Source: Lewinella sp. LCG006
GTDB lineage: Bacteria; Bacteroidota; Bacteroidia; Chitinophagales; Saprospiraceae
Reading direction: 5' to 3'
DNA length: 64,000 nucleotides
Assembly (NCBI RefSeq): GCF_040784935.1
Contig: NZ_CP160680.1
Location: 7,111,802-7,175,801 of the forward strand
Shown: positions 1 through 64,000 of the stretch, piece by piece
Layout of the letters: each line of letters begins with the position of its first letter
Numbering within the stretch: position 1 is the first letter of the stretch
Notes under the pieces: model-generated
What the model was told of the DNA's origin: nothing
Seen by the model: the letters and a program-made list of their open reading frames with translations, nothing else
Databases searched by the model: none
Translations under genes and position numbers: made by a program

Positions 1-189
1 GCGGTGGGTAAAGAGATTGTCAATTTACATTTCCCCGGAAATTTACTCATTGCCATGATTAAGCGACAGGGAAAATACATCATACCCAAAGGCTCTACCG
101 TGATAGAAGCGGGTGATACACTGCTGGTGCTTGCCGATGAGGAAGAATTAATTCAAAATGCTAAAAAGGATTTAATCCACAGGATATAA
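1..189 (+). CDS. C-terminal end of an ion transporter or channel with RCK_C (TrkA-C) domain, partial
   Basis: The reading frame is open from the first base, so this is the 3' end of a gene that begins outside the window. The visible 62 residues form most of an RCK_C (TrkA-C) domain: alternating beta strands around the segments IVNLHFPGN, YIIPKGSTVIEAGDTLLVL and ADEEELIQ. This small ligand-binding domain ends potassium/proton antiporters of the CvrA/NhaP2 type, TrkA proteins and some sodium/sulfate symporters. The phrase about a high-energy default value followed by GDTLLVLA is most like the C-terminus of CvrA-type antiporters. Which transporter it belongs to cannot be decided without the upstream membrane part. 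Confidence 0.7.
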   Translation, partial: AVGKEIVNLHFPGNLLIAMIKRQGKYIIPKGSTVIEAGDTLLVLADEEELIQNAKKDLIHRI

Positions 190-223
190 TTTTCTGAATC
201 TTCTCTGGGGATCTAAAACCAGA

Positions 224-1201
224 TCAGTATTCAACCCCCACTTCCGCTCTAATGGCATCCAGCAACTGCGTCATCCGATAGCTAAAATCCAAAGGCAATT
301 CCGGGCATTCGATCCAACCCGCTGACAAGCATTCCTGAACACGTATGGCTTCGTAACTGTAGCCATTAGTAGCGTATTCAAAAAAGTAATTGTCTGGCCC
401 CTGATCAGGTAGCAACACACTAAAATGACTGGGTTCGTGCCAGCGACCATGCCAATGAATGCTGCCCTTGCTGCCGTGGATAAAAGCCTCGGTTTTGGTG
501 TTGGCACTAAAAGTACAATGGAGGTTAGCGATTTGATCGCCTGCGTAGCTGAGGATAATACTTGTTTCCGTATCCACACCCGTGGGTGCCAAGCGGGCAG
601 CGGCTTGAACCTTGACAGGTGTCCCGAAGAGAAGTTGCGAGAGGAAGACGGGATAAAGACCGATATCCAGCAAAGCACCTCCCCCTAAAGCTGGATTAAA
701 CAGCCTGTTTTCGGGGTCCATGGTTTTAGCACGAAAGCCAAAATCGGCCTTAACACTGTGGACCGTGCCAATGGTATCCGCCGCTATCAACTCCAGAATT
801 TTCTTGGTCGTAGGCAAAAATCGGGTCCAGATGGCCTCCATCAGAAAGACCTTTTTCGTCTGGGACAGGTCGCGCATTTGGGCTGCTTCGGCTTCATTCA
901 TGGCCCAGGGCTTTTCGCAGAGCACCGCTTTACCTGCTTCGAGGCACTGTAAAGTGTAGGTGCAGTGCGAAGTATGCGGTGTTGCGATGTACACGACATC
1001 CAATTCGGGTAGCGCCAGCAGATCGCTTACTTCCGTAAAAACGTGCGGTGCGTTGTACACCTCCGCAAAACGCTGGGCGCGTTCCTGATTTCTGCCGGCA
1101 ACAGCAAAAAGCTGCGCACCCGGTACTTGTTCCAGGTCTTGGGCAAATTGGTGCGCTATTTTTCCAGGGCCGATAATGCCCCAACGAAAGGTTTTCTGCA
1201 T
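224..1201 (-). CDS. Gfo/Idh/MocA family NAD(P)-dependent oxidoreductase
   Basis: A 325-residue oxidoreductase. The N-terminus has a Rossmann nucleotide-binding loop ([16 protein letters not shown], about residues 8-23), followed by the family's conserved EKP motif (CEKPWAMN, near residue 95), in which the Lys takes part in catalysis. The C-terminal half has the substrate-domain pattern [13 protein letters not shown]. The overall sequence resembles the trans-1,2-dihydrodiol dehydrogenase/NAD-xylose dehydrogenase branch, but the sugar or polyol substrate cannot be read from sequence. It is the last gene of a minus-strand operon: the upstream dehydrogenase gene ends 11 bases before this ATG. It is likely a cytosolic enzyme. 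Confidence 0.9.
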
Positions 1202-1212
1202 GATGCTTCTTA

Positions 1213-2175
1213 TTACTGTGGTCCGTAGGTTTTTTCAATTTTATCGGCCAGCGTCTGAGCGTGGCCTTCTTCGGCTTCGTAAGACCAGCCCGCAATATGG
1301 GGGTTCAGCACCACATTAGGCAGCTCCAATAAGCGCTGAAAAGCGGGTGGTTGTTGTTTGGGATCAAGGTGTACAAAAGACTGATCTTCGTACTCAATCA
1401 CATCCAGGGCGGCACCTCTGACCCGACCATTTTCCAGTGCCTCTACCAAATCGGTAGTTTTTACCACCAAGCCTCGGGCCGTATTCACCAACCAAATCGG
1501 ATGCTGGAAGGCCGTAAGGTATTCCGTATTTACCAGATGGTGATTTTCGGGTAGGTACGGAATGTGTAGACTGACAATATCGGCGCGGCTTTGGAGTTCT
1601 TCCAGGCTCACCTCACGGGCGTACTCATCACCGTAGTTGGTTTTGAATTTGTCGTAAGCGATCACCTCACAACTGAAACCTTGCAGGCGGCGGGCAAAAG
1701 CCTGCCCCATATTGCCATAGCCAACGATGCCTACTGTCTTGCCTTTGATTTCGTGGCCGCGGTTGCCGCCCCTTATCCACTCCCCTCGCCGTACTTGATG
1801 ATCAGCACGAGACAGGTGGTTCATTAGCATCAGCAACAAGCCAATGGTGTGCTCGCCTACTGCATCGCGGCTACCTTCCGGGGAAGTAAAGACGGTGATG
1901 TTGCGCTGGGCAGCATAGTCCAGGTCAATGTGCTCCACCCCTACCCCTGATCGAGCAACAAAAGCCAACTGCTTTGCGGCATCAAGAAACTCCCTATCGA
2001 TGTTGAACCGGCTACGAATTACGATACCAAATGCGGTGGGTAGCGCCGCAAAAACCGCTTCTCGGGGAGCGTCCTGCAAATCGCAACAAGCGTAGCCTAA
2101 AGCAGTGAGACGTTCCCACAACACCGGCTCAGAAGGAGCCAGAAAAAGGACAACAGGAGCAGCATTCTCTGCCAT
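1213..2175 (-). CDS. D-2-hydroxyacid dehydrogenase (phosphoglycerate dehydrogenase-like)
   Basis: A 320-residue NAD-dependent 2-hydroxyacid dehydrogenase. Visible hallmarks are the Rossmann motif [16 protein letters not shown] around residue 150, the substrate-binding/catalytic Arg in NTARG, the LDVIEYED segment in place of the usual LDVFExEP, and the catalytic His in NPHIAGWS. The length is typical of the short form without a C-terminal ACT domain. SerA-like, glyoxylate/hydroxypyruvate reductase-like and lactate dehydrogenase-like activities are all possible. It is the middle gene of a three-gene operon, starting 5 bases after the pyrophosphohydrolase stop and ending 11 bases before the Gfo/Idh/MocA gene. 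Confidence 0.9.
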
Positions 2176-2180
2176 GGTGC

Positions 2181-2651
2181 TTATTTTTTTGCCAGTAAGC
2201 CAGCAATATCAGCTGGGGAGTAATTGATAGATTTCAGGGTCTTATTATCCCCTTGGCGGTAAACCAACCAGTGATTTCCTGATGCCTGGATGTAGCATTC
2301 CGTACCTTTTTGGCGGTAGTGTTCGGCAGTGGCTTCGGCTTCTTCCTCAGTTGCGCAGGTTTTGCTCATATTGGAGCGCTGTACTTCATCAAATAGCTCA
2401 CGAAATTTTTCTCCCAGTCCAAACTCCAGCACAGCCCCCGAAAGTACATACTGGATATCGCACAGCGCATCCGCAACTTCCACCAAATCACCAGCAGCGA
2501 TAGCGTCTTCCAGTTCTTGTAGCTCTTCCCGCAGTAGCGAAACGCGTAGTTGACAGCGTTCAGGAGCAGGAATTACCGGCGTTTTCTCAATAGGGTGTTT
2601 AAATGTTCGGTGAAAATCTGCAACCTGATTTAGGGCATCCAATTGATCCAT
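2181..2651 (-). CDS. MazG/PRA-PH-like nucleoside triphosphate pyrophosphohydrolase family protein
   Basis: A 156-residue protein of the all-alpha NTP pyrophosphatase superfamily. The metal-binding pattern is visible as REELQELEDAI and then EVADALCDIQYVLSG, the ExxE ... ExxD arrangement of MazG and phosphoribosyl-ATP pyrophosphohydrolase folds. The C-terminal 50 residues (EHYRQKGTECYIQASGNHWLVYRQGDNKTLKS) are an add-on seen in this Bacteroidota group. The start was taken at the ATG giving MDQLDAL; an in-frame TTG seven codons upstream would place the start almost inside the putative promoter. First gene of the minus-strand operon with the two dehydrogenases. The substrate is unknown; a house-cleaning role on aberrant nucleotides is the family's usual inference. 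Confidence 0.85.
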   Translation of the reverse strand: MDQLDALNQVADFHRTFKHPIEKTPVIPAPERCQLRVSLLREELQELEDAIAAGDLVEVADALCDIQYVLSGAVLEFGLGEKFRELFDEVQRSNMSKTCATEEEAEATAEHYRQKGTECYIQASGNHWLVYRQGDNKTLKSINYSPADIAGLLAKK

Positions 2652-2669
2652 TGTGGTATATTTTGGTGG

Positions 2670-2677
2670 CAAACATA
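2670..2677 (-). promoter_or_regulatory. putative Bacteroidota -7 promoter element (TATGTTTG)
   Basis: The minus strand reads TATGTTTG, a full match to the Bacteroidota housekeeping -7 motif TAnnTTTG, ending about 19 bases before the chosen ATG of the pyrophosphohydrolase gene. I could not place a matching -33 element. It supports the start at 2651. Confidence 0.5.
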
Positions 2678-2740
2678 ATTATTATCTGTTAGTAAGCAGA
2701 ATGATTACCATTTGTAATAAGAGAATTAATCAACTAATTG

Positions 2741-2748
2741 TACTTTTG
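2741..2748 (+). promoter_or_regulatory. putative Bacteroidota -7 promoter element (TACTTTTG)
   Basis: TACTTTTG followed by CGGC matches the -7 consensus TAnnTTTG and lies 59 bases upstream of the arginine decarboxylase start. No well-spaced TTTG -33 box was found, so only the -7 element is proposed. Confidence 0.5.
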
Positions 2749-2807
2749 CGGCGTTTCTCACTTGCTGGTTCCCAGCATATTCTTTAACAACGCAAGACTG
2801 CCTGCCC

Positions 2808-4205
2808 GTGGCTAACAAATATTCCGACCTGATCGACCAGACCTTCTTTTTCCCACAGGAAGGTTTCGAGTTCGAGGATAATTATCTTGAATTTCATGGC
2901 ATCCCGCTTATTCACTTGATTGAGAAATACGGTACCCCTTTTAAGGTAACCTATTTACCTAAAATTGGTACCCAGATCAAGCGTGCCCGCAATCTTTTCA
3001 ACCGAGCGATGCGATCGTTGGGGTATGCTGGAAAATACCACTATTGCTATTGTACCAAGAGCAATCACTTTAGCTACGTGCTCAATGAAGTACTGGACAA
3101 CGACGTCAATTTAGAAACCTCTTCCACCTTTGATATCAACCTCATCAGGAAGCTTTACGAAAAGGGTAAGATCACCAAACAAGCCACTATCGTTTGTAAT
3201 GGGTTTAAACCAAAGGCTTACCTGGAGGGCATCGTAGGGCTCATCAATGATGGTTTTGAAAACGTCATCCCGGTTTGTGACAACAAAGAGGAAGTTGATT
3301 ACTACTCCGCTCACGTCAAGGACAAATGCAATCTGGGTATTCGCGTTGCCACCGAGGAAGAACCCAACTTTGAGTTCTATACCTCCAGACTTGGTATCCG
3401 GGCAGCTGAAGTGGTCTCTTTCTACGAAGAAAAGGTAAAAAACAACCCCAAATTCAAGCTCAAACTGCTCCACTTCTTTGTGGATACAGGCATCAAAGAT
3501 AGCCTCTACTATTGGGGAGAATTACGTAAAGCCCTCAAAATCTATTGCGAGCTGTGGAAACACAATGAAGAACTGCACGCCCTCAATATTGGTGGAGGTA
3601 TGCCTATCCGCAATAGCTTGGGTTTTGAATTCGACTACAAGTACATGGTACGGGAGATTGTCAACAACATCCTGATCGCATGCGAAGAAGCTGATGTTCC
3701 GGAACCAGACATCTTTACTGAATTTGGGAAATACACGGTTGGCGAAAGTACTGCCACCATCTTTAGTGTACTGGCTCAAAAGCAGCAGAACGACTCGGAG
3801 ATGTGGTACATGATCGATGGATCATTGATGACTTGCCTACCAGACGCCTGGGGCATTGGCGAACGTTTTGTACTGCTTCCCATCAACAAATGGGACAACG
3901 AATACCGGCGAGTAAACATCGGTGGATTGACTTGTGATAACTCCGATTATTACAATTCTGAAATCCACGAATCACAGGTTTATTTGCCCGTAATTGACAA
4001 CAAAGATAAAGAGCCATTGTATCTCGGCTTTTTCCATACGGGTGCTTACCAAGACAACATCTCCGGGTACGGTGGAATCAAACATTGCCTGATTCCTTCG
4101 CCCAAGCACATCCTGCTGGATCGCGATAAGGAAGGAAACCTTGTCTCCACCATTTACCGCGAAGAACAAACGCCGGAGAGCATGTTGGACATTTTGGGAT
4201 ACTAG
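2808..4205 (+). CDS. speA: PLP-dependent arginine decarboxylase (fold III, Bacteroidota type)
   Basis: A 465-residue PLP enzyme of the alanine-racemase/ornithine decarboxylase fold. The PLP-binding Lys is in the segment YHYCYCTKSNHF (near residue 85), the glycine-rich phosphate-binding loop is LNIGGGMP, and the C-terminal active-site motif GLTCDNSDYYNS carries the conserved Cys and Asp of the group. Arginine decarboxylase converts arginine to agmatine, the first step of one route to putrescine and spermidine. The protein is shorter than the E. coli SpeA (about 658 residues) but matches the usual length of the Bacteroidota enzyme. Translation starts at GTG (gtg gct aac). A stand-alone gene; other amino-acid decarboxylase activities are not excluded. 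Confidence 0.85.
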   Translation: MANKYSDLIDQTFFFPQEGFEFEDNYLEFHGIPLIHLIEKYGTPFKVTYLPKIGTQIKRARNLFNRAMRSLGYAGKYHYCYCTKSNHFSYVLNEVLDNDVNLETSSTFDINLIRKLYEKGKITKQATIVCNGFKPKAYLEGIVGLINDGFENVIPVCDNKEEVDYYSAHVKDKCNLGIRVATEEEPNFEFYTSRLGIRAAEVVSFYEEKVKNNPKFKLKLLHFFVDTGIKDSLYYWGELRKALKIYCELWKHNEELHALNIGGGMPIRNSLGFEFDYKYMVREIVNNILIACEEADVPEPDIFTEFGKYTVGESTATIFSVLAQKQQNDSEMWYMIDGSLMTCLPDAWGIGERFVLLPINKWDNEYRRVNIGGLTCDNSDYYNSEIHESQVYLPVIDNKDKEPLYLGFFHTGAYQDNISGYGGIKHCLIPSPKHILLDRDKEGNLVSTIYREEQTPESMLDILGY

Positions 4206-4230
4206 CAGATTTTGAACCACCGAAGGCACC

Positions 4231-4310
4231 TAAGTTGGACTTTCGTCAAATTGACGAAAGCCGTACAAGGATTAGAGGTAGAGGGAATAGGGATTTAAAC
4301 ACGAAAGAAC
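4231..4310. repeat. dispersed palindromic element, copy A
   Basis: The gap after the arginine decarboxylase contains a perfect inverted repeat, CTTTCGTCAA and TTGACGAAAG, separated by one base (4240-4260). The surrounding TAAGTTGGACTTTCG and the downstream AGGATTAGAGGTAGAG...GGGATTTAAACACGAAAG resemble the intergenic copies near 45914 and 48503. The rest of 4206-4476 holds nothing I recognise; a 70-codon frame there looks non-coding. Confidence 0.5.
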
Positions 4311-4476
4311 ATGTTGATCATTCCATTTTCAACTCCGTTTTTTCACGCTCTTATTGGGAATTGAACCCGGTGTCTTTCCTCATCTCTCTACCCTTTACCA
4401 TAGGCGTGCGAAGCAAGCCGTGTCTTACTACAGACTTTGTAAGCTAAGTTCTTGATATTGTAGAGCCTTCGGTCGT

Positions 4477-5325
4477 TCACAGCTCATCCCTTAGTGCAAA
4501 GGTGCTCTCCTGAAGGAAATGAATGAGTTCCGCACGTTTACGGTAAGGTTTCATTGCTTCGTAAGGAATAGGATCTCCGATATTGACCTTGATTGTTTGG
4601 CCGCGTTTATTGAGAACCTCCCGGATGAGTAGCCCCAAGCGGAGGGTCATACTCAATTTGCTGACGATATGAAACAAGGGGCTGTTGATGCCGTGAAAGT
4701 ACATTGGAACTACGGGACACTTGTTTTCGTGAATCTTGCCCGCAATAAAAGGTCGCCAGGGAAATTCTTCCGCTGGGCCACCCAGGCGCTTGATAGTCGC
4801 AACCCCTCCACCGGGAAAGATGACCAATGCCTCTCCCCTACGAAGACGTTCACTGGTCAGTTGGCGGGTTTCCAGGTTGGTTGCCAAAGCCTGTGGCGTT
4901 TCGTTAAAATCTACTGGTAGAAGATGGTCTTTTAGAAAAGGTTCACGGGCCAACATTTCATTGATGAGCAAGAAATAATCTTTTCGAATTCGAGTAGTTA
5001 GGTGAAGCAGAATGGCGCCATCTACTAAGCCAAAGGGATGGTTAGCAATGATAATGACGGGCCCTTGTCTGGGTATTTTCTCCAATTGTGCCTGGTCATA
5101 GTCGATTTTTATATCCAGTCGTTGCAGCGCGCGTTCCCAAAAGTTGAAGGGGTCCGAATTTTCCTTTTTCAACTGTCGATAAATCCTCAATAAGTGGCGG
5201 GCCCCAGTAATCCGTTCCACCCCTTTGATCAGCCATTGTTTGGTGCGGGAGTCATTAGGGCTGGCGTAGCTGAAGTTGTCATCATTGTACGCATGGTCGC
5301 TAATGGTAGAAACCTTGTTTTCCAT
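4477..5325 (-). CDS. lysophospholipid acyltransferase family protein (PlsC/hemolysin-like)
   Basis: A 282-residue acyltransferase. The catalytic block is IANHPFGLVDGAIL, an NHPxGxxDG variant of the usual NHxxxxD motif found in the hemolysin/OlsA-like branch, and the second block is FPGGGVATI in place of FPEGT. Members transfer acyl groups to lysophospholipids or ornithine lipids at the inner membrane; the acceptor is unknown here. The start was set at MENKVSTIS because the longer frame runs back through the preceding lipoprotein gene. That ATG overlaps the lipoprotein stop codon in TGATG, so the two genes are probably translationally coupled. Confidence 0.85.
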   Translation of the reverse strand: MENKVSTISDHAYNDDNFSYASPNDSRTKQWLIKGVERITGARHLLRIYRQLKKENSDPFNFWERALQRLDIKIDYDQAQLEKIPRQGPVIIIANHPFGLVDGAILLHLTTRIRKDYFLLINEMLAREPFLKDHLLPVDFNETPQALATNLETRQLTSERLRRGEALVIFPGGGVATIKRLGGPAEEFPWRPFIAGKIHENKCPVVPMYFHGINSPLFHIVSKLSMTLRLGLLIREVLNKRGQTIKVNIGDPIPYEAMKPYRKRAELIHFLQESTFALRDEL

Positions 5326-5774
5326 CAATCCACTTTTTGGAAGACCAGGATTTCTTTTTTCCCTGCAAACAAGTAGAGTTTCAATTCCTTGATACGGTAG
5401 GTTTGAGCCTGTTGGAGTAGGCTGAGGAAATTGTTTTCTTGCTCCATGAGGTCTCGGCAAAACATTTTGGTCGTTCCCACATTACGAAAGGTAATTTCTT
5501 TTCCCATTCCTTCCATTTGGCCGAAAAGCTCATTGCAGCCACCGTTGCCAGTGATACGACCTTCACCAGGGTAAAGCTCCAATCGGGGGCGGGGTTTCAT
5601 GCGGTCCAGTTCTTCCCCGTTCATGGTCGTCAGTACCCAGATATCGTGCAGGCGTTCATCCATTGGAGCGAAAGTCGAATCTTTAGGATCGACTTCCGTT
5701 GCTGTCTTTTTGGCTTTACAGGCTACCAGCACTAGTACGCTGGTCAGAAGGAGAAGGAAGAAGAAGTTTTGCAT
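5325..5774 (-). CDS. META-domain lipoprotein (HslJ-like)
   Basis: A 149-residue predicted lipoprotein. The N-terminus MQNFFFLLLLTSVLVLVAC is a signal peptide ending in a lipobox with Cys19. The body has the META/HslJ pattern: an initial W (HDIWVLTTMNGEEL), then GRITGNGGCNELFGQ with the conserved GxxGCNxxxG, and a later pair of aromatic/Phe strands (KMFCRDLMEQENNFL). META-domain proteins are periplasmic or outer-membrane lipoproteins of uncertain function, often linked to stress or antibiotic tolerance. The start at 5774 is preferred over upstream ATGs because it gives a clean signal peptide and lies just after a putative promoter. It is followed in coupled fashion by the acyltransferase. Confidence 0.85.
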   Translation of the reverse strand: MQNFFFLLLLTSVLVLVACKAKKTATEVDPKDSTFAPMDERLHDIWVLTTMNGEELDRMKPRPRLELYPGEGRITGNGGCNELFGQMEGMGKEITFRNVGTTKMFCRDLMEQENNFLSLLQQAQTYRIKELKLYLFAGKKEILVFQKVD

Positions 5775-5793
5775 AGGATTGGTTTTGAGGTAG

Positions 5794-5801
5794 CAAACAT
5801 A
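5794..5801 (-). promoter_or_regulatory. putative Bacteroidota -7 promoter element (TATGTTTG)
   Basis: On the minus strand TATGTTTG followed by C matches TAnnTTTG and ends 19 bases before the ATG of the META lipoprotein, the same distance as at the 2670-2677 site. No convincing -33 box at the usual spacing was seen. Confidence 0.45.
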
Positions 5802-5979
5802 GGGAAAAGCCATGCTTGGGTTGATGGCAAATGGAAAAAAAATAAAAAAAATTGACATCAGCACCTACCTCAGCATTCATTTCGTACATGTATCACTGAA
5901 ACGGCGCTTAGCGTGCCTATTTACACCTCACTTATTATTGAAAACGGACTCAATAAAGTCCTCGTAAAAACACAATTTG

Positions 5980-6498
5980 ATGAAAAATCTATTTTTTGCT
6001 TTAATCGCAATGGTTGCCTTTACCGTATTCTCTGGTTGTAACAAGGATGATGATGACACTGCGGTAAAAAATGAATTTACCTACGATGGCAATACCTACG
6101 ACCTGGTTAAGGGTTATTTGAATGATGTAGGTTCCAATCTTAATGGTACCCATGATTTTGATATTTACCTTACTAGTTCTGGGCTTTCAAACAATAACGG
6201 TACAATTACAGGTACTGGCGATCTCATTTACCTCGATTTGAACACCAATTCATCCACCGGCTTGGAAGCAGGTACTTACAACTGGGCAAATACTCGTACT
6301 GCATTTTCCATTGTTCCTGGTAGCCAGGCTTATGTTGATTATAACTTTGCCACGAATTTAGGTACGACACTAACTGCTACCGCTGGTACCGTAGATGTCG
6401 CCATTAATGGTATGGAAACAACCATCACGTTCAACCTTACTGTGTCAGGCGGAAAGACCTTAACGGGTGAATGGAAGGGCGTATTAGAAGACATCTAA
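5980..6498 (+). CDS. small secreted lipoprotein of unknown function
   Basis: A 172-residue predicted lipoprotein: signal peptide MKNLFFALIAMVAFTVFSGC with the lipobox Cys at position 20, followed by an acidic NKDDDD linker that is typical of outer-membrane lipoproteins in Bacteroidota. The rest is rich in Thr, Asn, Gly and Asp and alternates hydrophobic residues, suggesting a small beta-sandwich. I do not recognise a named domain. The ATG at 5980 was used; the TTG one codon upstream is not needed. The stop codon is followed at once by the long palindrome that hosts the IS1182-like element, which may originally have served as its terminator. Confidence 0.8.
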   Translation: MKNLFFALIAMVAFTVFSGCNKDDDDTAVKNEFTYDGNTYDLVKGYLNDVGSNLNGTHDFDIYLTSSGLSNNNGTITGTGDLIYLDLNTNSSTGLEAGTYNWANTRTAFSIVPGSQAYVDYNFATNLGTTLTATAGTVDVAINGMETTITFNLTVSGGKTLTGEWKGVLEDI

Positions 6499-6582
6499 TA
6501 GACTTGTTCGGCCGGGAACATTTGGGGGCTGACTTGCTCTCTTCCGCTCCCACTTCGCAACCAAAGTGGTCACGTAGCTAAG

Positions 6583-8179
6583 CAGGGTGACCGGGAATAG
6601 GATTAGTTTAAGGCATAGAAAAATGTTATCATGTGTAACTATGGCGAAATTTAAGAATTATGAAATCGGGTCTGATCACTCAGTGATGATTGATTTAAGC
6701 CAACATCTTCCTTCCGAGCACCTAAGCAAGCAGATGGAGAGGATAATATCCAGCTTAGATACAAGTGCCATTGAGGCAACATATAGTGGTCTTGGACAAA
6801 ATGCTTTGCATCCTAAATTACTGCTCAGTATCATTTTTTATGGATATGCCGTAGGCATTCGGAGCGGTCGGAAGTTAGCCAAAGCCTGTGAGGAAAACCT
6901 TGGCTTCATTTATTTGAGTAAAAACTATGGTCCTCAAAAGAGTTGCATCAATGATTTTCGTAGAGATAACTATCTGCATTTTGGAGATCTTTTCGTCCAA
7001 GTACTAAAAAAGTGTCAGGAATTTGGTTTGGGGGATGCCACTTTTAGTATTGTGGATGGTAGCAAAGAGGAATCCAATAGCTCCAAGGGTCGGACAAAAA
7101 CGGCAGCACAATATGAAAAATGGCAACAGGTACTCTTGGATGATATTGCCTCATTAGAAAAAGAGCCTTCTGATGAGGGATCTCAAAAAAAAAATAGTAG
7201 CGAACAAACGCCTGTACAAAAAAATCAGTGATGCCATTGAGGTCATGAAAACCGATGAGTCCAAAAAGACGATGAACTTAACCGATCCGGATGCCCCGAT
7301 CATGAAAGGTAAAAAAGGAAACTTTGATACGAATTATAATATCCAGGTAGCCTGTAGTGAAGATCAAATTATCTCCTATAATAATGTGGTCTTAGATGGC
7401 AATGATAAAGCACAACTGATCCCTGCTCTTCAAGGCATTCAAGCCAACACTGGTCAACAGGTCCAGGTTGTCCTAGCCGATGCTGACTTTGGCACTTTCG
7501 ACAGTTTTGAATACATGGACACCAACAACATCTGTGGATACGTCCCTTACCGAGACATGAATGCCACTTTTGAAAATCAACCTTTTAATAGTGTTCATTT
7601 TGACTATGACGATCAACGAGATGTATACACTTGCCCGGCTAAGCACACCCTATCGTTCAAAAGCATTAAAATAGACCGGACTCGTAATAAAGAATATCGC
7701 CAATATCGCACGACGGCGTGTAAAAACTGCCCTTTCAAAGATGAATGTACTCCTAAGAGGTCTCCTTATCGTACGATCTTAAGAGAAGTAAGACAAGCAT
7801 TAAGAGACCAAATGAAGCAGCGATTAAATATCCCAGAAGGCAAAAAGATGTATAACCGACGACTACACCCCATTGAAGCCATTTTTGGCCATTTGAAATA
7901 CAATCTGGGATATACTCGGTTTTTACTCCGGGGCCTGGAAAAAGTAAAAGCGGAATTTACGTTGATGTGCTTGGCCAATAACTTACGTAAATTGGCCAAG
8001 TACCTCCTTTTTCCATCAATTTGGACAGTAAAGGCCATATTTTGGCTTCTCAAGGCACAAAACATCTTGTTTAACCCGATTTTTCAAAGAACTTGGCCGG
8101 AACCAATGGATCAATTCGCAGGAGTTACACTTGCTTATTTATCCTCATGTATTCCCAAATCCTATTCCCGGTCACCCTG
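6583..8179 (+). mobile_element. IS1182-family insertion sequence
   Basis: The element is bounded by a perfect 22-bp terminal inverted repeat, CAGGGTGACCGGGAATAGG plus ATT (6583-6604), with its complement at 8158-8179. A 4-bp direct repeat TAAG flanks it (6579-6582 and 8180-8183). It is 1597 bp long and carries one transposase in two overlapping frames. The transposase sequence places it in IS1182. The intact ends and target duplication suggest recent insertion. Confidence 0.9.
6641..7231 (+). CDS. IS1182-family transposase, N-terminal frame
   Basis: About 196 residues from MAKFKNYEIG. It contains the DUF772/InsH-type N-terminal domain (HPKLLLSIIFYGYAVGIRSGRKLAKACEENLGFIYLS; written here in part: LLSIIFYGYAVG, SGRKLAKACEENL) and the first catalytic Asp region, SIVDGSKEE. 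The frame then leaves the protein at a run of ten A residues (7185-7194) and ends shortly after. A one-base shift at this run joins it to the second frame. The longer frame from the GTG at 6587 would start inside the terminal inverted repeat and was not chosen. Confidence 0.85.
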   Translation: MAKFKNYEIGSDHSVMIDLSQHLPSEHLSKQMERIISSLDTSAIEATYSGLGQNALHPKLLLSIIFYGYAVGIRSGRKLAKACEENLGFIYLSKNYGPQKSCINDFRRDNYLHFGDLFVQVLKKCQEFGLGDATFSIVDGSKEESNSSKGRTKTAAQYEKWQQVLLDDIASLEKEPSDEGSQKKNSSEQTPVQKNQ

Positions 8180-8201
8180 TAAGGCTATGTTCCCACTTTG
8201 A
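7173..8201 (+). CDS. IS1182-family transposase, C-terminal frame
   Basis: This frame supplies the rest of the DDE transposase: second Asp in VVLADADFGTFDSF, a Cys-containing insertion (CKNCPFKDECTP) typical of the family, and the Glu in LHPIEAIFGHLKYNLGYTRFLLRG. It probably has no separate start; it is entered from the upstream frame at the A10 run at 7185-7194, either by polymerase slippage or not at all if the run carries a mutation. The reading frame runs through the right inverted repeat and stops 22 bases outside the element, so its last residues depend on the insertion site. Confidence 0.85.
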   Translation: MRDLKKKIVANKRLYKKISDAIEVMKTDESKKTMNLTDPDAPIMKGKKGNFDTNYNIQVACSEDQIISYNNVVLDGNDKAQLIPALQGIQANTGQQVQVVLADADFGTFDSFEYMDTNNICGYVPYRDMNATFENQPFNSVHFDYDDQRDVYTCPAKHTLSFKSIKIDRTRNKEYRQYRTTACKNCPFKDECTPKRSPYRTILREVRQALRDQMKQRLNIPEGKKMYNRRLHPIEAIFGHLKYNLGYTRFLLRGLEKVKAEFTLMCLANNLRKLAKYLLFPSIWTVKAIFWLLKAQNILFNPIFQRTWPEPMDQFAGVTLAYLSSCIPKSYSRSPCKAMFPL

Positions 8202-8290
8202 TCGCTTGCGGGAACAAAAGATAGCAGCGTCTTCCCACCAAAGCCCCCCGGACGAACAAGTCTAATCGGAGCAATACCCCTCTGAGAACA

Positions 8291-8332
8291 CAAGATCCCG
8301 AATATCGGCAACTGCTGGTATTCGGGATCTTG
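8291..8332. terminator. bidirectional hairpin terminator candidate
   Basis: A perfect 14-bp inverted repeat, CAAGATCCCGAATA and TATTCGGGATCTTG, with a 14-base loop, lies between the mobile-element region and the 3' end of the convergent FG-GAP gene. There is no long T-run, which is common for Bacteroidota intergenic hairpins. Confidence 0.6.
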
Positions 8333-8355
8333 AGTTTAGATAACGTGTGATGCTA

Positions 8356-11300
8356 TCAATGTACCACTTGCAAACGCCGCCGGACTTGCCCTTCTTCGAA
8401 AAACAGGAGCAATTGATAACTGCCACTGTTCAAGAGACGAACAGGAAGCTGGAAAGACTTGGTCGCTCCCGATGGCTTAAGCACCTGCACCACCTGGCCA
8501 ATGCTATTGATGAGCTGTACTTGTTTTAGCTGCTGCCCACCCCTCCAACTAATTTGGGTGGCATCAGCTGCGGGGTTGGGATGCAATTGTAGTTGTAATT
8601 CGGCGGCTAGTTCATTGGTATTCGTAAGAATACTAAGTTCATAATTAACGATGCTATCGCAGCCATTTTCTGCCAGGAATACTTGCTGGATAAGCGTATC
8701 CTGCTGGATAACAATACCCTCCCACATACCGGGTTCGGCCAACTCAATTCCAACCGTGGTGATGGAATTGGCCAATACACTAAGGTGATAAAAGGTCGTA
8801 CTGTCATAATCGGAGAACACCAGTGTTTCCCGCAGAATGGTATCCGTAGTAATCATCTGACCAAGGTACTCCTCCCCTGCACAAAGCTCTTCAAAGATGC
8901 TGGCGGACCGCTGTGGTTTGCGAATACGGTGCTGGGTAGTTCCCGTGCGGATGGGGGCATTGAAGTCAAAGAAAATATCCGCAAAGTTGAGGAGGTCTGT
9001 CTCGAAAGGGGTGTCGGGCTGGGGTTTGATTCGGAAACTGAAAAAACCGTGGCTACCGACTTCATTACTGGTACTGTCGGGCAGATTGATATCGAGGAAA
9101 ATCACGCGCAAGACACGATCGTCAGAGATAAGCCATTCGTAAGGATGCGAAGCACTGAGTGGCGTGAAGGTACTCAAATCAAGGTAGGGAGAGAGGGTAT
9201 CTTCGAGGATCACATTGCGGGCACGATCACTCCCCACGTTCTGAAACTGGATGGTATAGTCCAGCGGCCATTCTCGCTGAATGTAATGTGCCTCAGTCAG
9301 ACCAATTGGCAAGGCTGCCTTATCATTGGGATCGTAAGGACCCACCACCTCGCGGCAAAGGACTACCCGAAACGGATCTCCCGTCCCCGTAGGCAGCAAC
9401 TCGGGGAGGTGTGGCGAATCACCGGCACTACAGTTATTGGTAAACAAGCCAACTGGAGCCGGATAGGGATGGCCGGTCGTTTGGTTGAACTGCAAGTACC
9501 AGATATTATCACCAGGTGGAAGCGGAATGGTATCTGACTCCCCCGGTCCCAAGATGACGGTACCATCCAGGTAAAGAATAATATCATCGTTGACGATACT
9601 GAGCTGATAGCTGACTGGCATAGCAGTAGCTCCTTCGCCAGTATTGCTGATCAGATAAGCAGTGGTATCATTTTGACAAAGGACATCGGCTTCGAGATTG
9701 GCACCGTCCCAGTTGAGGAGCATTTCATCGCAAAGTTCATTGGGTGTGATACTGGCTTCGAAGCAGATTTCTTCCCCCAGGATCAGCTCTTCGCAGAGCG
9801 GTTCCAACTGAATGCTGACAAAGCCCTGCTCGCCAATAGCTACCTCGCCAATGGAAAAGGTAAGCGTACTGTCTGTGGCCATACTCCAGGGGAGGTTACT
9901 ACTTACAGGCAGCAAGCGGGGATCGTGCAGCAAGGTAATCTCTACTTCGTTAGCAAGCGCCGTGCCCACATTGTGGTAACCAATGCTCACCGTCGATCCA
10001 AAACACTGACTGACGGTGGTGCTGTTAATATCAATCACTACGAGTGGACAATCTACCAGGGCTTCCGCAGAAAAATCTACCTGATAGGCACTCTGCTGGT
10101 CTGCTACTTGAAGCAAAGTATCGGCAGGGCAAGCCGCCCAATAACCGCTGGGAGGAAGTACCCTGAGGAGATAAGTTCCCGTATCGGGCAAGACCGAGCC
10201 GTACTGGCCATTAGCATTGGTGCTGGTCAATAAGTCGCGCTGGTCATTGGTAAGGCTCAGATTCCAGTTTTCGAGTGGGGGCAGGATGCTATCCGTTTGG
10301 CATTGAGCCGTAGTGTCCCAGCGGACGAAACCACTGAGGGTACTGGTACTGAGAAAATCGATGGGATAAGCGAGGATTTCGCGAATGCCCGTCAGTAGTT
10401 TAGGTGCTTCGTTCGGCATCAAAGTTGCCAGATTTGCATTGTGTGTAAAAGCCCCCGGGATCGATGGAAAGATCGAATAGGAGACAATAGGTTCAGGGAG
10501 GTAAGGCGCAGAGAGGAGTAAACCATTTAACTGGTTAATGCGATAACCCAAGACGCTGAAGTAATCGGGATAACCATCTTGATTCAAATCAACAACGGTT
10601 CCTTGCGCTGTGACATTCCCGTTATCCGCCAGGAAGATGGGGGCACCAAAGTAGGGATTTACAGGATCAAATAAGGACACACCTATCTTCACCGCCGATG
10701 AGGGCGTTCGTATTTTAAAAAGAATATCCACATAACCATCATTGTTCCAATCAGTAGGAAATACCTCCAACAACCTCTCGTTGAGGGGAATAGGAACCGT
10801 ATCCCAGGCCAAAAAATCCAGTGGTTGAGCGGTACCTGCCGCCCATTGGAGAACATTTCCAGTTTGTGCGATAAGGTCTAAGTAACCATCAGCATTTACA
10901 TCGGCCGCCCAATGGGATTGAGTGCTGTTAGGAGTAAGGCTCAAGACAAGGTCTGGCAAAAAGCTACTCGTAAACTCCCCCGTACTAGCTAAATCATTAC
11001 GCAGTAGATAGTAATCATCATTATGGTTTTTGGTCAGCACATCCTGATCGCCATCGTAGTCCCAATCACGAATCACCATCTGATCAGGTAATGCAGGAAG
11101 ATCCAGGCCTGTTTGAATTCCCTCACTCCAGCTACCATCAGCTTGCTGAAGCGTGTAGATGAGCTTTCGGTTAGTATTTAGTCCGAAAATGTCTTCAATA
11201 CCAATAGCATCAAGTTTACCATCGTTATTCAGATCGACAAACTCCTTGGCAAATCCATTCTTCATGAGTTGATAAACTAATTCTGGTGCTCCAAAAGTAC

Positions 11301-12699
11301 CATCAGCAGCCTGGGTCTGGCGATAAATACCATCGAAATGAGCACCAGAAGGAGAGACATCTCCGCAAAAAAGAAGATCTAAATCACCATCATCATCCCA
11401 GTCTTCCGTAGCTATTTTCGTAATCGTAGTGGTTGCCGTATTTAGAAGCTCGGGGGAAGAAAAACTCAGATCAGGGTTGCCACGTCTCAAAAAGACTGAT
11501 CCGGTATAAGGACCTCTCAAAGTAATTAGATCAAGTTGGTTGTCTTGGTCAAGATCTTGAACAAGAAGCTGTTCGCCGCTATACAGGTCATCAATATGAT
11601 AGGTCTGAAAGCTGAAGTTGCCAAGATTTTCTGCCCAGAAGTAGCGCGCATGGCCACCAGAAGTACTCACACTGTCGGGATCAATGGCCAAAAACAAGTC
11701 CTCATCATCATCCAGGTCGAAATCGCCAGTTGTGATACCAAGGATATCATTCTGTTGAAAAGCCAGATGGAAGGCCCCGGTACCATCTTCATTTCGCAGT
11801 ATTCGCAAATATTCGCGATAATCGCCGGGGTCATCCGATTTTTCGTAATTAATAAGCAAGTCTGGATAGCTATCATTATCCAGATCGGTCGTCGTTACAT
11901 TCCCCTTTACAATATCCTTCAAATCCTCATCTATGATGGTTCGCGATTTTTGCTCAAAGCATAGACTACAGGTTTGCTCGTAAAGGGTAAAGTAAATGTT
12001 TTCGCTATCAAACTCACCATAAAAGATCTCGTAGGATAGGAAACCGAAATCAAGGTCGCCATCCTGATCGTAATCAAATACTAAAAAATCGGAAATGTAT
12101 TCGCTATTGAAATCATTAAAAGCATCATAAAGCAGGGTATAAGCAAAATCCTGGCCAAGACCTTGATTTTTGTTGAGATACAACTCGCGGGTATTGCTCC
12201 GCAAGATGACGATGTCCTTAAGGCCATCATTATCCAGATCAGCAATGCGGAAGAAGTGATCATCCTGAACATTATTACCGAAACTTACTTGTCCATCGGT
12301 AGCAAAATTACCGCTCCCATCGTTGGGCCAAAAGGGATTTGTACCCGCAGCTATGTTTCCAGGTACCAGGTCTGGATCACCATCATTATCCATATCGTTG
12401 AGTACAAAATTGATGGCGAGGTCCGGTAACCCCCACCAAGTCGTGTCACCAAAAGGTACGGGTGTACTGAAATTGCCATTCCCGTCCTGGTTGAAAAAAG
12501 CAAGGTAGGAGCCATTGTAGCCAAAACGGTTGCCAATAAAATCCAGGTCGCCATCCTGGTCCAGATCGGCAAATTGAATATCATCAAGGTATTGCTGATC
12601 AAGCATCACTTGTACCTGGTCGCGATAGAGCTGGGCCGATAAAACCAGGAACAAACTGCTAAGAAGAAGGGTAAGGAGTGATTTCATCATGGGGATCAT
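8356..12699 (-). CDS. large secreted FG-GAP/VCBS-repeat protein with T9SS sorting domain
   Basis: A 1447-residue protein with a signal peptide (MKSLLTLLLSSLFLVLSAQ). Residues of about 40-760 carry some 13 FG-GAP/VCBS-type repeats with calcium-binding cores such as DLDQDGDLDF, DMDNDGDPDL, DWDYDGDQDV and DVNADGYLDL, expected to form beta-propeller blades. A CARDB/DUF11-like region follows, then the block PYDPNDKAALP...DYTIQFQNVGSDRARNV, a conserved module before the C-terminus in many Saprospiria secreted proteins. The last 80 residues (LHPNPAADATQISW ... QVRRRLQVVH) are a type A T9SS sorting domain. Probably exported to the cell surface, function unknown. Starts at MIPMM or the inner MKS are equally possible. 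The gene is AT-poor in its propeller repeats only through codon preference for GAT/GAC. Confidence 0.9.
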   Translation of the reverse strand: MIPMMKSLLTLLLSSLFLVLSAQLYRDQVQVMLDQQYLDDIQFADLDQDGDLDFIGNRFGYNGSYLAFFNQDGNGNFSTPVPFGDTTWWGLPDLAINFVLNDMDNDGDPDLVPGNIAAGTNPFWPNDGSGNFATDGQVSFGNNVQDDHFFRIADLDNDGLKDIVILRSNTRELYLNKNQGLGQDFAYTLLYDAFNDFNSEYISDFLVFDYDQDGDLDFGFLSYEIFYGEFDSENIYFTLYEQTCSLCFEQKSRTIIDEDLKDIVKGNVTTTDLDNDSYPDLLINYEKSDDPGDYREYLRILRNEDGTGAFHLAFQQNDILGITTGDFDLDDDEDLFLAIDPDSVSTSGGHARYFWAENLGNFSFQTYHIDDLYSGEQLLVQDLDQDNQLDLITLRGPYTGSVFLRRGNPDLSFSSPELLNTATTTITKIATEDWDDDGDLDLLFCGDVSPSGAHFDGIYRQTQAADGTFGAPELVYQLMKNGFAKEFVDLNNDGKLDAIGIEDIFGLNTNRKLIYTLQQADGSWSEGIQTGLDLPALPDQMVIRDWDYDGDQDVLTKNHNDDYYLLRNDLASTGEFTSSFLPDLVLSLTPNSTQSHWAADVNADGYLDLIAQTGNVLQWAAGTAQPLDFLAWDTVPIPLNERLLEVFPTDWNNDGYVDILFKIRTPSSAVKIGVSLFDPVNPYFGAPIFLADNGNVTAQGTVVDLNQDGYPDYFSVLGYRINQLNGLLLSAPYLPEPIVSYSIFPSIPGAFTHNANLATLMPNEAPKLLTGIREILAYPIDFLSTSTLSGFVRWDTTAQCQTDSILPPLENWNLSLTNDQRDLLTSTNANGQYGSVLPDTGTYLLRVLPPSGYWAACPADTLLQVADQQSAYQVDFSAEALVDCPLVVIDINSTTVSQCFGSTVSIGYHNVGTALANEVEITLLHDPRLLPVSSNLPWSMATDSTLTFSIGEVAIGEQGFVSIQLEPLCEELILGEEICFEASITPNELCDEMLLNWDGANLEADVLCQNDTTAYLISNTGEGATAMPVSYQLSIVNDDIILYLDGTVILGPGESDTIPLPPGDNIWYLQFNQTTGHPYPAPVGLFTNNCSAGDSPHLPELLPTGTGDPFRVVLCREVVGPYDPNDKAALPIGLTEAHYIQREWPLDYTIQFQNVGSDRARNVILEDTLSPYLDLSTFTPLSASHPYEWLISDDRVLRVIFLDINLPDSTSNEVGSHGFFSFRIKPQPDTPFETDLLNFADIFFDFNAPIRTGTTQHRIRKPQRSASIFEELCAGEEYLGQMITTDTILRETLVFSDYDSTTFYHLSVLANSITTVGIELAEPGMWEGIVIQQDTLIQQVFLAENGCDSIVNYELSILTNTNELAAELQLQLHPNPAADATQISWRGGQQLKQVQLINSIGQVVQVLKPSGATKSFQLPVRLLNSGSYQLLLFFEEGQVRRRLQVVH

Positions 12700-12824
12700 T
12701 TTTTTCTTATTACCAAAGATGCAATCAGTAGCTTATTAAAAAAAGAACATTGTTTATAAAAAAAACATAATAAAACATCCTTATTTAATTTATTATCAAT
12801 AGATTAGCAAAAAATAACTACAAA

Positions 12825-14222
12825 ATGGCAAAGCCATCTGCCTTCAGAATACTGTCTGTTTTGGATACGCGCGAGCAAAAAAAGCTGCTGGTGTATTTGC
12901 AAAGTAAGTTTTTCTCCAACAGCAAGGAGTTGGCCCCTTTGTTGAAAGGCTGGCAGTCGCTTAAGGGGAAGCCGTTGGACAAGGAGATGATTTTTGCGAA
13001 AGCAAAACCGCAGCGAAAGTTCAATAAGCGTGATTGGTACCTGATGGTCAGTAGGTTACAGGCGGCTACAGAATCCTTCCTTGGTTTACGGCATTTTGAA
13101 GAAGATAAAGCCCAGCAGCAATTGTCCCTTTTGCGGGCTTTACGCCAATTGCAGTTGCCAGTATTTTTTGAACGAACTTTTCGGCAAACAAAGAAAACCG
13201 CAGCAAAGGAAAAACGTGCCGAGGCCAAGCACCTATTGTGGGAATACCAATTGGAGCTAGAGTACTACGACTATATCGCTAGCCCTAAACGCGGCGAGCG
13301 CACCAACCTGCAAGAGGTTACGGATAAGCTGGATCACTTCTTCATAGCGGAGAAGTTGCGGCATGCCTGTTTGGCCCACAGTCGTTGGTTGGCTAACCAG
13401 GAAGACTATTCCATACGCTATCTGGAAGCAATTTTGATGGATTTGGACGAACGCCCGGAATTGTTCAAAGTGCCTGCGATTGTGATGTACGCGAGTTGTT
13501 ATCAGGCCATTGCCGAAGGTGGTGAAGAAGAGGATTTTCGTCGTCTGCGCCGGGTGTTGGAACATTTCCAGGATAATTTCCCGTCGGCAGAAATTAGAGA
13601 CGTTTATCTACTAGCCATCAATTTTTGTATTCGGGCAATGAACCAGGGGCGACCGGAATTTATCGCAGAAACCCAGGCGCTTTACCAGGAAAGTCTGGCC
13701 GGTGGTTATCTTTTAGAAGATGGCCAACTCCCCAGCAGCACTTTTACCAACATCGTCGCACTGGGGCTCAAGCTGGAAAACTATGCGGGCATTGCTACAT
13801 TTATTCAAACCTACGCAAAAGACTTACCAGGGCCCGAGCGGGAGTCGGTGGTGTATTTCAACTTGGCCCGCCTCTATCATGCACAGGAGGAATACGAGCA
13901 GTCCCTGCGTGCTATTTTGCAAGTAGACACCAAAGAGCCTTTCCTCTACTTGGGAGCCAAAAGTCTGCAAGTACGCATTTTCGTAGAGCTGGAAGAGTGG
14001 GATGCTCTGGATAGTCTACTCGACCAACTACGTGTATACCTCCAACGAAAAAATGACCTGGGCTACCGTGGTGAAAGCTACCGTCATTTGCTCCACTTTT
14101 GCCGTCGTTTAAGGCAGCTTGCTCCCGGGGATCGTGCAGCCCGTCAGCAACTTCGCTCAGAAATCGTAGATGCTCCCAGTTTTGCGGAAAAAGAATGGTT
14201 TTTAAAGCGGATATTGGTATAA
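12825..14222 (+). CDS. large helical protein of unknown function (Saprospiria-type)
   Basis: A 465-residue, apparently cytosolic protein with no signal peptide or membrane segment. It is almost entirely helical, rich in Leu, Glu, Gln and aromatic residues, and its C-terminal half (ARLYHAQEEYEQSLRAIL, SLQVRIFVELEEWDALDSLLDQL) has the spacing of TPR-like helical hairpins. I do not recognise a named family. Its layout (N-terminal LDTREQKKLLVYLQSKFF, a central YQLELEYYDYI segment, then a repeat region) resembles the 509-residue product at 21253-22782, so the two may be distant paralogs. It is followed by aceK on the same strand after a hairpin element, so co-transcription is uncertain. Confidence 0.75.
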   Translation: MAKPSAFRILSVLDTREQKKLLVYLQSKFFSNSKELAPLLKGWQSLKGKPLDKEMIFAKAKPQRKFNKRDWYLMVSRLQAATESFLGLRHFEEDKAQQQLSLLRALRQLQLPVFFERTFRQTKKTAAKEKRAEAKHLLWEYQLELEYYDYIASPKRGERTNLQEVTDKLDHFFIAEKLRHACLAHSRWLANQEDYSIRYLEAILMDLDERPELFKVPAIVMYASCYQAIAEGGEEEDFRRLRRVLEHFQDNFPSAEIRDVYLLAINFCIRAMNQGRPEFIAETQALYQESLAGGYLLEDGQLPSSTFTNIVALGLKLENYAGIATFIQTYAKDLPGPERESVVYFNLARLYHAQEEYEQSLRAILQVDTKEPFLYLGAKSLQVRIFVELEEWDALDSLLDQLRVYLQRKNDLGYRGESYRHLLHFCRRLRQLAPGDRAARQQLRSEIVDAPSFAEKEWFLKRILV

Positions 14223-14223
14223 T

Positions 14224-14372
14224 GAAGTCGGAAGGCGGAAAGCGGAAAGCGGAAGTGTTTTGGATCAGCTAGTGTCAAGATAAACTGAGACAGGAATGAA
14301 GAAACACCACCTTTTCATATGTACATGTATCTCGTTAATTCCGACTTCCCACTTCCCACTTTGAAAAGCATT
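14224..14372. repeat. dispersed GTCGGAAG hairpin element, copy 1
   Basis: The gap between the helical protein gene and aceK begins with GAAGTCGGAAGGCGG and ends with AATTCCGACTTCCCACTTCC, which pair as the arms of a long hairpin. The same arms and a similar GTATCTCGTTAATTCCGAC block occur at 40481-40616, and related forms in the array at 32718-33904 and at 60071-60283. Confidence 0.65.
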
Positions 14373-14409
14373 TAATACCCACTTGCTTTATCTCGCTAAA
14401 CCTTCCTTT

Positions 14410-16179
14410 ATGCTATTCGAAAAACTCATCCCCTACGAAGCTGCTTGCCTGATCATGGAGGCTTATATTGCCTACCACGGGAAGTACAAGCGGATCACTA
14501 AAAGAGCACAAATTCGCTTTGAGCGCAAGGATTGGCATGGCATTCAGGAGGATAGTCGTGGGCGGATTACGCTCTATAAAGAAACAGTAGGAGAAACCAC
14601 CAAGCGGCTGCTAGACTTTTTGGGGGAAAGGGCCCACGATCGAGACTTGTGGCTACATACGAAAGTGCATTATGCAGAAGAGGTGGCCAACTTCAACACT
14701 CGTAATATTGCGGAATCCTTTTACAATTCCGTCTTCCGGCATGCGCATCACGGCGAGTTGGGCAAAGACGACGAACTGATGTTTGTCCACGGTAGGGGTA
14801 GCTATAGAGAATTCAAGAGTACCATCCCCATCTACTATACCTTACCGCTGACGGGCTCCTACGAGCTGACACTAAAGCATATCCTTGAATACTACGCTTT
14901 TGATATCCCTTATGAAGATCAGGAGCGTGACCTGGGCTACCTGCTGCGAAGTTTAAGAGAATGGGCAGCTGAAAATACAGTGGAGGGATTTCCGGCACAG
15001 TTGCAAGTTTTGAAATCCGTTTTCTACCGCAACAAAGCAGCTTACGTAGTGGGACGGCTGCTACAATACGGCAAACCTACCCCCTTTGTGATGCCTATCC
15101 TACACGGAAAAAATGGGCTAATTGTGGATGCCTTGCTTTTACAAGAACAAGAGGTTAGCACCATCTTTTCCTACAACCGCGCCTACTTTTTAGTGGATGT
15201 AGATATCGCCAGTGAGATGGTTGACTTTTTACGGTCAATCATGCCGACGAAGAGTTTAGGAGAAATGTACAATTCCATTGGGTTCGAAAAACACGGAAAA
15301 ACGGTATTCTACCGCGATTTTGAACGCCACTTGGCCCAAACGATGGACGAGTTTTGCTTTCCGGCAGGAATCAAAGGGATGGTGATGACGGTATTTACCT
15401 TGCCCTCCCACCCTACTGTTTTTAAGGTGATCAAAGACAAATTTAAGCCACCTAAGCAAGTTACCTTCCAGGATGTAGTAGAACGCTATGAACTGGTAAA
15501 CAAACACGACCGGGTAGGCAGGATGGCCGATAGTTACCTTTTTCAGCAACTGGCATTGCCATTGGACCGCGTGGCAAAGGAGGTACTCAAGGAGCTGCAA
15601 GAAGAATGTGCTTCCCAGATTGAGGTCACCTCCGACACTTTGATCATCAAACATTGCTACATTGAAAAACGGATGATTCCGCTGGATGTTTATCTGCAAA
15701 AAGCCAATGATCACGAGGCACGCGAAGCCATCAACGAATACGGCAAGGCGATCAAGGAGATGGCTGCAGTGAATATTTTCCCAGGGGATATGCTACTCAA
15801 AAACTTCGGGGTTACTCGCCTCAAGCGGGTGGTCTTTTATGATTATGATGAGATCGGTTTTCTGACGGATTACAAATTCCGGTCTATCCCTGCTCCCCGC
15901 GACCCTTGGGACGAGATGGCGGCAGAGCCCTACTACCACGTGGGGCCTCATGATGTTTTCCCCGAAGAGTTTCCGCGCTTCCTGGTTGCCAATGAGCAAC
16001 ATCGAGCATTTTTGATGGAACTCCATCCGGATCTTTTTACGCCCGATTTTTGGCAAAGGGTGCAAGAGCTACACCGCCGGGGAGAGATTGCCACCGTGTA
16101 CCCCTACCGGCGGCGGCGTGCGTTTCGGCACTTGTACGGTGGTGAACCACGGGAAGCTTATTTCGTGGATGATTATTGA
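14410..16179 (+). CDS. aceK: isocitrate dehydrogenase kinase/phosphatase
   Basis: A 589-residue AceK, close to the 578 residues of the E. coli enzyme. The N-terminal regulatory half includes YNSVFRHAHHG and RGRGSYREFKSTIPIYYTLP-like text; the kinase-like half shows GIKGMVMTVFTLPSHPTVFKVIKDKF (ATP-binding region, in part), the catalytic Asp in FPGDMLLKNFGVTR, and the metal-binding YDYDEIG followed by EPYYHVGPHDVFPEEF. AceK phosphorylates and dephosphorylates isocitrate dehydrogenase to divert carbon to the glyoxylate shunt. No aceA or aceB lies nearby. The start at MLFEKLIPYE avoids a 9-codon extension into the hairpin region. The family is best known from Proteobacteria, so its occurrence here is of interest. 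Confidence 0.93.
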   Translation: MLFEKLIPYEAACLIMEAYIAYHGKYKRITKRAQIRFERKDWHGIQEDSRGRITLYKETVGETTKRLLDFLGERAHDRDLWLHTKVHYAEEVANFNTRNIAESFYNSVFRHAHHGELGKDDELMFVHGRGSYREFKSTIPIYYTLPLTGSYELTLKHILEYYAFDIPYEDQERDLGYLLRSLREWAAENTVEGFPAQLQVLKSVFYRNKAAYVVGRLLQYGKPTPFVMPILHGKNGLIVDALLLQEQEVSTIFSYNRAYFLVDVDIASEMVDFLRSIMPTKSLGEMYNSIGFEKHGKTVFYRDFERHLAQTMDEFCFPAGIKGMVMTVFTLPSHPTVFKVIKDKFKPPKQVTFQDVVERYELVNKHDRVGRMADSYLFQQLALPLDRVAKEVLKELQEECASQIEVTSDTLIIKHCYIEKRMIPLDVYLQKANDHEAREAINEYGKAIKEMAAVNIFPGDMLLKNFGVTRLKRVVFYDYDEIGFLTDYKFRSIPAPRDPWDEMAAEPYYHVGPHDVFPEEFPRFLVANEQHRAFLMELHPDLFTPDFWQRVQELHRRGEIATVYPYRRRRAFRHLYGGEPREAYFVDDY

Positions 16180-16201
16180 GGGGATGAAGGATTCATCATT
16201 A

Positions 16202-16608
16202 CTAAAGAATTTCCTTCGCATCTTTGATAATTGCTTCCAGCGAACGGTTATACATGTCAAACAACTTGGGGTTGTATTCCTTATTTACCTCAATGACAGG
16301 AATCTTACTGCGAGGAATTCCGAAAGTGTAATTAGATACCAGCATTTTACCCGCAAAGCTACTACGGTCTACCGATAAAAAATGAGCAGTAGGAAAATGT
16401 TTATAGGTGTAAATTTCAAATTGGGCCCCTTCACATAATGCCGCAAGTTCTGCTTTAATTTTCTTAAGATCCTCGATAATTTGAGGAATTAGTGCGTCAC
16501 CAAAAGCATCTTCCGGTAATACCGTAGCACGGTCTGTAAAATAGGCGCGCGTTAAATTACTATCTGGATCAGCGAGGTAACATTTGATCACTACCCCCCT
16601 ACCTAATA
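16202..16608 (-). pseudogene. C-terminal part of a regulator-like gene disrupted by nested insertion sequences
   Basis: This 134-codon segment (GRGVVIKCYLADPDSNLT ... SLEAIIKDAKEIL) has no start of its own; it begins at the TA target site of the IS630-family element. Joining it to the segment at 20285-20785 across a single TA restores one open frame of 301 residues through the sequence PILALLGRGVVIKCYLADP. The C-terminal region looks like a phospholipase D-like ligand or sensor domain found after HTH domains (DUF5919-like), with the pattern LGRGVVIKCYLADP and later FEIYTYKHFPTAHFLSVD. It ends convergently 22 bases from aceK. Confidence 0.8.
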
Positions 16609-16651
16609 TACCCGTCACTAAGTAGTTTGGGAAAAATTCGTATTTTTTGGC

Positions 16652-17497
16652 GTGAAAATCAAGCTAAGTCAATCCGAGTACGATCAATTACGTCAAATTC
16701 AGAAGCATCCGAATTTGCCCCCGCGTCAATTCCGCAAGGTTACGGTCTTGATTATGTTGCATCAGGGACATAAGATCAAGGTCATTGAGGCTGCGCTGGG
16801 TTTGGATGATAATACCATCAGACGTTACGCGAAAGCCTTTTATGAAAAGGGATTGACGGCTTACCTCTTGGATGGGTTTACGCCCTATTCAGGAAAACTG
16901 AACGAGGAAGAGATTTTACTCTTGACAGCTCACTTGGAAGAGAACTTGTACGAAGAAGCCGCTTCCATTTGTGAGTATGTTCAAGTAACCTTTGGCGTTA
17001 TTTATTCGGTATCTGGTATGACTCAGCTCCTGCATCGCATTGGCTTTGTATACAAGCAGACCAAGGCAGTAGCCAGCAAAGCTAACGAACAAGATCAGCT
17101 GGATTTTCTAGATGACGTACTGCCCAAACTTTTGGAACAAGCCGTACAAGGAGAAGCAGTAGTATACTACGCTGATGGCTGTCATCCCACCCATAATACC
17201 AAAACGGGGAGAGCTTGGATACGCAAGGGCCGAGACTTTGAGGTGGACTGTAATAGCGGTCGTAAACGGGTAAATATCAACGGTGCGATCAATGCACTTA
17301 AGCCTGAGCACCTGGTTTATGACATCACTGATTCTATCAATGCACAGTCTACCCAACGGCTGTGCCGGCAATTATTGAAGAAACATCCAAAGAAGAAAAT
17401 ATATCTGATCTGCGATAATGCCCGCTATAATCGCAATAAAATGCTCCAGGACTGGGCCGCTGATCAGCGCATAGAATTTGTATTTCTACCCCCTTAT
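16652..17497 (+). pseudogene. IS630-family transposase, 5' part (interrupted)
   Basis: The first 282 codons of a transposase starting at GTG (gtg aaa atc aag). An N-terminal HTH domain (IKVIEAALGLDDNTIRRYAK) is followed by the DDE_3 catalytic domain, with the first Asp in VVYYADGCHPTHNT and the second in LICDNARYNRNKM. The gene is cut after FVFLPPY by the IS21-family element. Reading on into the inserted DNA gives a stop after six foreign codons. The missing third acidic residue is in the 3' part at 20066-20275. Confidence 0.9.
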
Positions 17498-17665
17498 TGC
17501 ATATTCCGGTCCATCTGACCCCCCTATTCCGATTTGGTCTGACCCCCTCATTCCGGAGCTTTGACCCCCCTAGGATGTTAATAACTTTCCGGAGGTCTGA
17601 CCCCCTAGTAAAAAGTGGAAGTTTGGTTAAAATGCTATCTCGTGTGGCTATCAAAGCTGCACAGT

Positions 17666-19222
17666 ATGGCCAAGACCAAACGTATGGATCAAATCAAGAC
17701 TATACTACGAACTTATCTTCATTGTCATTCGATCAAGGGCACGGCTCGTCGTCTGGGCGTTTCCAAGAACACGGTACGTGATTATCTTCGCCTTGCTCAG
17801 GGTTGCGATATAGACATTGGGACTTTATTGGAGTTACCCGACGATCAGTTGTTTAAGATTTTCTACGCTAAGGAGGAGCAAGAAGCTCAAGGCCGGGAAG
17901 CCGTCTTTGAACAGCAAGTCAAAGGCTGGCTTGAAGAGCTCAAAAAGGTGGGCGTGACGCGTTATCTGTTATGGCAGGAATACCGCGAGGAACATGCTGA
18001 TAGTTATGGTTACAGCCAGTTCTGCGAACGACTGCGCAGAAAGATCGGTTACCAGGAACTTACCTTGCCCATCGAACATCGACCTGGTGACGTTTTACAA
18101 CTCGACTTTGCTGGCAAAAAGCTTTATCTGGTAGACCCCAAGACGGGAGAACTCCGGCCTTGCGAAGTGCTCGTCGGGGTGCTGGCCCACAGTCAATATA
18201 CCTTTGCCATGGCCTTGCCCTCCCAGTCGGTGATGGACTTCGTTACGGGGATCAATGAGGCGCTGCTTTTTTTTGGTGGTGTACCGGCGGTGATCCTGTC
18301 GGATAATCTCAAAGCTTATGTCACCAAGGCCAATCGCTACGAGCCCAGTTTTAACGAACTGTGCGTTCAACTGGCCGCTCATTACCAGTGTGACTTACAG
18401 GCCACTCGCGTGGCCAAACCCAAAGACAAGGCCAGCGTGGAGAACATGGTTCGCACGGCCTACAGCCGTATCTATGCGCCCTTGCGCAACGATGTCTTTC
18501 ACAGCATTGAGGAACTCAATGAGGCCATTGGCCTCCAGCTAGCGATCCACAACGAGACCCCCTTTCAGAAGCGGGAAGGTAGCCGTAAAAGCTGCTTTGA
18601 GACCTACGAAAAAGAGCAACTCAGCCAGCTGCCCAATGAGCTGTTCGAGCCCCGCAAAACGGTCTCGGCCAAAATCCAGCGCAACTACCATGTGTATCTG
18701 GGCGAAGAGAAAAACTACTACTCTGTGCCCTACCAATACGCGGGCAAACAAGCCACCGTCATCTACAGCTCTAAAACCGTTGAGATCTACGTTGGCCCGC
18801 AGCGCGTAGCCACCCATACCCGCTTATCGCGTCACGACACCTACACTTATCAGACGACCGAAAGCCACCTGCCCAGTAACCATCAGGAATGGAAAAAGGC
18901 CCAGGGGTATGATGCGGCTTACTTTACCTCACAGGCCACAAAGATCGGCCCAGCTACCGAATGGGCTATCGCCCAAATACTGCTCTCCCGTCGCCACGAG
19001 GCTCATACCTACAAGTCTTGCCTGGGCGTCATGTCGCTGGCCAGGAAGTACACGCCCGAACGCCTCGAAAATGCCTGCCGACGCTGCCAGGGCGCTGGAA
19101 AAACAACCTACACCATGCTCAAAAATATCCTGGAACGAAAACTGGATATAGAACCGGAGCAGCCCGACTTGTTCTCTCCACCGACCCACGATAATATCCG
19201 TGGTCCTCAAGCTTATCAATAA
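17666..19222 (+). CDS. istA: IS21-family transposase IstA
   Basis: A 518-residue transposase, the normal IstA length. The N-terminus carries an HTH domain (IKGTARRLGVSKNTVRDYLR). The integrase core has the first Asp in VLQLDFAGKKL, the second in AVILSDNLKAYV and the Glu in KDKASVENMVRTAY. A C-terminal beta domain follows (ISVPYQYAGKQATV-like text). The start at MAKTKRMDQ was chosen because the 17 upstream codons lie in the terminal repeat region. It recognises the element ends and joins them to target DNA with IstB. istB follows after 26 bases. Confidence 0.95.
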   Translation: MAKTKRMDQIKTILRTYLHCHSIKGTARRLGVSKNTVRDYLRLAQGCDIDIGTLLELPDDQLFKIFYAKEEQEAQGREAVFEQQVKGWLEELKKVGVTRYLLWQEYREEHADSYGYSQFCERLRRKIGYQELTLPIEHRPGDVLQLDFAGKKLYLVDPKTGELRPCEVLVGVLAHSQYTFAMALPSQSVMDFVTGINEALLFFGGVPAVILSDNLKAYVTKANRYEPSFNELCVQLAAHYQCDLQATRVAKPKDKASVENMVRTAYSRIYAPLRNDVFHSIEELNEAIGLQLAIHNETPFQKREGSRKSCFETYEKEQLSQLPNELFEPRKTVSAKIQRNYHVYLGEEKNYYSVPYQYAGKQATVIYSSKTVEIYVGPQRVATHTRLSRHDTYTYQTTESHLPSNHQEWKKAQGYDAAYFTSQATKIGPATEWAIAQILLSRRHEAHTYKSCLGVMSLARKYTPERLENACRRCQGAGKTTYTMLKNILERKLDIEPEQPDLFSPPTHDNIRGPQAYQ

Positions 19223-19248
19223 TCTTTTTTAACCATAAATCTTCCACC

Positions 19249-19983
19249 ATGAAGAATGCTTCTTTAGACCTCTTACGACAACTCAAACTCACCGGTATGG
19301 CCTCCGCTTACGAGGCAGCCCTGAGTTTACCCATCAACCAGCAACCCGATGTCCACGAACTCCTCGCCCGACTCGTCGATGCCGAACAGCAACACCGAGC
19401 CTTACGGCGCATGAACATGTACCTCAAGCTCAGTAAGCTACGCTACCAGGCCAATATCAAGGACATCGAATGCTCCAACCAGCGAAATCTGAGTAAGGAA
19501 AAACTAGCCACCCTGGCCGACTGTGCCTGGATCGAACGAGGAGAAAACGTACTCATCACCGGGGCTACAGGGTGTGGAAAATCTTATCTGGGCTGCGCCA
19601 TTGGTCATCACGCCTGTGTCAATGGCCACCGAACCCTTTACTTCAACATGAACCGTTTGTGCGAACAGATTACCCTGGCCCAAGCTGAGGGTTCTATTAT
19701 CAAGTGGCTCAATCAAATCCAGAAAGCACAGCTCATTATCCTCGATGACTTTGGTCTGCAACCCATCACCCACACCGTCAAACTCCTCCTTCTTCAAATC
19801 CTCGAAGACCGCTACGAAAGGGCTGCTACGATGATCTGTTCACAACTCCCCGTAGGCAGCTGGTACGAGTACTTCGATGAACCCACTATTGCTGATGCTA
19901 TCCTCGATCGTATCATCCCCAGGGCTCATCGTATCGAACTCAAAGGAAAAAGCCTCAGAAAACGTCCAAATCACTTATCTTAA
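19249..19983 (+). CDS. istB: IS21-family helper ATPase IstB
   Basis: A 244-residue AAA+ ATPase of the DnaC/IstB type. The Walker A is GATGCGKSYLGCAIG (about residues 106-120) and the Walker B is LIILDDFGLQP. The segment GSWYEYFDEPTIADAILDRI, including the ILDRI arginine region, is conserved in IstB proteins. IstB selects target DNA and activates the IstA transposase. It is transcribed with istA and ends shortly before the right terminal repeats. Confidence 0.95.
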   Translation: MKNASLDLLRQLKLTGMASAYEAALSLPINQQPDVHELLARLVDAEQQHRALRRMNMYLKLSKLRYQANIKDIECSNQRNLSKEKLATLADCAWIERGENVLITGATGCGKSYLGCAIGHHACVNGHRTLYFNMNRLCEQITLAQAEGSIIKWLNQIQKAQLIILDDFGLQPITHTVKLLLLQILEDRYERAATMICSQLPVGSWYEYFDEPTIADAILDRIIPRAHRIELKGKSLRKRPNHLS

Positions 19984-20065
19984 CACCATCAAATACCAAA
20001 CTTATCCACAAGGGGGTCAAAGCTCCGGAATGAGGGGGTCAGATAGATCGGAATACGCACCTTAT

Positions 20066-20275
20066 TCTCCTAATTTGAATCTAATAGAGCGGCTTTGGAA
20101 GTTTATGCGTAAAAAAGTCATCAGCTCTATTTACTACGATACGTATTCAAAATTCAAAGACGGAATAATTGATTTTCTCAATGACACTAAGTCACACAAG
20201 TCAGAGTTACGCAGGCTACTAACGTTGAATTTTCGTTCAGTAGGTGGGACTTCTGTATACGCCCAAACCACTTAG
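20066..20275 (+). pseudogene. IS630-family transposase, 3' part (interrupted)
   Basis: Seventy codons beginning SPNLNLIERLWKFMRKKV, which contain the catalytic Glu of the DDE triad. Removing the IS21-family element and one CCTTAT copy joins cta ccc cct tat to tct cct aat ttg, giving the standard IS630 text LPPYSPNLNLIERLWKF in frame and a 351-residue transposase. This segment cannot be translated on its own, although an overlapping longer frame enters it from the right end of istB. Confidence 0.9.
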
Positions 20276-20284
20276 GGACGGGTA

Positions 20285-20785
20285 TAATGCAAGAATGGGA
20301 TCTTTGAAATCTGCATCTTTCCTATTTGAAAAAAAGCCAACAAATTGCCGCAGTCGAATTCCTAAGAAAATTATTTCTCTTTTAGCGGATTGAAGGAATT
20401 CTACTTTTTCTTCAATACTTCTGCGCCCATCAAAATGAAAAACAGGCTCTCTTTTAACAGCCGTCGACGCTTCATCAGGTACATCTATAATCTCTCTCTG
20501 CCAGTTTTTGTCTTCCCTTTTTATATAAGTTTCTGAGACCGGGTCGTAGTACCAACCTAATTCCAATTCGAGTAATTTGGTTAACCCCATCTTTATTTTC
20601 AAAAGCGAACTATCTCCAACACGTTTATTATTAATCAATTTATTAAAGAGAGAAGTCGACACACCAAATCCTAAAACATCCATTTTTTGACAAATGACCG
20701 CCTGGGTATAAATGACCGAATCCTGTTCCTTTAAAATCCCAAGTGCAGCCTTGATGAGATCAAGGTTTTTTTGACGTACTGACAT
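20285..20785 (-). pseudogene. N-terminal part of a regulator-like gene disrupted by nested insertion sequences
   Basis: The first 167 codons of the split gene, from MSVRQKNLDLIKAALGIL. The first 90 residues are helical with a HTH-like block (QKMDVLGFGVSTSLFNKLINNKR, in part; then GDSSLLKIKMGLTKLLELEL). Residues 120-167 begin a second domain (SIEEKVEFLQSAKREIIFLGIRLRQFV) that continues in the segment at 16202-16608. The combination resembles transcription regulators with a C-terminal PLD-like domain. It is transcribed divergently from the leader-peptide gene at 21053, so the intact protein may have controlled that gene. A truncated product ending in foreign residues could still be made. Confidence 0.8.
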
Positions 20786-20854
20786 TAGCGTGTTGGTTTT
20801 CTAGCCTTCAAAATAGCACTTTTTTCTATTGATAAGCTGGTGAGTAAATTTAGA

Positions 20855-20873
20855 AATTTCCATCAATTTCCAT
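20855..20873. promoter_or_regulatory. 10-bp-spaced direct repeats, operator candidate
   Basis: AATTTCCAT occurs twice, at 20855-20863 and 20865-20873, exactly one helical turn apart, between the divergent regulator-like gene and the peptide promoter. The spacing suits side-by-side binding of a dimeric or tandem HTH protein. No experimental support. Confidence 0.35.
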
Positions 20874-20900
20874 AAAATTTTGGAAGGCTTTTCAAGCTCC

Positions 20901-20929
20901 TTGATTGCTTTTTTTTGCCTCTAAATTTG
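20901..20929 (+). promoter_or_regulatory. putative promoter of the leader-peptide gene (TTG-N18-TAAATTTG)
   Basis: TTG at 20901-20903 and TAAATTTG at 20922-20929 match the Bacteroidota -33/-7 pattern with an 18-base spacer. A start near 20936 would give a 5' leader of about 117 bases before the peptide ATG, beginning right at the closing stem of the leader structure. Confidence 0.55.
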
Positions 20930-20936
20930 TAGTGTT

Positions 20937-21027
20937 CTCTACATCTAATTAGTTAAAACATCATGGCTTTTTGAAGTTCAGTGGCGATCACTGAGCCTGC
21001 TATTGCTATGCCTAAAAGGATGTAGAG
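20937..21027 (+). ncRNA. structured 5' leader of the peptide mRNA
   Basis: CTCTACATC (20937-20945) and GATGTAGAG (21019-21027) form a perfect 9-bp closing stem around 73 bases. Inside, TCAGTG and CACTGA pair around a GCGAT loop (about 20978-20995). The structure ends 25 bases before the ATG and starts at the predicted transcript start. It does not match a riboswitch that I recognise. It may be a cis-regulatory leader or a stability element. Confidence 0.4.
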
Positions 21028-21052
21028 GTTTTCTCATTTCAAATTTAACATT

Positions 21053-21205
21053 ATGAAAAAGCCTTTGTCCTCGAAGCAAATTACCACTACCCAAAAGCAA
21101 ATTTTAAGCACTGAGCAAATGCTTAAAATAAAGGGTGGAAATGGAGATAGTAATCCTCCGGTAGATCCTAATGAGATAGTTATTGATGACATTATCAATG
21201 GCTAG
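21053..21205 (+). CDS. double-glycine-leader peptide (50 residues), putative secreted peptide precursor
   Basis: A 50-codon gene. The leader, residues 1-29, reads MKKPLSSKQITTTQKQ then ILSTEQMLKIKGG and ends in the Gly-Gly motif cut by C39 peptidase-containing ABC exporters. The 21-residue remainder begins NGDSNPPVDPNEIV and ends IDDIING; it is acidic, has no Cys and a single Ser, so lanthionine formation is unlikely. Many Bacteroidota encode such GG-leader peptides, some modified and exported, most of unknown function. No exporter or modifying enzyme is in this window. The gene has its own promoter, leader structure and terminator, which supports that it is real. It lies between a disrupted regulator-like gene and a large helical protein. 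Confidence 0.75.
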   Translation: MKKPLSSKQITTTQKQILSTEQMLKIKGGNGDSNPPVDPNEIVIDDIING

Positions 21206-21219
21206 TAAATTTTTAACAG

Positions 21220-21254
21220 AAGAGGTGAAGTCGCGCTTGACTTCGCCTCTTTTT
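21220..21254 (+). terminator. intrinsic terminator of the leader-peptide gene
   Basis: AGAGGTGAAGTC and GACTTCGCCTCT form a 12-bp stem (one G-T pair) with loop GCGCTT, followed by TTTTTA. It begins 15 bases after the peptide stop and reaches the stop codon of the convergent gene. Confidence 0.85.
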
Positions 21255-22782
21255 ATGATGAAAGCAGCAAGCGCTGACCTACTTCTAGCAACCATTTGCG
21301 CCCGACCAACTTAGGTGTCGCTTCTATTTCAACCAATAATCCCTTGGTAGCCAAGGTAACGTCCTCGGTGAAACGCTTGTAGATCAAGTTAATTAATCTT
21401 CTCACAAGCGATAAAAAACTCAGGTGCTGCTCAACCAAATCGGAGGAGATTTTGCCATCGCCTCTCTCCAGGTATTTACGAAAAGTATCCACCCCTGCAA
21501 TAAGTGTTTTCTCGATTATTTCTTCCAGTGTAAGGTCGAAATTATCTAAGTAAACCAATTCTACTGCGGATGTAATCATCAATTTTCGGTACCGCAAAAC
21601 GTACAACAAATGATAATCTTTACCTTCCTCCCAAGTATTGTACAAAATGGTCAGACATTCAGAAAACTGCTCGCGTAAAAAAAACAGTTCAGCACGAGCG
21701 TAATTAACGGCTAGGTCATTGCTACCTCCAGTAAGTTTGCTGCTGTAGGTATTGATGTAGTTTTCAACAAATTCATCTTCTCCACAGATACAACCTGTAA
21801 TAACTACGTTGAGATAATCATTGATGCCTTCCTCGATAACAGTTTCGGGTGACCAGGCCAATCTGCGTTTGTTCCACAATAGGATGGTTGGCCAAAGGTC
21901 TAAATGTCCATTTTTCAAAGCACGAGAAAGGGCATTTAGGGTATACTTACACAAGCTGTAGCGTTCTACAGGATCTAATTTTTCCTGTTCATCTTCAAAA
22001 AGCGTTAGAAAATCTTCGTAATACTTGGGAAAATCTTCTTGATCATACTTACTCATGAGGTAGTTGCGATGATAGAGCTCCATAAGATTCACCGTAGATG
22101 CAGGAGGCGTTGGAGGAATCTTCTTTTCATCTTTTCTGGCTGTCTTTTCTAAATTGATCCGCTCTAGCGCAAATTTACTTTTATAGGTTTGATAAAGCGC
22201 ATCAAGCTTTCCTTCCATTTCACTCAACAATGCCATTCCTATTTGTTCTCGATCAGTGCTTTGCGCGTGGTAGTGCTGATAAGCTAATTCGAAATCATCT
22301 GAGAGCTGTTGAATACCTTGAGGAGCCTCCGCATTAAGGGTTCGTAATTGCTGAATAGCCTTAGCTAGCTCATCGGGTAGCGTTTGGTTACGTAAGATAG
22401 CTTGTAGCAAACGCCAACGATGCGTTTTTTCGGGTTGCATCTCTCTTAAGACAACGATGTCAATGATGGCATCACCGAGTTTTTCGACGCAAGCACAGAG
22501 GTAATTAATGCTCAGTTCTTGCTTGCGGCCCTTGTTCCATTTATTGAGAATAAATGATCCTTTAATACTGTCATAATTATTTTTTGTAGCTAACTGAATA
22601 CGCTCAAAAAGATAAATAAGACGCTTGTTATTATTGAGTAAAGGAGAGGCCAAATAATCAGTTAATTCCTTATCACTTTCTCCAAGAAACAAGTCGTACA
22701 ACTTATTAAAGTACAAAAATGCTTCTTCGCCTTCTTTTTCTTGCTCCCAAACGATGTGAGTCACAGTCATCTTTTTCGGCAT
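21253..22782 (-). CDS. large helical protein of unknown function
   Basis: A 509-residue protein without signal peptide or membrane segments, predicted from composition to be nearly all helical. I recognise no named domain. The N-terminal 60 residues (FLYFNKLYDLFLGESDKELTDYLASPLL-type text) are followed by NYLCACVEKLGDAIIDIVVL, a Pro-rich linker near residue 225 (KKIPPTPPAST) and a C-terminal TPR-like half (NYARAELFFLREQFSECLTILYN, in part). Its layout resembles the 465-residue product at 12825-14222. It converges on the GG-leader peptide gene and diverges from the LuxR-type HTH gene, with 170 bases between the two starts. Confidence 0.75.
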   Translation of the reverse strand: MPKKMTVTHIVWEQEKEGEEAFLYFNKLYDLFLGESDKELTDYLASPLLNNNKRLIYLFERIQLATKNNYDSIKGSFILNKWNKGRKQELSINYLCACVEKLGDAIIDIVVLREMQPEKTHRWRLLQAILRNQTLPDELAKAIQQLRTLNAEAPQGIQQLSDDFELAYQHYHAQSTDREQIGMALLSEMEGKLDALYQTYKSKFALERINLEKTARKDEKKIPPTPPASTVNLMELYHRNYLMSKYDQEDFPKYYEDFLTLFEDEQEKLDPVERYSLCKYTLNALSRALKNGHLDLWPTILLWNKRRLAWSPETVIEEGINDYLNVVITGCICGEDEFVENYINTYSSKLTGGSNDLAVNYARAELFFLREQFSECLTILYNTWEEGKDYHLLYVLRYRKLMITSAVELVYLDNFDLTLEEIIEKTLIAGVDTFRKYLERGDGKISSDLVEQHLSFLSLVRRLINLIYKRFTEDVTLATKGLLVEIEATPKLVGRKWLLEVGQRLLLSS

Positions 22783-22952
22783 TTATTCAATTGACTACCA
22801 ATATATTACAAATTTAAAAAACAATATTTAGTGGTTATTTTTGTAGCATTTTCGAGTGAAAATCGACAAAAAATGTCCGAGAAGAAAAATTCAAGGAGTC
22901 CCATCTTTATGTCACAATAGCAACCTAACAATGTAACCAAAAGAGGCTACTC

Positions 22953-23183
22953 ATGAACAATGATACAACCAAAGATAACACAGATGTGATTTTCACAAAA
23001 AGACAATTGGACGTGTTGACGATATGGTCGGAAGTCGCTGGGGAAGATATGATTGCGGATCGGATGGGACTCAGTAAGCACACCGTGCACACACTCCTGC
23101 GTCGTGCTCGCCATCGTGTAGGAGCAAAGCGCACCTTTGATGCTTATAAATACGCCCTGGATCGAGGTTGGATAAATCCTTAG
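22953..23183 (+). CDS. stand-alone LuxR-type (GerE) HTH protein
   Basis: A 76-residue protein that is almost only a LuxR/GerE helix-turn-helix: FTKRQLDVLTIWSEVAGEDMIADRMGLSKHTVHTLLRRARHRVGAK (in part: MIADRMGLSKHTVHTLLRR). The usual LuxR pattern L-T-x-R-E-x-x-V-L, then IA..L..S..TV, then the basic recognition helix, is kept. There is no receiver or ligand domain, so it would act as a simple DNA-binding protein or with a partner. It is divergent from the helical protein gene at 21253-22782. Confidence 0.85.
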   Translation: MNNDTTKDNTDVIFTKRQLDVLTIWSEVAGEDMIADRMGLSKHTVHTLLRRARHRVGAKRTFDAYKYALDRGWINP

Positions 23184-23530
23184 CATCAAGGGTCGCTGTC
23201 TCTACTTAAGTCTTTGCTTACAAGACTTGATAAAAGAAATGTAAACACCTAGAAACTGTTTTTTTTCTAACAAACTTTCGCCAGCTCACCGGGGACACCT
23301 CTCTTGATATGCAGGTTTTTGTTTAGCCAAACATGTGTGGTCTGTTATTAAGTGGGGAGGTGAGCTGGTTTTTTTAGAAAATAACAGTTGGTGGTTTTAG
23401 CCTCTTAAAATTGGTCGTTTCGCCTGCTTGATGTGTTGATTGTCGTCAACATTCCTCTATGATATTTGTCTCTTCTCTGGCAAATCTTAATGTATTTCCC
23501 TACTTTCAACAATCAACCATCAACAAACGC
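23184..23530. other. non-coding gap with two hairpins
   Basis: This 347-base stretch has no convincing gene. It contains AAGTCTT/AAGACTT (23208-23228) and, at 23281-23376, CCAGCTCACC pairing with GGTGAGCTGG 68 bases later and followed by seven T residues. The second structure could be a terminator with a very large apical part or a small structured RNA. The 24 codons in frame before the VOC start look non-coding. Confidence 0.5.
23281..23376 (+). terminator. long-loop hairpin followed by a T-run, terminator or structured RNA candidate
   Basis: A perfect 10-bp stem, CCAGCTCACC at 23281-23290 and GGTGAGCTGG at 23359-23368, encloses 68 bases and is followed by TTTTTTTAG. The size of the enclosed region is unusual for a simple terminator. 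Confidence 0.4.
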
Positions 23531-24157
23531 ATGCCCCGCACCATCGACCATATCGTCTACGCCGTTTTTGACCTTGACCGTGCCATCGCTGATTTTACTC
23601 AATTACTGGGTATAGCTCCTGTTTTTGGTGGACACCACCAAGATCGAGGCACCAAAAATGCATTGCTAAACTTGGGAAAAGGCTGCTACCTCGAAATCAT
23701 TGCTATCGACGAATGGAATACCCGTGTGGCCCCTCCTCGCTGGATGGGCTTAGATGTCTTGCAAAAGCCACAAATCACGCGTTGGTGCCTGAAGTCGGAG
23801 AACCTGGCTAAAGATCAAGCACTCCTGAAAGCCTACGACCCAAAAATGGGAGAGCAGTGGAGTGGAAAGCGCCAAACTGCCTCCGGTGAACTCCTCGCTT
23901 GGGAAATGCTCTTACCCTTGCCGGAACCCGAGGTAGAGGTAGTACCTTTTATGGTGGATTGGGGAGCTTCGGCTTTTCATCCTACAGAACGATTGGAGGA
24001 AAAATGCTTCTGGCATGAACTCATCCTTTATCATCCGGAACCAATGCTTGTTGAAAGTTTGTTTGGCACATTAGCAATTGGCTTTTCTGTAAAAAAAGCA
24101 GACCAAGCAGCCATCTCGCTTAGCATTGAATCTCCGCTAGGCAGGGTAATATTGTGA
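23531..24157 (+). CDS. VOC superfamily (glyoxalase-like) protein
   Basis: A 208-residue protein starting MPRTIDHIVYAVFDLDRAIADF, the characteristic first beta-alpha unit of the glyoxalase/bleomycin-resistance/dioxygenase (VOC) fold with its metal-ligand His (DHIVYAV). The segment GGHHQDRGTKNALLNLGKGCYLEIIAID carries the second ligand Glu in YLEIIAI. It matches the Glyoxalase_3-like subgroup. The reaction cannot be assigned. The upstream in-frame ATG 24 codons earlier adds residues that do not fit the fold, so the inner start was used. Confidence 0.85.
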   Translation: MPRTIDHIVYAVFDLDRAIADFTQLLGIAPVFGGHHQDRGTKNALLNLGKGCYLEIIAIDEWNTRVAPPRWMGLDVLQKPQITRWCLKSENLAKDQALLKAYDPKMGEQWSGKRQTASGELLAWEMLLPLPEPEVEVVPFMVDWGASAFHPTERLEEKCFWHELILYHPEPMLVESLFGTLAIGFSVKKADQAAISLSIESPLGRVIL

Positions 24158-24208
24158 TAAGTATTCTTGTGATTTAAGAAAAGAATAGTATTTTCCGAGC
24201 CTCAAAAA

Positions 24209-24216
24209 TAGCTTTG
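24209..24216 (+). promoter_or_regulatory. putative -7 promoter element of the four-gene AAA/VWA operon (TAGCTTTG)
   Basis: TAGCTTTG matches TAnnTTTG and lies 17 bases before the ATG of the AAA+ ATPase gene. No clear -33 box. Confidence 0.45.
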
Positions 24217-24232
24217 GCTTAGTTTTATAGTT

Positions 24233-25432
24233 ATGAAAGAATTACTCCCCGCCGGAGCCCGCGCCCTCGTTTTAGCGATGCAAACGCCCTCACCCAAAGG
24301 ACATATCGGTATCCCTACATTGATTTGGGGTCGCCCTGGAGTAGGTAAATCTAGTTTTGTGGAAGCCTTGGCCAAAGATGACTTTCCTGTATTAACACTC
24401 ATTGCATCTATTCATGACCCGACAGATTTCTCAGGACTGCCTGTTTTTACAGATGGCAAGGTGCATTATGCCCGACCAGAATGGTTGGACTATTTTGCAG
24501 AAAAAAAACAAGGAATATTGTTTCTTGATGAGCTAACAACTGCTCCTCCAGCAGTACAAGCAGCTTTGCTTAGAGTTGTGTTGGAAAGAAAAGTGGGATT
24601 TTTTCCCCTGCCGGATCACGTAAGGGTGATTGCCGCCGCCAATCCACCTGATATGATGACTGGAGGATGGGATCTAAGCCCTCCTCTTCGAAATCGCTTT
24701 GTACATCTCCAATGGGATTTACCTATGGATGTTTATTTGGCTGGCATGACCAATGGTTTTGCTCAACCTGATTCACCCAAAATTCCAATTGCCCAACACC
24801 GTATCCTTATGGATAATTGGAAGTTGAAGATTGCTGCATTTTTACGACAAATGCCTGATGCTCTACACGGAGATATGGAAGAAGATGAATTCGCTTTTGC
24901 TAGTCCCCGAAGTTGGGAATACCTGGCTGCATTGCTGGCTACCTGTGAAATAGAAGGTGAAGCACCAATGCCGGAGACGATCGCCAGCACGGCTTGTTTG
25001 GAACTTGTTCGCGGATGTATCGGGGAAGGCTTAGGTGTCGCTTTTATTTCTTTTTTACTAGAATTACGCTTGCCTGACCCTGAAGAAATCCTTACCCAAA
25101 AGACACAAATAGATTTGCCACAGCTTAACGACAGTGAGGTCTTTGTCTTTTTTGGTGCCTTAGGGCATTACCTGGAACGTCATTTCACCCATGAGAAGTT
25201 GGTAGATCTAGCAACAGTATATTTCTCTTTGGTGCAAACCGTATTTGCTGATGAACGAAGAGATGTTATCTACCCTAGCTTGAAACATATTTGTCAGAAA
25301 GGATTACTGACAAAAACATTAGGCCAAGCACAAAGACGCTCAAATGAAGATAAAGCAGTGGTACTGGCTGCTATTCAATCGCTATTTATTGATGAAGGAT
25401 TGAATGACTTTATCGACGTATTCGAATCGTAA
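24233..25432 (+). CDS. MoxR-like AAA+ ATPase
   Basis: A 399-residue ATPase. Walker A is GRPGVGKS at residues 33-40, Walker B is GILFLDELTTAPPAVQAALL with Asp99 and Glu100, sensor 1 is VIAAANPP, and an arginine finger-like SPPLRNRFVHL follows; this is the pattern of the AAA_5/MoxR group. The C-terminal 200 residues are helical and specific. MoxR ATPases act as chaperones or remodelers with VWA-domain partners, and the next gene encodes exactly such a protein 17 bases downstream. It is the first gene of a compact four-gene operon. Confidence 0.9.
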   Translation: MKELLPAGARALVLAMQTPSPKGHIGIPTLIWGRPGVGKSSFVEALAKDDFPVLTLIASIHDPTDFSGLPVFTDGKVHYARPEWLDYFAEKKQGILFLDELTTAPPAVQAALLRVVLERKVGFFPLPDHVRVIAAANPPDMMTGGWDLSPPLRNRFVHLQWDLPMDVYLAGMTNGFAQPDSPKIPIAQHRILMDNWKLKIAAFLRQMPDALHGDMEEDEFAFASPRSWEYLAALLATCEIEGEAPMPETIASTACLELVRGCIGEGLGVAFISFLLELRLPDPEEILTQKTQIDLPQLNDSEVFVFFGALGHYLERHFTHEKLVDLATVYFSLVQTVFADERRDVIYPSLKHICQKGLLTKTLGQAQRRSNEDKAVVLAAIQSLFIDEGLNDFIDVFES

Positions 25433-25449
25433 AAGAGCTAATACGAGGT

Positions 25450-26721
25450 ATGGAAAAGACCAGTAAATACAAGGCAGAAGAGTCTATTCTTCGTTTCAGT
25501 AGGGCTTATGCTGCAGAGCAACTTCCTTGGTTTGCGCCGGCTCTCTATCGGTGTAGCATTGTAATTACGGAACAAGTACCCATCGCGGGTATTGATCAAC
25601 AGATGAACGTTTACTTCAATCCTTTCGTCGTTGCGAAAATTAGTGCTTCCGAAAGAAAAAAATCACTCCGTGAACTCGGCTTTTTATGGATTCACGAAAT
25701 AAGCCACATTTTAAGACGCCATGCAGAACGCGCAAGGGAAAATGGCTTCTCTGCTCAATTATGGAATATCGCGGCTGACTTTGAAATCAACGATGGTCAT
25801 TGGGAGGGCTTATTTATGCCTACGGATTTTCCGGGCTTACTTCCCAGAGATTACTTGCTGCCTAATGGTCAATTAGCGGAGAACTATTACAGCCTTCTGA
25901 GAAAGGAAGGAGATAAAAGTGAACGGCTACAAAGACTACTCGACTTAGTGATGGACGAAGGTAGCGGAGTGCACAGTCATTCCCGAATATGGGAACTCGG
26001 ATCTGCCCCCGGAACGGCGAGGCAAAATGTGATAAATGACATGGTATTATCGTTGGTTCGCAAAGAGGTTGCACAGCAATTGAAACAAGCTCCAGGGAAT
26101 ATACCCGCAAATTGGAAACGGTGGGTAGACGAAATCTTGCAACCTAAGGTAGACTGGCGCAAGGTATTGCGGCATCGGGTAAAAATGGCGTTACAGCTCA
26201 GTGTAGGGGGAAGGCTAGACTATTCCTACCAGCGCTTTAGTCGTCGTCAATCAGCTTACCACCCCATTTTTCTTCCAAGTCTCTCTGGCGATATTGAGAT
26301 GGAAATAGCTGTAGTGGTGGATACCTCTGGATCCATCTCAGCCCAAATGTTAGCGCAAGCTACGGGAGAGGTTTGTGGTATTATGAAGCGGCTACGTGTA
26401 CCCGTGACCGTTATTCCATGTGACGCCAGGGCTTACGAGCCAATAAAGATCAATACTTCTAGTGAGCGCATAAAACTTCATCAGCTCAGCGGCGGCGGTG
26501 GAACAAACATGAACGCTGGAATAAAGGCAGCCTTGGAATTGTCCAGGAAACCTGATGTCATAATTGTATTAACGGATGGTTTTACGCCATGGCCGACAAG
26601 CAAGCCGGAAGTAAGCTTATTGTTTGGTATTTTCCATCGAGGAGGAACCTCCTACCCTACTCCTCCAATGCCTCCGTTTAATACCGCTTCTGTCATTGGC
26701 ATTGATTTAGCGAAGCTTTGA
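25450..26721 (+). CDS. DUF2201-type zincin-like plus VWA domain protein
   Basis: A 423-residue protein with two parts. The N-terminal part is a putative metallopeptidase domain with a HExxH motif, IHEISHILRRHAER (His82, Glu83, His86), followed by NIAADFEIND, which may give the third ligand. The C-terminal part is a von Willebrand A domain with the MIDAS motif DTSGS at residues 291-295, the second MIDAS Thr in SGGGGTNMNAG, and LTDGFTPWP. DUF2201-like proteins pair with MoxR ATPases, here the preceding gene. Whether the zincin is active or a structural relic is unknown. The next gene starts 33 bases downstream. Confidence 0.9.
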   Translation: MEKTSKYKAEESILRFSRAYAAEQLPWFAPALYRCSIVITEQVPIAGIDQQMNVYFNPFVVAKISASERKKSLRELGFLWIHEISHILRRHAERARENGFSAQLWNIAADFEINDGHWEGLFMPTDFPGLLPRDYLLPNGQLAENYYSLLRKEGDKSERLQRLLDLVMDEGSGVHSHSRIWELGSAPGTARQNVINDMVLSLVRKEVAQQLKQAPGNIPANWKRWVDEILQPKVDWRKVLRHRVKMALQLSVGGRLDYSYQRFSRRQSAYHPIFLPSLSGDIEMEIAVVVDTSGSISAQMLAQATGEVCGIMKRLRVPVTVIPCDARAYEPIKINTSSERIKLHQLSGGGGTNMNAGIKAALELSRKPDVIIVLTDGFTPWPTSKPEVSLLFGIFHRGGTSYPTPPMPPFNTASVIGIDLAKL

Positions 26722-26754
26722 TTACCATTATCTTTTTTTTTAAAATCTCTCTGA

Positions 26755-28545
26755 ATGACTCAAAATAATAAAAAGGTTGTTTCTGCTATCATCACTATCG
26801 AGATCGACAGTCATTCCTTTGATTATGAAGTTAGCAGTAATATTCATGGTGAAGTACAGCAGGTAAAAAGTCTTTTTTTAGAGCTACCGGAAGCTGCTCA
26901 ACGGTTGACGATGATTAAGGACTTGGAGATAATTAAGCCCAAGATCGAAGCTTGGGGCAAATTATTTCACTTTTATGTACCCGCGCAATTAGTGGGAATG
27001 CGCAAGGGAGAAGATTTACAGCCATTGATAGAAGAGCTTGTAAAGTTGCGCCAGTCGGCCGGGCTTTCGCCAAAAAGCCATCATCTCAAAGATTTAACGC
27101 ACCCCTGGCATAGGGCGTTTTGGAAAGAAAGCAGTTTACTTCTGGCAGCCTACAACAAAGACAAGAAAGATAAGCGCTACGGCGCCTTGATGTTTCTCTT
27201 TCAGGACAAAGACGAAAAAATATTGTTTAAGGTCATCAGGCATCAATCTGAACATCCAACTTCAGTAGCTGAGGAATTGTTGCGGGCCAAAATTCCTATT
27301 TTATCCGATGAAAACAAGGCAGCTGCCTATCGTGCCCTAAAATCTTTCCCAAGTGAGGATACCCGAAGCTTTCTATTAAAGGCTTACGAAAAATTAGAAG
27401 GCAACGAGAGTAAAATGTTCTCATCCATACTCTACGGATTATCTGCTTATAAAGATGAGGTCATATACCAACTCACGCTGGACGCTTGGAAAAGTCTTGG
27501 AACAAAGCGCTGGCTATCGACAAATTTTTTCTTTGCCATTTTCGCTAACTTTGAGCAGCCAGAAGTGATCGACATTGCGTGGCAAGGATTGACGAAGTCT
27601 GATGCTTCTCTTCAATCCTATGATTTATTAAAAGATCGTGGAATTTCCGATCTAGCAATTTTTGAAGCTATTTGGCCAGTATTGAATTCAACCAGAGATA
27701 AAAACAATTTCGAGTGCCTTTTTGAAACACTAAGCAAAATCTACATTAACGGAAACCCCTACTTGCTTCCTAGCGGGGATGAGATATTAGACTTGTATCA
27801 GAACTTTTTTCTTATAGAACCGAATCTCAGTAAATATTACAGTATATCAATAATCTTGCATTGCGTTTACAACAATCAATTCCCTAAACGCTTGTACGAG
27901 ATTTTCCAAGAAGAAAATATCACGAAAAAGAAGTTTGCCTTGATGGTGTCCGCTAATTTATTGCAATACAACCCAAAAGCACTCCCTCTACCTACGATGA
28001 GAAAAAAAGTGGAAGAACTTATTACCGAGAATACTAGCCCACATTTCTACACCGCAGTTAGTTTACTAAAAGGCTTAGCAATTGCTCAAAACGACAAAAA
28101 GGTAATCACTCAACTGCTTGAAGTATTAAACATCGAAAATTTGCATCATTTTAAACATATCCTTAAAGCCATCAATGAGATAATGAGGGAGATCGGCTAC
28201 GAAAAAGCTGTCACAAAACCCTATTTGAAGCTTCTGAAAAATACTGAAATCGTAAAAAATTGGGAAGCACGAAATGAAATTTTCATTGCGCTCAAAATGT
28301 CTGCAGACCAATCGGTATTTAAGTGGTTAGAACAGCGATTTGCCATTCGTATTCAAGATGATTTCCATCAATTAACTTCCTCTGGCAACAACGATTTTGC
28401 GAGCTATCATGCCTTAATGGAGGGCTTACAAAAAAACATAAATACCCATCAAGCTAAAGTAAAAAACAAACGCCATTGGGCGGTTCGCTTTAAAGACTGG
28501 TTATTGGCACTAATGCATCAAGGAAAACCTTATCGTAAGCAATAG
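26755..28545 (+). CDS. operon-specific helical-repeat protein, paralog 1
   Basis: A 596-residue protein without signal peptide. The N-terminal 120 residues contain AIITIEIDSHSFDYEVSSNIHGEVQQVKSLF (in part: SNIHGEVQQVKSLF), which is nearly repeated at the start of the next gene product. The rest is made of helical pairs with HEAT-like spacing (LSDENKAAAYRALKSFPSEDT, ILYGLSAYKDEVIYQLTLDAW). I recognise no catalytic motif and no named family. It is expected to work with the MoxR-like ATPase and VWA protein encoded just upstream, as scaffold or substrate receptor. It may have arisen by tandem duplication with the following gene. Confidence 0.85.
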   Translation: MTQNNKKVVSAIITIEIDSHSFDYEVSSNIHGEVQQVKSLFLELPEAAQRLTMIKDLEIIKPKIEAWGKLFHFYVPAQLVGMRKGEDLQPLIEELVKLRQSAGLSPKSHHLKDLTHPWHRAFWKESSLLLAAYNKDKKDKRYGALMFLFQDKDEKILFKVIRHQSEHPTSVAEELLRAKIPILSDENKAAAYRALKSFPSEDTRSFLLKAYEKLEGNESKMFSSILYGLSAYKDEVIYQLTLDAWKSLGTKRWLSTNFFFAIFANFEQPEVIDIAWQGLTKSDASLQSYDLLKDRGISDLAIFEAIWPVLNSTRDKNNFECLFETLSKIYINGNPYLLPSGDEILDLYQNFFLIEPNLSKYYSISIILHCVYNNQFPKRLYEIFQEENITKKKFALMVSANLLQYNPKALPLPTMRKKVEELITENTSPHFYTAVSLLKGLAIAQNDKKVITQLLEVLNIENLHHFKHILKAINEIMREIGYEKAVTKPYLKLLKNTEIVKNWEARNEIFIALKMSADQSVFKWLEQRFAIRIQDDFHQLTSSGNNDFASYHALMEGLQKNINTHQAKVKNKRHWAVRFKDWLLALMHQGKPYRKQ

Positions 28546-28557
28546 CTCTCCATCCAT

Positions 28558-30096
28558 ATGAAACCAAATGAAACAGTGCAGGCGTTGATCACTTTTGAGA
28601 TAGAAGGACACGCGATTGATTATGAGATAACTTCTAATATACACGGTGAAGTACAGCAGGTGAAAAATCTTTTTGGGGATATTCCTGTAGCTGCCCAAAA
28701 ACTGATATTAGGCAAAGACTGGGAAGTAATTGCACCTAAAGTAGAAGGTTATCGACGGCTTTTTCGATACTTTGTTGCTGCCCAAATGTTGGAGCTTAGG
28801 AAAGGAGATGATTTACGCCCATTACTCGATAAAATTGTTCATGCTCGTCAACAAATTGGTTTACCTCCACGGCAAATTTCACTATCACAACTTACTGATA
28901 TATGGTATGTTACATTTGCAGAGTGTGTCCAAAGCATTAGGAAATTCTATAATAACGGCAAGAATGCAAAGCTTGAATCACTTGAGTATTTGTTTTTAGG
29001 AAATCCGGAAAAACTACGTGTTGCTATTGAGTATCATGGATCTTTTCGAACACCTGGTGTTGGAGAAATGATTCTAGATTGGATACCTGTACTTACAGAT
29101 GAACAACGTTTTCAAGCTTATAAATCGCTGAAAATTTATCCCCAAGCGGCAGCCAAAAAGTTACTTTTAGCAGCCTATGAAGATAAAAACAACAATAAGG
29201 GAATAGAAAATATCATCATTGGACTTTCAGCCTATAAACACGACGATACGCACCAGCTTTTTCTCCAACACGCAAAGCGTACTTCTCTTAGTTATAACGA
29301 AAAAAAAGCCATCCTAGAAGCCCTTAGAGATTCTGACAAAGAAGAGGTACTGGCATTGGCTTGGAATAACTTATTGGATAAAGACCATGGGGCACTAGCC
29401 TGTGATTTAATTAAAAAGCGAGGAGTAGAAGATCAGGAAATCGTTGATTATTTGATCACTGTTTTAGCACAAGACAATTGGGCGGAACATTTCCAAAGGG
29501 TTCTATCGCTTTTTGCTAACCATCTAAATACTAGCAAACATCAACCTTCACCAATTTGGTTACTAGATTACCTTATTCGCTTTTTTGAATTAAAAAAATA
29601 CAAGATCACGAGCTATTATGATCCTATCGTATCTTCCTTTTCCAAAATTTGTAGATACTATAACAATCAAGAGTTAGCGATAAAAATCAGTAGATGGGCA
29701 CAAGATAGTTCAGAAAACGTCCATACTTTTGTTTTCCTTTTTTCGGAACTGATGCTAAAAAAAGAGGTCTTGTATCCGCTAGATCACGACTTGAAGCCTA
29801 TTGTGAAAGCAGCAATTACAAAAGAAGTTAGTCTACAACAGAAATATGCTATTATATTGGCAGGACGTTATGCACTAAGTGATCGCAGTACGGAATTTAT
29901 TGATGATCTATTGCCTGTGTTAGCATCAAAAAGCATAGATAATTCTTGGCTGGCTGCTACTACAATCAACAAGATCATGCAGGAACTGGGTTTTGTAGAC
30001 AAGGTTAGATATTCTTACGAAAAGCGGATGAATTCCCAATCTAACCTTCGTCTTAATACAATTCTTTCAGAAGGATTAAAGCTAGCGGACCAGTAA
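28558..30096 (+). CDS. operon-specific helical-repeat protein, paralog 2
   Basis: A 512-residue paralog of the preceding product, starting 12 bases after its stop. Shared blocks include IHGEVQQVKNLF, AAQKLILGKDWEVIAPKVE, ELRKGDDLRPLLDKI, PVLTDEQRFQAYKSLK and IIGLSAYKHDDTHQLFLQHA at matching positions, while the C-terminal thirds have diverged and this copy is shorter. It also appears to be a HEAT-like helical-repeat protein. The gene is visibly AT-rich compared with the flanking metabolic genes. Last gene of the operon; no transcription terminator with a T-run was identified after it. Confidence 0.85.
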   Translation: MKPNETVQALITFEIEGHAIDYEITSNIHGEVQQVKNLFGDIPVAAQKLILGKDWEVIAPKVEGYRRLFRYFVAAQMLELRKGDDLRPLLDKIVHARQQIGLPPRQISLSQLTDIWYVTFAECVQSIRKFYNNGKNAKLESLEYLFLGNPEKLRVAIEYHGSFRTPGVGEMILDWIPVLTDEQRFQAYKSLKIYPQAAAKKLLLAAYEDKNNNKGIENIIIGLSAYKHDDTHQLFLQHAKRTSLSYNEKKAILEALRDSDKEEVLALAWNNLLDKDHGALACDLIKKRGVEDQEIVDYLITVLAQDNWAEHFQRVLSLFANHLNTSKHQPSPIWLLDYLIRFFELKKYKITSYYDPIVSSFSKICRYYNNQELAIKISRWAQDSSENVHTFVFLFSELMLKKEVLYPLDHDLKPIVKAAITKEVSLQQKYAIILAGRYALSDRSTEFIDDLLPVLASKSIDNSWLAATTINKIMQELGFVDKVRYSYEKRMNSQSNLRLNTILSEGLKLADQ

Positions 30097-30114
30097 TTTT
30101 TCAGCACCTCTCGC

Positions 30115-30381
30115 TCAGACCATCCGCTGCCCTCGCAGTCGCCGCATCCCGTATTGCACCAGCAACAACACCCCCAATCCAATCACGTAGGAAGCAATAA
30201 ACAGCAACCATTCGTAATCATCTTTTTGGAGTGCTTCCCGGCGGGCGGCCAACCCCCATATATTGACCAGTCCTTTCTTGACAAAGAAACGAGAAACCAG
30301 CGTAGAGGCACAAAGTCCAGCCAGGTAACCGACGGAGAGGTTAAGTGCCTCTGAAGCAACGAAAGAAGAGAATTTTTGCAT
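30115..30381 (-). CDS. small membrane protein of unknown function
   Basis: An 88-residue protein with two likely membrane spans: NLSVGYLAGLCASTLVSRFF near the N-terminus and WLLFIASYVIGLGVLLLVQYG near the C-terminus, joined by a charged loop (AARREALQKDDYE) and ending in a basic tail (MRRLRGQRMV). Not recognised. It converges on the AAA/VWA operon, with 18 bases between the stop codons. Confidence 0.6.
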   Translation of the reverse strand: MQKFSSFVASEALNLSVGYLAGLCASTLVSRFFVKKGLVNIWGLAARREALQKDDYEWLLFIASYVIGLGVLLLVQYGMRRLRGQRMV

Positions 30382-30562
30382 GGAATAAAAACGCTAACAG
30401 TGATGTAATAAAGCTTTACAAATAAGGACAACAAGATAGATTTCTTTGGCCAGACTTTCACCAAATTGAATACCTCCATAGCTAATGAACTCCTGGTAAA
30501 TTCACTCCCGCCAAACACGAGCTATCCTAGAAGAGTTTAAAGAATAAAGTCCCTGTCTTTTC

Positions 30563-31123
30563 ATGCAAAAACTTGTGTTTAAGAATATAACCAGCCAGCA
30601 CATTGAGGATACTTTCACTAAGACCTATCAGCGATTTAAGGCACTTCATGATCACCCCTTTACGCTGGAGCAGCTTTCGCTGAAAAACTACACCATGCGC
30701 GCACAGCCCATTATAAATTGGGCGTTCTGGCACCGCGCTACCCGACACTATCGGGTACAAACCAGTGACCATCTCCAACTACGCGAATATATCAAAATAG
30801 AAGAGCTGCCCCAAGAAGTGCTCACAGGCTGGTTTGCCCACGAATTGGGGCATATTATGGATTATCGCGAACGCTCAGCACTGAATATGATCTCTTTCCT
30901 GGTTCGCTACCTGGCCGTACCCAACTACCGGATGGGAGCCGAAAGAAGGGCTGATCTCTACGCCATTGACCACGGTTTTGGGGACGCACTGATGGCAACC
31001 AAGCACTATATTCTAGAACAGTCTAAACTCCCCGACACTTACAAGCAACGTATCCGAAAATATTACCTTTCCCCCACAGAATTGGAGACCATCTTGCAAG
31101 CTAAAGAACAAGATTTAAGTTAA
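30563..31123 (+). CDS. putative zinc metallopeptidase-like protein (HELGH)
   Basis: A 186-residue protein without signal peptide. It has a zincin motif, WFAHELGHIMDYRER (HExxH), followed about 33 residues later by GAERRADLYAIDHGFG, where Glu or Asp could be the third metal ligand, in the manner of gluzincins. A substrate is unknown. The 3' end overlaps the convergent GH3 gene by nine bases. Confidence 0.7.
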   Translation: MQKLVFKNITSQHIEDTFTKTYQRFKALHDHPFTLEQLSLKNYTMRAQPIINWAFWHRATRHYRVQTSDHLQLREYIKIEELPQEVLTGWFAHELGHIMDYRERSALNMISFLVRYLAVPNYRMGAERRADLYAIDHGFGDALMATKHYILEQSKLPDTYKQRIRKYYLSPTELETILQAKEQDLS

Positions 31124-32632
31124 ATGACTGATTAATTTAACCATCATTTTTTCTTTCATCACTTTTGGTAACTTAATCTGGCCTCCCTTTTTATCCTTTC
31201 GGGCTTCCAACCAACTGTACAACTGGGTGGGGCGAACTGCTTTTACCCGAACTGCTTTGAGGGCCTTACTACGTGCTACCTTATAATTTTTATTAAGGGC
31301 TTGCAAGAGCTTATCCAGACGCTGGGCAGCGGCCTGTTCATCAATATCTTTGTTGGTTCCTAATACCCACTGATGCAGGTATTCGCCATCTTCCTTGATA
31401 GCTGCTACGGCAAACTCGTTGATCTCTACGCCCAGTTCATCGGAAAGTTGCTCAATGCCCGTATTCAGTTTTTCCTCCGACAATTGGCTCCCAACCACAT
31501 TGAGGAAGTACTTGGTACGCCCACTGATCACCATTTCGAAACGTGCCAAATCGGTAAACTTGATGGTATCTCCGATCAGGTAACGCCAAGCTCCCGCAGG
31601 AGTACTGACCAGCAACGCATAATCTTGCCCTTCTTCGACCTGTCCTAAATGCAGCACTAGTGGATCGTCCAACAACTTCCCTGTTTCGTCAAAGCCACGC
31701 TCGTCGAAGGGAATGAATTCGTAAAAAACACCATGTTCTACGGCCAACTGCATTGCCATCGTATCCGGCCGGGCAGTGAACGCAAAAAATCCTTCCGAAG
31801 CCAAATAAGTATCCATGATGGTAAGTGGCTTGGCGAGTAGTTGCTCAAAGCTCTTACGATGTGGTGCGAAAGCTACCCCTCCGCTGGCATAAATACGTAG
31901 GTTGGGCCACAGATCGTGGATGGTTTCCAACTGGTGAACTTCGATAATCTTGATCAACATCATCCGCACCCAGGAAGGGATACCGGCAATAGCCACCACA
32001 TCCCATTCTGGAGCAGCCTTGGCGATAGCGGCTACTCTTTCATCCCAATCACTGATCTGGGCAATTTCTTTTCCTGGTTTGTAAAAACTATCAAACCAAC
32101 CTGGAATATTGAGCGAATTGATGCCACTGATCTCGCCTTCAAGATGCTGCTTGTGCTCGCTCAAGTCGGCAGAACTCCCCAGCATCAAAATGTCTTTTTC
32201 AAAAAAATCGGCAGGGATATCAAAGTTGGCCAGCGAGGCGATTTGCGATTGCCCCACAGTCCGAAAGCTAGCCAGCATATCGTCTGTAACGGGGATACGC
32301 TTACTCGTTTTACCTGTTGTACCGCTACTGAGCGCAAAGTACTTGGGCTGTCCCGGCCAGGTGATATCTGGGAAATCTTGCTGCTGTTTCCACCACCGCT
32401 GGTGAAGCTTATTGTAGTCGTGAATAGGTACTTGCTGCTGAAAAGCCCCAATAAGGTCGTCGGATTCGAGCGCTGTTGAAAAGCCGTGGTAGCAACCAAA
32501 CGCAGTAGCTTTGCTTTTTTCTAACAACCCTTGCAGCTGATCTGATTGTGCCTGACGTGCATCTTCGGGAAGGCTTTGCAGTTTACTGTTGAGCTCAAGC
32601 GCAGTTTTGATCAGATTTCCGACAATTGGCAT
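31115..32632 (-). CDS. GH3 auxin-responsive promoter family (acyl-adenylating) protein
   Basis: A 505-residue bacterial GH3 homolog of the ANL adenylating superfamily. The P-loop-like ATP motif is YFALSSGTTGKTSKRIPVT, a second motif is LRIYASGGVAF with DTYLASEGFFAF after it, and the third is YLIGDTIKFTD. Plant GH3 proteins conjugate amino acids to jasmonate or auxin; bacterial substrates are unknown. The start MPIVGNLIK was chosen because the longer open frame runs 91 codons into the tandem repeat array. The first 100 residues are the usual GH3 N-terminal helical region. Confidence 0.9.
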   Translation of the reverse strand: MPIVGNLIKTALELNSKLQSLPEDARQAQSDQLQGLLEKSKATAFGCYHGFSTALESDDLIGAFQQQVPIHDYNKLHQRWWKQQQDFPDITWPGQPKYFALSSGTTGKTSKRIPVTDDMLASFRTVGQSQIASLANFDIPADFFEKDILMLGSSADLSEHKQHLEGEISGINSLNIPGWFDSFYKPGKEIAQISDWDERVAAIAKAAPEWDVVAIAGIPSWVRMMLIKIIEVHQLETIHDLWPNLRIYASGGVAFAPHRKSFEQLLAKPLTIMDTYLASEGFFAFTARPDTMAMQLAVEHGVFYEFIPFDERGFDETGKLLDDPLVLHLGQVEEGQDYALLVSTPAGAWRYLIGDTIKFTDLARFEMVISGRTKYFLNVVGSQLSEEKLNTGIEQLSDELGVEINEFAVAAIKEDGEYLHQWVLGTNKDIDEQAAAQRLDKLLQALNKNYKVARSKALKAVRVKAVRPTQLYSWLEARKDKKGGQIKLPKVMKEKMMVKLISHLT

Positions 32633-32717
32633 AGGAGAATAAGTTGGTATAATAACGAAACTCACAAAAAGGAAAAGATGTTCGCAGATGATTTTGGTGG
32701 GGAGGAAAGGTAATCTT

Positions 32718-33904
32718 ATGATCGTATTGGTACGATTAGGGCGGTATTTTCCGAAGTCAGAAGGGGAAAATCGGAGGTCGGAAGTACAAATTACTCTCCG
32801 TACGAGAAGTCGGAAAGGAGAAGTATTTGAACCTAGTGACGCACGCTTCTCTTGGTTCTCGTGTGTCACATCACTTCCCACTTCCGATCTCCGACTTGGA
32901 CTCAAATCGTATGATCGTATTGGTACGATTAGGGCGGTATTTTCGGAAGTCAGAAGGGGGAAGTCGGAGGTCGGAAGTACAAATTACACTCCGTACGAGA
33001 AGTCGGAAAGGAGAAGTATTTGAACCTAGTGACGCACGCTCCTCTTGGTTCTCGTGTGTCACATCACTTCCGACTTCCCACTTCTGATCTCCGACTTGGA
33101 CTCAAATCGTATGATCGTATTGGTACGATTAGGGCGGTATTTTCCGAAGTCAGAAGGGGAAAATCGGAGGTCGGAAGTACAAATTACTCTCCGCATGAGA
33201 AGTCGGAAAGGAGAAGTATTTGAAACCTAGTGACGCACGCTCCTCTTGGTTCTCGTGTGTCACATCACTTCCGACTTCCCACTTCCGATCTCCGACTTGG
33301 ACTCAAATCGTATGATCGTATTGGTACGATTAGGGCGGTATTTTCCGAAGTCAGAAGGGGAAAATCGGAGGTCGGAAGTACAAATTACTCTCCGTACGAG
33401 AAGTCGGAAAGGAGAAGTATTTGAACCTAGTGACGCACGCTTCTCTTGGTTCTCGTGTGTCACATCACTTCCGACTTCCCACTTCCGATCTCCGACTTGG
33501 ACTCAAATCGTATGATCGTATTGGTACGATTAGGGCGGTATTTTCGGAAGTCAGAAGGGGGAAGTCGGAGGTCGGAAGTACAAATTACACTCCGTACGAG
33601 AAGTCGGAAAGGAGAAGTATTTGAACCTAGTGACGCACGCTCCTCTTGGTTCTCGTGTGTCACATCACTTCCGACTTCCCACTTCTGATCTCCGACTTGG
33701 ACTCAAATCGTATGATCGTATTGGTACGATTAGGGCGGTATTTTCCGAAGTCAGAAGGGGAAAATCGGAGGTCGGAAGTACAAATTACTCTCCGTACGAG
33801 AAGTCGGAAAGGAGAAGTATTTGAAACCTAGTGACGCACGCTCCTCTTGGTTCTCGTGTGTCACACCACTTCCGACTTCCCACTTCCGATCTCCGACTTG
33901 GACC
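32718..33904. repeat. tandem array of six ~200-bp hairpin units (ABCABC)
   Basis: Units begin at the ATGATCGTATTGG motif at 32718, 32911, 33111, 33312, 33512 and 33712, with periods of 193, 200, 201, 200 and 200 bases. Units 1/4, 2/5 and 3/6 share private variants: units 2 and 5 have GGGGGAAGTCGG and ACACTCCG, units 3 and 6 have an extra A in TTTGAAACC, units 1 and 4 have CTTCTCTTGG. Each unit folds as a long hairpin: AAGTCAGAAGGGG...GTCGGAAGT arms, then GTGACGCACG and CGTGTGTCAC around a CTCCTCTTGGTTCT loop. Open frames inside are repeat artefacts. It fills most of the 1311 bases between the GH3 and sugar dehydrogenase genes. Confidence 0.95.
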
Positions 33905-33943
33905 GTATCTTGTCAATAACAAACAACAAACAACTAGCTACCC

Positions 33944-35749
33944 CTATTGCTTCACTACCTTCCGCATCACCGCACCATGCTGTGTCGTTAGCTTAAAGTA
34001 ATAGACACCCGCGGGAAGGTGTTCCAGCTCAAGTGTTTGGCTCCACTCCTTGGTGGTGCTAATTGAGCGTTCAAAAACCAGCTTTCCATCCAGGGCAAAA
34101 AGACCCAAATGAAAATCAGTGGCTTCCGATACACGCAACGCAAGGGTCAGCTCACTGGTAAAGGGGTTTGGGGTCAGGCGTAACTCCTCAAGCGTCGCCG
34201 GAGCGTCCAAGTCCACTACCATCACATTTACTACATCAGAGGTATTGCTACAACCATTCACTGCCGTTACCAACACGGAATAATTACCGCTTTCTACAGC
34301 CAGATAAGTATTGCTGGTGGCACCTTCGATTTCAGTACCATTGAGTAACCATTGATAACTGACAAAATCCACTGGAGCTGTCAACTCATTACCGTCTACG
34401 CCGATCGTCAAGCCGGGAAGTGGAAGGGTACTGATGATAAATGATTCCTGAATGCTACAGCCGCCATTATCCGTAATGGTGAGGTTATACTCGCCCGGAG
34501 CAAGGTTAGCAAAATCCAAAGAAGGGCTGATCGAATAAGGAGGATTACCCCCATTGATTTCAACAGTGGCACTACCATCGGCCTCGCCTGCACAGGCATC
34601 GCTCGTCACTTCTATGCCTGCCGAAAAATTGGAGCAGGCATCAAAAGTGACCTGCAAAATTTGTCCGGCATAATGGGTACAGTAGAGCTCGCCATCCGCG
34701 CCTTCGCCAAAAGAGGTAATGGAATAGGGATATTCTCCAATTAGCTGACCGATCCAGCCACCGTCACCATCGGGCTCAATCATAAAAAAGTCGCGCGAGC
34801 AAAAGTCGGCGAAAATATACTTACCCACCAACTGCGGGTAGGCTGTCCCCCGGTAAACAAAGCCTCCGGTGATGGAACATACACCCGTCGTATGCGGAAT
34901 GGAGTACGCAGGAAAAACATAATCGCCAGTACAGCCACTCAAGTTGTAGGGACTATTGCCTTCGTAACAACGCCAGCCATAATTTTCTCCTCCAGGGCTA
35001 TCCGCAGGCTGAAAATCAATTTCTTCAAAGGCGTTCTGCCCCACATCACCTATCCACATGTCACCGGTCTCACGATCAAAACTGAAGCGCCAGGGATTGC
35101 GCAGACCAATGGCCCATATTTCGTCTCTTAAGTTTGCATCGCCTACAAATGGATTGTCATCTGGAACAGCATAGGGTGTTTCGCTGTCTACATCCAGACG
35201 CAGCATTTTGCCCAGCAAAAGGTTCGTGTTTTGTGAATTGTTAGACGTATCACCACCACCGCCGCCGTCGCCCATACCAATGTACAGATAGCCATCGGGG
35301 CCAAATTTGATGCAGCCGCCGTTGTGGTTACCTTGGGTTTGATCAATGAAGATGACCTGCATGGCGCTGTTGGGATCAGCGATATTAGGGTCATCCGCAC
35401 TCCGGCTATAACGCACCACGCGGGTATCGCCCGACAAGTCGGTATAATTCACATAAAAGTAACCGTTCTCCGCATAATCAGGGTGAAAAGCCAGCCCCAG
35501 CAAGCCACGCTCGCCGCCACTATTGGTCAGGTTGCTGATATTCAAGAATGGTGTTCCCAGTACGGTTCCTGTCCCATCAATTATTTTTATGCGCCCACTC
35601 TGTTCCACGACAAATAAACGCTCATCGCCCGCGTGGGTCACATCTACTGGCGAGCTGAATCCCGTAGCGTAGGGGACCAGTTCCAGTGTTTGGCTTTGCG
35701 CCAAAGCAGTTATCATCAGGACGAGGGAGAGTAGAAGCAACTTTTTCAT
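33944..35749 (-). CDS. secreted PQQ-type sugar (glucose/sorbosone) dehydrogenase with T9SS sorting domain
   Basis: A 601-residue secreted protein. After a signal peptide ([20 protein letters not shown]) comes a six-bladed GSDH propeller: [34 protein letters not shown], the conserved [23 protein letters not shown] with the catalytic-type His, and [14 protein letters not shown] SprB-like repeat ([22 protein letters not shown], in part) and a PKD/Ig-like domain follow, and the last 80 residues ([14 protein letters not shown]...[10 protein letters not shown]) are a type A T9SS sorting domain. It probably oxidises sugars outside the cell with PQQ or is a propeller binding protein. Confidence 0.9.
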
Positions 35750-35887
35750 AACAGGTTGGAAGGTTGATGAGTATTCAAGGAAAGATAGTCATTTCACGGC
35801 AAGGCATAAGCAGGAACCTTAGCATAAGACACGAAACTGACAGATTCATCGAAAAAAATCGATAAAGCTTTTTTTAGAAAAAACACC

Positions 35888-36709
35888 CTACTCCTCATAT
35901 AACCCCGGCTGATCTGACACCAAAGCTACGATCCTCAACGGCCCACCACTACCCCCGGCGATCTTCATCGGCAAAGCGATGACGTAAGTTCCGACGGGAG
36001 GCAGAAGCTCCAGGTTTTCCAGGTTTTCAAATCCCAGGATGTTCTCACCGTTCAGGATTTGGTGGCTTTCAAACAAGGTAGATTGCCCGTAATCCAAGCT
36101 TGGGGTATCCAGCCCGACTGCTTTGATGCGCCGGTTTTTCACCAACCATTGGGCTAAATCAGGAGCGATACCGGGAAAGTGGAGCTTTGCTACAGCTTCG
36201 GGGCCTCGTTCTGCCGTTCCCATATAGGCCTCTCGATCTGGCCAAAACTTTCCGTAACCCGTCCGAAAAAGAACAATCGCGTCCTCCGGCACCTGCCCGT
36301 AAGTAGCCTCCCAATGCTCCATATCGGCAACCGAAATTTGGTAGTCCCTATTTTCCAGCGCTGCCGCAGAAACATCCACAACAATGGCTTCCCCAATACT
36401 GCGCTCTAACGGAATTTGATCTACCGACCACTTGCCCTCCGAAAAGTGAACAGGGGCATCCAGGTGCGTACCGCCATGCTCCGCCAAACAAAATTGAAAA
36501 GCAGAATAATAGTAACCACCATCCGTGATTCCCGCAAAAACGGTATCCAAACGAAAAGATTCCGCCGTCGGCCAAAAGATGGTCTCTTCGGAAAATGCGT
36601 AGGTAAGGTCTATCCATTTCCCATCAGGAAAAATAGGTCGGGACTCCTTGTTCGTTGTTTGACAAGCGCCTAGGCTAAGGGTCAATACAACAAGTAGTAA
36701 TTTATTCAT
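35888..36709 (-). CDS. cyclase family lipoprotein (kynurenine formamidase-like)
   Basis: A 273-residue protein with lipoprotein signal peptide MNKLLLVVLTLSLGAC (Cys16). The catalytic metal-binding motif of the cyclase/formamidase family, HxGTHxDxPxH, is present as EHGGTHLDAPVHF, and the later IKAVGLDTPSLDYG and E-S-H-Q are also conserved. Family members are manganese- or zinc-dependent hydrolases such as kynurenine formamidase. Export as a lipoprotein suggests a periplasmic substrate. A stand-alone gene. Confidence 0.88.
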   Translation of the reverse strand: MNKLLLVVLTLSLGACQTTNKESRPIFPDGKWIDLTYAFSEETIFWPTAESFRLDTVFAGITDGGYYYSAFQFCLAEHGGTHLDAPVHFSEGKWSVDQIPLERSIGEAIVVDVSAAALENRDYQISVADMEHWEATYGQVPEDAIVLFRTGYGKFWPDREAYMGTAERGPEAVAKLHFPGIAPDLAQWLVKNRRIKAVGLDTPSLDYGQSTLFESHQILNGENILGFENLENLELLPPVGTYVIALPMKIAGGSGGPLRIVALVSDQPGLYEE

Positions 36710-36835
36710 AGAATTCTTATAAAATGATTTTCACGCCGATATAGCTGTTTCCTAAATTAATATAAGATCATGTTAAGTGGTAAAAAAGACCTAGGTATAT
36801 TTTCTTTTATGAACTTATATGATTCAAATCAAGCT

Positions 36836-37291
36836 TCATCCAACTCCATACTGCTCACGCGCAGCCCTGATCTGCTGCTCCTCCGTGGTTTCTGGATACA
36901 ATAAATAGCGCGGCGCAATAATTGGTTTTACCTGCTCAATCTTTATCAACGTCAGCGTCGCAAACGGAAACTTTCCGTCCGTCATGACCTCCAGCGGTGC
37001 AGCCAACTCGGCAAAATCAGTATCTCCCTTGTCAACAATCCGAGCCTTACCTTTCAACTGGTAGCCTTTCTGCACCAGGATATCAATAAAGCTCACAGCG
37101 ACCATCGGCTGCTGCCGAATATTCTTCACCGTTTGAGGGGAGGCGATATTCGCAATGATGAGCTGATCGTCGCCCCAGAAGGTAAATATTTCCTTGGGGG
37201 ATACATTGGGTTGGCCATCACCATCAGTCGTCGCTAGCCAGCAGAGGACGCTCTTGGTAATGGAGGTTTTGATTTTTGGGGTTAGCGGCAT
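36836..37291 (-). CDS. pyridoxamine 5'-phosphate oxidase-like flavin-binding protein
   Basis: A 151-residue split-barrel flavoprotein family member. The N-terminus SVLCWLATTDGDGQPNVSPKEIFTFWGDDQLIIAN has the usual pattern (short extracts: LATTDGDGQPNVSPKE), followed by NIRQQPMVAVSFID and GYQLKGKARIV. It probably binds FMN or a related cofactor; the reaction is unknown. A stand-alone gene. Confidence 0.85.
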   Translation of the reverse strand: MPLTPKIKTSITKSVLCWLATTDGDGQPNVSPKEIFTFWGDDQLIIANIASPQTVKNIRQQPMVAVSFIDILVQKGYQLKGKARIVDKGDTDFAELAAPLEVMTDGKFPFATLTLIKIEQVKPIIAPRYLLYPETTEEQQIRAAREQYGVG

Positions 37292-37364
37292 GATTAGGAT
37301 TTGCTTTAATTTTTAGGGATAAATACGTAATTTCAGAAATTAGAATCTAGAAAAGATTAAGCAT

Positions 37365-37860
37365 ATGAGAATTATTGGATATCGCGATTCTTTTGCCTTA
37401 GAATGGGAAATTATCAGAAACGTTGTTGTTCGGAATGACCATTTTACAGATGACCGTGGACTTCCTGACATTATGCACTATCACAAAAATGGTTGTTTTG
37501 AACTCGGTTTCGATCCAGTTGGTGTTTTTCCGAAAAGCCATGCAATAATAATTCAGAAATAAAAGGCAAGAAAATTAAAAGGCTAGCTTTGGAGGATTAG
37601 AATGGTTAGACAATCTCATTATATACGAACAAATGGAGAATCAAATTCTTGGTGAGCCAATACAAGAAAAAAGTAATGCTCAATCAAAGAACTTGAAACG
37701 TCCAGAAAAAGGTCTAAAATTGATGGTTATAAGCAAAGATTTTCCAGAAAAAGCGATGTTGAATTAGATCAAATACTTAATAATCATTCCTTGGTAGAAG
37801 AGGCTAAAATTGCAGCTAAATTGGAGGAGAGATCATTTGCCCCCCCTACCAATAATCCCC
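37365..37860 (+). pseudogene. decayed locus: 65-residue frame plus frameshifted remnant
   Basis: The frame at 37365-37562 encodes a 65-residue unrecognised protein (MRIIGYRDSFALEWEIIRN ... HAIIIQK). Downstream, 37634-37768 encodes MENQILGEPIQEKSNAQS...EKAMLN, and a +1-shifted frame continues with SDVELDQILNNHSLVEEAK then IAAKLEER, a pattern typical of the C-termini of small Bacteroidota proteins. The two frames look like one gene broken by a frameshift. Whether the first frame is a live gene is uncertain. Confidence 0.35.
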
Positions 37861-38319
37861 ACAAATAAAATGCGGAGCAACGTCCAACACAACGTGCTTC
37901 AGACTGCCCCAAATGCCGCTGGGGTGACCGTAATTGTAAGTGCCCATTTTTGGGGCCTCCACCAGATAATCGCCGTTGGGCTGCATGATCGCCTCATACG
38001 AACCACCTTTACCAGTGGGCGATAAGAATTTTAGGTTTGGATTCATAGCATCCGCTATGGGTGCGCCTGCCAGATTGGGATAGGGCAAGTTGGGCAAACT
38101 TACCGGAGTCTCATCTGGTTGGTGAAAAATATTTTTACTCGCGGGCTGCAACTCCCATCTCCGGCCATTACTATCCTGGTAGGTCGTTCCCACGACTTGT
38201 ACCAACTGGCCCATAGGGAGCAGGTTGTGCTGGTTGCGATTTAGATGCCAGTCGGAATAGCCAGCCCACCAAAGAGTGACCATTAATAATACAACAACAA
38301 TTAGTCCTATCATCTTCAT
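37846..38319 (-). CDS. membrane-anchored protein of unknown function
   Basis: A 157-residue protein with a single N-terminal hydrophobic segment (MIGLIVVVLLMVTLWWAGY), which may be an uncleaved anchor. The remaining part, with VVGTTYQDSNGRRWELQPAS and MQPNGDYLVEAPKMGTYNYG, is not a family I recognise. The short, polar, Gly- and Pro-rich body suggests an extracytoplasmic domain. It is divergent from the deoxynucleoside kinase gene. Confidence 0.65.
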   Translation of the reverse strand: MKMIGLIVVVLLMVTLWWAGYSDWHLNRNQHNLLPMGQLVQVVGTTYQDSNGRRWELQPASKNIFHQPDETPVSLPNLPYPNLAGAPIADAMNPNLKFLSPTGKGGSYEAIMQPNGDYLVEAPKMGTYNYGHPSGIWGSLKHVVLDVAPHFICGDYW

Positions 38320-38513
38320 GAGGATTTGGTTTGCTGGTTTGTTGGAAAAGTGTAAATCTGGAAGGGTGTAAACGTAGGGTATTCAATCTGGCGTAAAAGT
38401 TACGGCTTTGAAAAAGCGTGACAACGAAATTATCATTTTTGCTTCCAAACTTCTCATTCCCTGGCAAACTTACGATCTTAGCCGCTCACAATCATCAGAA
38501 AGCATTGACCACT

Positions 38514-39188
38514 ATGCAGGAAGCGGCCATCCCCCACCCTTTTATTGTCATTGAAGGTAATATTGGCGCGGGTAAAACCACCCTTTCCACTATGTTGTCA
38601 CAAGACTTCAACCGGAGGCTGATCCTCGAAGAATTCGCGGACAATCCCTTTCTGCCCTTCTTCTATGAAAATGCGGAACGCTACGCTTTTCCGGTCGAGC
38701 TGTTTTTTATGACCGAACGGCATAAGCAATTACAGGAAGAACTGAGCCAACCTCAATTGTTCGATAAAGGGATCATTTCCGATTATATCTTTATAAAAAC
38801 CCTCCTTTTTGCTCGAAACACCCTCAAAAGTGAAGAATTCCGCCTCTTTCAGCGGCTGTTCAATATTTTGAGTACTAATTTCCCAAAACCAGACTTACTG
38901 CTGTATTTGCACCAGCCCGTGGAGAAATTAATGGACAATATCAAAAAGCGCGGGCGGGATTACGAGCAACAAATGGACCCCAATTACCTGCTACGCATCC
39001 AACAGGCTTATTTCGATTATTTTCGCACCGTCAAAGACATCCCAATTGTCATCCTGGATGTTCAATCTATAGACTTTGTGCAAAATCCTGAGCATTACCA
39101 GTCGATCGTACAATTACTACAACAATCCTTCCCTACGGGCATGCACCAACTCCAGGCCGAGGATTTGATACCCAAAAAACTGAGCTAG
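38514..39188 (+). CDS. deoxynucleoside kinase
   Basis: A 224-residue kinase of the dNK/dGK-dCK family. The P-loop GNIGAGKT is at residues 15-22, followed by the conserved EEFADNPFLPFFY, FFMTERHKQL, then FDKGIISDYIF in the position of the ERS/DRS motif, and a LID-type KKRGRDYEQ. It phosphorylates deoxynucleosides for salvage. The start MQEAAIPH was chosen because the P-loop then lies at the usual distance; the 32 upstream codons are non-coding in character. The NDH-2 gene starts ten bases after the stop, so they may be co-transcribed. Confidence 0.9.
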   Translation: MQEAAIPHPFIVIEGNIGAGKTTLSTMLSQDFNRRLILEEFADNPFLPFFYENAERYAFPVELFFMTERHKQLQEELSQPQLFDKGIISDYIFIKTLLFARNTLKSEEFRLFQRLFNILSTNFPKPDLLLYLHQPVEKLMDNIKKRGRDYEQQMDPNYLLRIQQAYFDYFRTVKDIPIVILDVQSIDFVQNPEHYQSIVQLLQQSFPTGMHQLQAEDLIPKKLS

Positions 39189-39198
39189 GCTCCAAGCT

Positions 39199-40479
39199 AT
39201 GAAAATCAACATCCCCGAAAGTCCCCAGAAACGCGTCGTCATCATTGGAGGTGGTTTTGCCGGACTGGCCGCCGCCCGCCAACTCGCGAAAGCTAATTAC
39301 CAGGTGGTACTTTTGGATAAAAACAACTACCACCAATTTCAACCTTTGTTTTACCAAGTCGCTATGGCTGGGCTAGAACCCAGCTCTATCGCTTTCCCCT
39401 TTCGTAAGCTCTTTCGCAAACACAACAATGTCTTCATCCGGGTAACCGAAGTGCTCTCCATCGAGCCGGAAAACAACCGGGTCATCACTTCTCTGGGGCA
39501 CTGCAATTACGACCACCTGCTGATAGGTATTGGTGCCGATACCAACTATTACGGCAACGAAGAAGTAGAACGCAACACCTTGTCTATGAAATCCGTAAGT
39601 GAGGCACTTTACTTACGTAACTCCATTTTATCGGATTACGAAAAAGCACTCACCACCACCGATTACGATGAGCGCCAGGGCTATATTGATATTGTCATTG
39701 TGGGTGGTGGGCCTACAGGTGTAGAACTGGCAGGAGCACTGGCCGAGATGAAGAAGTACATCATGCCTAAGGATTACCCCGAGCTAAACTGCAATGAGAT
39801 CGACATCTACCTCATCCAAAGTGCGCCACAACTCTTGAAGGGCATGTCGGAAGAATCCTCCGAAAAGTCGCTGGCCTACCTCAAAGACCTGGGCGTAGAA
39901 GTACGCCTCGATACCCGCGTCAATAACTACGACGGCGAGTATGCCTACCTGAGCGATGGCGAAAAAATCCGCAGCAACAAGGTCATCTGGGCCGCTGGCA
40001 TCCAGGGCAACACCATCCCGGGCATTCCCGAAAGTGCCCTCACCTACGGTCGCCGCCTCGCCGTCGACCGCTTTTCCAAAGTCAAAGATACCTCCAATAT
40101 TTACGCCATTGGCGATATCGCCTACATGGAGGAGGAAGCGTTTCCCCAAGGCCATCCACAAGTAGCTCAAGTAGCTATCCAACAAGGCGTCAATCTGGCC
40201 AAAAACCTCCAACGCCAGCTCAAAGGCCAGGAATGGGAACCTTTCACTTACAACGACAAGGGCTCCATGGCTACCGTCGGTCGCAATCGCGCCGTCGTGG
40301 ATCTCCCAAAACTCAGTTTCCAGGGGTTTCCTGCCTGGGCCGTTTGGCTTCTGGTCCACTTGTTTGCTATTCTGGGCACCAAAAACAAGGTATTCGTCTT
40401 CCTCAACTGGGTCTGGAATTACCTTACTTATGACCAAGGGCTGAGGTTGATTATTAGGGCTAAGGCGAGGGAGAAGTAG
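39199..40479 (+). CDS. ndh: type II NADH dehydrogenase (NDH-2)
   Basis: A 426-residue flavoprotein. The FAD-binding motif VVIIGGGFAGLAAARQL is at residues 12-28, the NAD-binding motif IVIVGGGPTGVELAGAL near residue 165, and the FAD motif DTSNIYAIGDIAYM near residue 300. A C-terminal amphipathic/hydrophobic stretch (WAVWLLVHLFAILGTKNKVF) fits membrane association. It oxidises NADH and reduces quinone without proton pumping. The gene follows the deoxynucleoside kinase closely. Confidence 0.93.
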   Translation: MKINIPESPQKRVVIIGGGFAGLAAARQLAKANYQVVLLDKNNYHQFQPLFYQVAMAGLEPSSIAFPFRKLFRKHNNVFIRVTEVLSIEPENNRVITSLGHCNYDHLLIGIGADTNYYGNEEVERNTLSMKSVSEALYLRNSILSDYEKALTTTDYDERQGYIDIVIVGGGPTGVELAGALAEMKKYIMPKDYPELNCNEIDIYLIQSAPQLLKGMSEESSEKSLAYLKDLGVEVRLDTRVNNYDGEYAYLSDGEKIRSNKVIWAAGIQGNTIPGIPESALTYGRRLAVDRFSKVKDTSNIYAIGDIAYMEEEAFPQGHPQVAQVAIQQGVNLAKNLQRQLKGQEWEPFTYNDKGSMATVGRNRAVVDLPKLSFQGFPAWAVWLLVHLFAILGTKNKVFVFLNWVWNYLTYDQGLRLIIRAKAREK

Positions 40480-40480
40480 A

Positions 40481-40616
40481 GAAGTCGGGATTTTCAAAGT
40501 CGGAAATCGGAAGTGGGAAGTCGGAAGTATTTGATAGCTGCCAGGGGGCCTGTGTTCCTCCTTATCTTCGTGTATCTCTTTAATTCCGACTTCCGCGTTC
40601 CCACTTCCGACTTCCC
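40481..40616. repeat. dispersed GTCGGAAG hairpin element, copy 3
   Basis: The gap between the convergent NDH-2 and NTF2-like genes is filled by a hairpin element: GAAGTCGGGATT...GGAAGTGGGAAGTCGGAAGT pairs with ATTCCGACTTCCGCGTTCCC...TTCCGACTTCC. Blocks CGTGTATCTCTTTAATTCC and TTTGATAGC match copies at 14224 and 32718. It may serve as terminator for both genes. Confidence 0.7.
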
Positions 40617-41057
40617 CTAAAGTTTCTTCGTCGACTGCCAATTCATCAGCAACCATTTTCCACGCTTTTTGCGGTACACCGAGGTATAGTACAAGCTAAT
40701 ATCAAAGGGCTCCCCCTGGTACGCTCCCGCAACCTTTACCAAGCCATACACTACAGCTGTTTTGCCGTAAAGGCGGATACGGTGATCCGTAGCTGTCATT
40801 TGCTGGTAGACAATCTTTCCGCCGTTGACGCTGGTGATAAAATCCTGCTTATTTTCTACCAGGCCGTTGGAATGCAAATAGTAAAGATCATCATCCAATA
40901 AGGTCTGTAAGGCCAGACCATCTTTTGCTACCTGGGCCTTGAACCGGACTGCTTCCGCCGCGAAAACCGCCTGCTCTTGTGCTAGTAAAGTCCCTAAAGG
41001 CGCTAAAAGCACGATCAATAAGGTAAGACATCTAGAAAAATCAACTTGCTTCATCAT
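40617..41057 (-). CDS. exported NTF2-like (DUF4440) protein
   Basis: A 146-residue protein with a signal peptide (LTLLIVLLAPLGTLLAQEQ). The mature part has the SnoaL/DUF4440 cone fold pattern: LQTLLDDDLYYLHSNGLVENKQDFI (in part DDDLYYLHSNG), then RLYGKTAVVYGLVKV and KRGKWLLMNWQSTKK. Such proteins bind small molecules or are enzymes of unknown reaction. It converges on the NDH-2 gene. Confidence 0.85.
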   Translation of the reverse strand: MMKQVDFSRCLTLLIVLLAPLGTLLAQEQAVFAAEAVRFKAQVAKDGLALQTLLDDDLYYLHSNGLVENKQDFITSVNGGKIVYQQMTATDHRIRLYGKTAVVYGLVKVAGAYQGEPFDISLYYTSVYRKKRGKWLLMNWQSTKKL

Positions 41058-41284
41058 CTTATTATTAAAACTATGTGTCTATGTGATAAAAAAACACCTC
41101 CCTCTGCGAAGTCCCTCTTGAATTCCCTTATAATCCCTCGTATGGTTCTAACAAATCCTTATGTGCCTAATGTGGTTCAAAATAAAAACATCCCATAAGC
41201 CAGCCGGAAAGATACCGATTTCTCGGAAAATCCTATCTTAAGCCACGGTTTACAAAACGACTACCTTTACAAACGAAAATCAAC

Positions 41285-42517
41285 ATGCAAGACAAGGCCA
41301 TCAAACTATCGCTGTTCATCAATTATTTTGTTTTTGCCATCCTGCTCAACAGTGTCGGCATCGTCATTCTCAAATCCCAAAACGTCTATGGCGTAGACGA
41401 AGTAGCGGCCAGTACCCTAGAGCTCTTCAAAGACCTTCCCATCGCTATAGTCTCCTTCCTTGTGGCTTCCTTCCTCCCTCGTATTGGCTACAAAAAGGCC
41501 ATGCTTGCCGCTCTTTTCATCGTCACCGTAGCTTGTATCAGTATGTATTTTGGCAATTCCTTCTGGTCGGCCAAGATGCTCTTTGCCTCTGTAGGGGTAT
41601 CTTTTGCGCTGATCAAGGTATCCGTCTATTCCGTCATTGGTCTTGTCACCGATGGTGAAAAAGCCCACAACAGCCTGATGAGCAATATTGAAGGGGTCTT
41701 CATGTTTGGTATTGCCTTGGCCTATTTCCTCTTTCCAGCTTTCAACACGGAAGGTCAGCCCAATGCCTGGCTCAATGTTTATTGGCTATTGGCTGGACTG
41801 TCCATCCTCTCTTTCCTCTTTTTGTACTTCGCAAAATTTGAGGAAAATTATGAAATACCTGGCTCCGATCTTAAAGAAGACTTCATGGCCATGATCAGCC
41901 TGATCAGCCGCTTGCTCGTCATCGTTTTTGTCATCAGTGCCTTCCTTTTTGTTATGATTGAGCAGGGTATCATGACCTGGCTCCCTACGTTCAACAATCG
42001 GGTACTCGAACTCCCCGAAAACCTCGCTATCATTATGGCCAGTATCCTTGCTATTTCCCTAGGCATTGGCCGTATCATGGCAGGTGTACTCACCCAACGC
42101 GTTTCCTGGATCATCGTTCTTAGCGGTTGTCTCATTGGTGCGATGGCCATGGTCTATTTTGTCCTGCCCAGAGCCGTAAGTGCAGATATCGGTATCGTCC
42201 AAACCCTGGCCGATATTCCCCCCATCGGTTATGCTTTTCCTTTGGTAGGCTTGTTCATCGCACCTATCTACCCTCTACTCAACTCTGTAGTACTGAGCGC
42301 CTTGCCCAAAAAACTGCACAGTCCCATGTCCGGCCTCATCATCATCTTCTCGGCCATTGGCGGCACGCTGGGCTCCCGCCTCATTGGCATCCTTTTCAAA
42401 GAAGTGGGGGCAGAGACAGCCTTTAGCTACACCCTCATCCCTATGGCCATCTTGTTTCTTATGCTATTTATTTTGAAAAACCTTACTGACAAAGAGAAGG
42501 CTGCTCAAGGGGTGTAA
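41285..42517 (+). CDS. major facilitator superfamily transporter
   Basis: A 410-residue membrane protein with about 12 hydrophobic spans, e.g. LFINYFVFAILLNSVGIVIL at the N-terminus, AMLAALFIVTVACISMYFG and FVLPRAVSA after the seventh spans. The region KDLPIAIVSFLVASFLPRIGYKKA fits the MFS loop 2-3 area, and the duplication of two six-helix halves is apparent with a central loop near KFEENYEIPGSDLKED. The substrate is unknown; it is somewhat like sugar:H+ symporters of the FucP type. A stand-alone gene. Confidence 0.88.
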   Translation: MQDKAIKLSLFINYFVFAILLNSVGIVILKSQNVYGVDEVAASTLELFKDLPIAIVSFLVASFLPRIGYKKAMLAALFIVTVACISMYFGNSFWSAKMLFASVGVSFALIKVSVYSVIGLVTDGEKAHNSLMSNIEGVFMFGIALAYFLFPAFNTEGQPNAWLNVYWLLAGLSILSFLFLYFAKFEENYEIPGSDLKEDFMAMISLISRLLVIVFVISAFLFVMIEQGIMTWLPTFNNRVLELPENLAIIMASILAISLGIGRIMAGVLTQRVSWIIVLSGCLIGAMAMVYFVLPRAVSADIGIVQTLADIPPIGYAFPLVGLFIAPIYPLLNSVVLSALPKKLHSPMSGLIIIFSAIGGTLGSRLIGILFKEVGAETAFSYTLIPMAILFLMLFILKNLTDKEKAAQGV

Positions 42518-42521
42518 AATC

Positions 42522-42561
42522 ATTTAGGGACGTAGTGGCGGTCCGCCTTACGTCCCTAAAT
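42522..42561. terminator. bidirectional hairpin terminator
   Basis: ATTTAGGGACGTA and TACGTCCCTAAAT are perfect 13-bp arms with a 14-base loop between the convergent MFS and metalloprotease genes. The hairpin includes the stop codon of the latter. Confidence 0.75.
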
Positions 42562-45453
42562 AACCACACGCTTCACACTACCATCCTGATGACGTAAAAA
42601 GTAAACCCCCACTGGCAAGCCCGCCAGATTAATCGTGGTAGAAGTCCATCCAGGACTGGCACTCAACTGAAACTGGCGCACCCGCTGCCCTGTTGCAGAG
42701 AGCAATTCCAGCGTACTAGTAAAGTCCTCCACCTGTAACCAACTCACTTTTAGCTGACCATCAGCGCCTACCGGATTAGGGTACACCTGCCAATCTACAG
42801 ACAGATCAAGCAGGTTTACCTCCCTTACTTCGCTGTAAGTAAAGCTCCCGTCAAGATCTTCCTGCCGCAAGCGATAATAGCTGGTTCCAGGCAGAGGATA
42901 CGTATCAAAATGGAAATATGATTGTAATTGGTTATGGTCCCCACTACTCGCCACAAAAGCCAATTCGTGAAAATCTCGACCATCACCGGAGCGCTCAATA
43001 TAAAAGCCCCTATTACTATATTCTTGTTCCGTGGTCCAATCCAGACGAACCTCCTTTCCTACCGCTTTTGCGGTGAAAGCGCCCCACTCTACGGGTAATA
43101 CCGACAGGCTTTTTACTGCTTCCAATCGAAAATCATCCAAGGCCACAAACTCGGCCCATTGGCCACCATCATGGTAACCAAAGCGGATTTGAAAATTGGC
43201 ATTAGCGTACAAGCTGAGATCCCCTTGGTAATGAGTAAGACAAGACACTTCCCAAGCACTACTTGGTAAGCACCCGCTGGTGGTCGCATCATTTAGAACA
43301 TTGACCCAACTCGTCCCATCGTAAACATCAATGGTAAAGGCTGAATAAGCATTGGAGTAGTAGGCATTGAAATTGTACACCAAAGCCAGCTCAACCGACT
43401 CATAATTCGCAAAATCGTAAACGTTAGAATACAAATAAGCTACGCCCGTGTTTTCCTGATAAGGGCCCAGTACATCATCATCAAAATAGAGCATACAACT
43501 CCCATTGATGGTATTGGGAATCCCTCCAAAGTTGGATGTCTCACGCGTAGTATCACCCGTCAACCATTGAGCACCAGATGCGTATTCGCTCAGGCATTGC
43601 CAGCCTACAGGCAGGCTGCAATCATCAAAATTTTCTTCTACAACGATCCGGCACGCTGGTGCTGGCGGTCGGTAGGAAGTAACCTGACCACAGGATACAT
43701 AACCATTGCTATTAGGAACCACTTTTACGGTTACACTCGGTGCTGTGGTCACGGGCAAATTGGGGATAACTATCTCCTGCGGGCTCATTCCATAATCCTG
43801 TGGAAAAGCCTGTTCTCCTACCAAAACGGTGAACCCCTCTTCAGCAATCGTCTCAAAACTGACCTTCAAATTTAGGGTATAGGTGTTGTTACTCAGCTCA
43901 CAATGCGTCGTTCGGCATTCTTCCAAGGTTATTTTAGAACTGTCCTCCGTACCAAAATCTATCAGCACGGGAGAACTCATCATCTCATCATTACAAGTAT
44001 GTATTACGCGCGCACGGTAAACGGTACAAAGGTCTATTTCTTCGGTAAGCGAAAGCGCCGGTTCACCACAGGCAAAGGTATCCGTCTTGCCAGAGGTCAT
44101 ATTGGTGAGCAACACTTCCCAATTTGCCCCTCCACTAGGTGACCACTCAAGGTGGAGGGCTGGCTCCGAAGCATCAATCGTAGCCACCAAATCATCAACG
44201 GGCTGGCAAACTGTCGAACAAGCGGAAAGGCAATCATTATTAGCAAGATAATTATCTACAATACTCGCAGCATTGATTTCACAAAAAGCCCAATCTCCCC
44301 GCGACCATTCCGTAGCCAGGTTCACCGTAGGATCCATAATATAGGGTGGACGATTTGTTGTATAACATTCGATTTGCGCACCGGTATAATTGTGGCTACA
44401 GCCAAAATTGTGTCCTATCTCATGGGCGGTCATCACTCTCAGGTAACCTGCACTACCTGTAAAGTCCTCCAAAATGTGATAACCATTTTCACTACAAAAA
44501 GTCCCCACGTAAGCCAGCCCAATCACACTGCCACTACCTGAGCTCTGATAGTTGCGCCGCGACCAAAATTGCCCCAAGTCATGCTCCTCCTGAAAACCAC
44601 CCGCCAGGCTCCACGCTTTGAAACTCTCTAGTAGCGGCAGGGCTTCTTCTCCACTGTACCAGGGGTCACTCTCTGTCACCAGCGGCATCACCAATTCTGA
44701 AATACGGAGGTAAACACCCTGGGAAAAATCATCGTCAAAATTGCCATTGACATTGTTCAGCACTCCTTCCAGTTGGGCCAATACCGCCCCGACAGAACCA
44801 TAATGCGCTAGCATTGAATAATCTGCAGCAATGGCCAAGTCTACCTCCACACATCCGCCCCTGGCGCCACCGGCCACTTCATTACCTAGGCGAGCAGTTT
44901 CTGTTTGACCACACCGCAGATCGGTTTGTGGCAGTACATCCATTGTCCTGTAAATCAGGTAAGTCGTTGACTCGGCATTTGCTACAAAACGCTTAAGCGG
45001 CTCTATGTACCATAGTTCCTCTCCCAGATCAACATATCCATAAATAAAATCATCGTTAATGGTCAGGCGAATATCTCTGCTCCCCTCGACGCCCCGAAAA
45101 GTAGTTACACGATTATCGGGCAGTCGTTCCTGCCGTCTTCCTCCAGGGGTGAGTAGAGCCAAAGAAAAGGAAGGTGTACGCACCGGAGCGGGCACTAAAC
45201 GCAAGGACCAATTCATCCCATTTGGAAAAAACCAATCCATCTGAATATCATTACCTGCACGCTGAACATAATTATTGATCTCCTCGGCCGGCAACTGCAC
45301 CAGGTGGTAGTTGCTGAAATACTTATTCAATTCCGTAGTTTCAAGCACTACTGTTGTTCCTGAAAAACGCTCCCAATTTTGCCCTAATAATAGCGATGGC
45401 GCCACAAACAACAATAGCAGTACAAGCTTGTTGGCACAAGTTAGGCTTCTCAT
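42556..45453 (-). CDS. secreted reprolysin-like (M12B-type) zinc metalloprotease with T9SS sorting domain
   Basis: A 965-residue secreted protease. After a signal peptide and a propeptide-like region (to about residue 200), the catalytic domain begins at CVEVDLAIAADYSMLAHYG and contains the metzincin zinc motif MTAHEIGHNFGCSHNY, with His344, and later YIMDP as Met-turn. A fibronectin-like region (PVDDLVATIDASEPALHLEWS, in part), a jelly-roll-type region with the text VYDFANYESVELALVYN, and a T9SS type A tail (YPNPVGADGQLKVSW...DGSVKRVVI) follow. It likely degrades extracellular proteins. Confidence 0.92.
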   Translation of the reverse strand: MRSLTCANKLVLLLLFVAPSLLLGQNWERFSGTTVVLETTELNKYFSNYHLVQLPAEEINNYVQRAGNDIQMDWFFPNGMNWSLRLVPAPVRTPSFSLALLTPGGRRQERLPDNRVTTFRGVEGSRDIRLTINDDFIYGYVDLGEELWYIEPLKRFVANAESTTYLIYRTMDVLPQTDLRCGQTETARLGNEVAGGARGGCVEVDLAIAADYSMLAHYGSVGAVLAQLEGVLNNVNGNFDDDFSQGVYLRISELVMPLVTESDPWYSGEEALPLLESFKAWSLAGGFQEEHDLGQFWSRRNYQSSGSGSVIGLAYVGTFCSENGYHILEDFTGSAGYLRVMTAHEIGHNFGCSHNYTGAQIECYTTNRPPYIMDPTVNLATEWSRGDWAFCEINAASIVDNYLANNDCLSACSTVCQPVDDLVATIDASEPALHLEWSPSGGANWEVLLTNMTSGKTDTFACGEPALSLTEEIDLCTVYRARVIHTCNDEMMSSPVLIDFGTEDSSKITLEECRTTHCELSNNTYTLNLKVSFETIAEEGFTVLVGEQAFPQDYGMSPQEIVIPNLPVTTAPSVTVKVVPNSNGYVSCGQVTSYRPPAPACRIVVEENFDDCSLPVGWQCLSEYASGAQWLTGDTTRETSNFGGIPNTINGSCMLYFDDDVLGPYQENTGVAYLYSNVYDFANYESVELALVYNFNAYYSNAYSAFTIDVYDGTSWVNVLNDATTSGCLPSSAWEVSCLTHYQGDLSLYANANFQIRFGYHDGGQWAEFVALDDFRLEAVKSLSVLPVEWGAFTAKAVGKEVRLDWTTEQEYSNRGFYIERSGDGRDFHELAFVASSGDHNQLQSYFHFDTYPLPGTSYYRLRQEDLDGSFTYSEVREVNLLDLSVDWQVYPNPVGADGQLKVSWLQVEDFTSTLELLSATGQRVRQFQLSASPGWTSTTINLAGLPVGVYFLRHQDGSVKRVVI

Positions 45454-46018
45454 AGTAATTTTCTTTCATGTGTAAAATCGAAAAGTCGCCTTGTGCTGTT
45501 GATAGTGTTTAATACAAGAGAACAGCCGTTATCGCTGCGGATAACAGTTCATTAATTCATTATCATTTTTAGTTAGACAGTTACTGAAAAAGCCATGACA
45601 ACAGTACTGCACAAAAGCAGTACCCCATCAAAGACGCCAAAAAGATGTGCTGTTGAAAGTGTCCGTTAAAAAAGCGATGAGCAAAGACCTTGACCTTTGC
45701 TGCACCACTACTGTGGGAGTGTGTTTGTTGTTCTTACGCGAAAACTAATGAACAGGGTTCATTCCTTTAGAAAGCCAGATGCACAATAGTGCAGATGGGT
45801 GTAATAGATGATGTGGTATTGTTAAATGTCTACGACTAAGATAAGGTAAAAAATACCATATATAAAATTTTATTATAAATTTATTTCTAATGAATCAAGC
45901 CTAACAAATCATCTAAGCTGGACTTTCGCATTCACCGGATGCCGTAAAAAGATTAAAAGTAGAAAGTATTAGGATTTGAAAACGCGAAGTGAGCCGTATC
46001 GCTTGTCGAAAGTCCATC
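45454..46018. other. 565-bp non-coding stretch
   Basis: No convincing gene. It separates two minus-strand units. It includes an AT-rich block at about 45848-45890 (ACCATATATAAAATTTTATTA) and, at its right end, copy B of the TAAGCTGGACTTTCG element. Nothing else was recognised. Confidence 0.5.
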
Positions 46019-46019
46019 T
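45914..46019. repeat. dispersed palindromic element, copy B (full-length)
   Basis: Bounded by TAAGCTGGACTTTCG on the left and CGAAAGTCCATCTCA on the right, which form a terminal inverted repeat of GGACTTTCG. The interior AAGATTAAAAGTAGAAAG...TAGGATTTGAAAACGCGAA resembles copy A near 4270-4308. The right end touches the stop codon of the YCII gene. Confidence 0.55.
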
Positions 46020-46450
46020 CAGAACAACTGTGCCCCCACCGCAGCCCAAAACGGGTGAATTTCCACCACCAGTCGACCAGCAAGCACCGCGGGATCTTGA
46101 CTCGCGAGTTTTACCGCTTCTTCGTAAGTGGGAGTAGAATAGATGACAACACCCTGAATACCACTATCATCGGCAAATGGCCCCGCCAGACAAATTTTCC
46201 GCTGCCGACCTAGTTCTGCCAGATGTGCAAGATGCCCTTCTTGAATTTTTGCGGCAGTGGCTTCGTCCTGGTCACGGCGTGGGCCCACTTTCAAAAAGCA
46301 CATAAAATACTGCTTCATCAAATAAGTAGTATCACCAGACTGATGGCTGAACGTCTGAAAACCTACGGTATCGATGGGCATAGATTGGGCTTGAAGCCTA
46401 TTGCCTTCAAGGCCAAACAGTACGAAAAGGAGCAGAACAAATAATCTCAT
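46019..46450 (-). CDS. exported YCII-domain protein
   Basis: A 143-residue protein with an N-terminal signal peptide (MRLFVLLLFVLFGLEGNRLQAQS). The mature part has the YCII ferredoxin-like pattern: YFMCFLKVGPRRDQD, a conserved His in QEGHLAHLAELGRQRKICLAGPF (in part), and EEAVKLASQDPAVLAGRLVVEIHPFW. YCII domains may be small enzymes related to muconolactone isomerase-like folds. The start at MRLF was used; the upstream TTG is weaker. It follows the DUF6438-like gene by five bases, so they form an operon. Confidence 0.85.
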   Translation of the reverse strand: MRLFVLLLFVLFGLEGNRLQAQSMPIDTVGFQTFSHQSGDTTYLMKQYFMCFLKVGPRRDQDEATAAKIQEGHLAHLAELGRQRKICLAGPFADDSGIQGVVIYSTPTYEEAVKLASQDPAVLAGRLVVEIHPFWAAVGAQLF

Positions 46451-46455
46451 GATGG

Positions 46456-47193
46456 TCAATTTCGTGGTGAAAGATTCATTGTTTTATTAAACTCCGCACT
46501 CAACACATATTCATTCCGCCTTACTAATCCTAGCATTTCTTCCGGGTTGATTCGCTCAGGATTAAATCGAAACAACCAATAAGGACTATTTGGGGCGAGC
46601 CGTTTAACGATCTGCAAATCCTGTTTAGCAAACTGAATAATCCAAACGTTTGGATCTACTTCCGACGACAAGTTTACCAATAGCTCATCCGCAATGACGT
46701 TCTCAGGCATCCCGTAGTTGCTACCTGCCGCTTGTTTCTCCCAACCACCACTTTCCGCGATGGCCGTGAGTTTTTCTTCCAGTTCCATAATCTTTGCAGG
46801 GCGCCCGTCCTTACCTTTCACCGACTTTGACTGCTCGCCATCATGGAAGGAAATGGTTACCGTCGCCAAATCCGGAATTTGGGCTTTATAAGCATTCTGA
46901 AAATTCCAAAAATTGGATGACTCGAAGTCTTTGATCAAATTGCGATAAGTCGTCTGATCCAATAATTTCGTGTGCAAACCAATCCGATTGGTAAACTGCT
47001 GGCCTTCATAAGCCACAACACCACCTTCATAAATAGTAAGTTTATACACTGGACAACTACCAAAGCAAGGGCCTTTGAACATTTCAATCCGGGGATCAAG
47101 CTGGTCCAGGTCTTTGGTCGTCAATGGTCGGCAGGTTGCCGCCAGAAAAATAAATGCACCGGCGGCCAGGATAAGGAAGTGTAGCTTACGCAT
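46456..47193 (-). CDS. DUF6438-like lipoprotein
   Basis: A 245-residue predicted lipoprotein with signal peptide MRKLHFLILAAGAFIFLAATC (lipobox Cys21). The block EMFKGPCFGSCPVYKLTIYEGGVVAYEG (in part GPCFGSCPVYKLTIYEGG) is the hallmark of the DUF6438 family, which is common in Saprospiria and flavobacteria; function unknown. The remaining 130 residues (GMPENVIADELLVNLSSEVD) form a second domain of unknown role. Upstream partner of the YCII protein gene. Confidence 0.85.
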   Translation of the reverse strand: MRKLHFLILAAGAFIFLAATCRPLTTKDLDQLDPRIEMFKGPCFGSCPVYKLTIYEGGVVAYEGQQFTNRIGLHTKLLDQTTYRNLIKDFESSNFWNFQNAYKAQIPDLATVTISFHDGEQSKSVKGKDGRPAKIMELEEKLTAIAESGGWEKQAAGSNYGMPENVIADELLVNLSSEVDPNVWIIQFAKQDLQIVKRLAPNSPYWLFRFNPERINPEEMLGLVRRNEYVLSAEFNKTMNLSPRN

Positions 47194-47241
47194 AATCAGG
47201 GAAACTTTTGTTTGTGTGCAATGATAAACATTTTTGGAGAT

Positions 47242-48492
47242 TTATAACAATACCTTCCTCACCTGCCAAAGTTCGCCCTTCTTCGCGACTAAAAAATGAA
47301 TTCCGGAAACGGCACCGGGTACCCGCTGGGTAAAACCACCCGAAAGCTCAGTTTTCCAAGAGGCAAGCTCCTGCCCCAATACATTGTAAAGCACCCAATC
47401 CAAATCTGGGGCTAAAGCCTCCAAGGTCAATTCACCATTAATAGAAGACAACAGCTTAAACAAATTATCAACCTGCTGTGGTTCCTTAGTTCCTACCACA
47501 CACTGCGCAATACATTCGGCGTTCAATAATCCCGGGCGGTAGGTTTGCAGGGCTTCCCATACACGGTCTTTTTGCCCTTGGGTAAACATCACTGCACAGG
47601 CATCATCTACAAACCCCATAAAATTCTGGTAATTATCTGGCCCGCCATTACCCGGGCAGCTATCCTGGAATCCACTCGGGCAGGTTCCTGCGTAGGTCTG
47701 GGTTTGCTTTTCCGTATCGGCCACCAAATCATCGTAGACGGGGTCAGGGCAACAGACACCAGGATTACAATTCGGCGGAGGAGTCACATTGCCCCACGGG
47801 TGCAACAGATTAAGATAGTGGCCAATCTCGTGGGTGCAAGTACGCCCCAAATCATAAGGTGCAGTAGCAGTCCCCCCCCTACCAAAGCGATCATACTGGA
47901 TATAAACGCCGTCTTCGGCGCGAGGTACTTCACCACTCGCTATCTCTGTAGGGAAAATACCAATCCCGGCAACACCATTGAAATCAAGGTCGGCCACCCA
48001 GATATTGAGGTAGCAATCGGTACACCAGGCTGAGCTTCCTCCCAGCTCATCATAACAAAGATTGCGGCGCCCCTCGGTAAAATCATTGCCAATGCCTTCC
48101 ACCGAAGTAGGCGTGAAAATGATCCCGGAATGCGGATTCCCCAAAGGGTCTTGGTCAGCCAGGACAAAATTGATCTCCATGTCCGCAAACTTATTTTGGT
48201 ACCAATTAATGACTCCATTCCCATTATCTAAGTCAGCATTTGCGGCCCTAAAATCTTCATTGAGCACTGCTATCTGGGAGTTGATTTGGGCCTCCGTAAG
48301 CCTTTGAGCATCATTGTAGTAAACATTATGCACCACTACCGGAATGGTGATGGTCGTCAATGGAGCAGCAGCTACTTCCACGCTTGGGGAGGGGGTTGTA
48401 GCGCGGCTGGCGCACCAATCTTGGGCCGTAAGATGAAAGGAAAGCAGGAGAAGTAAGAAGAAGAGTTTGGTCGTGAATTGCGCGTTAATCAT
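47242..48492 (-). CDS. secreted M43 (pappalysin/cytophagalysin) zinc metalloprotease with T9SS sorting domain
   Basis: A 416-residue secreted protease. The N-terminus has a signal peptide (LFFLLLLLSFHLTAQ). The catalytic domain opens with TITIPVVVHNVYYNDAQRLTEAQI, typical of cytophagalysins, and carries the zinc motif CTHEIGHYLNLLHPWG (His221), and FMGFVDDACAVMFTQGQ as the Met-turn region. The last 80 residues (DNLFKLLSSINGELTLEA...GELWQVRKVLL) look like a degenerate T9SS tail. It is likely to cleave extracellular protein. Confidence 0.92.
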   Translation of the reverse strand: MINAQFTTKLFFLLLLLSFHLTAQDWCASRATTPSPSVEVAAAPLTTITIPVVVHNVYYNDAQRLTEAQINSQIAVLNEDFRAANADLDNGNGVINWYQNKFADMEINFVLADQDPLGNPHSGIIFTPTSVEGIGNDFTEGRRNLCYDELGGSSAWCTDCYLNIWVADLDFNGVAGIGIFPTEIASGEVPRAEDGVYIQYDRFGRGGTATAPYDLGRTCTHEIGHYLNLLHPWGNVTPPPNCNPGVCCPDPVYDDLVADTEKQTQTYAGTCPSGFQDSCPGNGGPDNYQNFMGFVDDACAVMFTQGQKDRVWEALQTYRPGLLNAECIAQCVVGTKEPQQVDNLFKLLSSINGELTLEALAPDLDWVLYNVLGQELASWKTELSGGFTQRVPGAVSGIHFLVAKKGELWQVRKVLL

Positions 48493-48501
48493 AATATTGA
48501 A

Positions 48502-48533
48502 GTTTTAGCTGGACATTCGACGAAAGTGCAGCT
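48502..48533. repeat. short copy C of the TAAGCTGGACTTTCG element
   Basis: TTTAGCTGGACATTCGACGAA and its mirror GTGCAGCTTA form a near-perfect palindrome: the outer TAGCTG/CAGCTTA and inner TTCG-ACGAA pair with few mismatches. It looks like two element ends joined without the interior found in copy B. Confidence 0.4.
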
Positions 48534-49867
48534 TATTCTTCCTCTTCCTGGCGCATAGCTTCGGGCAGTTGCTTGGAGGTACGAGCACCTAGTTTTCGTA
48601 GCTTTTCGGCACGTCCGACCAAGGTCTGGTTGTAACGCTTACCTTCGGAGAGCTTGTACATGGCCGCCGAATAGGCGTTGTGTACGCTGTCCAGGCGCTG
48701 GCCTACCAGTTGGAGGTCTTCTACGAAGTTAACGAACTTATCGTACAACTGGCCGCTTTGGCGCGCTATTTCCTGTACACTGCGTTGCTGTTTCTCTTGT
48801 TTCCAAATGTAGGAAACCGTACGCATGGTAGCCAGAAGTGTGGAATTGGTGACCATAACGATGTTATCATCCAACGCATCAAGAAACAAGCGCTGGTCTT
48901 GCTGTACGGCCAGGGCAAAAGCGGGCTCAATGGGAATAAACAAGAGCAAGTAATCCGGGGAATTGATTTGATACAAATCCTGGTACTTCTTCTTGCTCAG
49001 ACCTTTGATGTGGGCACGAACACTTTCGAGATGCAATTTCAACGCGGTGGCCCGCTGGGTATCATCTTCGGCGCTGCAATAGCGATCGTAAGCCGTAAGT
49101 GAAACTTTGCAGTCGATCACCAGGTGTTTGTTTTCCGGTAAGTTGATGATAAAATCGGGCCGTTTGAGTTTGCCTTCCTGATCACGGAAGGAGGATTGCG
49201 TGCGATAGTGCACTTCTTTTTGCAAGCCAGCCTTTTCGAGCAAGAGTTCTAGCTGCACCTCTCCCCAGTCGCCCTGGGTTTTGTTATCGCCTTTGAGGGC
49301 GGCGGTAAGGTTGCTGGCATCAAGACTGAGTTGTTGGTTGAGATCGCGCAGTTGCTCAATTTCTTTTTTCAGGCTTACACGATCACGGGTTTCTTCCAGA
49401 TAACGGCGCTCAATATTGTCTTCGAAGGTTTTGATTTTTTCCTTCAGGGGATCCAGCAGATGCTGGAGTTGATTGTGATTTTGTTCTGTAAACTTCTTGC
49501 TTTTCTCCTCAAGGAGGCGGTTGGCCATCGACTCGAAGGCCAGGCGGTTGGTCTGCTGCAATTCCTGCATCTCCTGGAGCTGTGCCGCTAGTTTTTCTTG
49601 AAGGTATTCCAAGCGTGTTCTTTCGGTAGCCAGAGCTGCAGAAAGATCGCGCTCGGTTTCCGTTTTTTCGTGGAGGTTGGCCTGTAATACATCGGCTTGT
49701 TCCAGCAGTGCTTCGTGAACCGCTTTGGGGACATAAGTAACTGCAATTTGATCGCTGGAAACATAGTCATTACTGACTTTCAATCGTTGCCACCAGTAAC
49801 CAAGCACAAAGCCTAGTAGTAGCCCGATGATCAAAAACAGAAAAGCCAGTAATATAGGATCCGCCAT
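48533..49867 (-). CDS. rmuC: DNA recombination protein RmuC
   Basis: A 444-residue RmuC. It has an N-terminal membrane anchor (ILLAFLFLIIGLLLGFVLGYWW), a long coiled coil (about residues 65-210) and the nuclease-like core with GDWGEVQLELLLEKAGL, KRPDFIINLPENKHLVIDCKVSL (in part: PDFIINLP, VIDCKVS) and SPDYLLLFIPIEPAF. The PD-(D/E)xK-type residues are Asp and Glu/Cys-Lys around VIDCKVS. RmuC limits inversion at short inverted repeats, which is notable in a palindrome-rich genome. ATG at 49867 was preferred to a TTG five codons upstream. Confidence 0.95.
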   Translation of the reverse strand: MADPILLAFLFLIIGLLLGFVLGYWWQRLKVSNDYVSSDQIAVTYVPKAVHEALLEQADVLQANLHEKTETERDLSAALATERTRLEYLQEKLAAQLQEMQELQQTNRLAFESMANRLLEEKSKKFTEQNHNQLQHLLDPLKEKIKTFEDNIERRYLEETRDRVSLKKEIEQLRDLNQQLSLDASNLTAALKGDNKTQGDWGEVQLELLLEKAGLQKEVHYRTQSSFRDQEGKLKRPDFIINLPENKHLVIDCKVSLTAYDRYCSAEDDTQRATALKLHLESVRAHIKGLSKKKYQDLYQINSPDYLLLFIPIEPAFALAVQQDQRLFLDALDDNIVMVTNSTLLATMRTVSYIWKQEKQQRSVQEIARQSGQLYDKFVNFVEDLQLVGQRLDSVHNAYSAAMYKLSEGKRYNQTLVGRAEKLRKLGARTSKQLPEAMRQEEEE

Positions 49868-50132
49868 GCTCTTAGTATTCAAGGTTAACCACAGGGCAAT
49901 TTACAAAATGTTTTAAATAAAATGATATTTAAACTTTTATTGCACCCAAATAGGCAAGCTGCCTGGAAGACCCGAACGCAGTGAGGGGACCGCAAGGACG
50001 GCGTCCAAAAGAGAATTACTAATCAGGTACCAAGTAGAGGGTAAAGGGACTTTGATGGTTCCAAATTCGAAATTCCACCAAGTACCACGTACCTTGTACG
50101 ATATTCTACTCACCCAAAATTCATTCGCTTAC

Positions 50133-51584
50133 ATGTCTGATACCGTACATTTTAAGGTCATTATTGTAGGAGCTGGGCTTTCGGGTATTGGCGCGGCTTA
50201 CCATCTTCAGGACAAGTGCCCTGATCATGACTTCACGATCTTGGAAGCCAGGGAAAGCATGGGCGGCACCTGGGATTTGTTTCGTTATCCTGGTATTCGC
50301 TCCGACTCAGACATGTACACGCTGGGGTATTCTTTCAGTCCGTGGAAAGACCCAAAAGCTATTGCAGATGGCCCTTCGATTTTGGCCTACATCAAAAGCA
50401 CCGCTGAAGCATTTGACATCGATAAAAAGATCAGGTACGACCACCGGGTAAGCACGGCGGATTGGAACAGCGATGAGAAAAACTGGCGCATTACAGCTCG
50501 TACAGCAAATGGAACAAAGGAGGTCAGCTACACTTGTAATTTTCTATTTATTTGCAGTGGTTACTACCGTTACGACCAGGGTTATTTGCCTGATTTTCCG
50601 GGTGTAAATCAGTACCAAGGCCAGCTCATACACCCCCAGCAGTGGCCGGAAGACCTGGATTATTGCGACAAAGATGTGGTGGTGATTGGTAGTGGTGCTA
50701 CAGCGGTGACTTTGGTGCCTGAACTGGCCAAACAGGCCAAATCGGTGACCATGCTACAACGTACACCAACCTATATCATGAACTTGCCCAGTGAAGACTG
50801 GGTGGCCAATCAACTAAAGAAATTCCTGCCCAAAAGCTGGGCGCATACCTTGGCCCGCTGGAAGAACATCACTGTTGGTCTCCTCTTTTACCAAGTTTCA
50901 CAACGCTGGCCAAATACCATCAAACGCTTTTTGCAAAAAGCCGCCCGCAAGGAACTGGGGCCCGATATTGCCATTGAGCACTTTGACCCTCCCTACGGGC
51001 CGTGGGATCAGCGACTGTGCCTGGTGCCTGATGGTGATTTGTTTCACAGCTTACGCGAAGGGAAAGCACAAATAATCACCGATCAGATAAAAACCTTTAC
51101 CCCAGAAGGACTGGAGCTGCAATCGGGTACACAACTCAAGGCTGACCTCGTGGTAGCCGCTACAGGCTTGAAAATCCAGATCCTGGGCGGCATTCAATAC
51201 AAGGTAGGCGGGGAAGCGCAAGACCTGGCAAAACTACACGCCTATCGGGGGGTAATGCTGAGTGATCTGCCCAACCTGGGTCTGGCCATTGGCTATACCA
51301 ATGCCTCGTGGACCTTGAAATGCGACCTGAACTGCCAGTATATTTGTCGATTGCTCAACTATATGAAGGAGCACAATTACCAAGTGTGTACGCCCCGCTT
51401 TGATGCCAGCACCTACGACTCGGAGCCGCTCCTGGACCTGAGTGCGGGCTACGTACAGCGCGCACTGAACGACTTACCAAAACAGGGATCAGGTGGCCCG
51501 TGGAAAGTACACCAAAACTACTTCAAGGACCTGGTTTCGCTACGCTTTGGCGATCTTGCCGACGAGGCTTTGCAGTACGAATGA
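50133..51584 (+). CDS. FAD-dependent monooxygenase (FMO/Baeyer-Villiger type)
   Basis: A 483-residue flavoprotein. The FAD-binding motif is VIIVGAGLSGIGAAYHL (from about residue 9), the fingerprint FxGxxxHxxxWP appears as YQGQLIHPQQWPED, and the NADPH-binding motif is VVVIGSGATAVTLVPEL. The text GGTWDLFRYPGIRSDSDMYTLGYSF is typical of Baeyer-Villiger-type and related EthA-like enzymes. The substrate is unknown. The 27 codons upstream of MSDTVHFK lie in a region of imperfect inverted repeats and were excluded. Confidence 0.92.
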   Translation: MSDTVHFKVIIVGAGLSGIGAAYHLQDKCPDHDFTILEARESMGGTWDLFRYPGIRSDSDMYTLGYSFSPWKDPKAIADGPSILAYIKSTAEAFDIDKKIRYDHRVSTADWNSDEKNWRITARTANGTKEVSYTCNFLFICSGYYRYDQGYLPDFPGVNQYQGQLIHPQQWPEDLDYCDKDVVVIGSGATAVTLVPELAKQAKSVTMLQRTPTYIMNLPSEDWVANQLKKFLPKSWAHTLARWKNITVGLLFYQVSQRWPNTIKRFLQKAARKELGPDIAIEHFDPPYGPWDQRLCLVPDGDLFHSLREGKAQIITDQIKTFTPEGLELQSGTQLKADLVVAATGLKIQILGGIQYKVGGEAQDLAKLHAYRGVMLSDLPNLGLAIGYTNASWTLKCDLNCQYICRLLNYMKEHNYQVCTPRFDASTYDSEPLLDLSAGYVQRALNDLPKQGSGGPWKVHQNYFKDLVSLRFGDLADEALQYE

Positions 51585-51592
51585 TTTCAAAA

Positions 51593-53236
51593 CTAGTTAC
51601 GCGGAGGAATTAGCGCCCTTACCTGCTTCAATTCTTCGGGATTGAGGCGAGGGATAGCGATCTCCAATTGGCGGCGGACTGCATTGCTATCAGGCACTTT
51701 GGCCATGACCGACTGTAGTGTTTTGATGGCCGCGAGGTTGTTGGGGTCAATTTCCAAAAGGTTGGAGGCCGTCTTTCTGGCCGTAGAAAAATCCCCCAGA
51801 TTTTGTGCAGCTTGTGCTTTGATACGCAGGGCAGAGGTGTCTTTGGGGTTTTGCTGAATTTGCGTATTGGCAGTAGCTATTTTCGCTTGTTCTTCCAGGT
51901 GACGCTCATCGTATTTTTTTCGGATCACTTGGGTAGCGATACTCTTATCAGCAGTTTTGTCCAAAAGATCCAAATCATGGCGAGCCTGGTTGAGATCATT
52001 GCGTTTCACGCTCACAGCGGCACGGGCGGTAAGTGCTTTGGTGTTTTCTGGATCTTGTTCCAGTGCTCTGGTCAAATCGTCGTGGGCTACATCATTATGG
52101 CCCGTACGGTATTCCAATAAGCCTTTTTGGAGCAGGGCTTGCACGTTCGTAGTATCGGTTTTCAGCATTTCGCGGTACACTTCAATGGCTCGTTCTTCCT
52201 GGCCGGTTTTGATGTAGCTATCTGCCTGAATAAGGCCCCATTTGGGGTTGGCCGCTACCCCACCCCGTTCTTCGATCACTTTTTCCAAGGTCGAAGCTGC
52301 TACTTCGTGGTTGTCTGTTTCGTGAGCTACCAGACCAAGAATCAGTTGAATAGTCATTTCGATTTCTTCTGTCAATTCTGCACTAGTGGCAATACTCGAC
52401 AAGCTACTTATGGTATCAACGGTAGCTTCATTATTGATTTCAAAATCGGTGAGAGAAAAATGACTGTTTTCGATAAAACGGAATTTGGTGGTCACGATAT
52501 CATTACCGTTTCTGTCTTCTTCGGTGGTTCCCCAAATGATCAACTGTGCTTTGCAAGGCAAACCAATAATGGAAGCCTGGCTACTGGTAAGCGGATACTC
52601 ATCGGAAAAGACATCGATTTTCTTGGTAAATACGGAACCCTTTAGCCCATATTTCTCCATTTCAGTGGCCAAACGAATCCGGAGGGAGCGTTCAATCGGA
52701 GTAAGTTTCCCATCAAGAGGCTGAAAAGGCAAGACCATAATATTAAACTCAGAATCAGCCTCGTAAGGCGGGCATTTACCTTCTTCGGATTCCCCTTGGT
52801 CTACCACGATTGGAGTGGGGGCGGTATTGTTATTATTTTGAAAAACCCCACGAAGCATAAAAAAGGAAGCCGTAGCCAACACCAAGGCTGCGACCACGCC
52901 GATAACCATCCAGGGCGGGCTACTAGTGTTCGTTCCACTTTCGGTAGTTTTAAGGCTGGGTGCTGGGAGGCCTTCTTCAATACTCGCAAGACTAGCGAGC
53001 AGACCATCAGTAATTTGATTGACCGCGCGGCGTGCTTCGTCGAAGCTGATGGTATTGCGCTGTTGTTGCAGCTTCACGCGCTTGTATTGGGCTAGCAAAT
53101 TGCTTACCGTATCCCGCCAGCTACTTACTGGTTCGGGATCCTGATTTAGATACTCGAGTAAACGCTCGGCAGCTTCTTCATTCTTTGCTTCAGCTATAAG
53201 CTTACGGATATTGGCCAGGGTGGCATTAGGGTCCAT
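51593..53236 (-). CDS. membrane TPR protein with effector-associated-type N-terminal domain
   Basis: A 547-residue protein. Residues 1-90 (ANIRKLIAEAKNEEAAERLLEYL, LLAQYKRVKLQQQRNTISFDEARRAVNQI; in part) resemble the EAD11-type effector-associated domains of bacterial signalling proteins, which read QYKRLQREIRLGLISFEEANLERNRI. A membrane span (VIGVVAALVLATASFFML) is at about residues 112-130. Then comes a TolB-N/FlgO-like domain (FNIMVLPFQPLDG, PCKAQLIIWGT), and four or more TPRs (WGLIQADSYIKTGQEERAIEVY, AVSVKRNDLNQARHDLDLL). The EAD assignment is by pattern only. The start MDPNATL was used; the earlier frame adds non-coding residues. Confidence 0.8.
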   Translation of the reverse strand: MDPNATLANIRKLIAEAKNEEAAERLLEYLNQDPEPVSSWRDTVSNLLAQYKRVKLQQQRNTISFDEARRAVNQITDGLLASLASIEEGLPAPSLKTTESGTNTSSPPWMVIGVVAALVLATASFFMLRGVFQNNNNTAPTPIVVDQGESEEGKCPPYEADSEFNIMVLPFQPLDGKLTPIERSLRIRLATEMEKYGLKGSVFTKKIDVFSDEYPLTSSQASIIGLPCKAQLIIWGTTEEDRNGNDIVTTKFRFIENSHFSLTDFEINNEATVDTISSLSSIATSAELTEEIEMTIQLILGLVAHETDNHEVAASTLEKVIEERGGVAANPKWGLIQADSYIKTGQEERAIEVYREMLKTDTTNVQALLQKGLLEYRTGHNDVAHDDLTRALEQDPENTKALTARAAVSVKRNDLNQARHDLDLLDKTADKSIATQVIRKKYDERHLEEQAKIATANTQIQQNPKDTSALRIKAQAAQNLGDFSTARKTASNLLEIDPNNLAAIKTLQSVMAKVPDSNAVRRQLEIAIPRLNPEELKQVRALIPPRN

Positions 53237-53485
53237 GATACGTTGGATTAAGTAGACTTTTAGTTTTAGGGGCTGAGTTCTTATTGTCAAAATTCGCGAA
53301 ATCGGGTCGCTGCATCATGATCTTGATGCACCAATATACTAAACAACGCGCGAATGGTCAGAAAGCCACTTAAAAGGATGTTAAATTCTGTCCCTTTGTC
53401 GTTATCTTTTGTTAGAAATCGATGGTTGCTTATCTTGCGGCACTTTGAACCGACTGTCCTCTAACGCCACCCAATACCTGCTACC

Positions 53486-54679
53486 ATGCGTAAACTAACT
53501 GCCGATTATATATTCACTGCCTCAGGTGCCCCAATGCAGCACCAGGTGATCGTTGTAGATCATGATGGTAAAATAATGAGTATCGATCCACTGAACCAAC
53601 ACGATCCTGCTAGTGTCGAATCTCATAGAGGAGTATTGATCCCCGGCTTTATCAACACCCACTGTCACTTGGAGTTGTCGCATATGAAAGGGAAAGTCGC
53701 TACGGGGACGAAGTTAATTCCCTTTATTACCAATGTGGTTCAGTTTCGGGACATGCCCCAGGAAGAAATCCTTGCTGCCATTGACCAAGCCGATCAAGAA
53801 ATGTACGATGGCGGGATTGTTGCCGTGGGAGATATTTCCAATAAACTAGACACTGCGGTCCGTAAAGAGGCCAGTTTGATTAGGTATTACACTTTCGTGG
53901 AAATGTTCGACTTCCTGCAAGACGCGGCGGCAGAACAATGTGTAGCCAATAACTTCCCTGTTTATGAAGGGCAAGCACAAGGTGGCGGCAATCGGCGTTC
54001 GGCAGTGCCACATGCGCCTTATTCTGTCTCCAAAGAATTATTTCGTCGCCTCAATGAGCTCAACCAAGGACAAGGCACCGTAAGTATCCACAATCAGGAA
54101 ACACCGCCGGAGAATGAGCTTTTTGAATACAAAACAGGCGACTTTCTGGATTTTTATGATGGCTTCAAAATTCCGTTGGACTTGTTTTCGGCAACAGGAA
54201 AAACAGCCATCCACTATGCTATGGATCACATGGATCCGCGCTGCCGGGCCTTGTTTGTCCACAATACCCTCACCACGCCTGAAGACATTGCCGCTGCGCA
54301 AGCTTGGGCCCAAAACGGCGCTTACTGGGCAACTTGTGCCAATGCCAACCTCTACATTGAGAACCGCCTACCCAATTACCAGCACTTCCTAGATGCTAAC
54401 GCTAAAATGACCATTGGGACAGACAGCCTGACCTCCAACTGGCAATTATCCGTTTTGGAAGAACTCAAGACCATCCATCGTTTTCAGAGTTATGTCCCCT
54501 TCTCTACGCTGATCCAGTGGGCGACCCTCAACGGTGCGGAGGCCCTGCAATTTGATCAGGATCTAGGCAGTATTGAGGTAGGTAAAACGCCAGGGCTTAA
54601 CCTATTGACTGGACTAGAAGGGAATGGGCCAGCGGATTTCCGTTTTGTGGCGCAGACGGGGGTTACAAGGTTGGTGTAA
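53486..54679 (+). CDS. amidohydrolase family protein (chlorohydrolase/aminofutalosine deaminase-like)
   Basis: A 397-residue metal-dependent hydrolase. The composite beta domain is followed by GFINTHCHLELSHMKG with the HxH metal ligands, then VPHAPYSVSKELF, ALFVHNTLTTPEDIAAA with a ligand His, and the Asp in ATCANANLYIENRLPN and MTIGTDSLTSNWQLSVLEEL. The text is closest to SsnA/TrzA-type and aminodeoxyfutalosine deaminase-like proteins of the menaquinone pathway in Bacteroidota. No other menaquinone gene is present, so the substrate is left open. A stand-alone gene. Confidence 0.88.
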   Translation: MRKLTADYIFTASGAPMQHQVIVVDHDGKIMSIDPLNQHDPASVESHRGVLIPGFINTHCHLELSHMKGKVATGTKLIPFITNVVQFRDMPQEEILAAIDQADQEMYDGGIVAVGDISNKLDTAVRKEASLIRYYTFVEMFDFLQDAAAEQCVANNFPVYEGQAQGGGNRRSAVPHAPYSVSKELFRRLNELNQGQGTVSIHNQETPPENELFEYKTGDFLDFYDGFKIPLDLFSATGKTAIHYAMDHMDPRCRALFVHNTLTTPEDIAAAQAWAQNGAYWATCANANLYIENRLPNYQHFLDANAKMTIGTDSLTSNWQLSVLEELKTIHRFQSYVPFSTLIQWATLNGAEALQFDQDLGSIEVGKTPGLNLLTGLEGNGPADFRFVAQTGVTRLV

Positions 54680-54826
54680 TCGCCTTTTGAACCAGATATG
54701 GGACCTTAGATAGTTTTTTTTGAACATATGAGGGAGTATAAAGGGTGTATAAGTTTTTTTAATCACATAGGCACTGTCTTGTCCTGAAATAGGTTTACAC
54801 AAAAGATGGTCAAAAACCATTAAATT

Positions 54827-55198
54827 GTGAAACAAATAAAGAATGGCAATCGCCGTTACAGTAAAACCTTGAAACGTAAGGTAGCGCAAGATTACCTTGC
54901 TGGCAAATTCAGTTATTCCGTTGGTGCGGAAGTTTATGGTCTTCGCAATGGAGGAGTTGTGAAGGAGTTCGTAAAGTGGTATGTAAAAACGGAGCAGTCG
55001 GAAAGAATGGCATCAGATATTGAGAAAGAGTTGTTGTCGGAAAATAGCGATGATGGATACAGTCAGCTTGATGTTAAGGCACTGGAAGCTGAATTAGTTG
55101 CTGCGCGGCTAAAAATATCGGGCCTTAAGACGTTGATAGAAGTAGCAGAGAAGGAGCTTGAAATTGACATCAGAAAAAAGTCTGGTACCAAACAGTAG
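54827..55198 (+). CDS. IS3-family OrfA (HTH protein)
   Basis: A 123-residue protein starting at GTG. The N-terminal HTH of IS3 OrfA proteins is present (RRYSKTLKRKVAQDYLAGKFSYSVGAEVYGL, in part), followed by a C-terminal leucine-zipper-like coiled coil (DVKALEAELVAARLKISGLKTLIEVAEKELEI). Near its 3' end, A AAA AAG (55174-55180) lies in the correct phase for -1 frameshifting to orfB. The un-shifted product ends at the TAG of 55196-55198. Confidence 0.9.
   Translation: MKQIKNGNRRYSKTLKRKVAQDYLAGKFSYSVGAEVYGLRNGGVVKEFVKWYVKTEQSERMASDIEKELLSENSDDGYSQLDVKALEAELVAARLKISGLKTLIEVAEKELEIDIRKKSGTKQ
55174..55180 (+). other. programmed -1 ribosomal frameshift site (AAAAAAG)
   Basis: In the orfA frame the site reads aga aaa aag. 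A -1 slip at A AAA AAG continues as gtc tgg tac caa aca gta gtc ctg atg, which has no stop and enters orfB in frame. The result is the OrfAB transposase typical of IS3 elements. Confidence 0.75.
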
Positions 55199-55203
55199 TC
55201 CTG

Positions 55204-56100
55204 ATGAAGCAGGCGTATCAGGATATTAGCCTTGGTACTATCTGCGAGCTGTTTGGTATGACAAGACAAGCTTATTATAAGCGTCAAAAACATCAGGAAA
55301 AGCAAGCCTTGGAAGCTGGGATTATCCTAGATTTGGTAAAATCAATACGAAAGAATCTTCCCCGAGTTGGAGTAAGAAAGCTGTATTTTATGCTTGGAAA
55401 AGACTTGGAGAAGCATCAAATAAAGTTGGGTCGTGATGGTTTTTTTGAGCTACTGGGGGTTCATAATATGCTTATTCGGCCTCGGCGCAGGAGTAGGAGA
55501 ACGACGCACAGTTGGCATCATTTTTACAAGTACAAATGCCTAATATCGAGCTTTAATTCCCTGGGGATTAATCAGTTGTGGTTTAGTGATATTACTTACA
55601 TAAATGTTGGTGATAAGTGGCACTACGTTATCTTTATAACTGATGCTTATTCCCATAAATTAATTGGGTATAACGTTGATGATAACATGAGTTCGAAGTT
55701 TTGTGAGGTAGCCCTTGAGCAAGCTTTGTCTCAATGGGAGAATAGAGAGGAGCAACTCATTCATCATTCTGATAGAGGAGTGCAATATTGTTCTGCTTTA
55801 TATACCGATCGGCTCAAGGCATCAAATATAGAGATCAGTATGACTCAAGATGGTGACCCAAGAGAGAACGCTGTTGCGGAGCGCATTAACGGTATATTCA
55901 AAGGTGAATTCTTAATGGATCAGCGCTTTGAAAACCTGGCTGACGCAAGGGAAAAAATAGCTCGGATGGTATATTGCTATAACCATATTCGTCCTCACTC
56001 AAGTTGTGATTATTTGACTCCGGATCAAGCGCATCAAATGACGGGCCCATTAAAGAAAAGATGGAAGGCTAAGCAAGATGATAATATTCCATCAGCTTAA
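55204..56100 (+). CDS. IS3-family transposase OrfB (integrase core)
   Basis: A 298-residue transposase. The helical HTH-like part (GTICELFGMTRQAYYKRQKHQEKQ, in part) is followed by the rve integrase core: the first Asp in INQLWFSDITYINVGDKWHY, the second in HHSDRGVQYCSALYTDRLK, and the Glu in DPRENAVAERINGIFKGEF. It could be translated from its own ATG or as an OrfAB fusion by the upstream frameshift. Full length for the family. Confidence 0.93.
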   Translation: MKQAYQDISLGTICELFGMTRQAYYKRQKHQEKQALEAGIILDLVKSIRKNLPRVGVRKLYFMLGKDLEKHQIKLGRDGFFELLGVHNMLIRPRRRSRRTTHSWHHFYKYKCLISSFNSLGINQLWFSDITYINVGDKWHYVIFITDAYSHKLIGYNVDDNMSSKFCEVALEQALSQWENREEQLIHHSDRGVQYCSALYTDRLKASNIEISMTQDGDPRENAVAERINGIFKGEFLMDQRFENLADAREKIARMVYCYNHIRPHSSCDYLTPDQAHQMTGPLKKRWKAKQDDNIPSA

Positions 56101-56104
56101 AAAC

Positions 56105-56178
56105 TTGAATCCGGGGATAAAAATCTGCTACGGTTACGTAAACTACACCTCGCTTAGATCTTTTATCCCCGGATTCAA
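56105..56178 (+). terminator. hairpin inside the IS3 element after orfB
   Basis: TTGAATCCGGGGATAAAA (56105-56122) and its exact complement (56161-56178) form an 18-bp stem with a 38-base loop directly after the orfB stop. It probably stops element transcription or limits readthrough from outside. Confidence 0.65.
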
Positions 56179-56180
56179 TA

Positions 56181-56298
56181 GACAACCTAGTTTAGGACTA
56201 ACAGTATTTGTTGACAACCTAATTTAGGACTAACTTCGTGAATGTAAACTTATTCTAGGACGACCAGTTTAAGTGTCAACTTTTTTCAGGACGGGACA
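56181..56298. repeat. four 31-32-bp-spaced iterations of the IS3 right-end motif
   Basis: Related blocks begin at 56181, 56213, 56244 and 56274: GACAACCTAGTTTAGGAC, GACAACCTAATTTAGGAC, GTAAACTTATTCTAGGAC and GTCAACTTTTTTCAGGAC. The last forms the terminal inverted repeat. The regular 30-32-base spacing suggests repeated transposase-binding sites. Confidence 0.6.
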
Positions 56299-56332
56299 CA
56301 CAATAGATTTTTCACATAGGCACAGAGGGTAT

Positions 56333-59300
56333 TTACAGTTTCACCATCCTCACCACCGCTACCTTACCGGTTCCTTCTTCTTTTATTTTTACGAAGTAAA
56401 GGCCGGCGGATAAATGCTGCATATCCAGATGGTTTTGTCCGGGCAAGCACTGGATATTTTGGACGATAAGCCCTGCCTGGGAGACGATTTGGATATCCGC
56501 TTGGGCTTGTAAGCCGGATACGGTAAACCTACCAGAGGTGGGATTGGGGTGAATGAACAGGGGCGTTGTAGCCGTCAAGGTTTCATTATCGAGGGCCATG
56601 CCATCCCAGTTGAGGGTTCTGCGGGGGCTCTCCAGGTCGGCGGTGCTGATCCATTTGGTACGAAGGTAGGCCGAAGCGGCTTGCATCTCTACCTCCGTGA
56701 GCGCGCGATCGTACAAGATTAACTCTCCGATTTTTCCTTCCCATTGGGTATCCGTGTAGTAGACTTCGTCGAAAGACCTTTCCGTCATGACGGTGCCTAG
56801 AATGCAAAATTCCAGCGGATTGGCGGTAATTAGTGGATCCACTATTGCCCCGTTGAGATAAGTGGTGCCATTGAGGGTACGCGCTGGGGCACTGTTGCTG
56901 TAGAGTTGGGTAGGATCGGAATGGCTAGGGATATTGACCGAAAGGCCCTCGAAAGGAGCACGATTTGGGAAAGTGATCGGGTTTTCTTCGTAAGCCATTA
57001 AGATGGTTTGGTAGCCTGTCTCGCTTTGCGCAATGCGCTGTAACCAGATGGTCGCAAAATCGGCGACGCCCAGACCATTTTGGTAATTTGAACGATAGGC
57101 ATACCAATTGTCATCGGCCCAACTATTGCCATTACTGAACGACCAACCATACAGCGAACTCGTAGGTAATTGAGGGTTGTCAATGGTCTCGTCGCCGTTT
57201 AAATCCGCGGCATCCATGCGAATGATCAGGCCGGGAATGGTGCCTGGATCTTGAGGAACAATGGCATTAGGTGGTCGCTGGGCTGCTACATAGTAGAAGC
57301 CGGCTTCTTGAGGAGCAAAGACAGTTCCGGTATGAATGGGCGTACCACAACTTTCCTGATCGTACCAATGGTAAATTAATGCCGGATCGGGATCAACAAT
57401 CCCTAGTTCTGTATCACTTAAGGCTTCAACATCGGGTGTCGTTTGCACGATGACGGCAAAACCCTGGATATTTTCACTGAGCGCGCCAGTGGAATTATTG
57501 ACTGCCGCAACGTAGTAATTCCCAGACAAAAGCGGTTGAAAAGTCGTGCCGATATTTAAAAGCTGCGTTGCTTTGGCATCCGCAAACCAATAATAAGTAT
57601 GATCGGCTGAAGGAGTTGCTATCCTAACCTGGCAATCACCATCTTGAACCACTACCAGGTCTAAAGCCGTAAATGGTGCTGTATACCCTACCAAAAGGGT
57701 GTTGACGGAAGCCGTCTGGTTATCATCTTTAACCACATAACGGTAAGCCCCAGCCACCAGGTCTTTTCGGGTAGCCTGACCTTGAACCAGGTGATTGCGG
57801 ACAAAGTCGGCCGTCGCATCCGTACCAACGATTTCCAGCTCTTGCAACTGCGTAGCGATGTCTCCGTGGTTTTCCTGTACGAATAAACGGTAATACTGGT
57901 AGGCCACATTATTGCTAAATACGAAGCTCCTACGTTGAAAACGGCTGGTAAAATTTTGGTTTATTTGCTGATCGAGTATCGTCCAATTTGTGCCGTCGTT
58001 GGAACCTTGAAATTGCCAATTTTTAGGATCGCGTTCCGGCACGTCATCGGCCGAAGTGATCACGTAATAGCTTACCGGCGTGGGTGCTGCTAACTGATAA
58101 CCGATATAAGTATTGGTGGCCATAGCGTGCAGCCATTTGGTATTCAGGTCATCGTCAAAAGCAAATGCGGGCTCATGCCCCCAAGTGGTGCCACTGACCA
58201 GGATACTGCTGGGCGATGGGCTGGTAAGATCCGTATTAGGCTGATCATACCAATCAATGGTATAAGGAGGTTGCCCTCCCGTAATATCCAGATAAATGCT
58301 CCCCGAAGCGACGTCCAGGCCGGAAGGAAAGACCATCTCCGTCACCGCAATTGGATCGGCCGTTGTCATCAAGCTGATGCTTTGTATTTTTGAACAACCC
58401 GAGCCGACAGCTACCGTAACAGAATACTCACCATCCGGCAAACCCTCAATGGTAGGTGTAGTAGCCCCAGTAGACCACAAATAATTCAAAGCTGCGGAGG
58501 GGTAAATCTCGTCCTCCAATGTCAAAGTCCAATTACCATCTGCATAGGAAGAACATATCTCTGGGTTGAGTAACGGCTCACTCATGATACTGACTTCCTC
58601 CTTGATTCCACAACCATTGGCATCCACCACAAAGAAGGTATAATCACCCGCAGGGAGATTCGTAACAGGATTGGCTTGTGCTTCACCATCGAGGTAAATT
58701 TCGTAGGGCGCCTCTCCTCCAGAGATGGAAAAATCTACCCAGCCGTTGGCCGTTCCTGAACAATCGGCTCCTTGTACGTAGGGGGTGCTCGCGAGTGTAT
58801 AAGTGCTCACCGCTGCCTGGTTGATTGTCCATTTGAGTTCTTGATAGGGTTCAGGATAGGTATCCGCAAATTTGGGATCAAATCGGACCAATGGATTGTT
58901 ATCCCGCACTGAAAAAACCAGCTCATAGCTATCGCAAGCGTCGAAAGTCACCTCAACCGTTTCGGTATCCGTAGCAATGACCTTGCCGTTTAGCCGCCAC
59001 TCGTAAGCTTGGGTATTGGGCTCAGGTTTTACTACGTTTACAGAAAAAGTGAGGGTTTCCGTACCATTTACTATCAGATCGCCGGTAGCCGGTTGTGGAT
59101 TTTCAATGACATCAACGTATTTGTACAGATAGCAAATCACGCGTTGAATGCAGGGAGAGCACAGTTCCAAACCATAATCCTCGCCAAAGCCTCCGGCACC
59201 CATGAAACAGCCGCGGGCCGTCGGGCGATGACATCCGAAGTAGTTGGTCATTGCACCTTCAAAGGCCCCAAATTTATCCAGGTAGACTGCTGTGTAAGGT

Positions 59301-59986
59301 GTAGGAATTGGCGTTCCGGGCTCAATCCACAAGCGCCAGGGAATGTCTTCAACGTTGAGCTGTCCGGTAGTATTGGGTGTTTCCCAACACTGGCTATTCG
59401 ACCATTCGCCGCTGGCCGAATATTCATCCAACAAACCGGGCATGGTGTGGCCAAACTCGTGCAGGAAGGTCTCCCACCCCATACCGTACATTTTGCCATC
59501 CCCTACCCTGGCTTCCCGGTTGAGACCGGCACCACCACCGCCGCCGTATTTCGTAGAAGAGAAAAAGCTTACCCATCCAGTGCGATCATTTGCCCAAGGC
59601 AGAAATACCGCATCGCGTAATGCCTGGATCGTACCAAAAGTCCAACCGGTATTATCGTCTGGCGCATCGGGCCACCAAAAGGTATAGAGGTTGAAAAAAT
59701 TACGGTACTGCGCGTAAGGCACTTGGGCCAGCTCGTGCCCTTGTTCGAAAGCCTTCAAAAGGTTATTTTCATAAAGCGTGGTAAAATCCTCCTTGTCATT
59801 AAAAGAATCCCCACGGTTTTGAATCACCCAATTGATCCGGTTGTCTTTTGCACCGGAATAGAGCATGGTATCAATTTCTTGAACGGCCAGAATGGCCCCG
59901 ATGTCTTGGGAAATCAGCGGCGTAGCCAAAGTCAGCAAAAAGAGAATCAGGCAAAGCGCTGGGCGGAAGGTAATCTTGTGGCTCAT
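56333..59986 (-). CDS. secreted M64 (IgA peptidase-like) metalloprotease with discoidin and T9SS domains
   Basis: A 1217-residue secreted protein with signal peptide (LCLILFLLTLATPLISQ). The peptidase M64 domain carries the zinc motif LHEFGHTMPGLLDEY (His176), preceded by GVGDGKMYGMGWETF-type text. Then follow a PKD-like region, SprB-type repeats (GADCSGTANGWVDFSISGGE), a discoidin-like F5/8 type C region (AFAFDDDLNTKWLHAMATNT, in part), a laminin-G-like region (IPGLIIRMDAADLNGDE) and a T9SS type A tail (IHPNPTSGRFTVSG...VAVVRMVKL). It is likely exported to the surface and able to degrade or bind extracellular protein or glycan. Confidence 0.92.
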   Translation of the reverse strand: MSHKITFRPALCLILFLLTLATPLISQDIGAILAVQEIDTMLYSGAKDNRINWVIQNRGDSFNDKEDFTTLYENNLLKAFEQGHELAQVPYAQYRNFFNLYTFWWPDAPDDNTGWTFGTIQALRDAVFLPWANDRTGWVSFFSSTKYGGGGGAGLNREARVGDGKMYGMGWETFLHEFGHTMPGLLDEYSASGEWSNSQCWETPNTTGQLNVEDIPWRLWIEPGTPIPTPYTAVYLDKFGAFEGAMTNYFGCHRPTARGCFMGAGGFGEDYGLELCSPCIQRVICYLYKYVDVIENPQPATGDLIVNGTETLTFSVNVVKPEPNTQAYEWRLNGKVIATDTETVEVTFDACDSYELVFSVRDNNPLVRFDPKFADTYPEPYQELKWTINQAAVSTYTLASTPYVQGADCSGTANGWVDFSISGGEAPYEIYLDGEAQANPVTNLPAGDYTFFVVDANGCGIKEEVSIMSEPLLNPEICSSYADGNWTLTLEDEIYPSAALNYLWSTGATTPTIEGLPDGEYSVTVAVGSGCSKIQSISLMTTADPIAVTEMVFPSGLDVASGSIYLDITGGQPPYTIDWYDQPNTDLTSPSPSSILVSGTTWGHEPAFAFDDDLNTKWLHAMATNTYIGYQLAAPTPVSYYVITSADDVPERDPKNWQFQGSNDGTNWTILDQQINQNFTSRFQRRSFVFSNNVAYQYYRLFVQENHGDIATQLQELEIVGTDATADFVRNHLVQGQATRKDLVAGAYRYVVKDDNQTASVNTLLVGYTAPFTALDLVVVQDGDCQVRIATPSADHTYYWFADAKATQLLNIGTTFQPLLSGNYYVAAVNNSTGALSENIQGFAVIVQTTPDVEALSDTELGIVDPDPALIYHWYDQESCGTPIHTGTVFAPQEAGFYYVAAQRPPNAIVPQDPGTIPGLIIRMDAADLNGDETIDNPQLPTSSLYGWSFSNGNSWADDNWYAYRSNYQNGLGVADFATIWLQRIAQSETGYQTILMAYEENPITFPNRAPFEGLSVNIPSHSDPTQLYSNSAPARTLNGTTYLNGAIVDPLITANPLEFCILGTVMTERSFDEVYYTDTQWEGKIGELILYDRALTEVEMQAASAYLRTKWISTADLESPRRTLNWDGMALDNETLTATTPLFIHPNPTSGRFTVSGLQAQADIQIVSQAGLIVQNIQCLPGQNHLDMQHLSAGLYFVKIKEEGTGKVAVVRMVKL

Positions 59987-60308
59987 GGAGGATAAGTAGT
60001 CTTGTTGCTGCTAAGTTACGAAGAGTCTCTGAGAGGAAAGTATAATCGTATTTGTCGATCATCCCACCTGATCGTATGATCGTATTGGTACGATCACCCC
60101 CCCAATCGTATGATCGTGTTGGTACGATCAGGGTAAGGAGTTAAGGGGGAAGTCGGAAGTGGGTATTATTAGGTCTACCTAGTGATGTACACTCCTCTTG
60201 GTCTCCGTATATCCCACTACTTCCGACCTCTGACTTCTGATCTCCGACTTTGACGCCAATCGTATGATCGTATTGGTACGATTACCCCCTCCCCTACAAA
60301 AGCTCGCC
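59987..60308. other. intergenic region dominated by a hairpin element
   Basis: No gene was identified in the 322 bases between the M64 protease start and the end of the dikinase-like gene. Nearly all of it, 60071-60283, is the repeat described separately. Confidence 0.6.
60071..60283. repeat. dispersed GTCGGAAG hairpin element, copy 4, with three flanking ATGATCGTATTGG motifs
   Basis: The motif ATCGTATGATCGTATTGG plus TACGATC occurs at 60071-60095, with one change at 60104-60129, and again at 60258-60283. Between the last two lies a hairpin unit (AAGGGGGAAGTCGGAAGTGG...CTACTTCCGACCTCTGAC) with the block CCTAGTGATGTACACTCCTC that matches the array units at 32718-33904. Here the motif brackets the hairpin on both sides. 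Confidence 0.75.
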
Positions 60309-62750
60309 CTACTTGTACAACCTTGCCTGCTTGATATAAATCTTCCGTTCACTCACCTGAGAGTCTACTTTAAATTCAATATCCAGTCCAAAATCCTGCT
60401 CGGTGCAATTGCAATCATGGGGGACATTTTGGTAAAAATACTTCTTGAGGGCCAGGCAGTAGTTACCCAGTTCCATCAATTCCGCATTGGTCAGCACCGT
60501 TTGGCCGTTCAATTCAGGGATATTGGAAAATGTCAGGTATTCCGGTGTAAACTGCTGCCCGGGCACGATGGACCACGTAAATAGCATGATCTGGTCATGT
60601 AGGATACCCGGTTCTGGAAACACAATACTGTATTCTTTGTATTGTACATTGATAATAAACCCGGGATTGGTATTGTACAAGTTTTTGGTGATTACGACCC
60701 CATTGGCATCTTCGTCGGGGAAAGAACGGTGCACCAATATGCCCATCGCACAAGAAGTGTGGGCTATTTTGTAGTAACTCCGCTCTTCAAAAGCACGCCA
60801 ATCCCAGAGGCTGGCCCATACTTTTTTAATGGCCGCTTCAATGGTTTTATTTGGGTCATTGGCTTTGGCAGAATAGGAGCTGTACAAGCCAGCGCCAGAG
60901 AAATCTTCCAGGTCTTCGGCGTTCGTGGAGGATCGAAATCGGAAGGACGGAAAATCAGCAAAATTGCGAATGCGAGCTTCCACCAACGAAATCAATGTTT
61001 CATCAAGGGGTGCGTCTTTGATTCTTTCTTCGAAATCGTTGAGGCGGGCTCGACGGTAAGATGGGTTATTGATGAATTGCTCATTGGCCAACATTTCTTC
61101 CAGAAATACATCCAAGCCTGCGTCTTTGAGGTGTTTGTCGTAGTAATAAAAAGGAATGGCAAAAGAAGACTCCGGCGTAGGGATCGGCAGTCCATTGACC
61201 GAAGTATTAAGGATTTCAGCAAAAATAGCGGCTTTACCACCAATGATGTCAACAAAAGTATAATCAGCAGTTTCCAAGTCTACCAGCCCTTGCATGGTCG
61301 TATTCTTATCCAGAATGACACTGTCCTGCGGTTCATTTTGTGCCCAAAAGGCATTTGCTTCCGTAAGGGAAGCGGGACGTATCTCGAAAGAATCAGCCGC
61401 TACTCTCAAGTACACCAATTGTCCGAGCAGAGCGTCGAGTTTTTCATTGTCCCAACCGTCTCGCAGCGCCATATTAGGGGTATTCCGGTTATGACTGAGT
61501 ACATTGATATGGCTGAGTGGTGTCTGAAATTCGGTGGTAATGATGCCCGCTACAACTGACACATCATTGGGTACCCCATTGAGCAAAACGATGTCATGAC
61601 GCCCAAGGTAGGTCTCTTCCAAATCTTCTAGCGGTACTTTATTGAGGTAACCATAGTTTTCTGCCAGGTTCAGCGCTTGGTAGTTTTGTCCCTCATAGAG
61701 TTCTTCCGGCGTGATTTTGGGGACATCACAGGCATTAAATTCCGGACGATTCGCGAAGAGAAACAACTTACCTTCTAGATAGGAAGTTGCCAGTATTTTG
61801 TCAAACAGCAATTGAACATCTTCACAATTCACCTCATTGGCGGCAACGAAATACAGCACGTATTTGTCCTGATTTTTATAATAATTGAGATTGGCGGGAA
61901 AAAGATAGCGCCCGTCGTTACGGCGGTATTGTGTCTGATTAAAAACGTTGTTACCCTGATCAAAGCCCAGTTGAGCCTGCGCAAACGTGTAATGCAAGGC
62001 GTAGCGTTTGGTGTTCATGTAATACATCAACCCATCCTCCTGATTGTAAATGATTTTGACCGAAGCTACTTCACCATCATTGGTTCTGGAAGGGAGACTG
62101 CTGATCAGATCAAAAGCAATAGGATCAATGAGTTCATTGAAATAATGAAGGTCATCGTTTTCCTTCTTTAAGAGATTAATTCTCAAAAAAGTATCCTTAC
62201 CCACCAATGGAATTTGGCGCGGATAATAGCCTTGTTTGCTCAACAACAGGGTATCAGGTTGAAGAGCCACTGAAGAACGGTGCCAGACAGCCCCCTTATC
62301 CGCTATAGAGGTACGATCACCATTGGAAAACGCCTTAAACGTTTGTATCTCTTCATCCGTGCTCACCCTTAGTAAATAAATCCCAAAAGGCAGCTTTGGG
62401 AATAAATAACTGCCCGCATTGCCCAGATTCCTTTCGTGGCGAACCAAACGGCCATCAATGGCATAAATCTCTAATCCAATGGGAAATTCACCTTCCCAAA
62501 TCATCGCGTTATTGTAAAAACGATAACTGTTTCGTGGGGGAACCAAACTGTCAATTCCCGTATTTTTCAAAAGGAAATCACCAAACAGGTTAGCGTTTTG
62601 TGTCAACGAACTGTTCAATAAATCCACTTGTACTCCAGCAATGGGGAGCCCAGTCGCAACATCTTGAACACGCCCACTGTAAATTGCTTGAGCACTCAAC
62701 AAAAGGGGGAATAAAACAAAAAGGATAGTTGTACTCAAGGGCTTAGACAT
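60309..62750 (-). CDS. secreted PEP/pyruvate-binding (dikinase-like) protein
   Basis: An 813-residue protein with a signal peptide (LSTTILFVLFPLLLSAQ). A carboxypeptidase regulatory-like domain comes first (YSGRVQDVATGLPIAGVQVDLL, in part). A phosphohistidine swivel region follows, TTEFQTPLSHINVLSHNRNT, with His414. The C-terminal half is a PPDK_N-type ATP-grasp: IGGKAAIFAEIL, then FRFRSSTNAEDLEDFSGAGLY near residue 605, and VWASLWDWRAFEERSYY. The order (His domain, then ATP-grasp) is that of glucan water dikinase, the reverse of PEP synthase. Being secreted, it may lack ATP access; it could bind or phosphorylate an envelope glycan. There is no T9SS tail. Confidence 0.8.
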   Translation of the reverse strand: MSKPLSTTILFVLFPLLLSAQAIYSGRVQDVATGLPIAGVQVDLLNSSLTQNANLFGDFLLKNTGIDSLVPPRNSYRFYNNAMIWEGEFPIGLEIYAIDGRLVRHERNLGNAGSYLFPKLPFGIYLLRVSTDEEIQTFKAFSNGDRTSIADKGAVWHRSSVALQPDTLLLSKQGYYPRQIPLVGKDTFLRINLLKKENDDLHYFNELIDPIAFDLISSLPSRTNDGEVASVKIIYNQEDGLMYYMNTKRYALHYTFAQAQLGFDQGNNVFNQTQYRRNDGRYLFPANLNYYKNQDKYVLYFVAANEVNCEDVQLLFDKILATSYLEGKLFLFANRPEFNACDVPKITPEELYEGQNYQALNLAENYGYLNKVPLEDLEETYLGRHDIVLLNGVPNDVSVVAGIITTEFQTPLSHINVLSHNRNTPNMALRDGWDNEKLDALLGQLVYLRVAADSFEIRPASLTEANAFWAQNEPQDSVILDKNTTMQGLVDLETADYTFVDIIGGKAAIFAEILNTSVNGLPIPTPESSFAIPFYYYDKHLKDAGLDVFLEEMLANEQFINNPSYRRARLNDFEERIKDAPLDETLISLVEARIRNFADFPSFRFRSSTNAEDLEDFSGAGLYSSYSAKANDPNKTIEAAIKKVWASLWDWRAFEERSYYKIAHTSCAMGILVHRSFPDEDANGVVITKNLYNTNPGFIINVQYKEYSIVFPEPGILHDQIMLFTWSIVPGQQFTPEYLTFSNIPELNGQTVLTNAELMELGNYCLALKKYFYQNVPHDCNCTEQDFGLDIEFKVDSQVSERKIYIKQARLYK

Positions 62751-63097
62751 ACGAAAAGGTCTTGGTGATGATTAAAAAGGACTTGTAAAGGCAAGACTTC
62801 CTTTCCATGCCAAAGGGTTGGGTTGCCCCGAAACCTTAGGAACACAGTGTAGCACAATAGATTTAATTCATTGAAAATAAACAAATTATCAGCTTGTCTT
62901 GTTTTATTAGTATGCAGGCTTCAAAACACCTCTTCCTTTCAGCTTTCGCTTCCAGATTAGCGCTGTCGCCAATTTTCATTCCCTTGTAAGCGCTACACTT
63001 GCCTGGGTATACTCTATTCAGCTAGCTAAACGTGTAAAGCAAAGGCCATTAAAGCCTCTGACCTTCAAATACCTTAATCAAAATAAACTTCATCTAA
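62751..63097. other. 347-bp non-coding stretch
   Basis: This region separates the divergent dikinase-like gene and the 119-residue protein gene. No gene, promoter motif or hairpin with convincing match was seen. An AGCGCT repeated twice near 62960-62990 was the only small symmetry noticed. Confidence 0.4.
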
Positions 63098-63457
63098 ATG
63101 GAAAAAATAGATTATTTCCCCGACGCTCTTAATTGGGCAAAGAGCCTTCGCCTTTCTGATATGAAAGCCAACTTTGAAGGTTTTGAAACACCAAGAACTT
63201 TTCAACGTGCTGACGAAGACATCTCCTACATCCCTGATATCACTGGGCGAAGGTTGGCTAAAAAATTCTACGTTGAAATTGCCATGAAGAATGAAAACAC
63301 CACTTCTATGGTTTCAAAATGGAAGTTGCTCAGTACTTTGGCGTCCATGAAAGGTGGAAAATTGTACTTACTGGCTCCCCGTGGGCACAAGGCTTTTGTC
63401 CAAAGCTTATTGGACCGTTACCAACTCCCTAATGCAGAATTGGTATATTTAAGTTAA
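63098..63457 (+). CDS. conserved small protein of unknown function (Bacteroidota)
   Basis: A 119-residue cytosolic protein. Text such as YIPDITGRRLAKKFYVEIAMK, then TSMVSKWKLLSTLASMKGGKLYLLAPRGHKAFVQ (in part), is strongly amphipathic and looks well conserved. The D ... ExxxK arrangement and the following alpha/beta pattern recall a small PD-(D/E)xK nuclease fold, but ExK itself is not present, so this is a loose resemblance. It is followed by a strong terminator. No operon partner. Confidence 0.7.
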   Translation: MEKIDYFPDALNWAKSLRLSDMKANFEGFETPRTFQRADEDISYIPDITGRRLAKKFYVEIAMKNENTTSMVSKWKLLSTLASMKGGKLYLLAPRGHKAFVQSLLDRYQLPNAELVYLS

Positions 63458-63483
63458 ATCTATCTGCATCTCTAAAAGAGATA

Positions 63484-63527
63484 AATACCCCGTAGCTGCT
63501 AAATGATAGCCACGGGGTATTTTTTTA
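63484..63527. terminator. bidirectional intrinsic terminator
   Basis: AATACCCCGT and ACGGGGTATT form a perfect 10-bp stem, extended by AGCT/AGCC imperfectly, and are followed by TTTTTTATT. It lies between the convergent 119-residue protein gene and the hydrolase gene. Confidence 0.85.
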
Positions 63528-64000
63528 TTCTACGATCATTTTCCTAACCGCCTGTCCTGATTGGGTACGAATTTGTAACCAATAAATTCCTGGGGTAAGG
63601 GTATTGATCATCAGTTCTTGTTGGCCAGCAGATAATTCTTTGAACAATACCAACTGCCCTTGCTGATTGAGCATTCTCACCTCTGCAGCTTCTTGTAAAT
63701 CATAAATTTGCAGCTTTTCTCTAACGGGATTAGGAAAAACGCGTACGGCCAAATCGTCTCCTATTTCTCTAGTATCCACTGTCCAATCGGCAAAACTGTT
63801 AAAAAACAAGGCGGTCTGGATGACTGCCGGCTCCACACAGCCACCATGATCAGCAGTAGGATTAACATCAAATGTGATCAAATCTACCGCGCCGAGTGCT
63901 TGCATCACGGAATCGGCCACAATACTGTTGCGGTACTTTACCTGGTCATCCGCCGTGCAATAGAGAATACGGGTAGGCTGCTGGGGTGCCCATTCGTAGG
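63525..64000 (-). CDS. secreted alpha/beta hydrolase with T9SS sorting domain, C-terminal part
   Basis: The frame stays open to the edge of the window, so the N-terminus lies outside; an inner start at 63920 is not the true one. The visible text APQQPTRILYCTADDQVKYRNS carries the Asp of a catalytic triad in ADDQV, and PTADHGGCVEPA the His, as in secreted esterase-like alpha/beta hydrolases of Bacteroidota. The final 80 residues (VFPNPVREKLQIYD...QAVRKMIVE) are a type A T9SS sorting domain. Substrate unknown. Confidence 0.85.
   Translation of the reverse strand, partial: YEWAPQQPTRILYCTADDQVKYRNSIVADSVMQALGAVDLITFDVNPTADHGGCVEPAVIQTALFFNSFADWTVDTREIGDDLAVRVFPNPVREKLQIYDLQEAAEVRMLNQQGQLVLFKELSAGQQELMINTLTPGIYWLQIRTQSGQAVRKMIVE

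Follow-up and report, generated by a model that had tools for sequence, protein, structure and literature searches.

Among 298 genomes of the Saprospiraceae, the family to which Lewinella sp. LCG006 belongs, a group of alpha-solenoid proteins is found only where at least one gene of a particular pair is also present. The pair consists of a MoxR-type AAA+ ATPase (gene 1) and a protein that joins a zincin-like region to a VWA domain (gene 2). The likeliest reading, to which we give about an even chance of being right, is that the pair is a two-gene remodelling machine that has exchangeable clients or adaptors of its own. In LCG006, two solenoid paralogs (genes 3 and 4) directly follow the pair. 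All four open reading frames lie on the forward strand of one 64,000-nucleotide window, the whole stretch of DNA that was analysed, and encode 399, 423, 596 and 512 residues, with intergenic gaps of 17, 33 and 12 bases (Table 1). These positions and gaps agree with an earlier note on this DNA, and the motifs it had picked out (GRPGVGKS, ILFLDELT, HEISH, DTSGS and an IHGEVQQVK segment common to genes 3 and 4) all appear in the translations. The same note placed a promoter element upstream of gene 1. The sequence TAGCTTTG does occur at 24209-24216, but the window has 61 copies of TANNTTTG where 50.4 are expected, and 7 of 100 shuffles reach 61; this frequency is within the spread of shuffles and so gives no evidence of a promoter, and the element was rejected. 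The grouping of the genes is more than chance, since the same domains stand side by side among relatives in other genera.

Table 1. Positions in the window of the four genes and of the motifs and regions discussed in the text.
Feature	Position	Strand	Basis
Gene 1, MoxR-type AAA+ ATPase, 399 aa	24233..25432	+	AAA_5 37.3 bits; 15 aligned relatives
Walker A, GRPGVGKS	24329..24352	+	G33, P35, G36, G38, K39, S40 invariant in 15 aligned relatives
Walker B, ILFLDE	24515..24532	+	L96-E100 unchanged across 15 aligned relatives
Gene 2, DUF2201 protein, zincin-like N part + VWA, 423 aa	25450..26721	+	PF13203, PF09967
HEISH zincin-like motif	25693..25707	+	Kept in 11/11 aligned close relatives covering the site
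VWA domain MIDAS motif, DTSGS	26320..26334	+	Alignment, 16 rows
Gene 3, solenoid protein, 596 aa	26755..28545	+	AlphaFold2 model; family profile
Constant N-terminal block, gene 3 residues 8-58	26776..26928	+	Three strands, then start of long helix
G32-E33 of gene 3, loop preceding strand 3	26848..26853	+	31-row alignment
Gene 4, solenoid paralog of gene 3, 512 aa	28558..30096	+	Alignment and tree with gene 3
Constant N-terminal block, gene 4	28573..28725	+	Aligned with gene 3 and 20 relatives

Gene 1 passes the Pfam AAA_5 cut-off of 22 bits and carries both Walker motifs, which places it in that family; pairwise identity in the alignment with its relatives runs from 46 to 92%, with a mean of 56%. 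Among solved structures, its best relative is an AAA module of midasin (E 8e-11). Gene 2 scores 89.9 bits against DUF2201_N (cut-off 23.2) and 61.3 against DUF2201 (cut-off 26.4), with a mean pairwise identity of 51% over 12 rows. Its MIDAS is complete: all 16 aligned rows have D291, S293, S295 and T352, and at least 90% have D376 (one row is masked there). Its zincin-like part, which has the HEISH motif, may be a peptidase. With all three models above cut-off, the earlier assignment of genes 1 and 2 as a MoxR and zincin/VWA pair stands. A MoxR gene next to one for a vWA protein whose N-terminal domain is a metallopeptidase is moreover a known combination, already described in group 2.2 jumbo phages, where virion assembly is its proposed role (Iyer et al. 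2021, PMC7824862). The Lewinella pair shares this composition but differs in being chromosomal and in having a HEAT-type partner family: gene 1 was used to fetch 80 viral loci, of which 78 have gene 2 as well and none has a solenoid partner within the stretch retrieved.

A more general association of the pair with repeat proteins was considered and found weak. Ten plasmid neighborhoods were read out of 114 records with a match. Only one, on a Deinococcota plasmid, has a repeat protein (LRV/HEAT) beside the pair, two are without annotation, and six neighbors from five others gave no repeat-family match. In G102, a genome with the pair and no detected solenoid, a leucine-rich repeat (LRR) gene precedes the pair by 15 bases, though this gene also closely follows the one for DNA polymerase III alpha. 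Searches of the open-access literature found no earlier description of a MoxR-VWA pair with HEAT or alpha-solenoid partners, and no match for MoxR in Saprospiraceae or for MoxR with vWA in Lewinella.

Gene 4 is the sister of gene 3 in the tree (support 99/99) and is 33% identical to it over gene 4 residues 5-492. The sole Pfam match of either protein is HEAT_2, at 17.8 bits for gene 3 and 15.3 for gene 4 where the cut-off is 27.7, so that neither belongs to a named family by this search; a Pfam HEAT cut-off is passed by 6 of 10 scanned relatives, the other 4 falling below. The AlphaFold2 model of gene 3 (mean pLDDT 83.3, pTM 0.72) has a three-stranded N-terminal part followed by an alpha-solenoid. 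Fold comparison with this model returned general solenoids alone, such as the PP2A scaffold, importins and designed repeats, which superposed poorly (rmsd 13 to 21). The description of genes 3 and 4 in the earlier note, as HEAT-like paralogs outside named families, is borne out by these results.

The N-terminal part is the constant region of the family. The model places strands at residues 8-17, 20-29 and 34-39 and a helix at 46-79, and column conservation peaks at residues 26-50. Over 231 pairs, mean identity is 34% in the N-terminal block (residues 12-58) against 19% in the remainder. Glycine at position 32 and proline at position 45 are each present in 31 of 31 rows; position 33 is glutamate in 25, lysine in 4, histidine in 1 and threonine in 1, the exceptions being both copies in G164 and one copy each in G207, G055, G199 and G006. 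A profile search of the phylum outside the host's family, with at most three candidates scored per genome, matched 35 of 395 genomes. Among the matches listed, all start at profile position 212 or beyond, and these are HEAT repeats without the N-terminal block.

Within the host's family the solenoids occur in 15 of the 298 genomes. A close gene 2 is present in 14 of these, a close gene 1 in 14, both in 13 and at least one in all 15, while either gene of the pair is found in only 18 genomes of the whole sample. The association has a Fisher p of 1e-22 by genome and 2e-11 by genus (8 of 112 genera), with kinship among the genomes uncorrected, and two host congeners (G062 and G218) lack the solenoids and the close pair alike. 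These counts uphold the dedicated partnership proposed earlier, but the unit is not an operon of four fixed genes. Lewinella cohaerens has a single solenoid gene at the locus, and in another genome six follow one another. The solenoid adjoins the pair in 9 genomes, in both orders, and in 6 of the 15 no solenoid gene was seen beside it. Three genomes (G102, G242 and G285, the last 68% complete) have both pair genes with no solenoid detected. The four genes of LCG006 represent one version of a broader arrangement, in which copy number, order and linkage vary and the N-terminal block with its G-E and P positions stays. Flanking genes are common to genomes of one genus alone, save for one 24% match, so the pair with its solenoids is the unit that travels.

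Gene 4 was probably exchanged recently between two congeners, since its DNA is 89-99% identical to that of L. cohaerens over ten 150-base steps, against 68-84% in the surrounding DNA. The protein is 93-96% identical between the congeners and evolves under constraint, without diversification (dN/dS 0.12-0.16).

Several other explanations were weighed. That genes 3 and 4 are chance neighbors, unconnected with genes 1 and 2, would suit the loose linkage seen in 6 of 15 genomes, but it is already disfavoured by the co-occurrence, which holds for unlinked copies too, and by the repeated adjacency of pair and solenoid, found in 9 genomes and in both orders; we regard it as barely credible. Slightly more room, though still very little, is left for the solenoids as proteolytic substrates, which gene 1 would unfold and the zincin-like part of gene 2 would then cut. 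The motif is intact in all 11 close relatives covering the site, alongside conserved H91, D110 and N114, but no cleavage site is visible. Distant rows read HEILH, HELLH or HQILH, and the change to HQ in 2 of the 4 distant relatives aligned shows that hydrolysis does not extend to the wider family as a whole. The pair might instead activate or mature one enzyme or complex, with the solenoids as its scaffolds, a reading that we think rather unlikely. The known MoxR-VWA pairs mostly work so, among them CbbQ-CbbO, NorQ-NorD and RavA-ViaA; these three are not known to have a zincin part, and they are without an expanded solenoid family such as that of the Lewinella set. HEAT solenoids are typical scaffolds, and the virion assembly role proposed for the jumbo-phage pair (PMC7824862) would fit. 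Against this, the flanks hold no enzyme gene common across genera, and several divergent solenoids per genome are a poor fit to a single complex.

Defence was also suggested by the earlier note. The solenoids would sense invaders, and the ATPase with the metallopeptidase-VWA protein would form the response module. An analogy is available in the MoxR-vWA systems with a variable third component (VMAP, iSTAND, FtsH or beta-propeller), which have been proposed as conflict systems (Kaur et al. 2020, PMC7159879). The solenoids are patchily distributed and vary in copy number, gene 4 was probably exchanged recently, and this kind of pair is frequent on phage contigs, all of which is in keeping with such a role. 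However, PADLOC-DB 2023 gave only weak matches for the four proteins: gene 1 had the best, to RtcR-type ATPases with 24.8 bits, gene 4 matched Cas8g with 13.3, and genes 2 and 3 had none. Among 63 flanking proteins, 4 models matched at E <= 1e-10, scattered and with one member each. The set has no fused nuclease, pore or other toxic effector, and the constraint on gene 4 also speaks against the idea, which is left without support by these searches and which we consider unlikely. Membership in the ternary systems themselves, which the earlier note had raised, did not hold up. Genes 3 and 4 have no VMAP, iSTAND, FtsH or beta-propeller type Pfam match at E <= 1, and with bpMoxR, the model for the MoxR of the beta-propeller systems, gene 1 reaches 11.6 bits, under the cut-off of 27. 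In the account of PMC7159879, HEAT repeats occur among the domains of the vWA component; in the Lewinella set the third component is a HEAT-type solenoid that forms a protein by itself and has an N-terminal block of its own, the peptidase part is N-terminal to the VWA, and no C-terminal effector was seen.

The remodelling machine with exchangeable clients or adaptors is preferred on the basis of the pair-solenoid coupling, which persists where the genes are unlinked, of the conserved N-terminal block, of the complete MIDAS in gene 2 and of a precedent in midasin. MoxR-type ATPases form rings, and gene 1 would be expected to do the same. Gene 2 would act as its VWA partner, gripping a client with the MIDAS metal site while the ATPase pulls or remodels it; the zincin-like part might cut the client or merely hold it. 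In the family of genes 3 and 4 a constant N-terminal beta part with the conserved G-E motif is joined to a variable HEAT-type solenoid. The first would be the handle for the MIDAS, contacted via E33, and the second would bind a target of its own, so that one machine could serve several solenoids. A precedent exists in Rea1/midasin, an AAA+ ring with a MIDAS domain that holds the UBL domains of its clients, Rsa4 and Ytm1, through one conserved glutamate (PMC6624252); E33 would be its counterpart here. Midasin differs in being one giant eukaryotic chain with ribosome clients (PMC6624252), whereas the Lewinella set is made of separate proteins and the N-terminal part of its solenoids looks unrelated to UBL. 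Against the handle, 6 of 31 rows have lysine, histidine or threonine at position 33, which makes a metal contact of the E33 type impossible in them. Against the client or adaptor reading more broadly, three genomes have the pair with no solenoid detected, and the pair functions elsewhere without the solenoid family, as in the viral loci.

Taken to its full extent, the proposal would be a bacterial counterpart of midasin and its clients: one MoxR/metallopeptidase-VWA machine with a private, expanding family of HEAT solenoids that share an N-terminal MIDAS handle, the solenoid genes being swapped between strains by recombination while the machine stays. This fuller version is rather doubtful. 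Still, the genomes themselves seem to point out the clients or adaptors of a MoxR-VWA machine, since across 298 of them the solenoids are found only with a pair gene. If the proposal is true, the conserved glutamate and the MIDAS would offer a direct and cheap way to test target choice by a bacterial MoxR-VWA pair, and the set would be a small model of midasin-type client handling.

Checking the ORFs and translations of the window bore out the four ORFs of the earlier note, the gaps between them and their motifs. Gene 1 encodes a MoxR-type AAA+ ATPase (Pfam AAA_5, 37.3 bits), whose top solved relative is an AAA module of midasin (E 8e-11), and gene 2 encodes a DUF2201 protein (DUF2201_N, 89.9 bits; DUF2201 VWA, 61.3 bits) with a MIDAS that is complete by alignment. 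These two genes are termed the pair. For genes 2 and 3, no convincing solved relative was found by sequence. Genes 3 and 4, as had been claimed, lie outside named families, with zero matches above cut-off in Pfam and NCBIfam. The genome is 7.5 Mb in size, and the same locus occurs in the congener Lewinella cohaerens DSM 23179.

Features of the window
Feature	Position	Strand	Remarks
Gene 1	24233-25432	+	399 aa
Gene 2	25450-26721	+	423 aa
Gene 3	26755-28545	+	596 aa
Gene 4	28558-30096	+	512 aa
186-aa ORF	30563-31123	+	3' of gene 4; zincin-like motif AHELGH; Pfam: none at E <= 1
509-aa ORF	21253-22782	-	low G+C stretch; none in Pfam, NCBIfam, PADLOC at E <= 1
ORF	19877-20275	+	beside low G+C stretch; presumably end of an IS630-type transposase, by motif resemblance
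Tandem array	32712-33903		about six 200-base units, 96% matches; adjoins and partly underlies mechanically called ORFs at 32688-33688

An iterated profile places genes 3 and 4 in a single family of solenoid proteins, with 25 ORFs in the first set of loci, two of them pieces of one L. cohaerens gene. In the AlphaFold2 model of gene 3 (alignment of 22 rows, mean pLDDT 83.3, pTM 0.72), strands at 8-17, 20-29 and 34-39 are followed by a long helix at 46-79 and then by an alpha-solenoid. Foldseek returned general HEAT/ARM solenoids that superpose poorly (8 hits at E <= 0.001), and 6 of 10 scanned relatives pass the Pfam HEAT cut-off while 4 fail, the strongest two scoring 82 and 93 bits. The N-terminal block has mean pairwise identity of 34%, versus 19% for the remainder (231 pairs). 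Conservation peaks at residues 26-50 (gene 3 numbering); G32 and P45 are invariant in all 31 rows, and residue 33 is E in 25 of them and otherwise K (4 rows), H (1) or T (1). A hydrophobic C-terminal segment, possibly a membrane tail, is present in three of 26 members examined (456 aa and 568 aa in locus L042, 564 aa in L045).

Of 298 genomes from the host family, 15 match the solenoid profile. All 15 have at least one pair gene and 13 have both, the exceptions being G156 (gene 2 not detected) and G253 (gene 1 not detected), whose assemblies are fragmented. Close gene 2 homologs (identity 44% or more, E below 1e-50) occur in 17 genomes, out of 47 with any match at 1e-10, and close gene 1 homologs in 17. 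Either pair gene occurs in 18 genomes, the three beyond the solenoid set being G102, G242 and G285 (68% complete). With kinship ignored, Fisher's test for solenoid versus pair yields 1e-22 when genomes are counted and 2e-11 when genera are counted. Among 395 genomes of the phylum, gene 2 was found at E <= 1e-20 in two, both host-family members, and the solenoid profile matches listed outside the host family, with few candidates scored per genome, lack the N-terminal block.

The claim that the four genes form a set holds as to recurrent adjacency of solenoid and pair, seen in 9 of the 15 genomes, but not as to constant order, linkage or solenoid number. The solenoid lies 3' of gene 2 in G000 (the host), G155, G164 and G006, and 5' of gene 1 in G160, G055, G063, G151 and G156; G055 has six consecutive solenoid genes beside the pair. 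Observed solenoid genes lie away from it in G035, G137, G207, G253, G193 and G199, where some contigs are too short for linkage to be assessed. The host also carries a third copy, unlinked to this locus (G000:C1:3244587-3246389). Per-genome copy numbers are lower bounds, because few candidates per genome were scored. Since genes 3 and 4 (99/99) and two neighbor pairs of G055 (100/99 and 96/86) are joined in the tree, local duplication is a partial source of copies; grouping of the G164 solenoid pair is unsupported (89/41). Flanking ORFs (128 from 16 loci) are common only to loci of one genus, except for a single 24% match.

DNA identity to L. cohaerens, computed in 150-base steps, is 68-76% 5' of gene 1, 73-91% across genes 1 and 2, 89-99% in gene 4, and 73-84% 3' of it; seven matching blocks above 1 kb at 42000-61999 likewise show 73-84%. 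For genes 1 and 2, dS is 0.46 and 0.64; within gene 4 it is 0.25 over codons 1-119 and 0.10 over the remaining 389 codons, and for both flanking genes it was not estimable. The gene 4 stretch, judged from these sequences, was probably exchanged recently. Gene 3 is absent from the L. cohaerens locus, where a single solenoid gene starts with gene 3-like codons and continues as gene 4, a structure consistent with a deletion from one into the other. The reading frame of this single gene is interrupted, leaving pieces of 130 aa (N-terminal) and 423 aa, by assembly error or as a pseudogene. The unlinked copies are 88% identical, their two neighbors 84% and 71%. G+C falls to 0.37-0.40 in genes 3 and 4, versus 0.43-0.50 at 23-27 kb and 30-36 kb, although a similar dip is present at 20-23 kb.

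The proposal of an undescribed system stands in part. Two papers make the pair known in kind: jumbo phages carry such a pair, with a proposed role in virion assembly (Iyer et al., PMC7824862), and MoxR-vWA ternary systems are known with other third components, which differ from the present solenoids (Kaur et al., PMC7159879). For the solenoid family and its coupling to the pair, by contrast, searches of the openly accessible literature found no prior description. Gene 2 relatives occur in 533 phage records, every one below 60% identity, and 114 plasmid records. Among 80 viral loci kept from 292 gene 1 relatives, 78 also have a gene 2 relative, and no solenoid was found within the retrieved stretches. 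In G102, where no solenoid was found, an 807-aa LRR protein (L114:5470-7893) is encoded 15 bases 5' of the pair and also close behind a DNA polymerase III alpha gene. An Allomeiothermus silvanus plasmid encodes an LRV/HEAT-repeat protein (L169:3767-4951), without a match to the N-terminal block, immediately 5' of DUF2201 and MoxR genes. DUF2201 proteins of genus g36 (L123:2175-3812, L124:9342-10715) carry a long acidic low-complexity insert at the boundary of zincin-like part and VWA.

MoxR ATPases and their VWA partners act in protein remodeling. A defense role for the solenoid-pair set is possible, but nothing in the present analysis points that way. The MIDAS domain of midasin grips the UBL domains of Rsa4 and Ytm1 via a conserved glutamate (E114, E80; PMC6624252). 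The most constant part of the solenoid family contains a conserved G-E in a loop preceding a strand. The replacement of E in six of the 31 rows argues against a contact through E33 in all members. By analogy with midasin, we infer that the N-terminal part of the solenoids may be a handle, one that the gene 2 MIDAS would grip.
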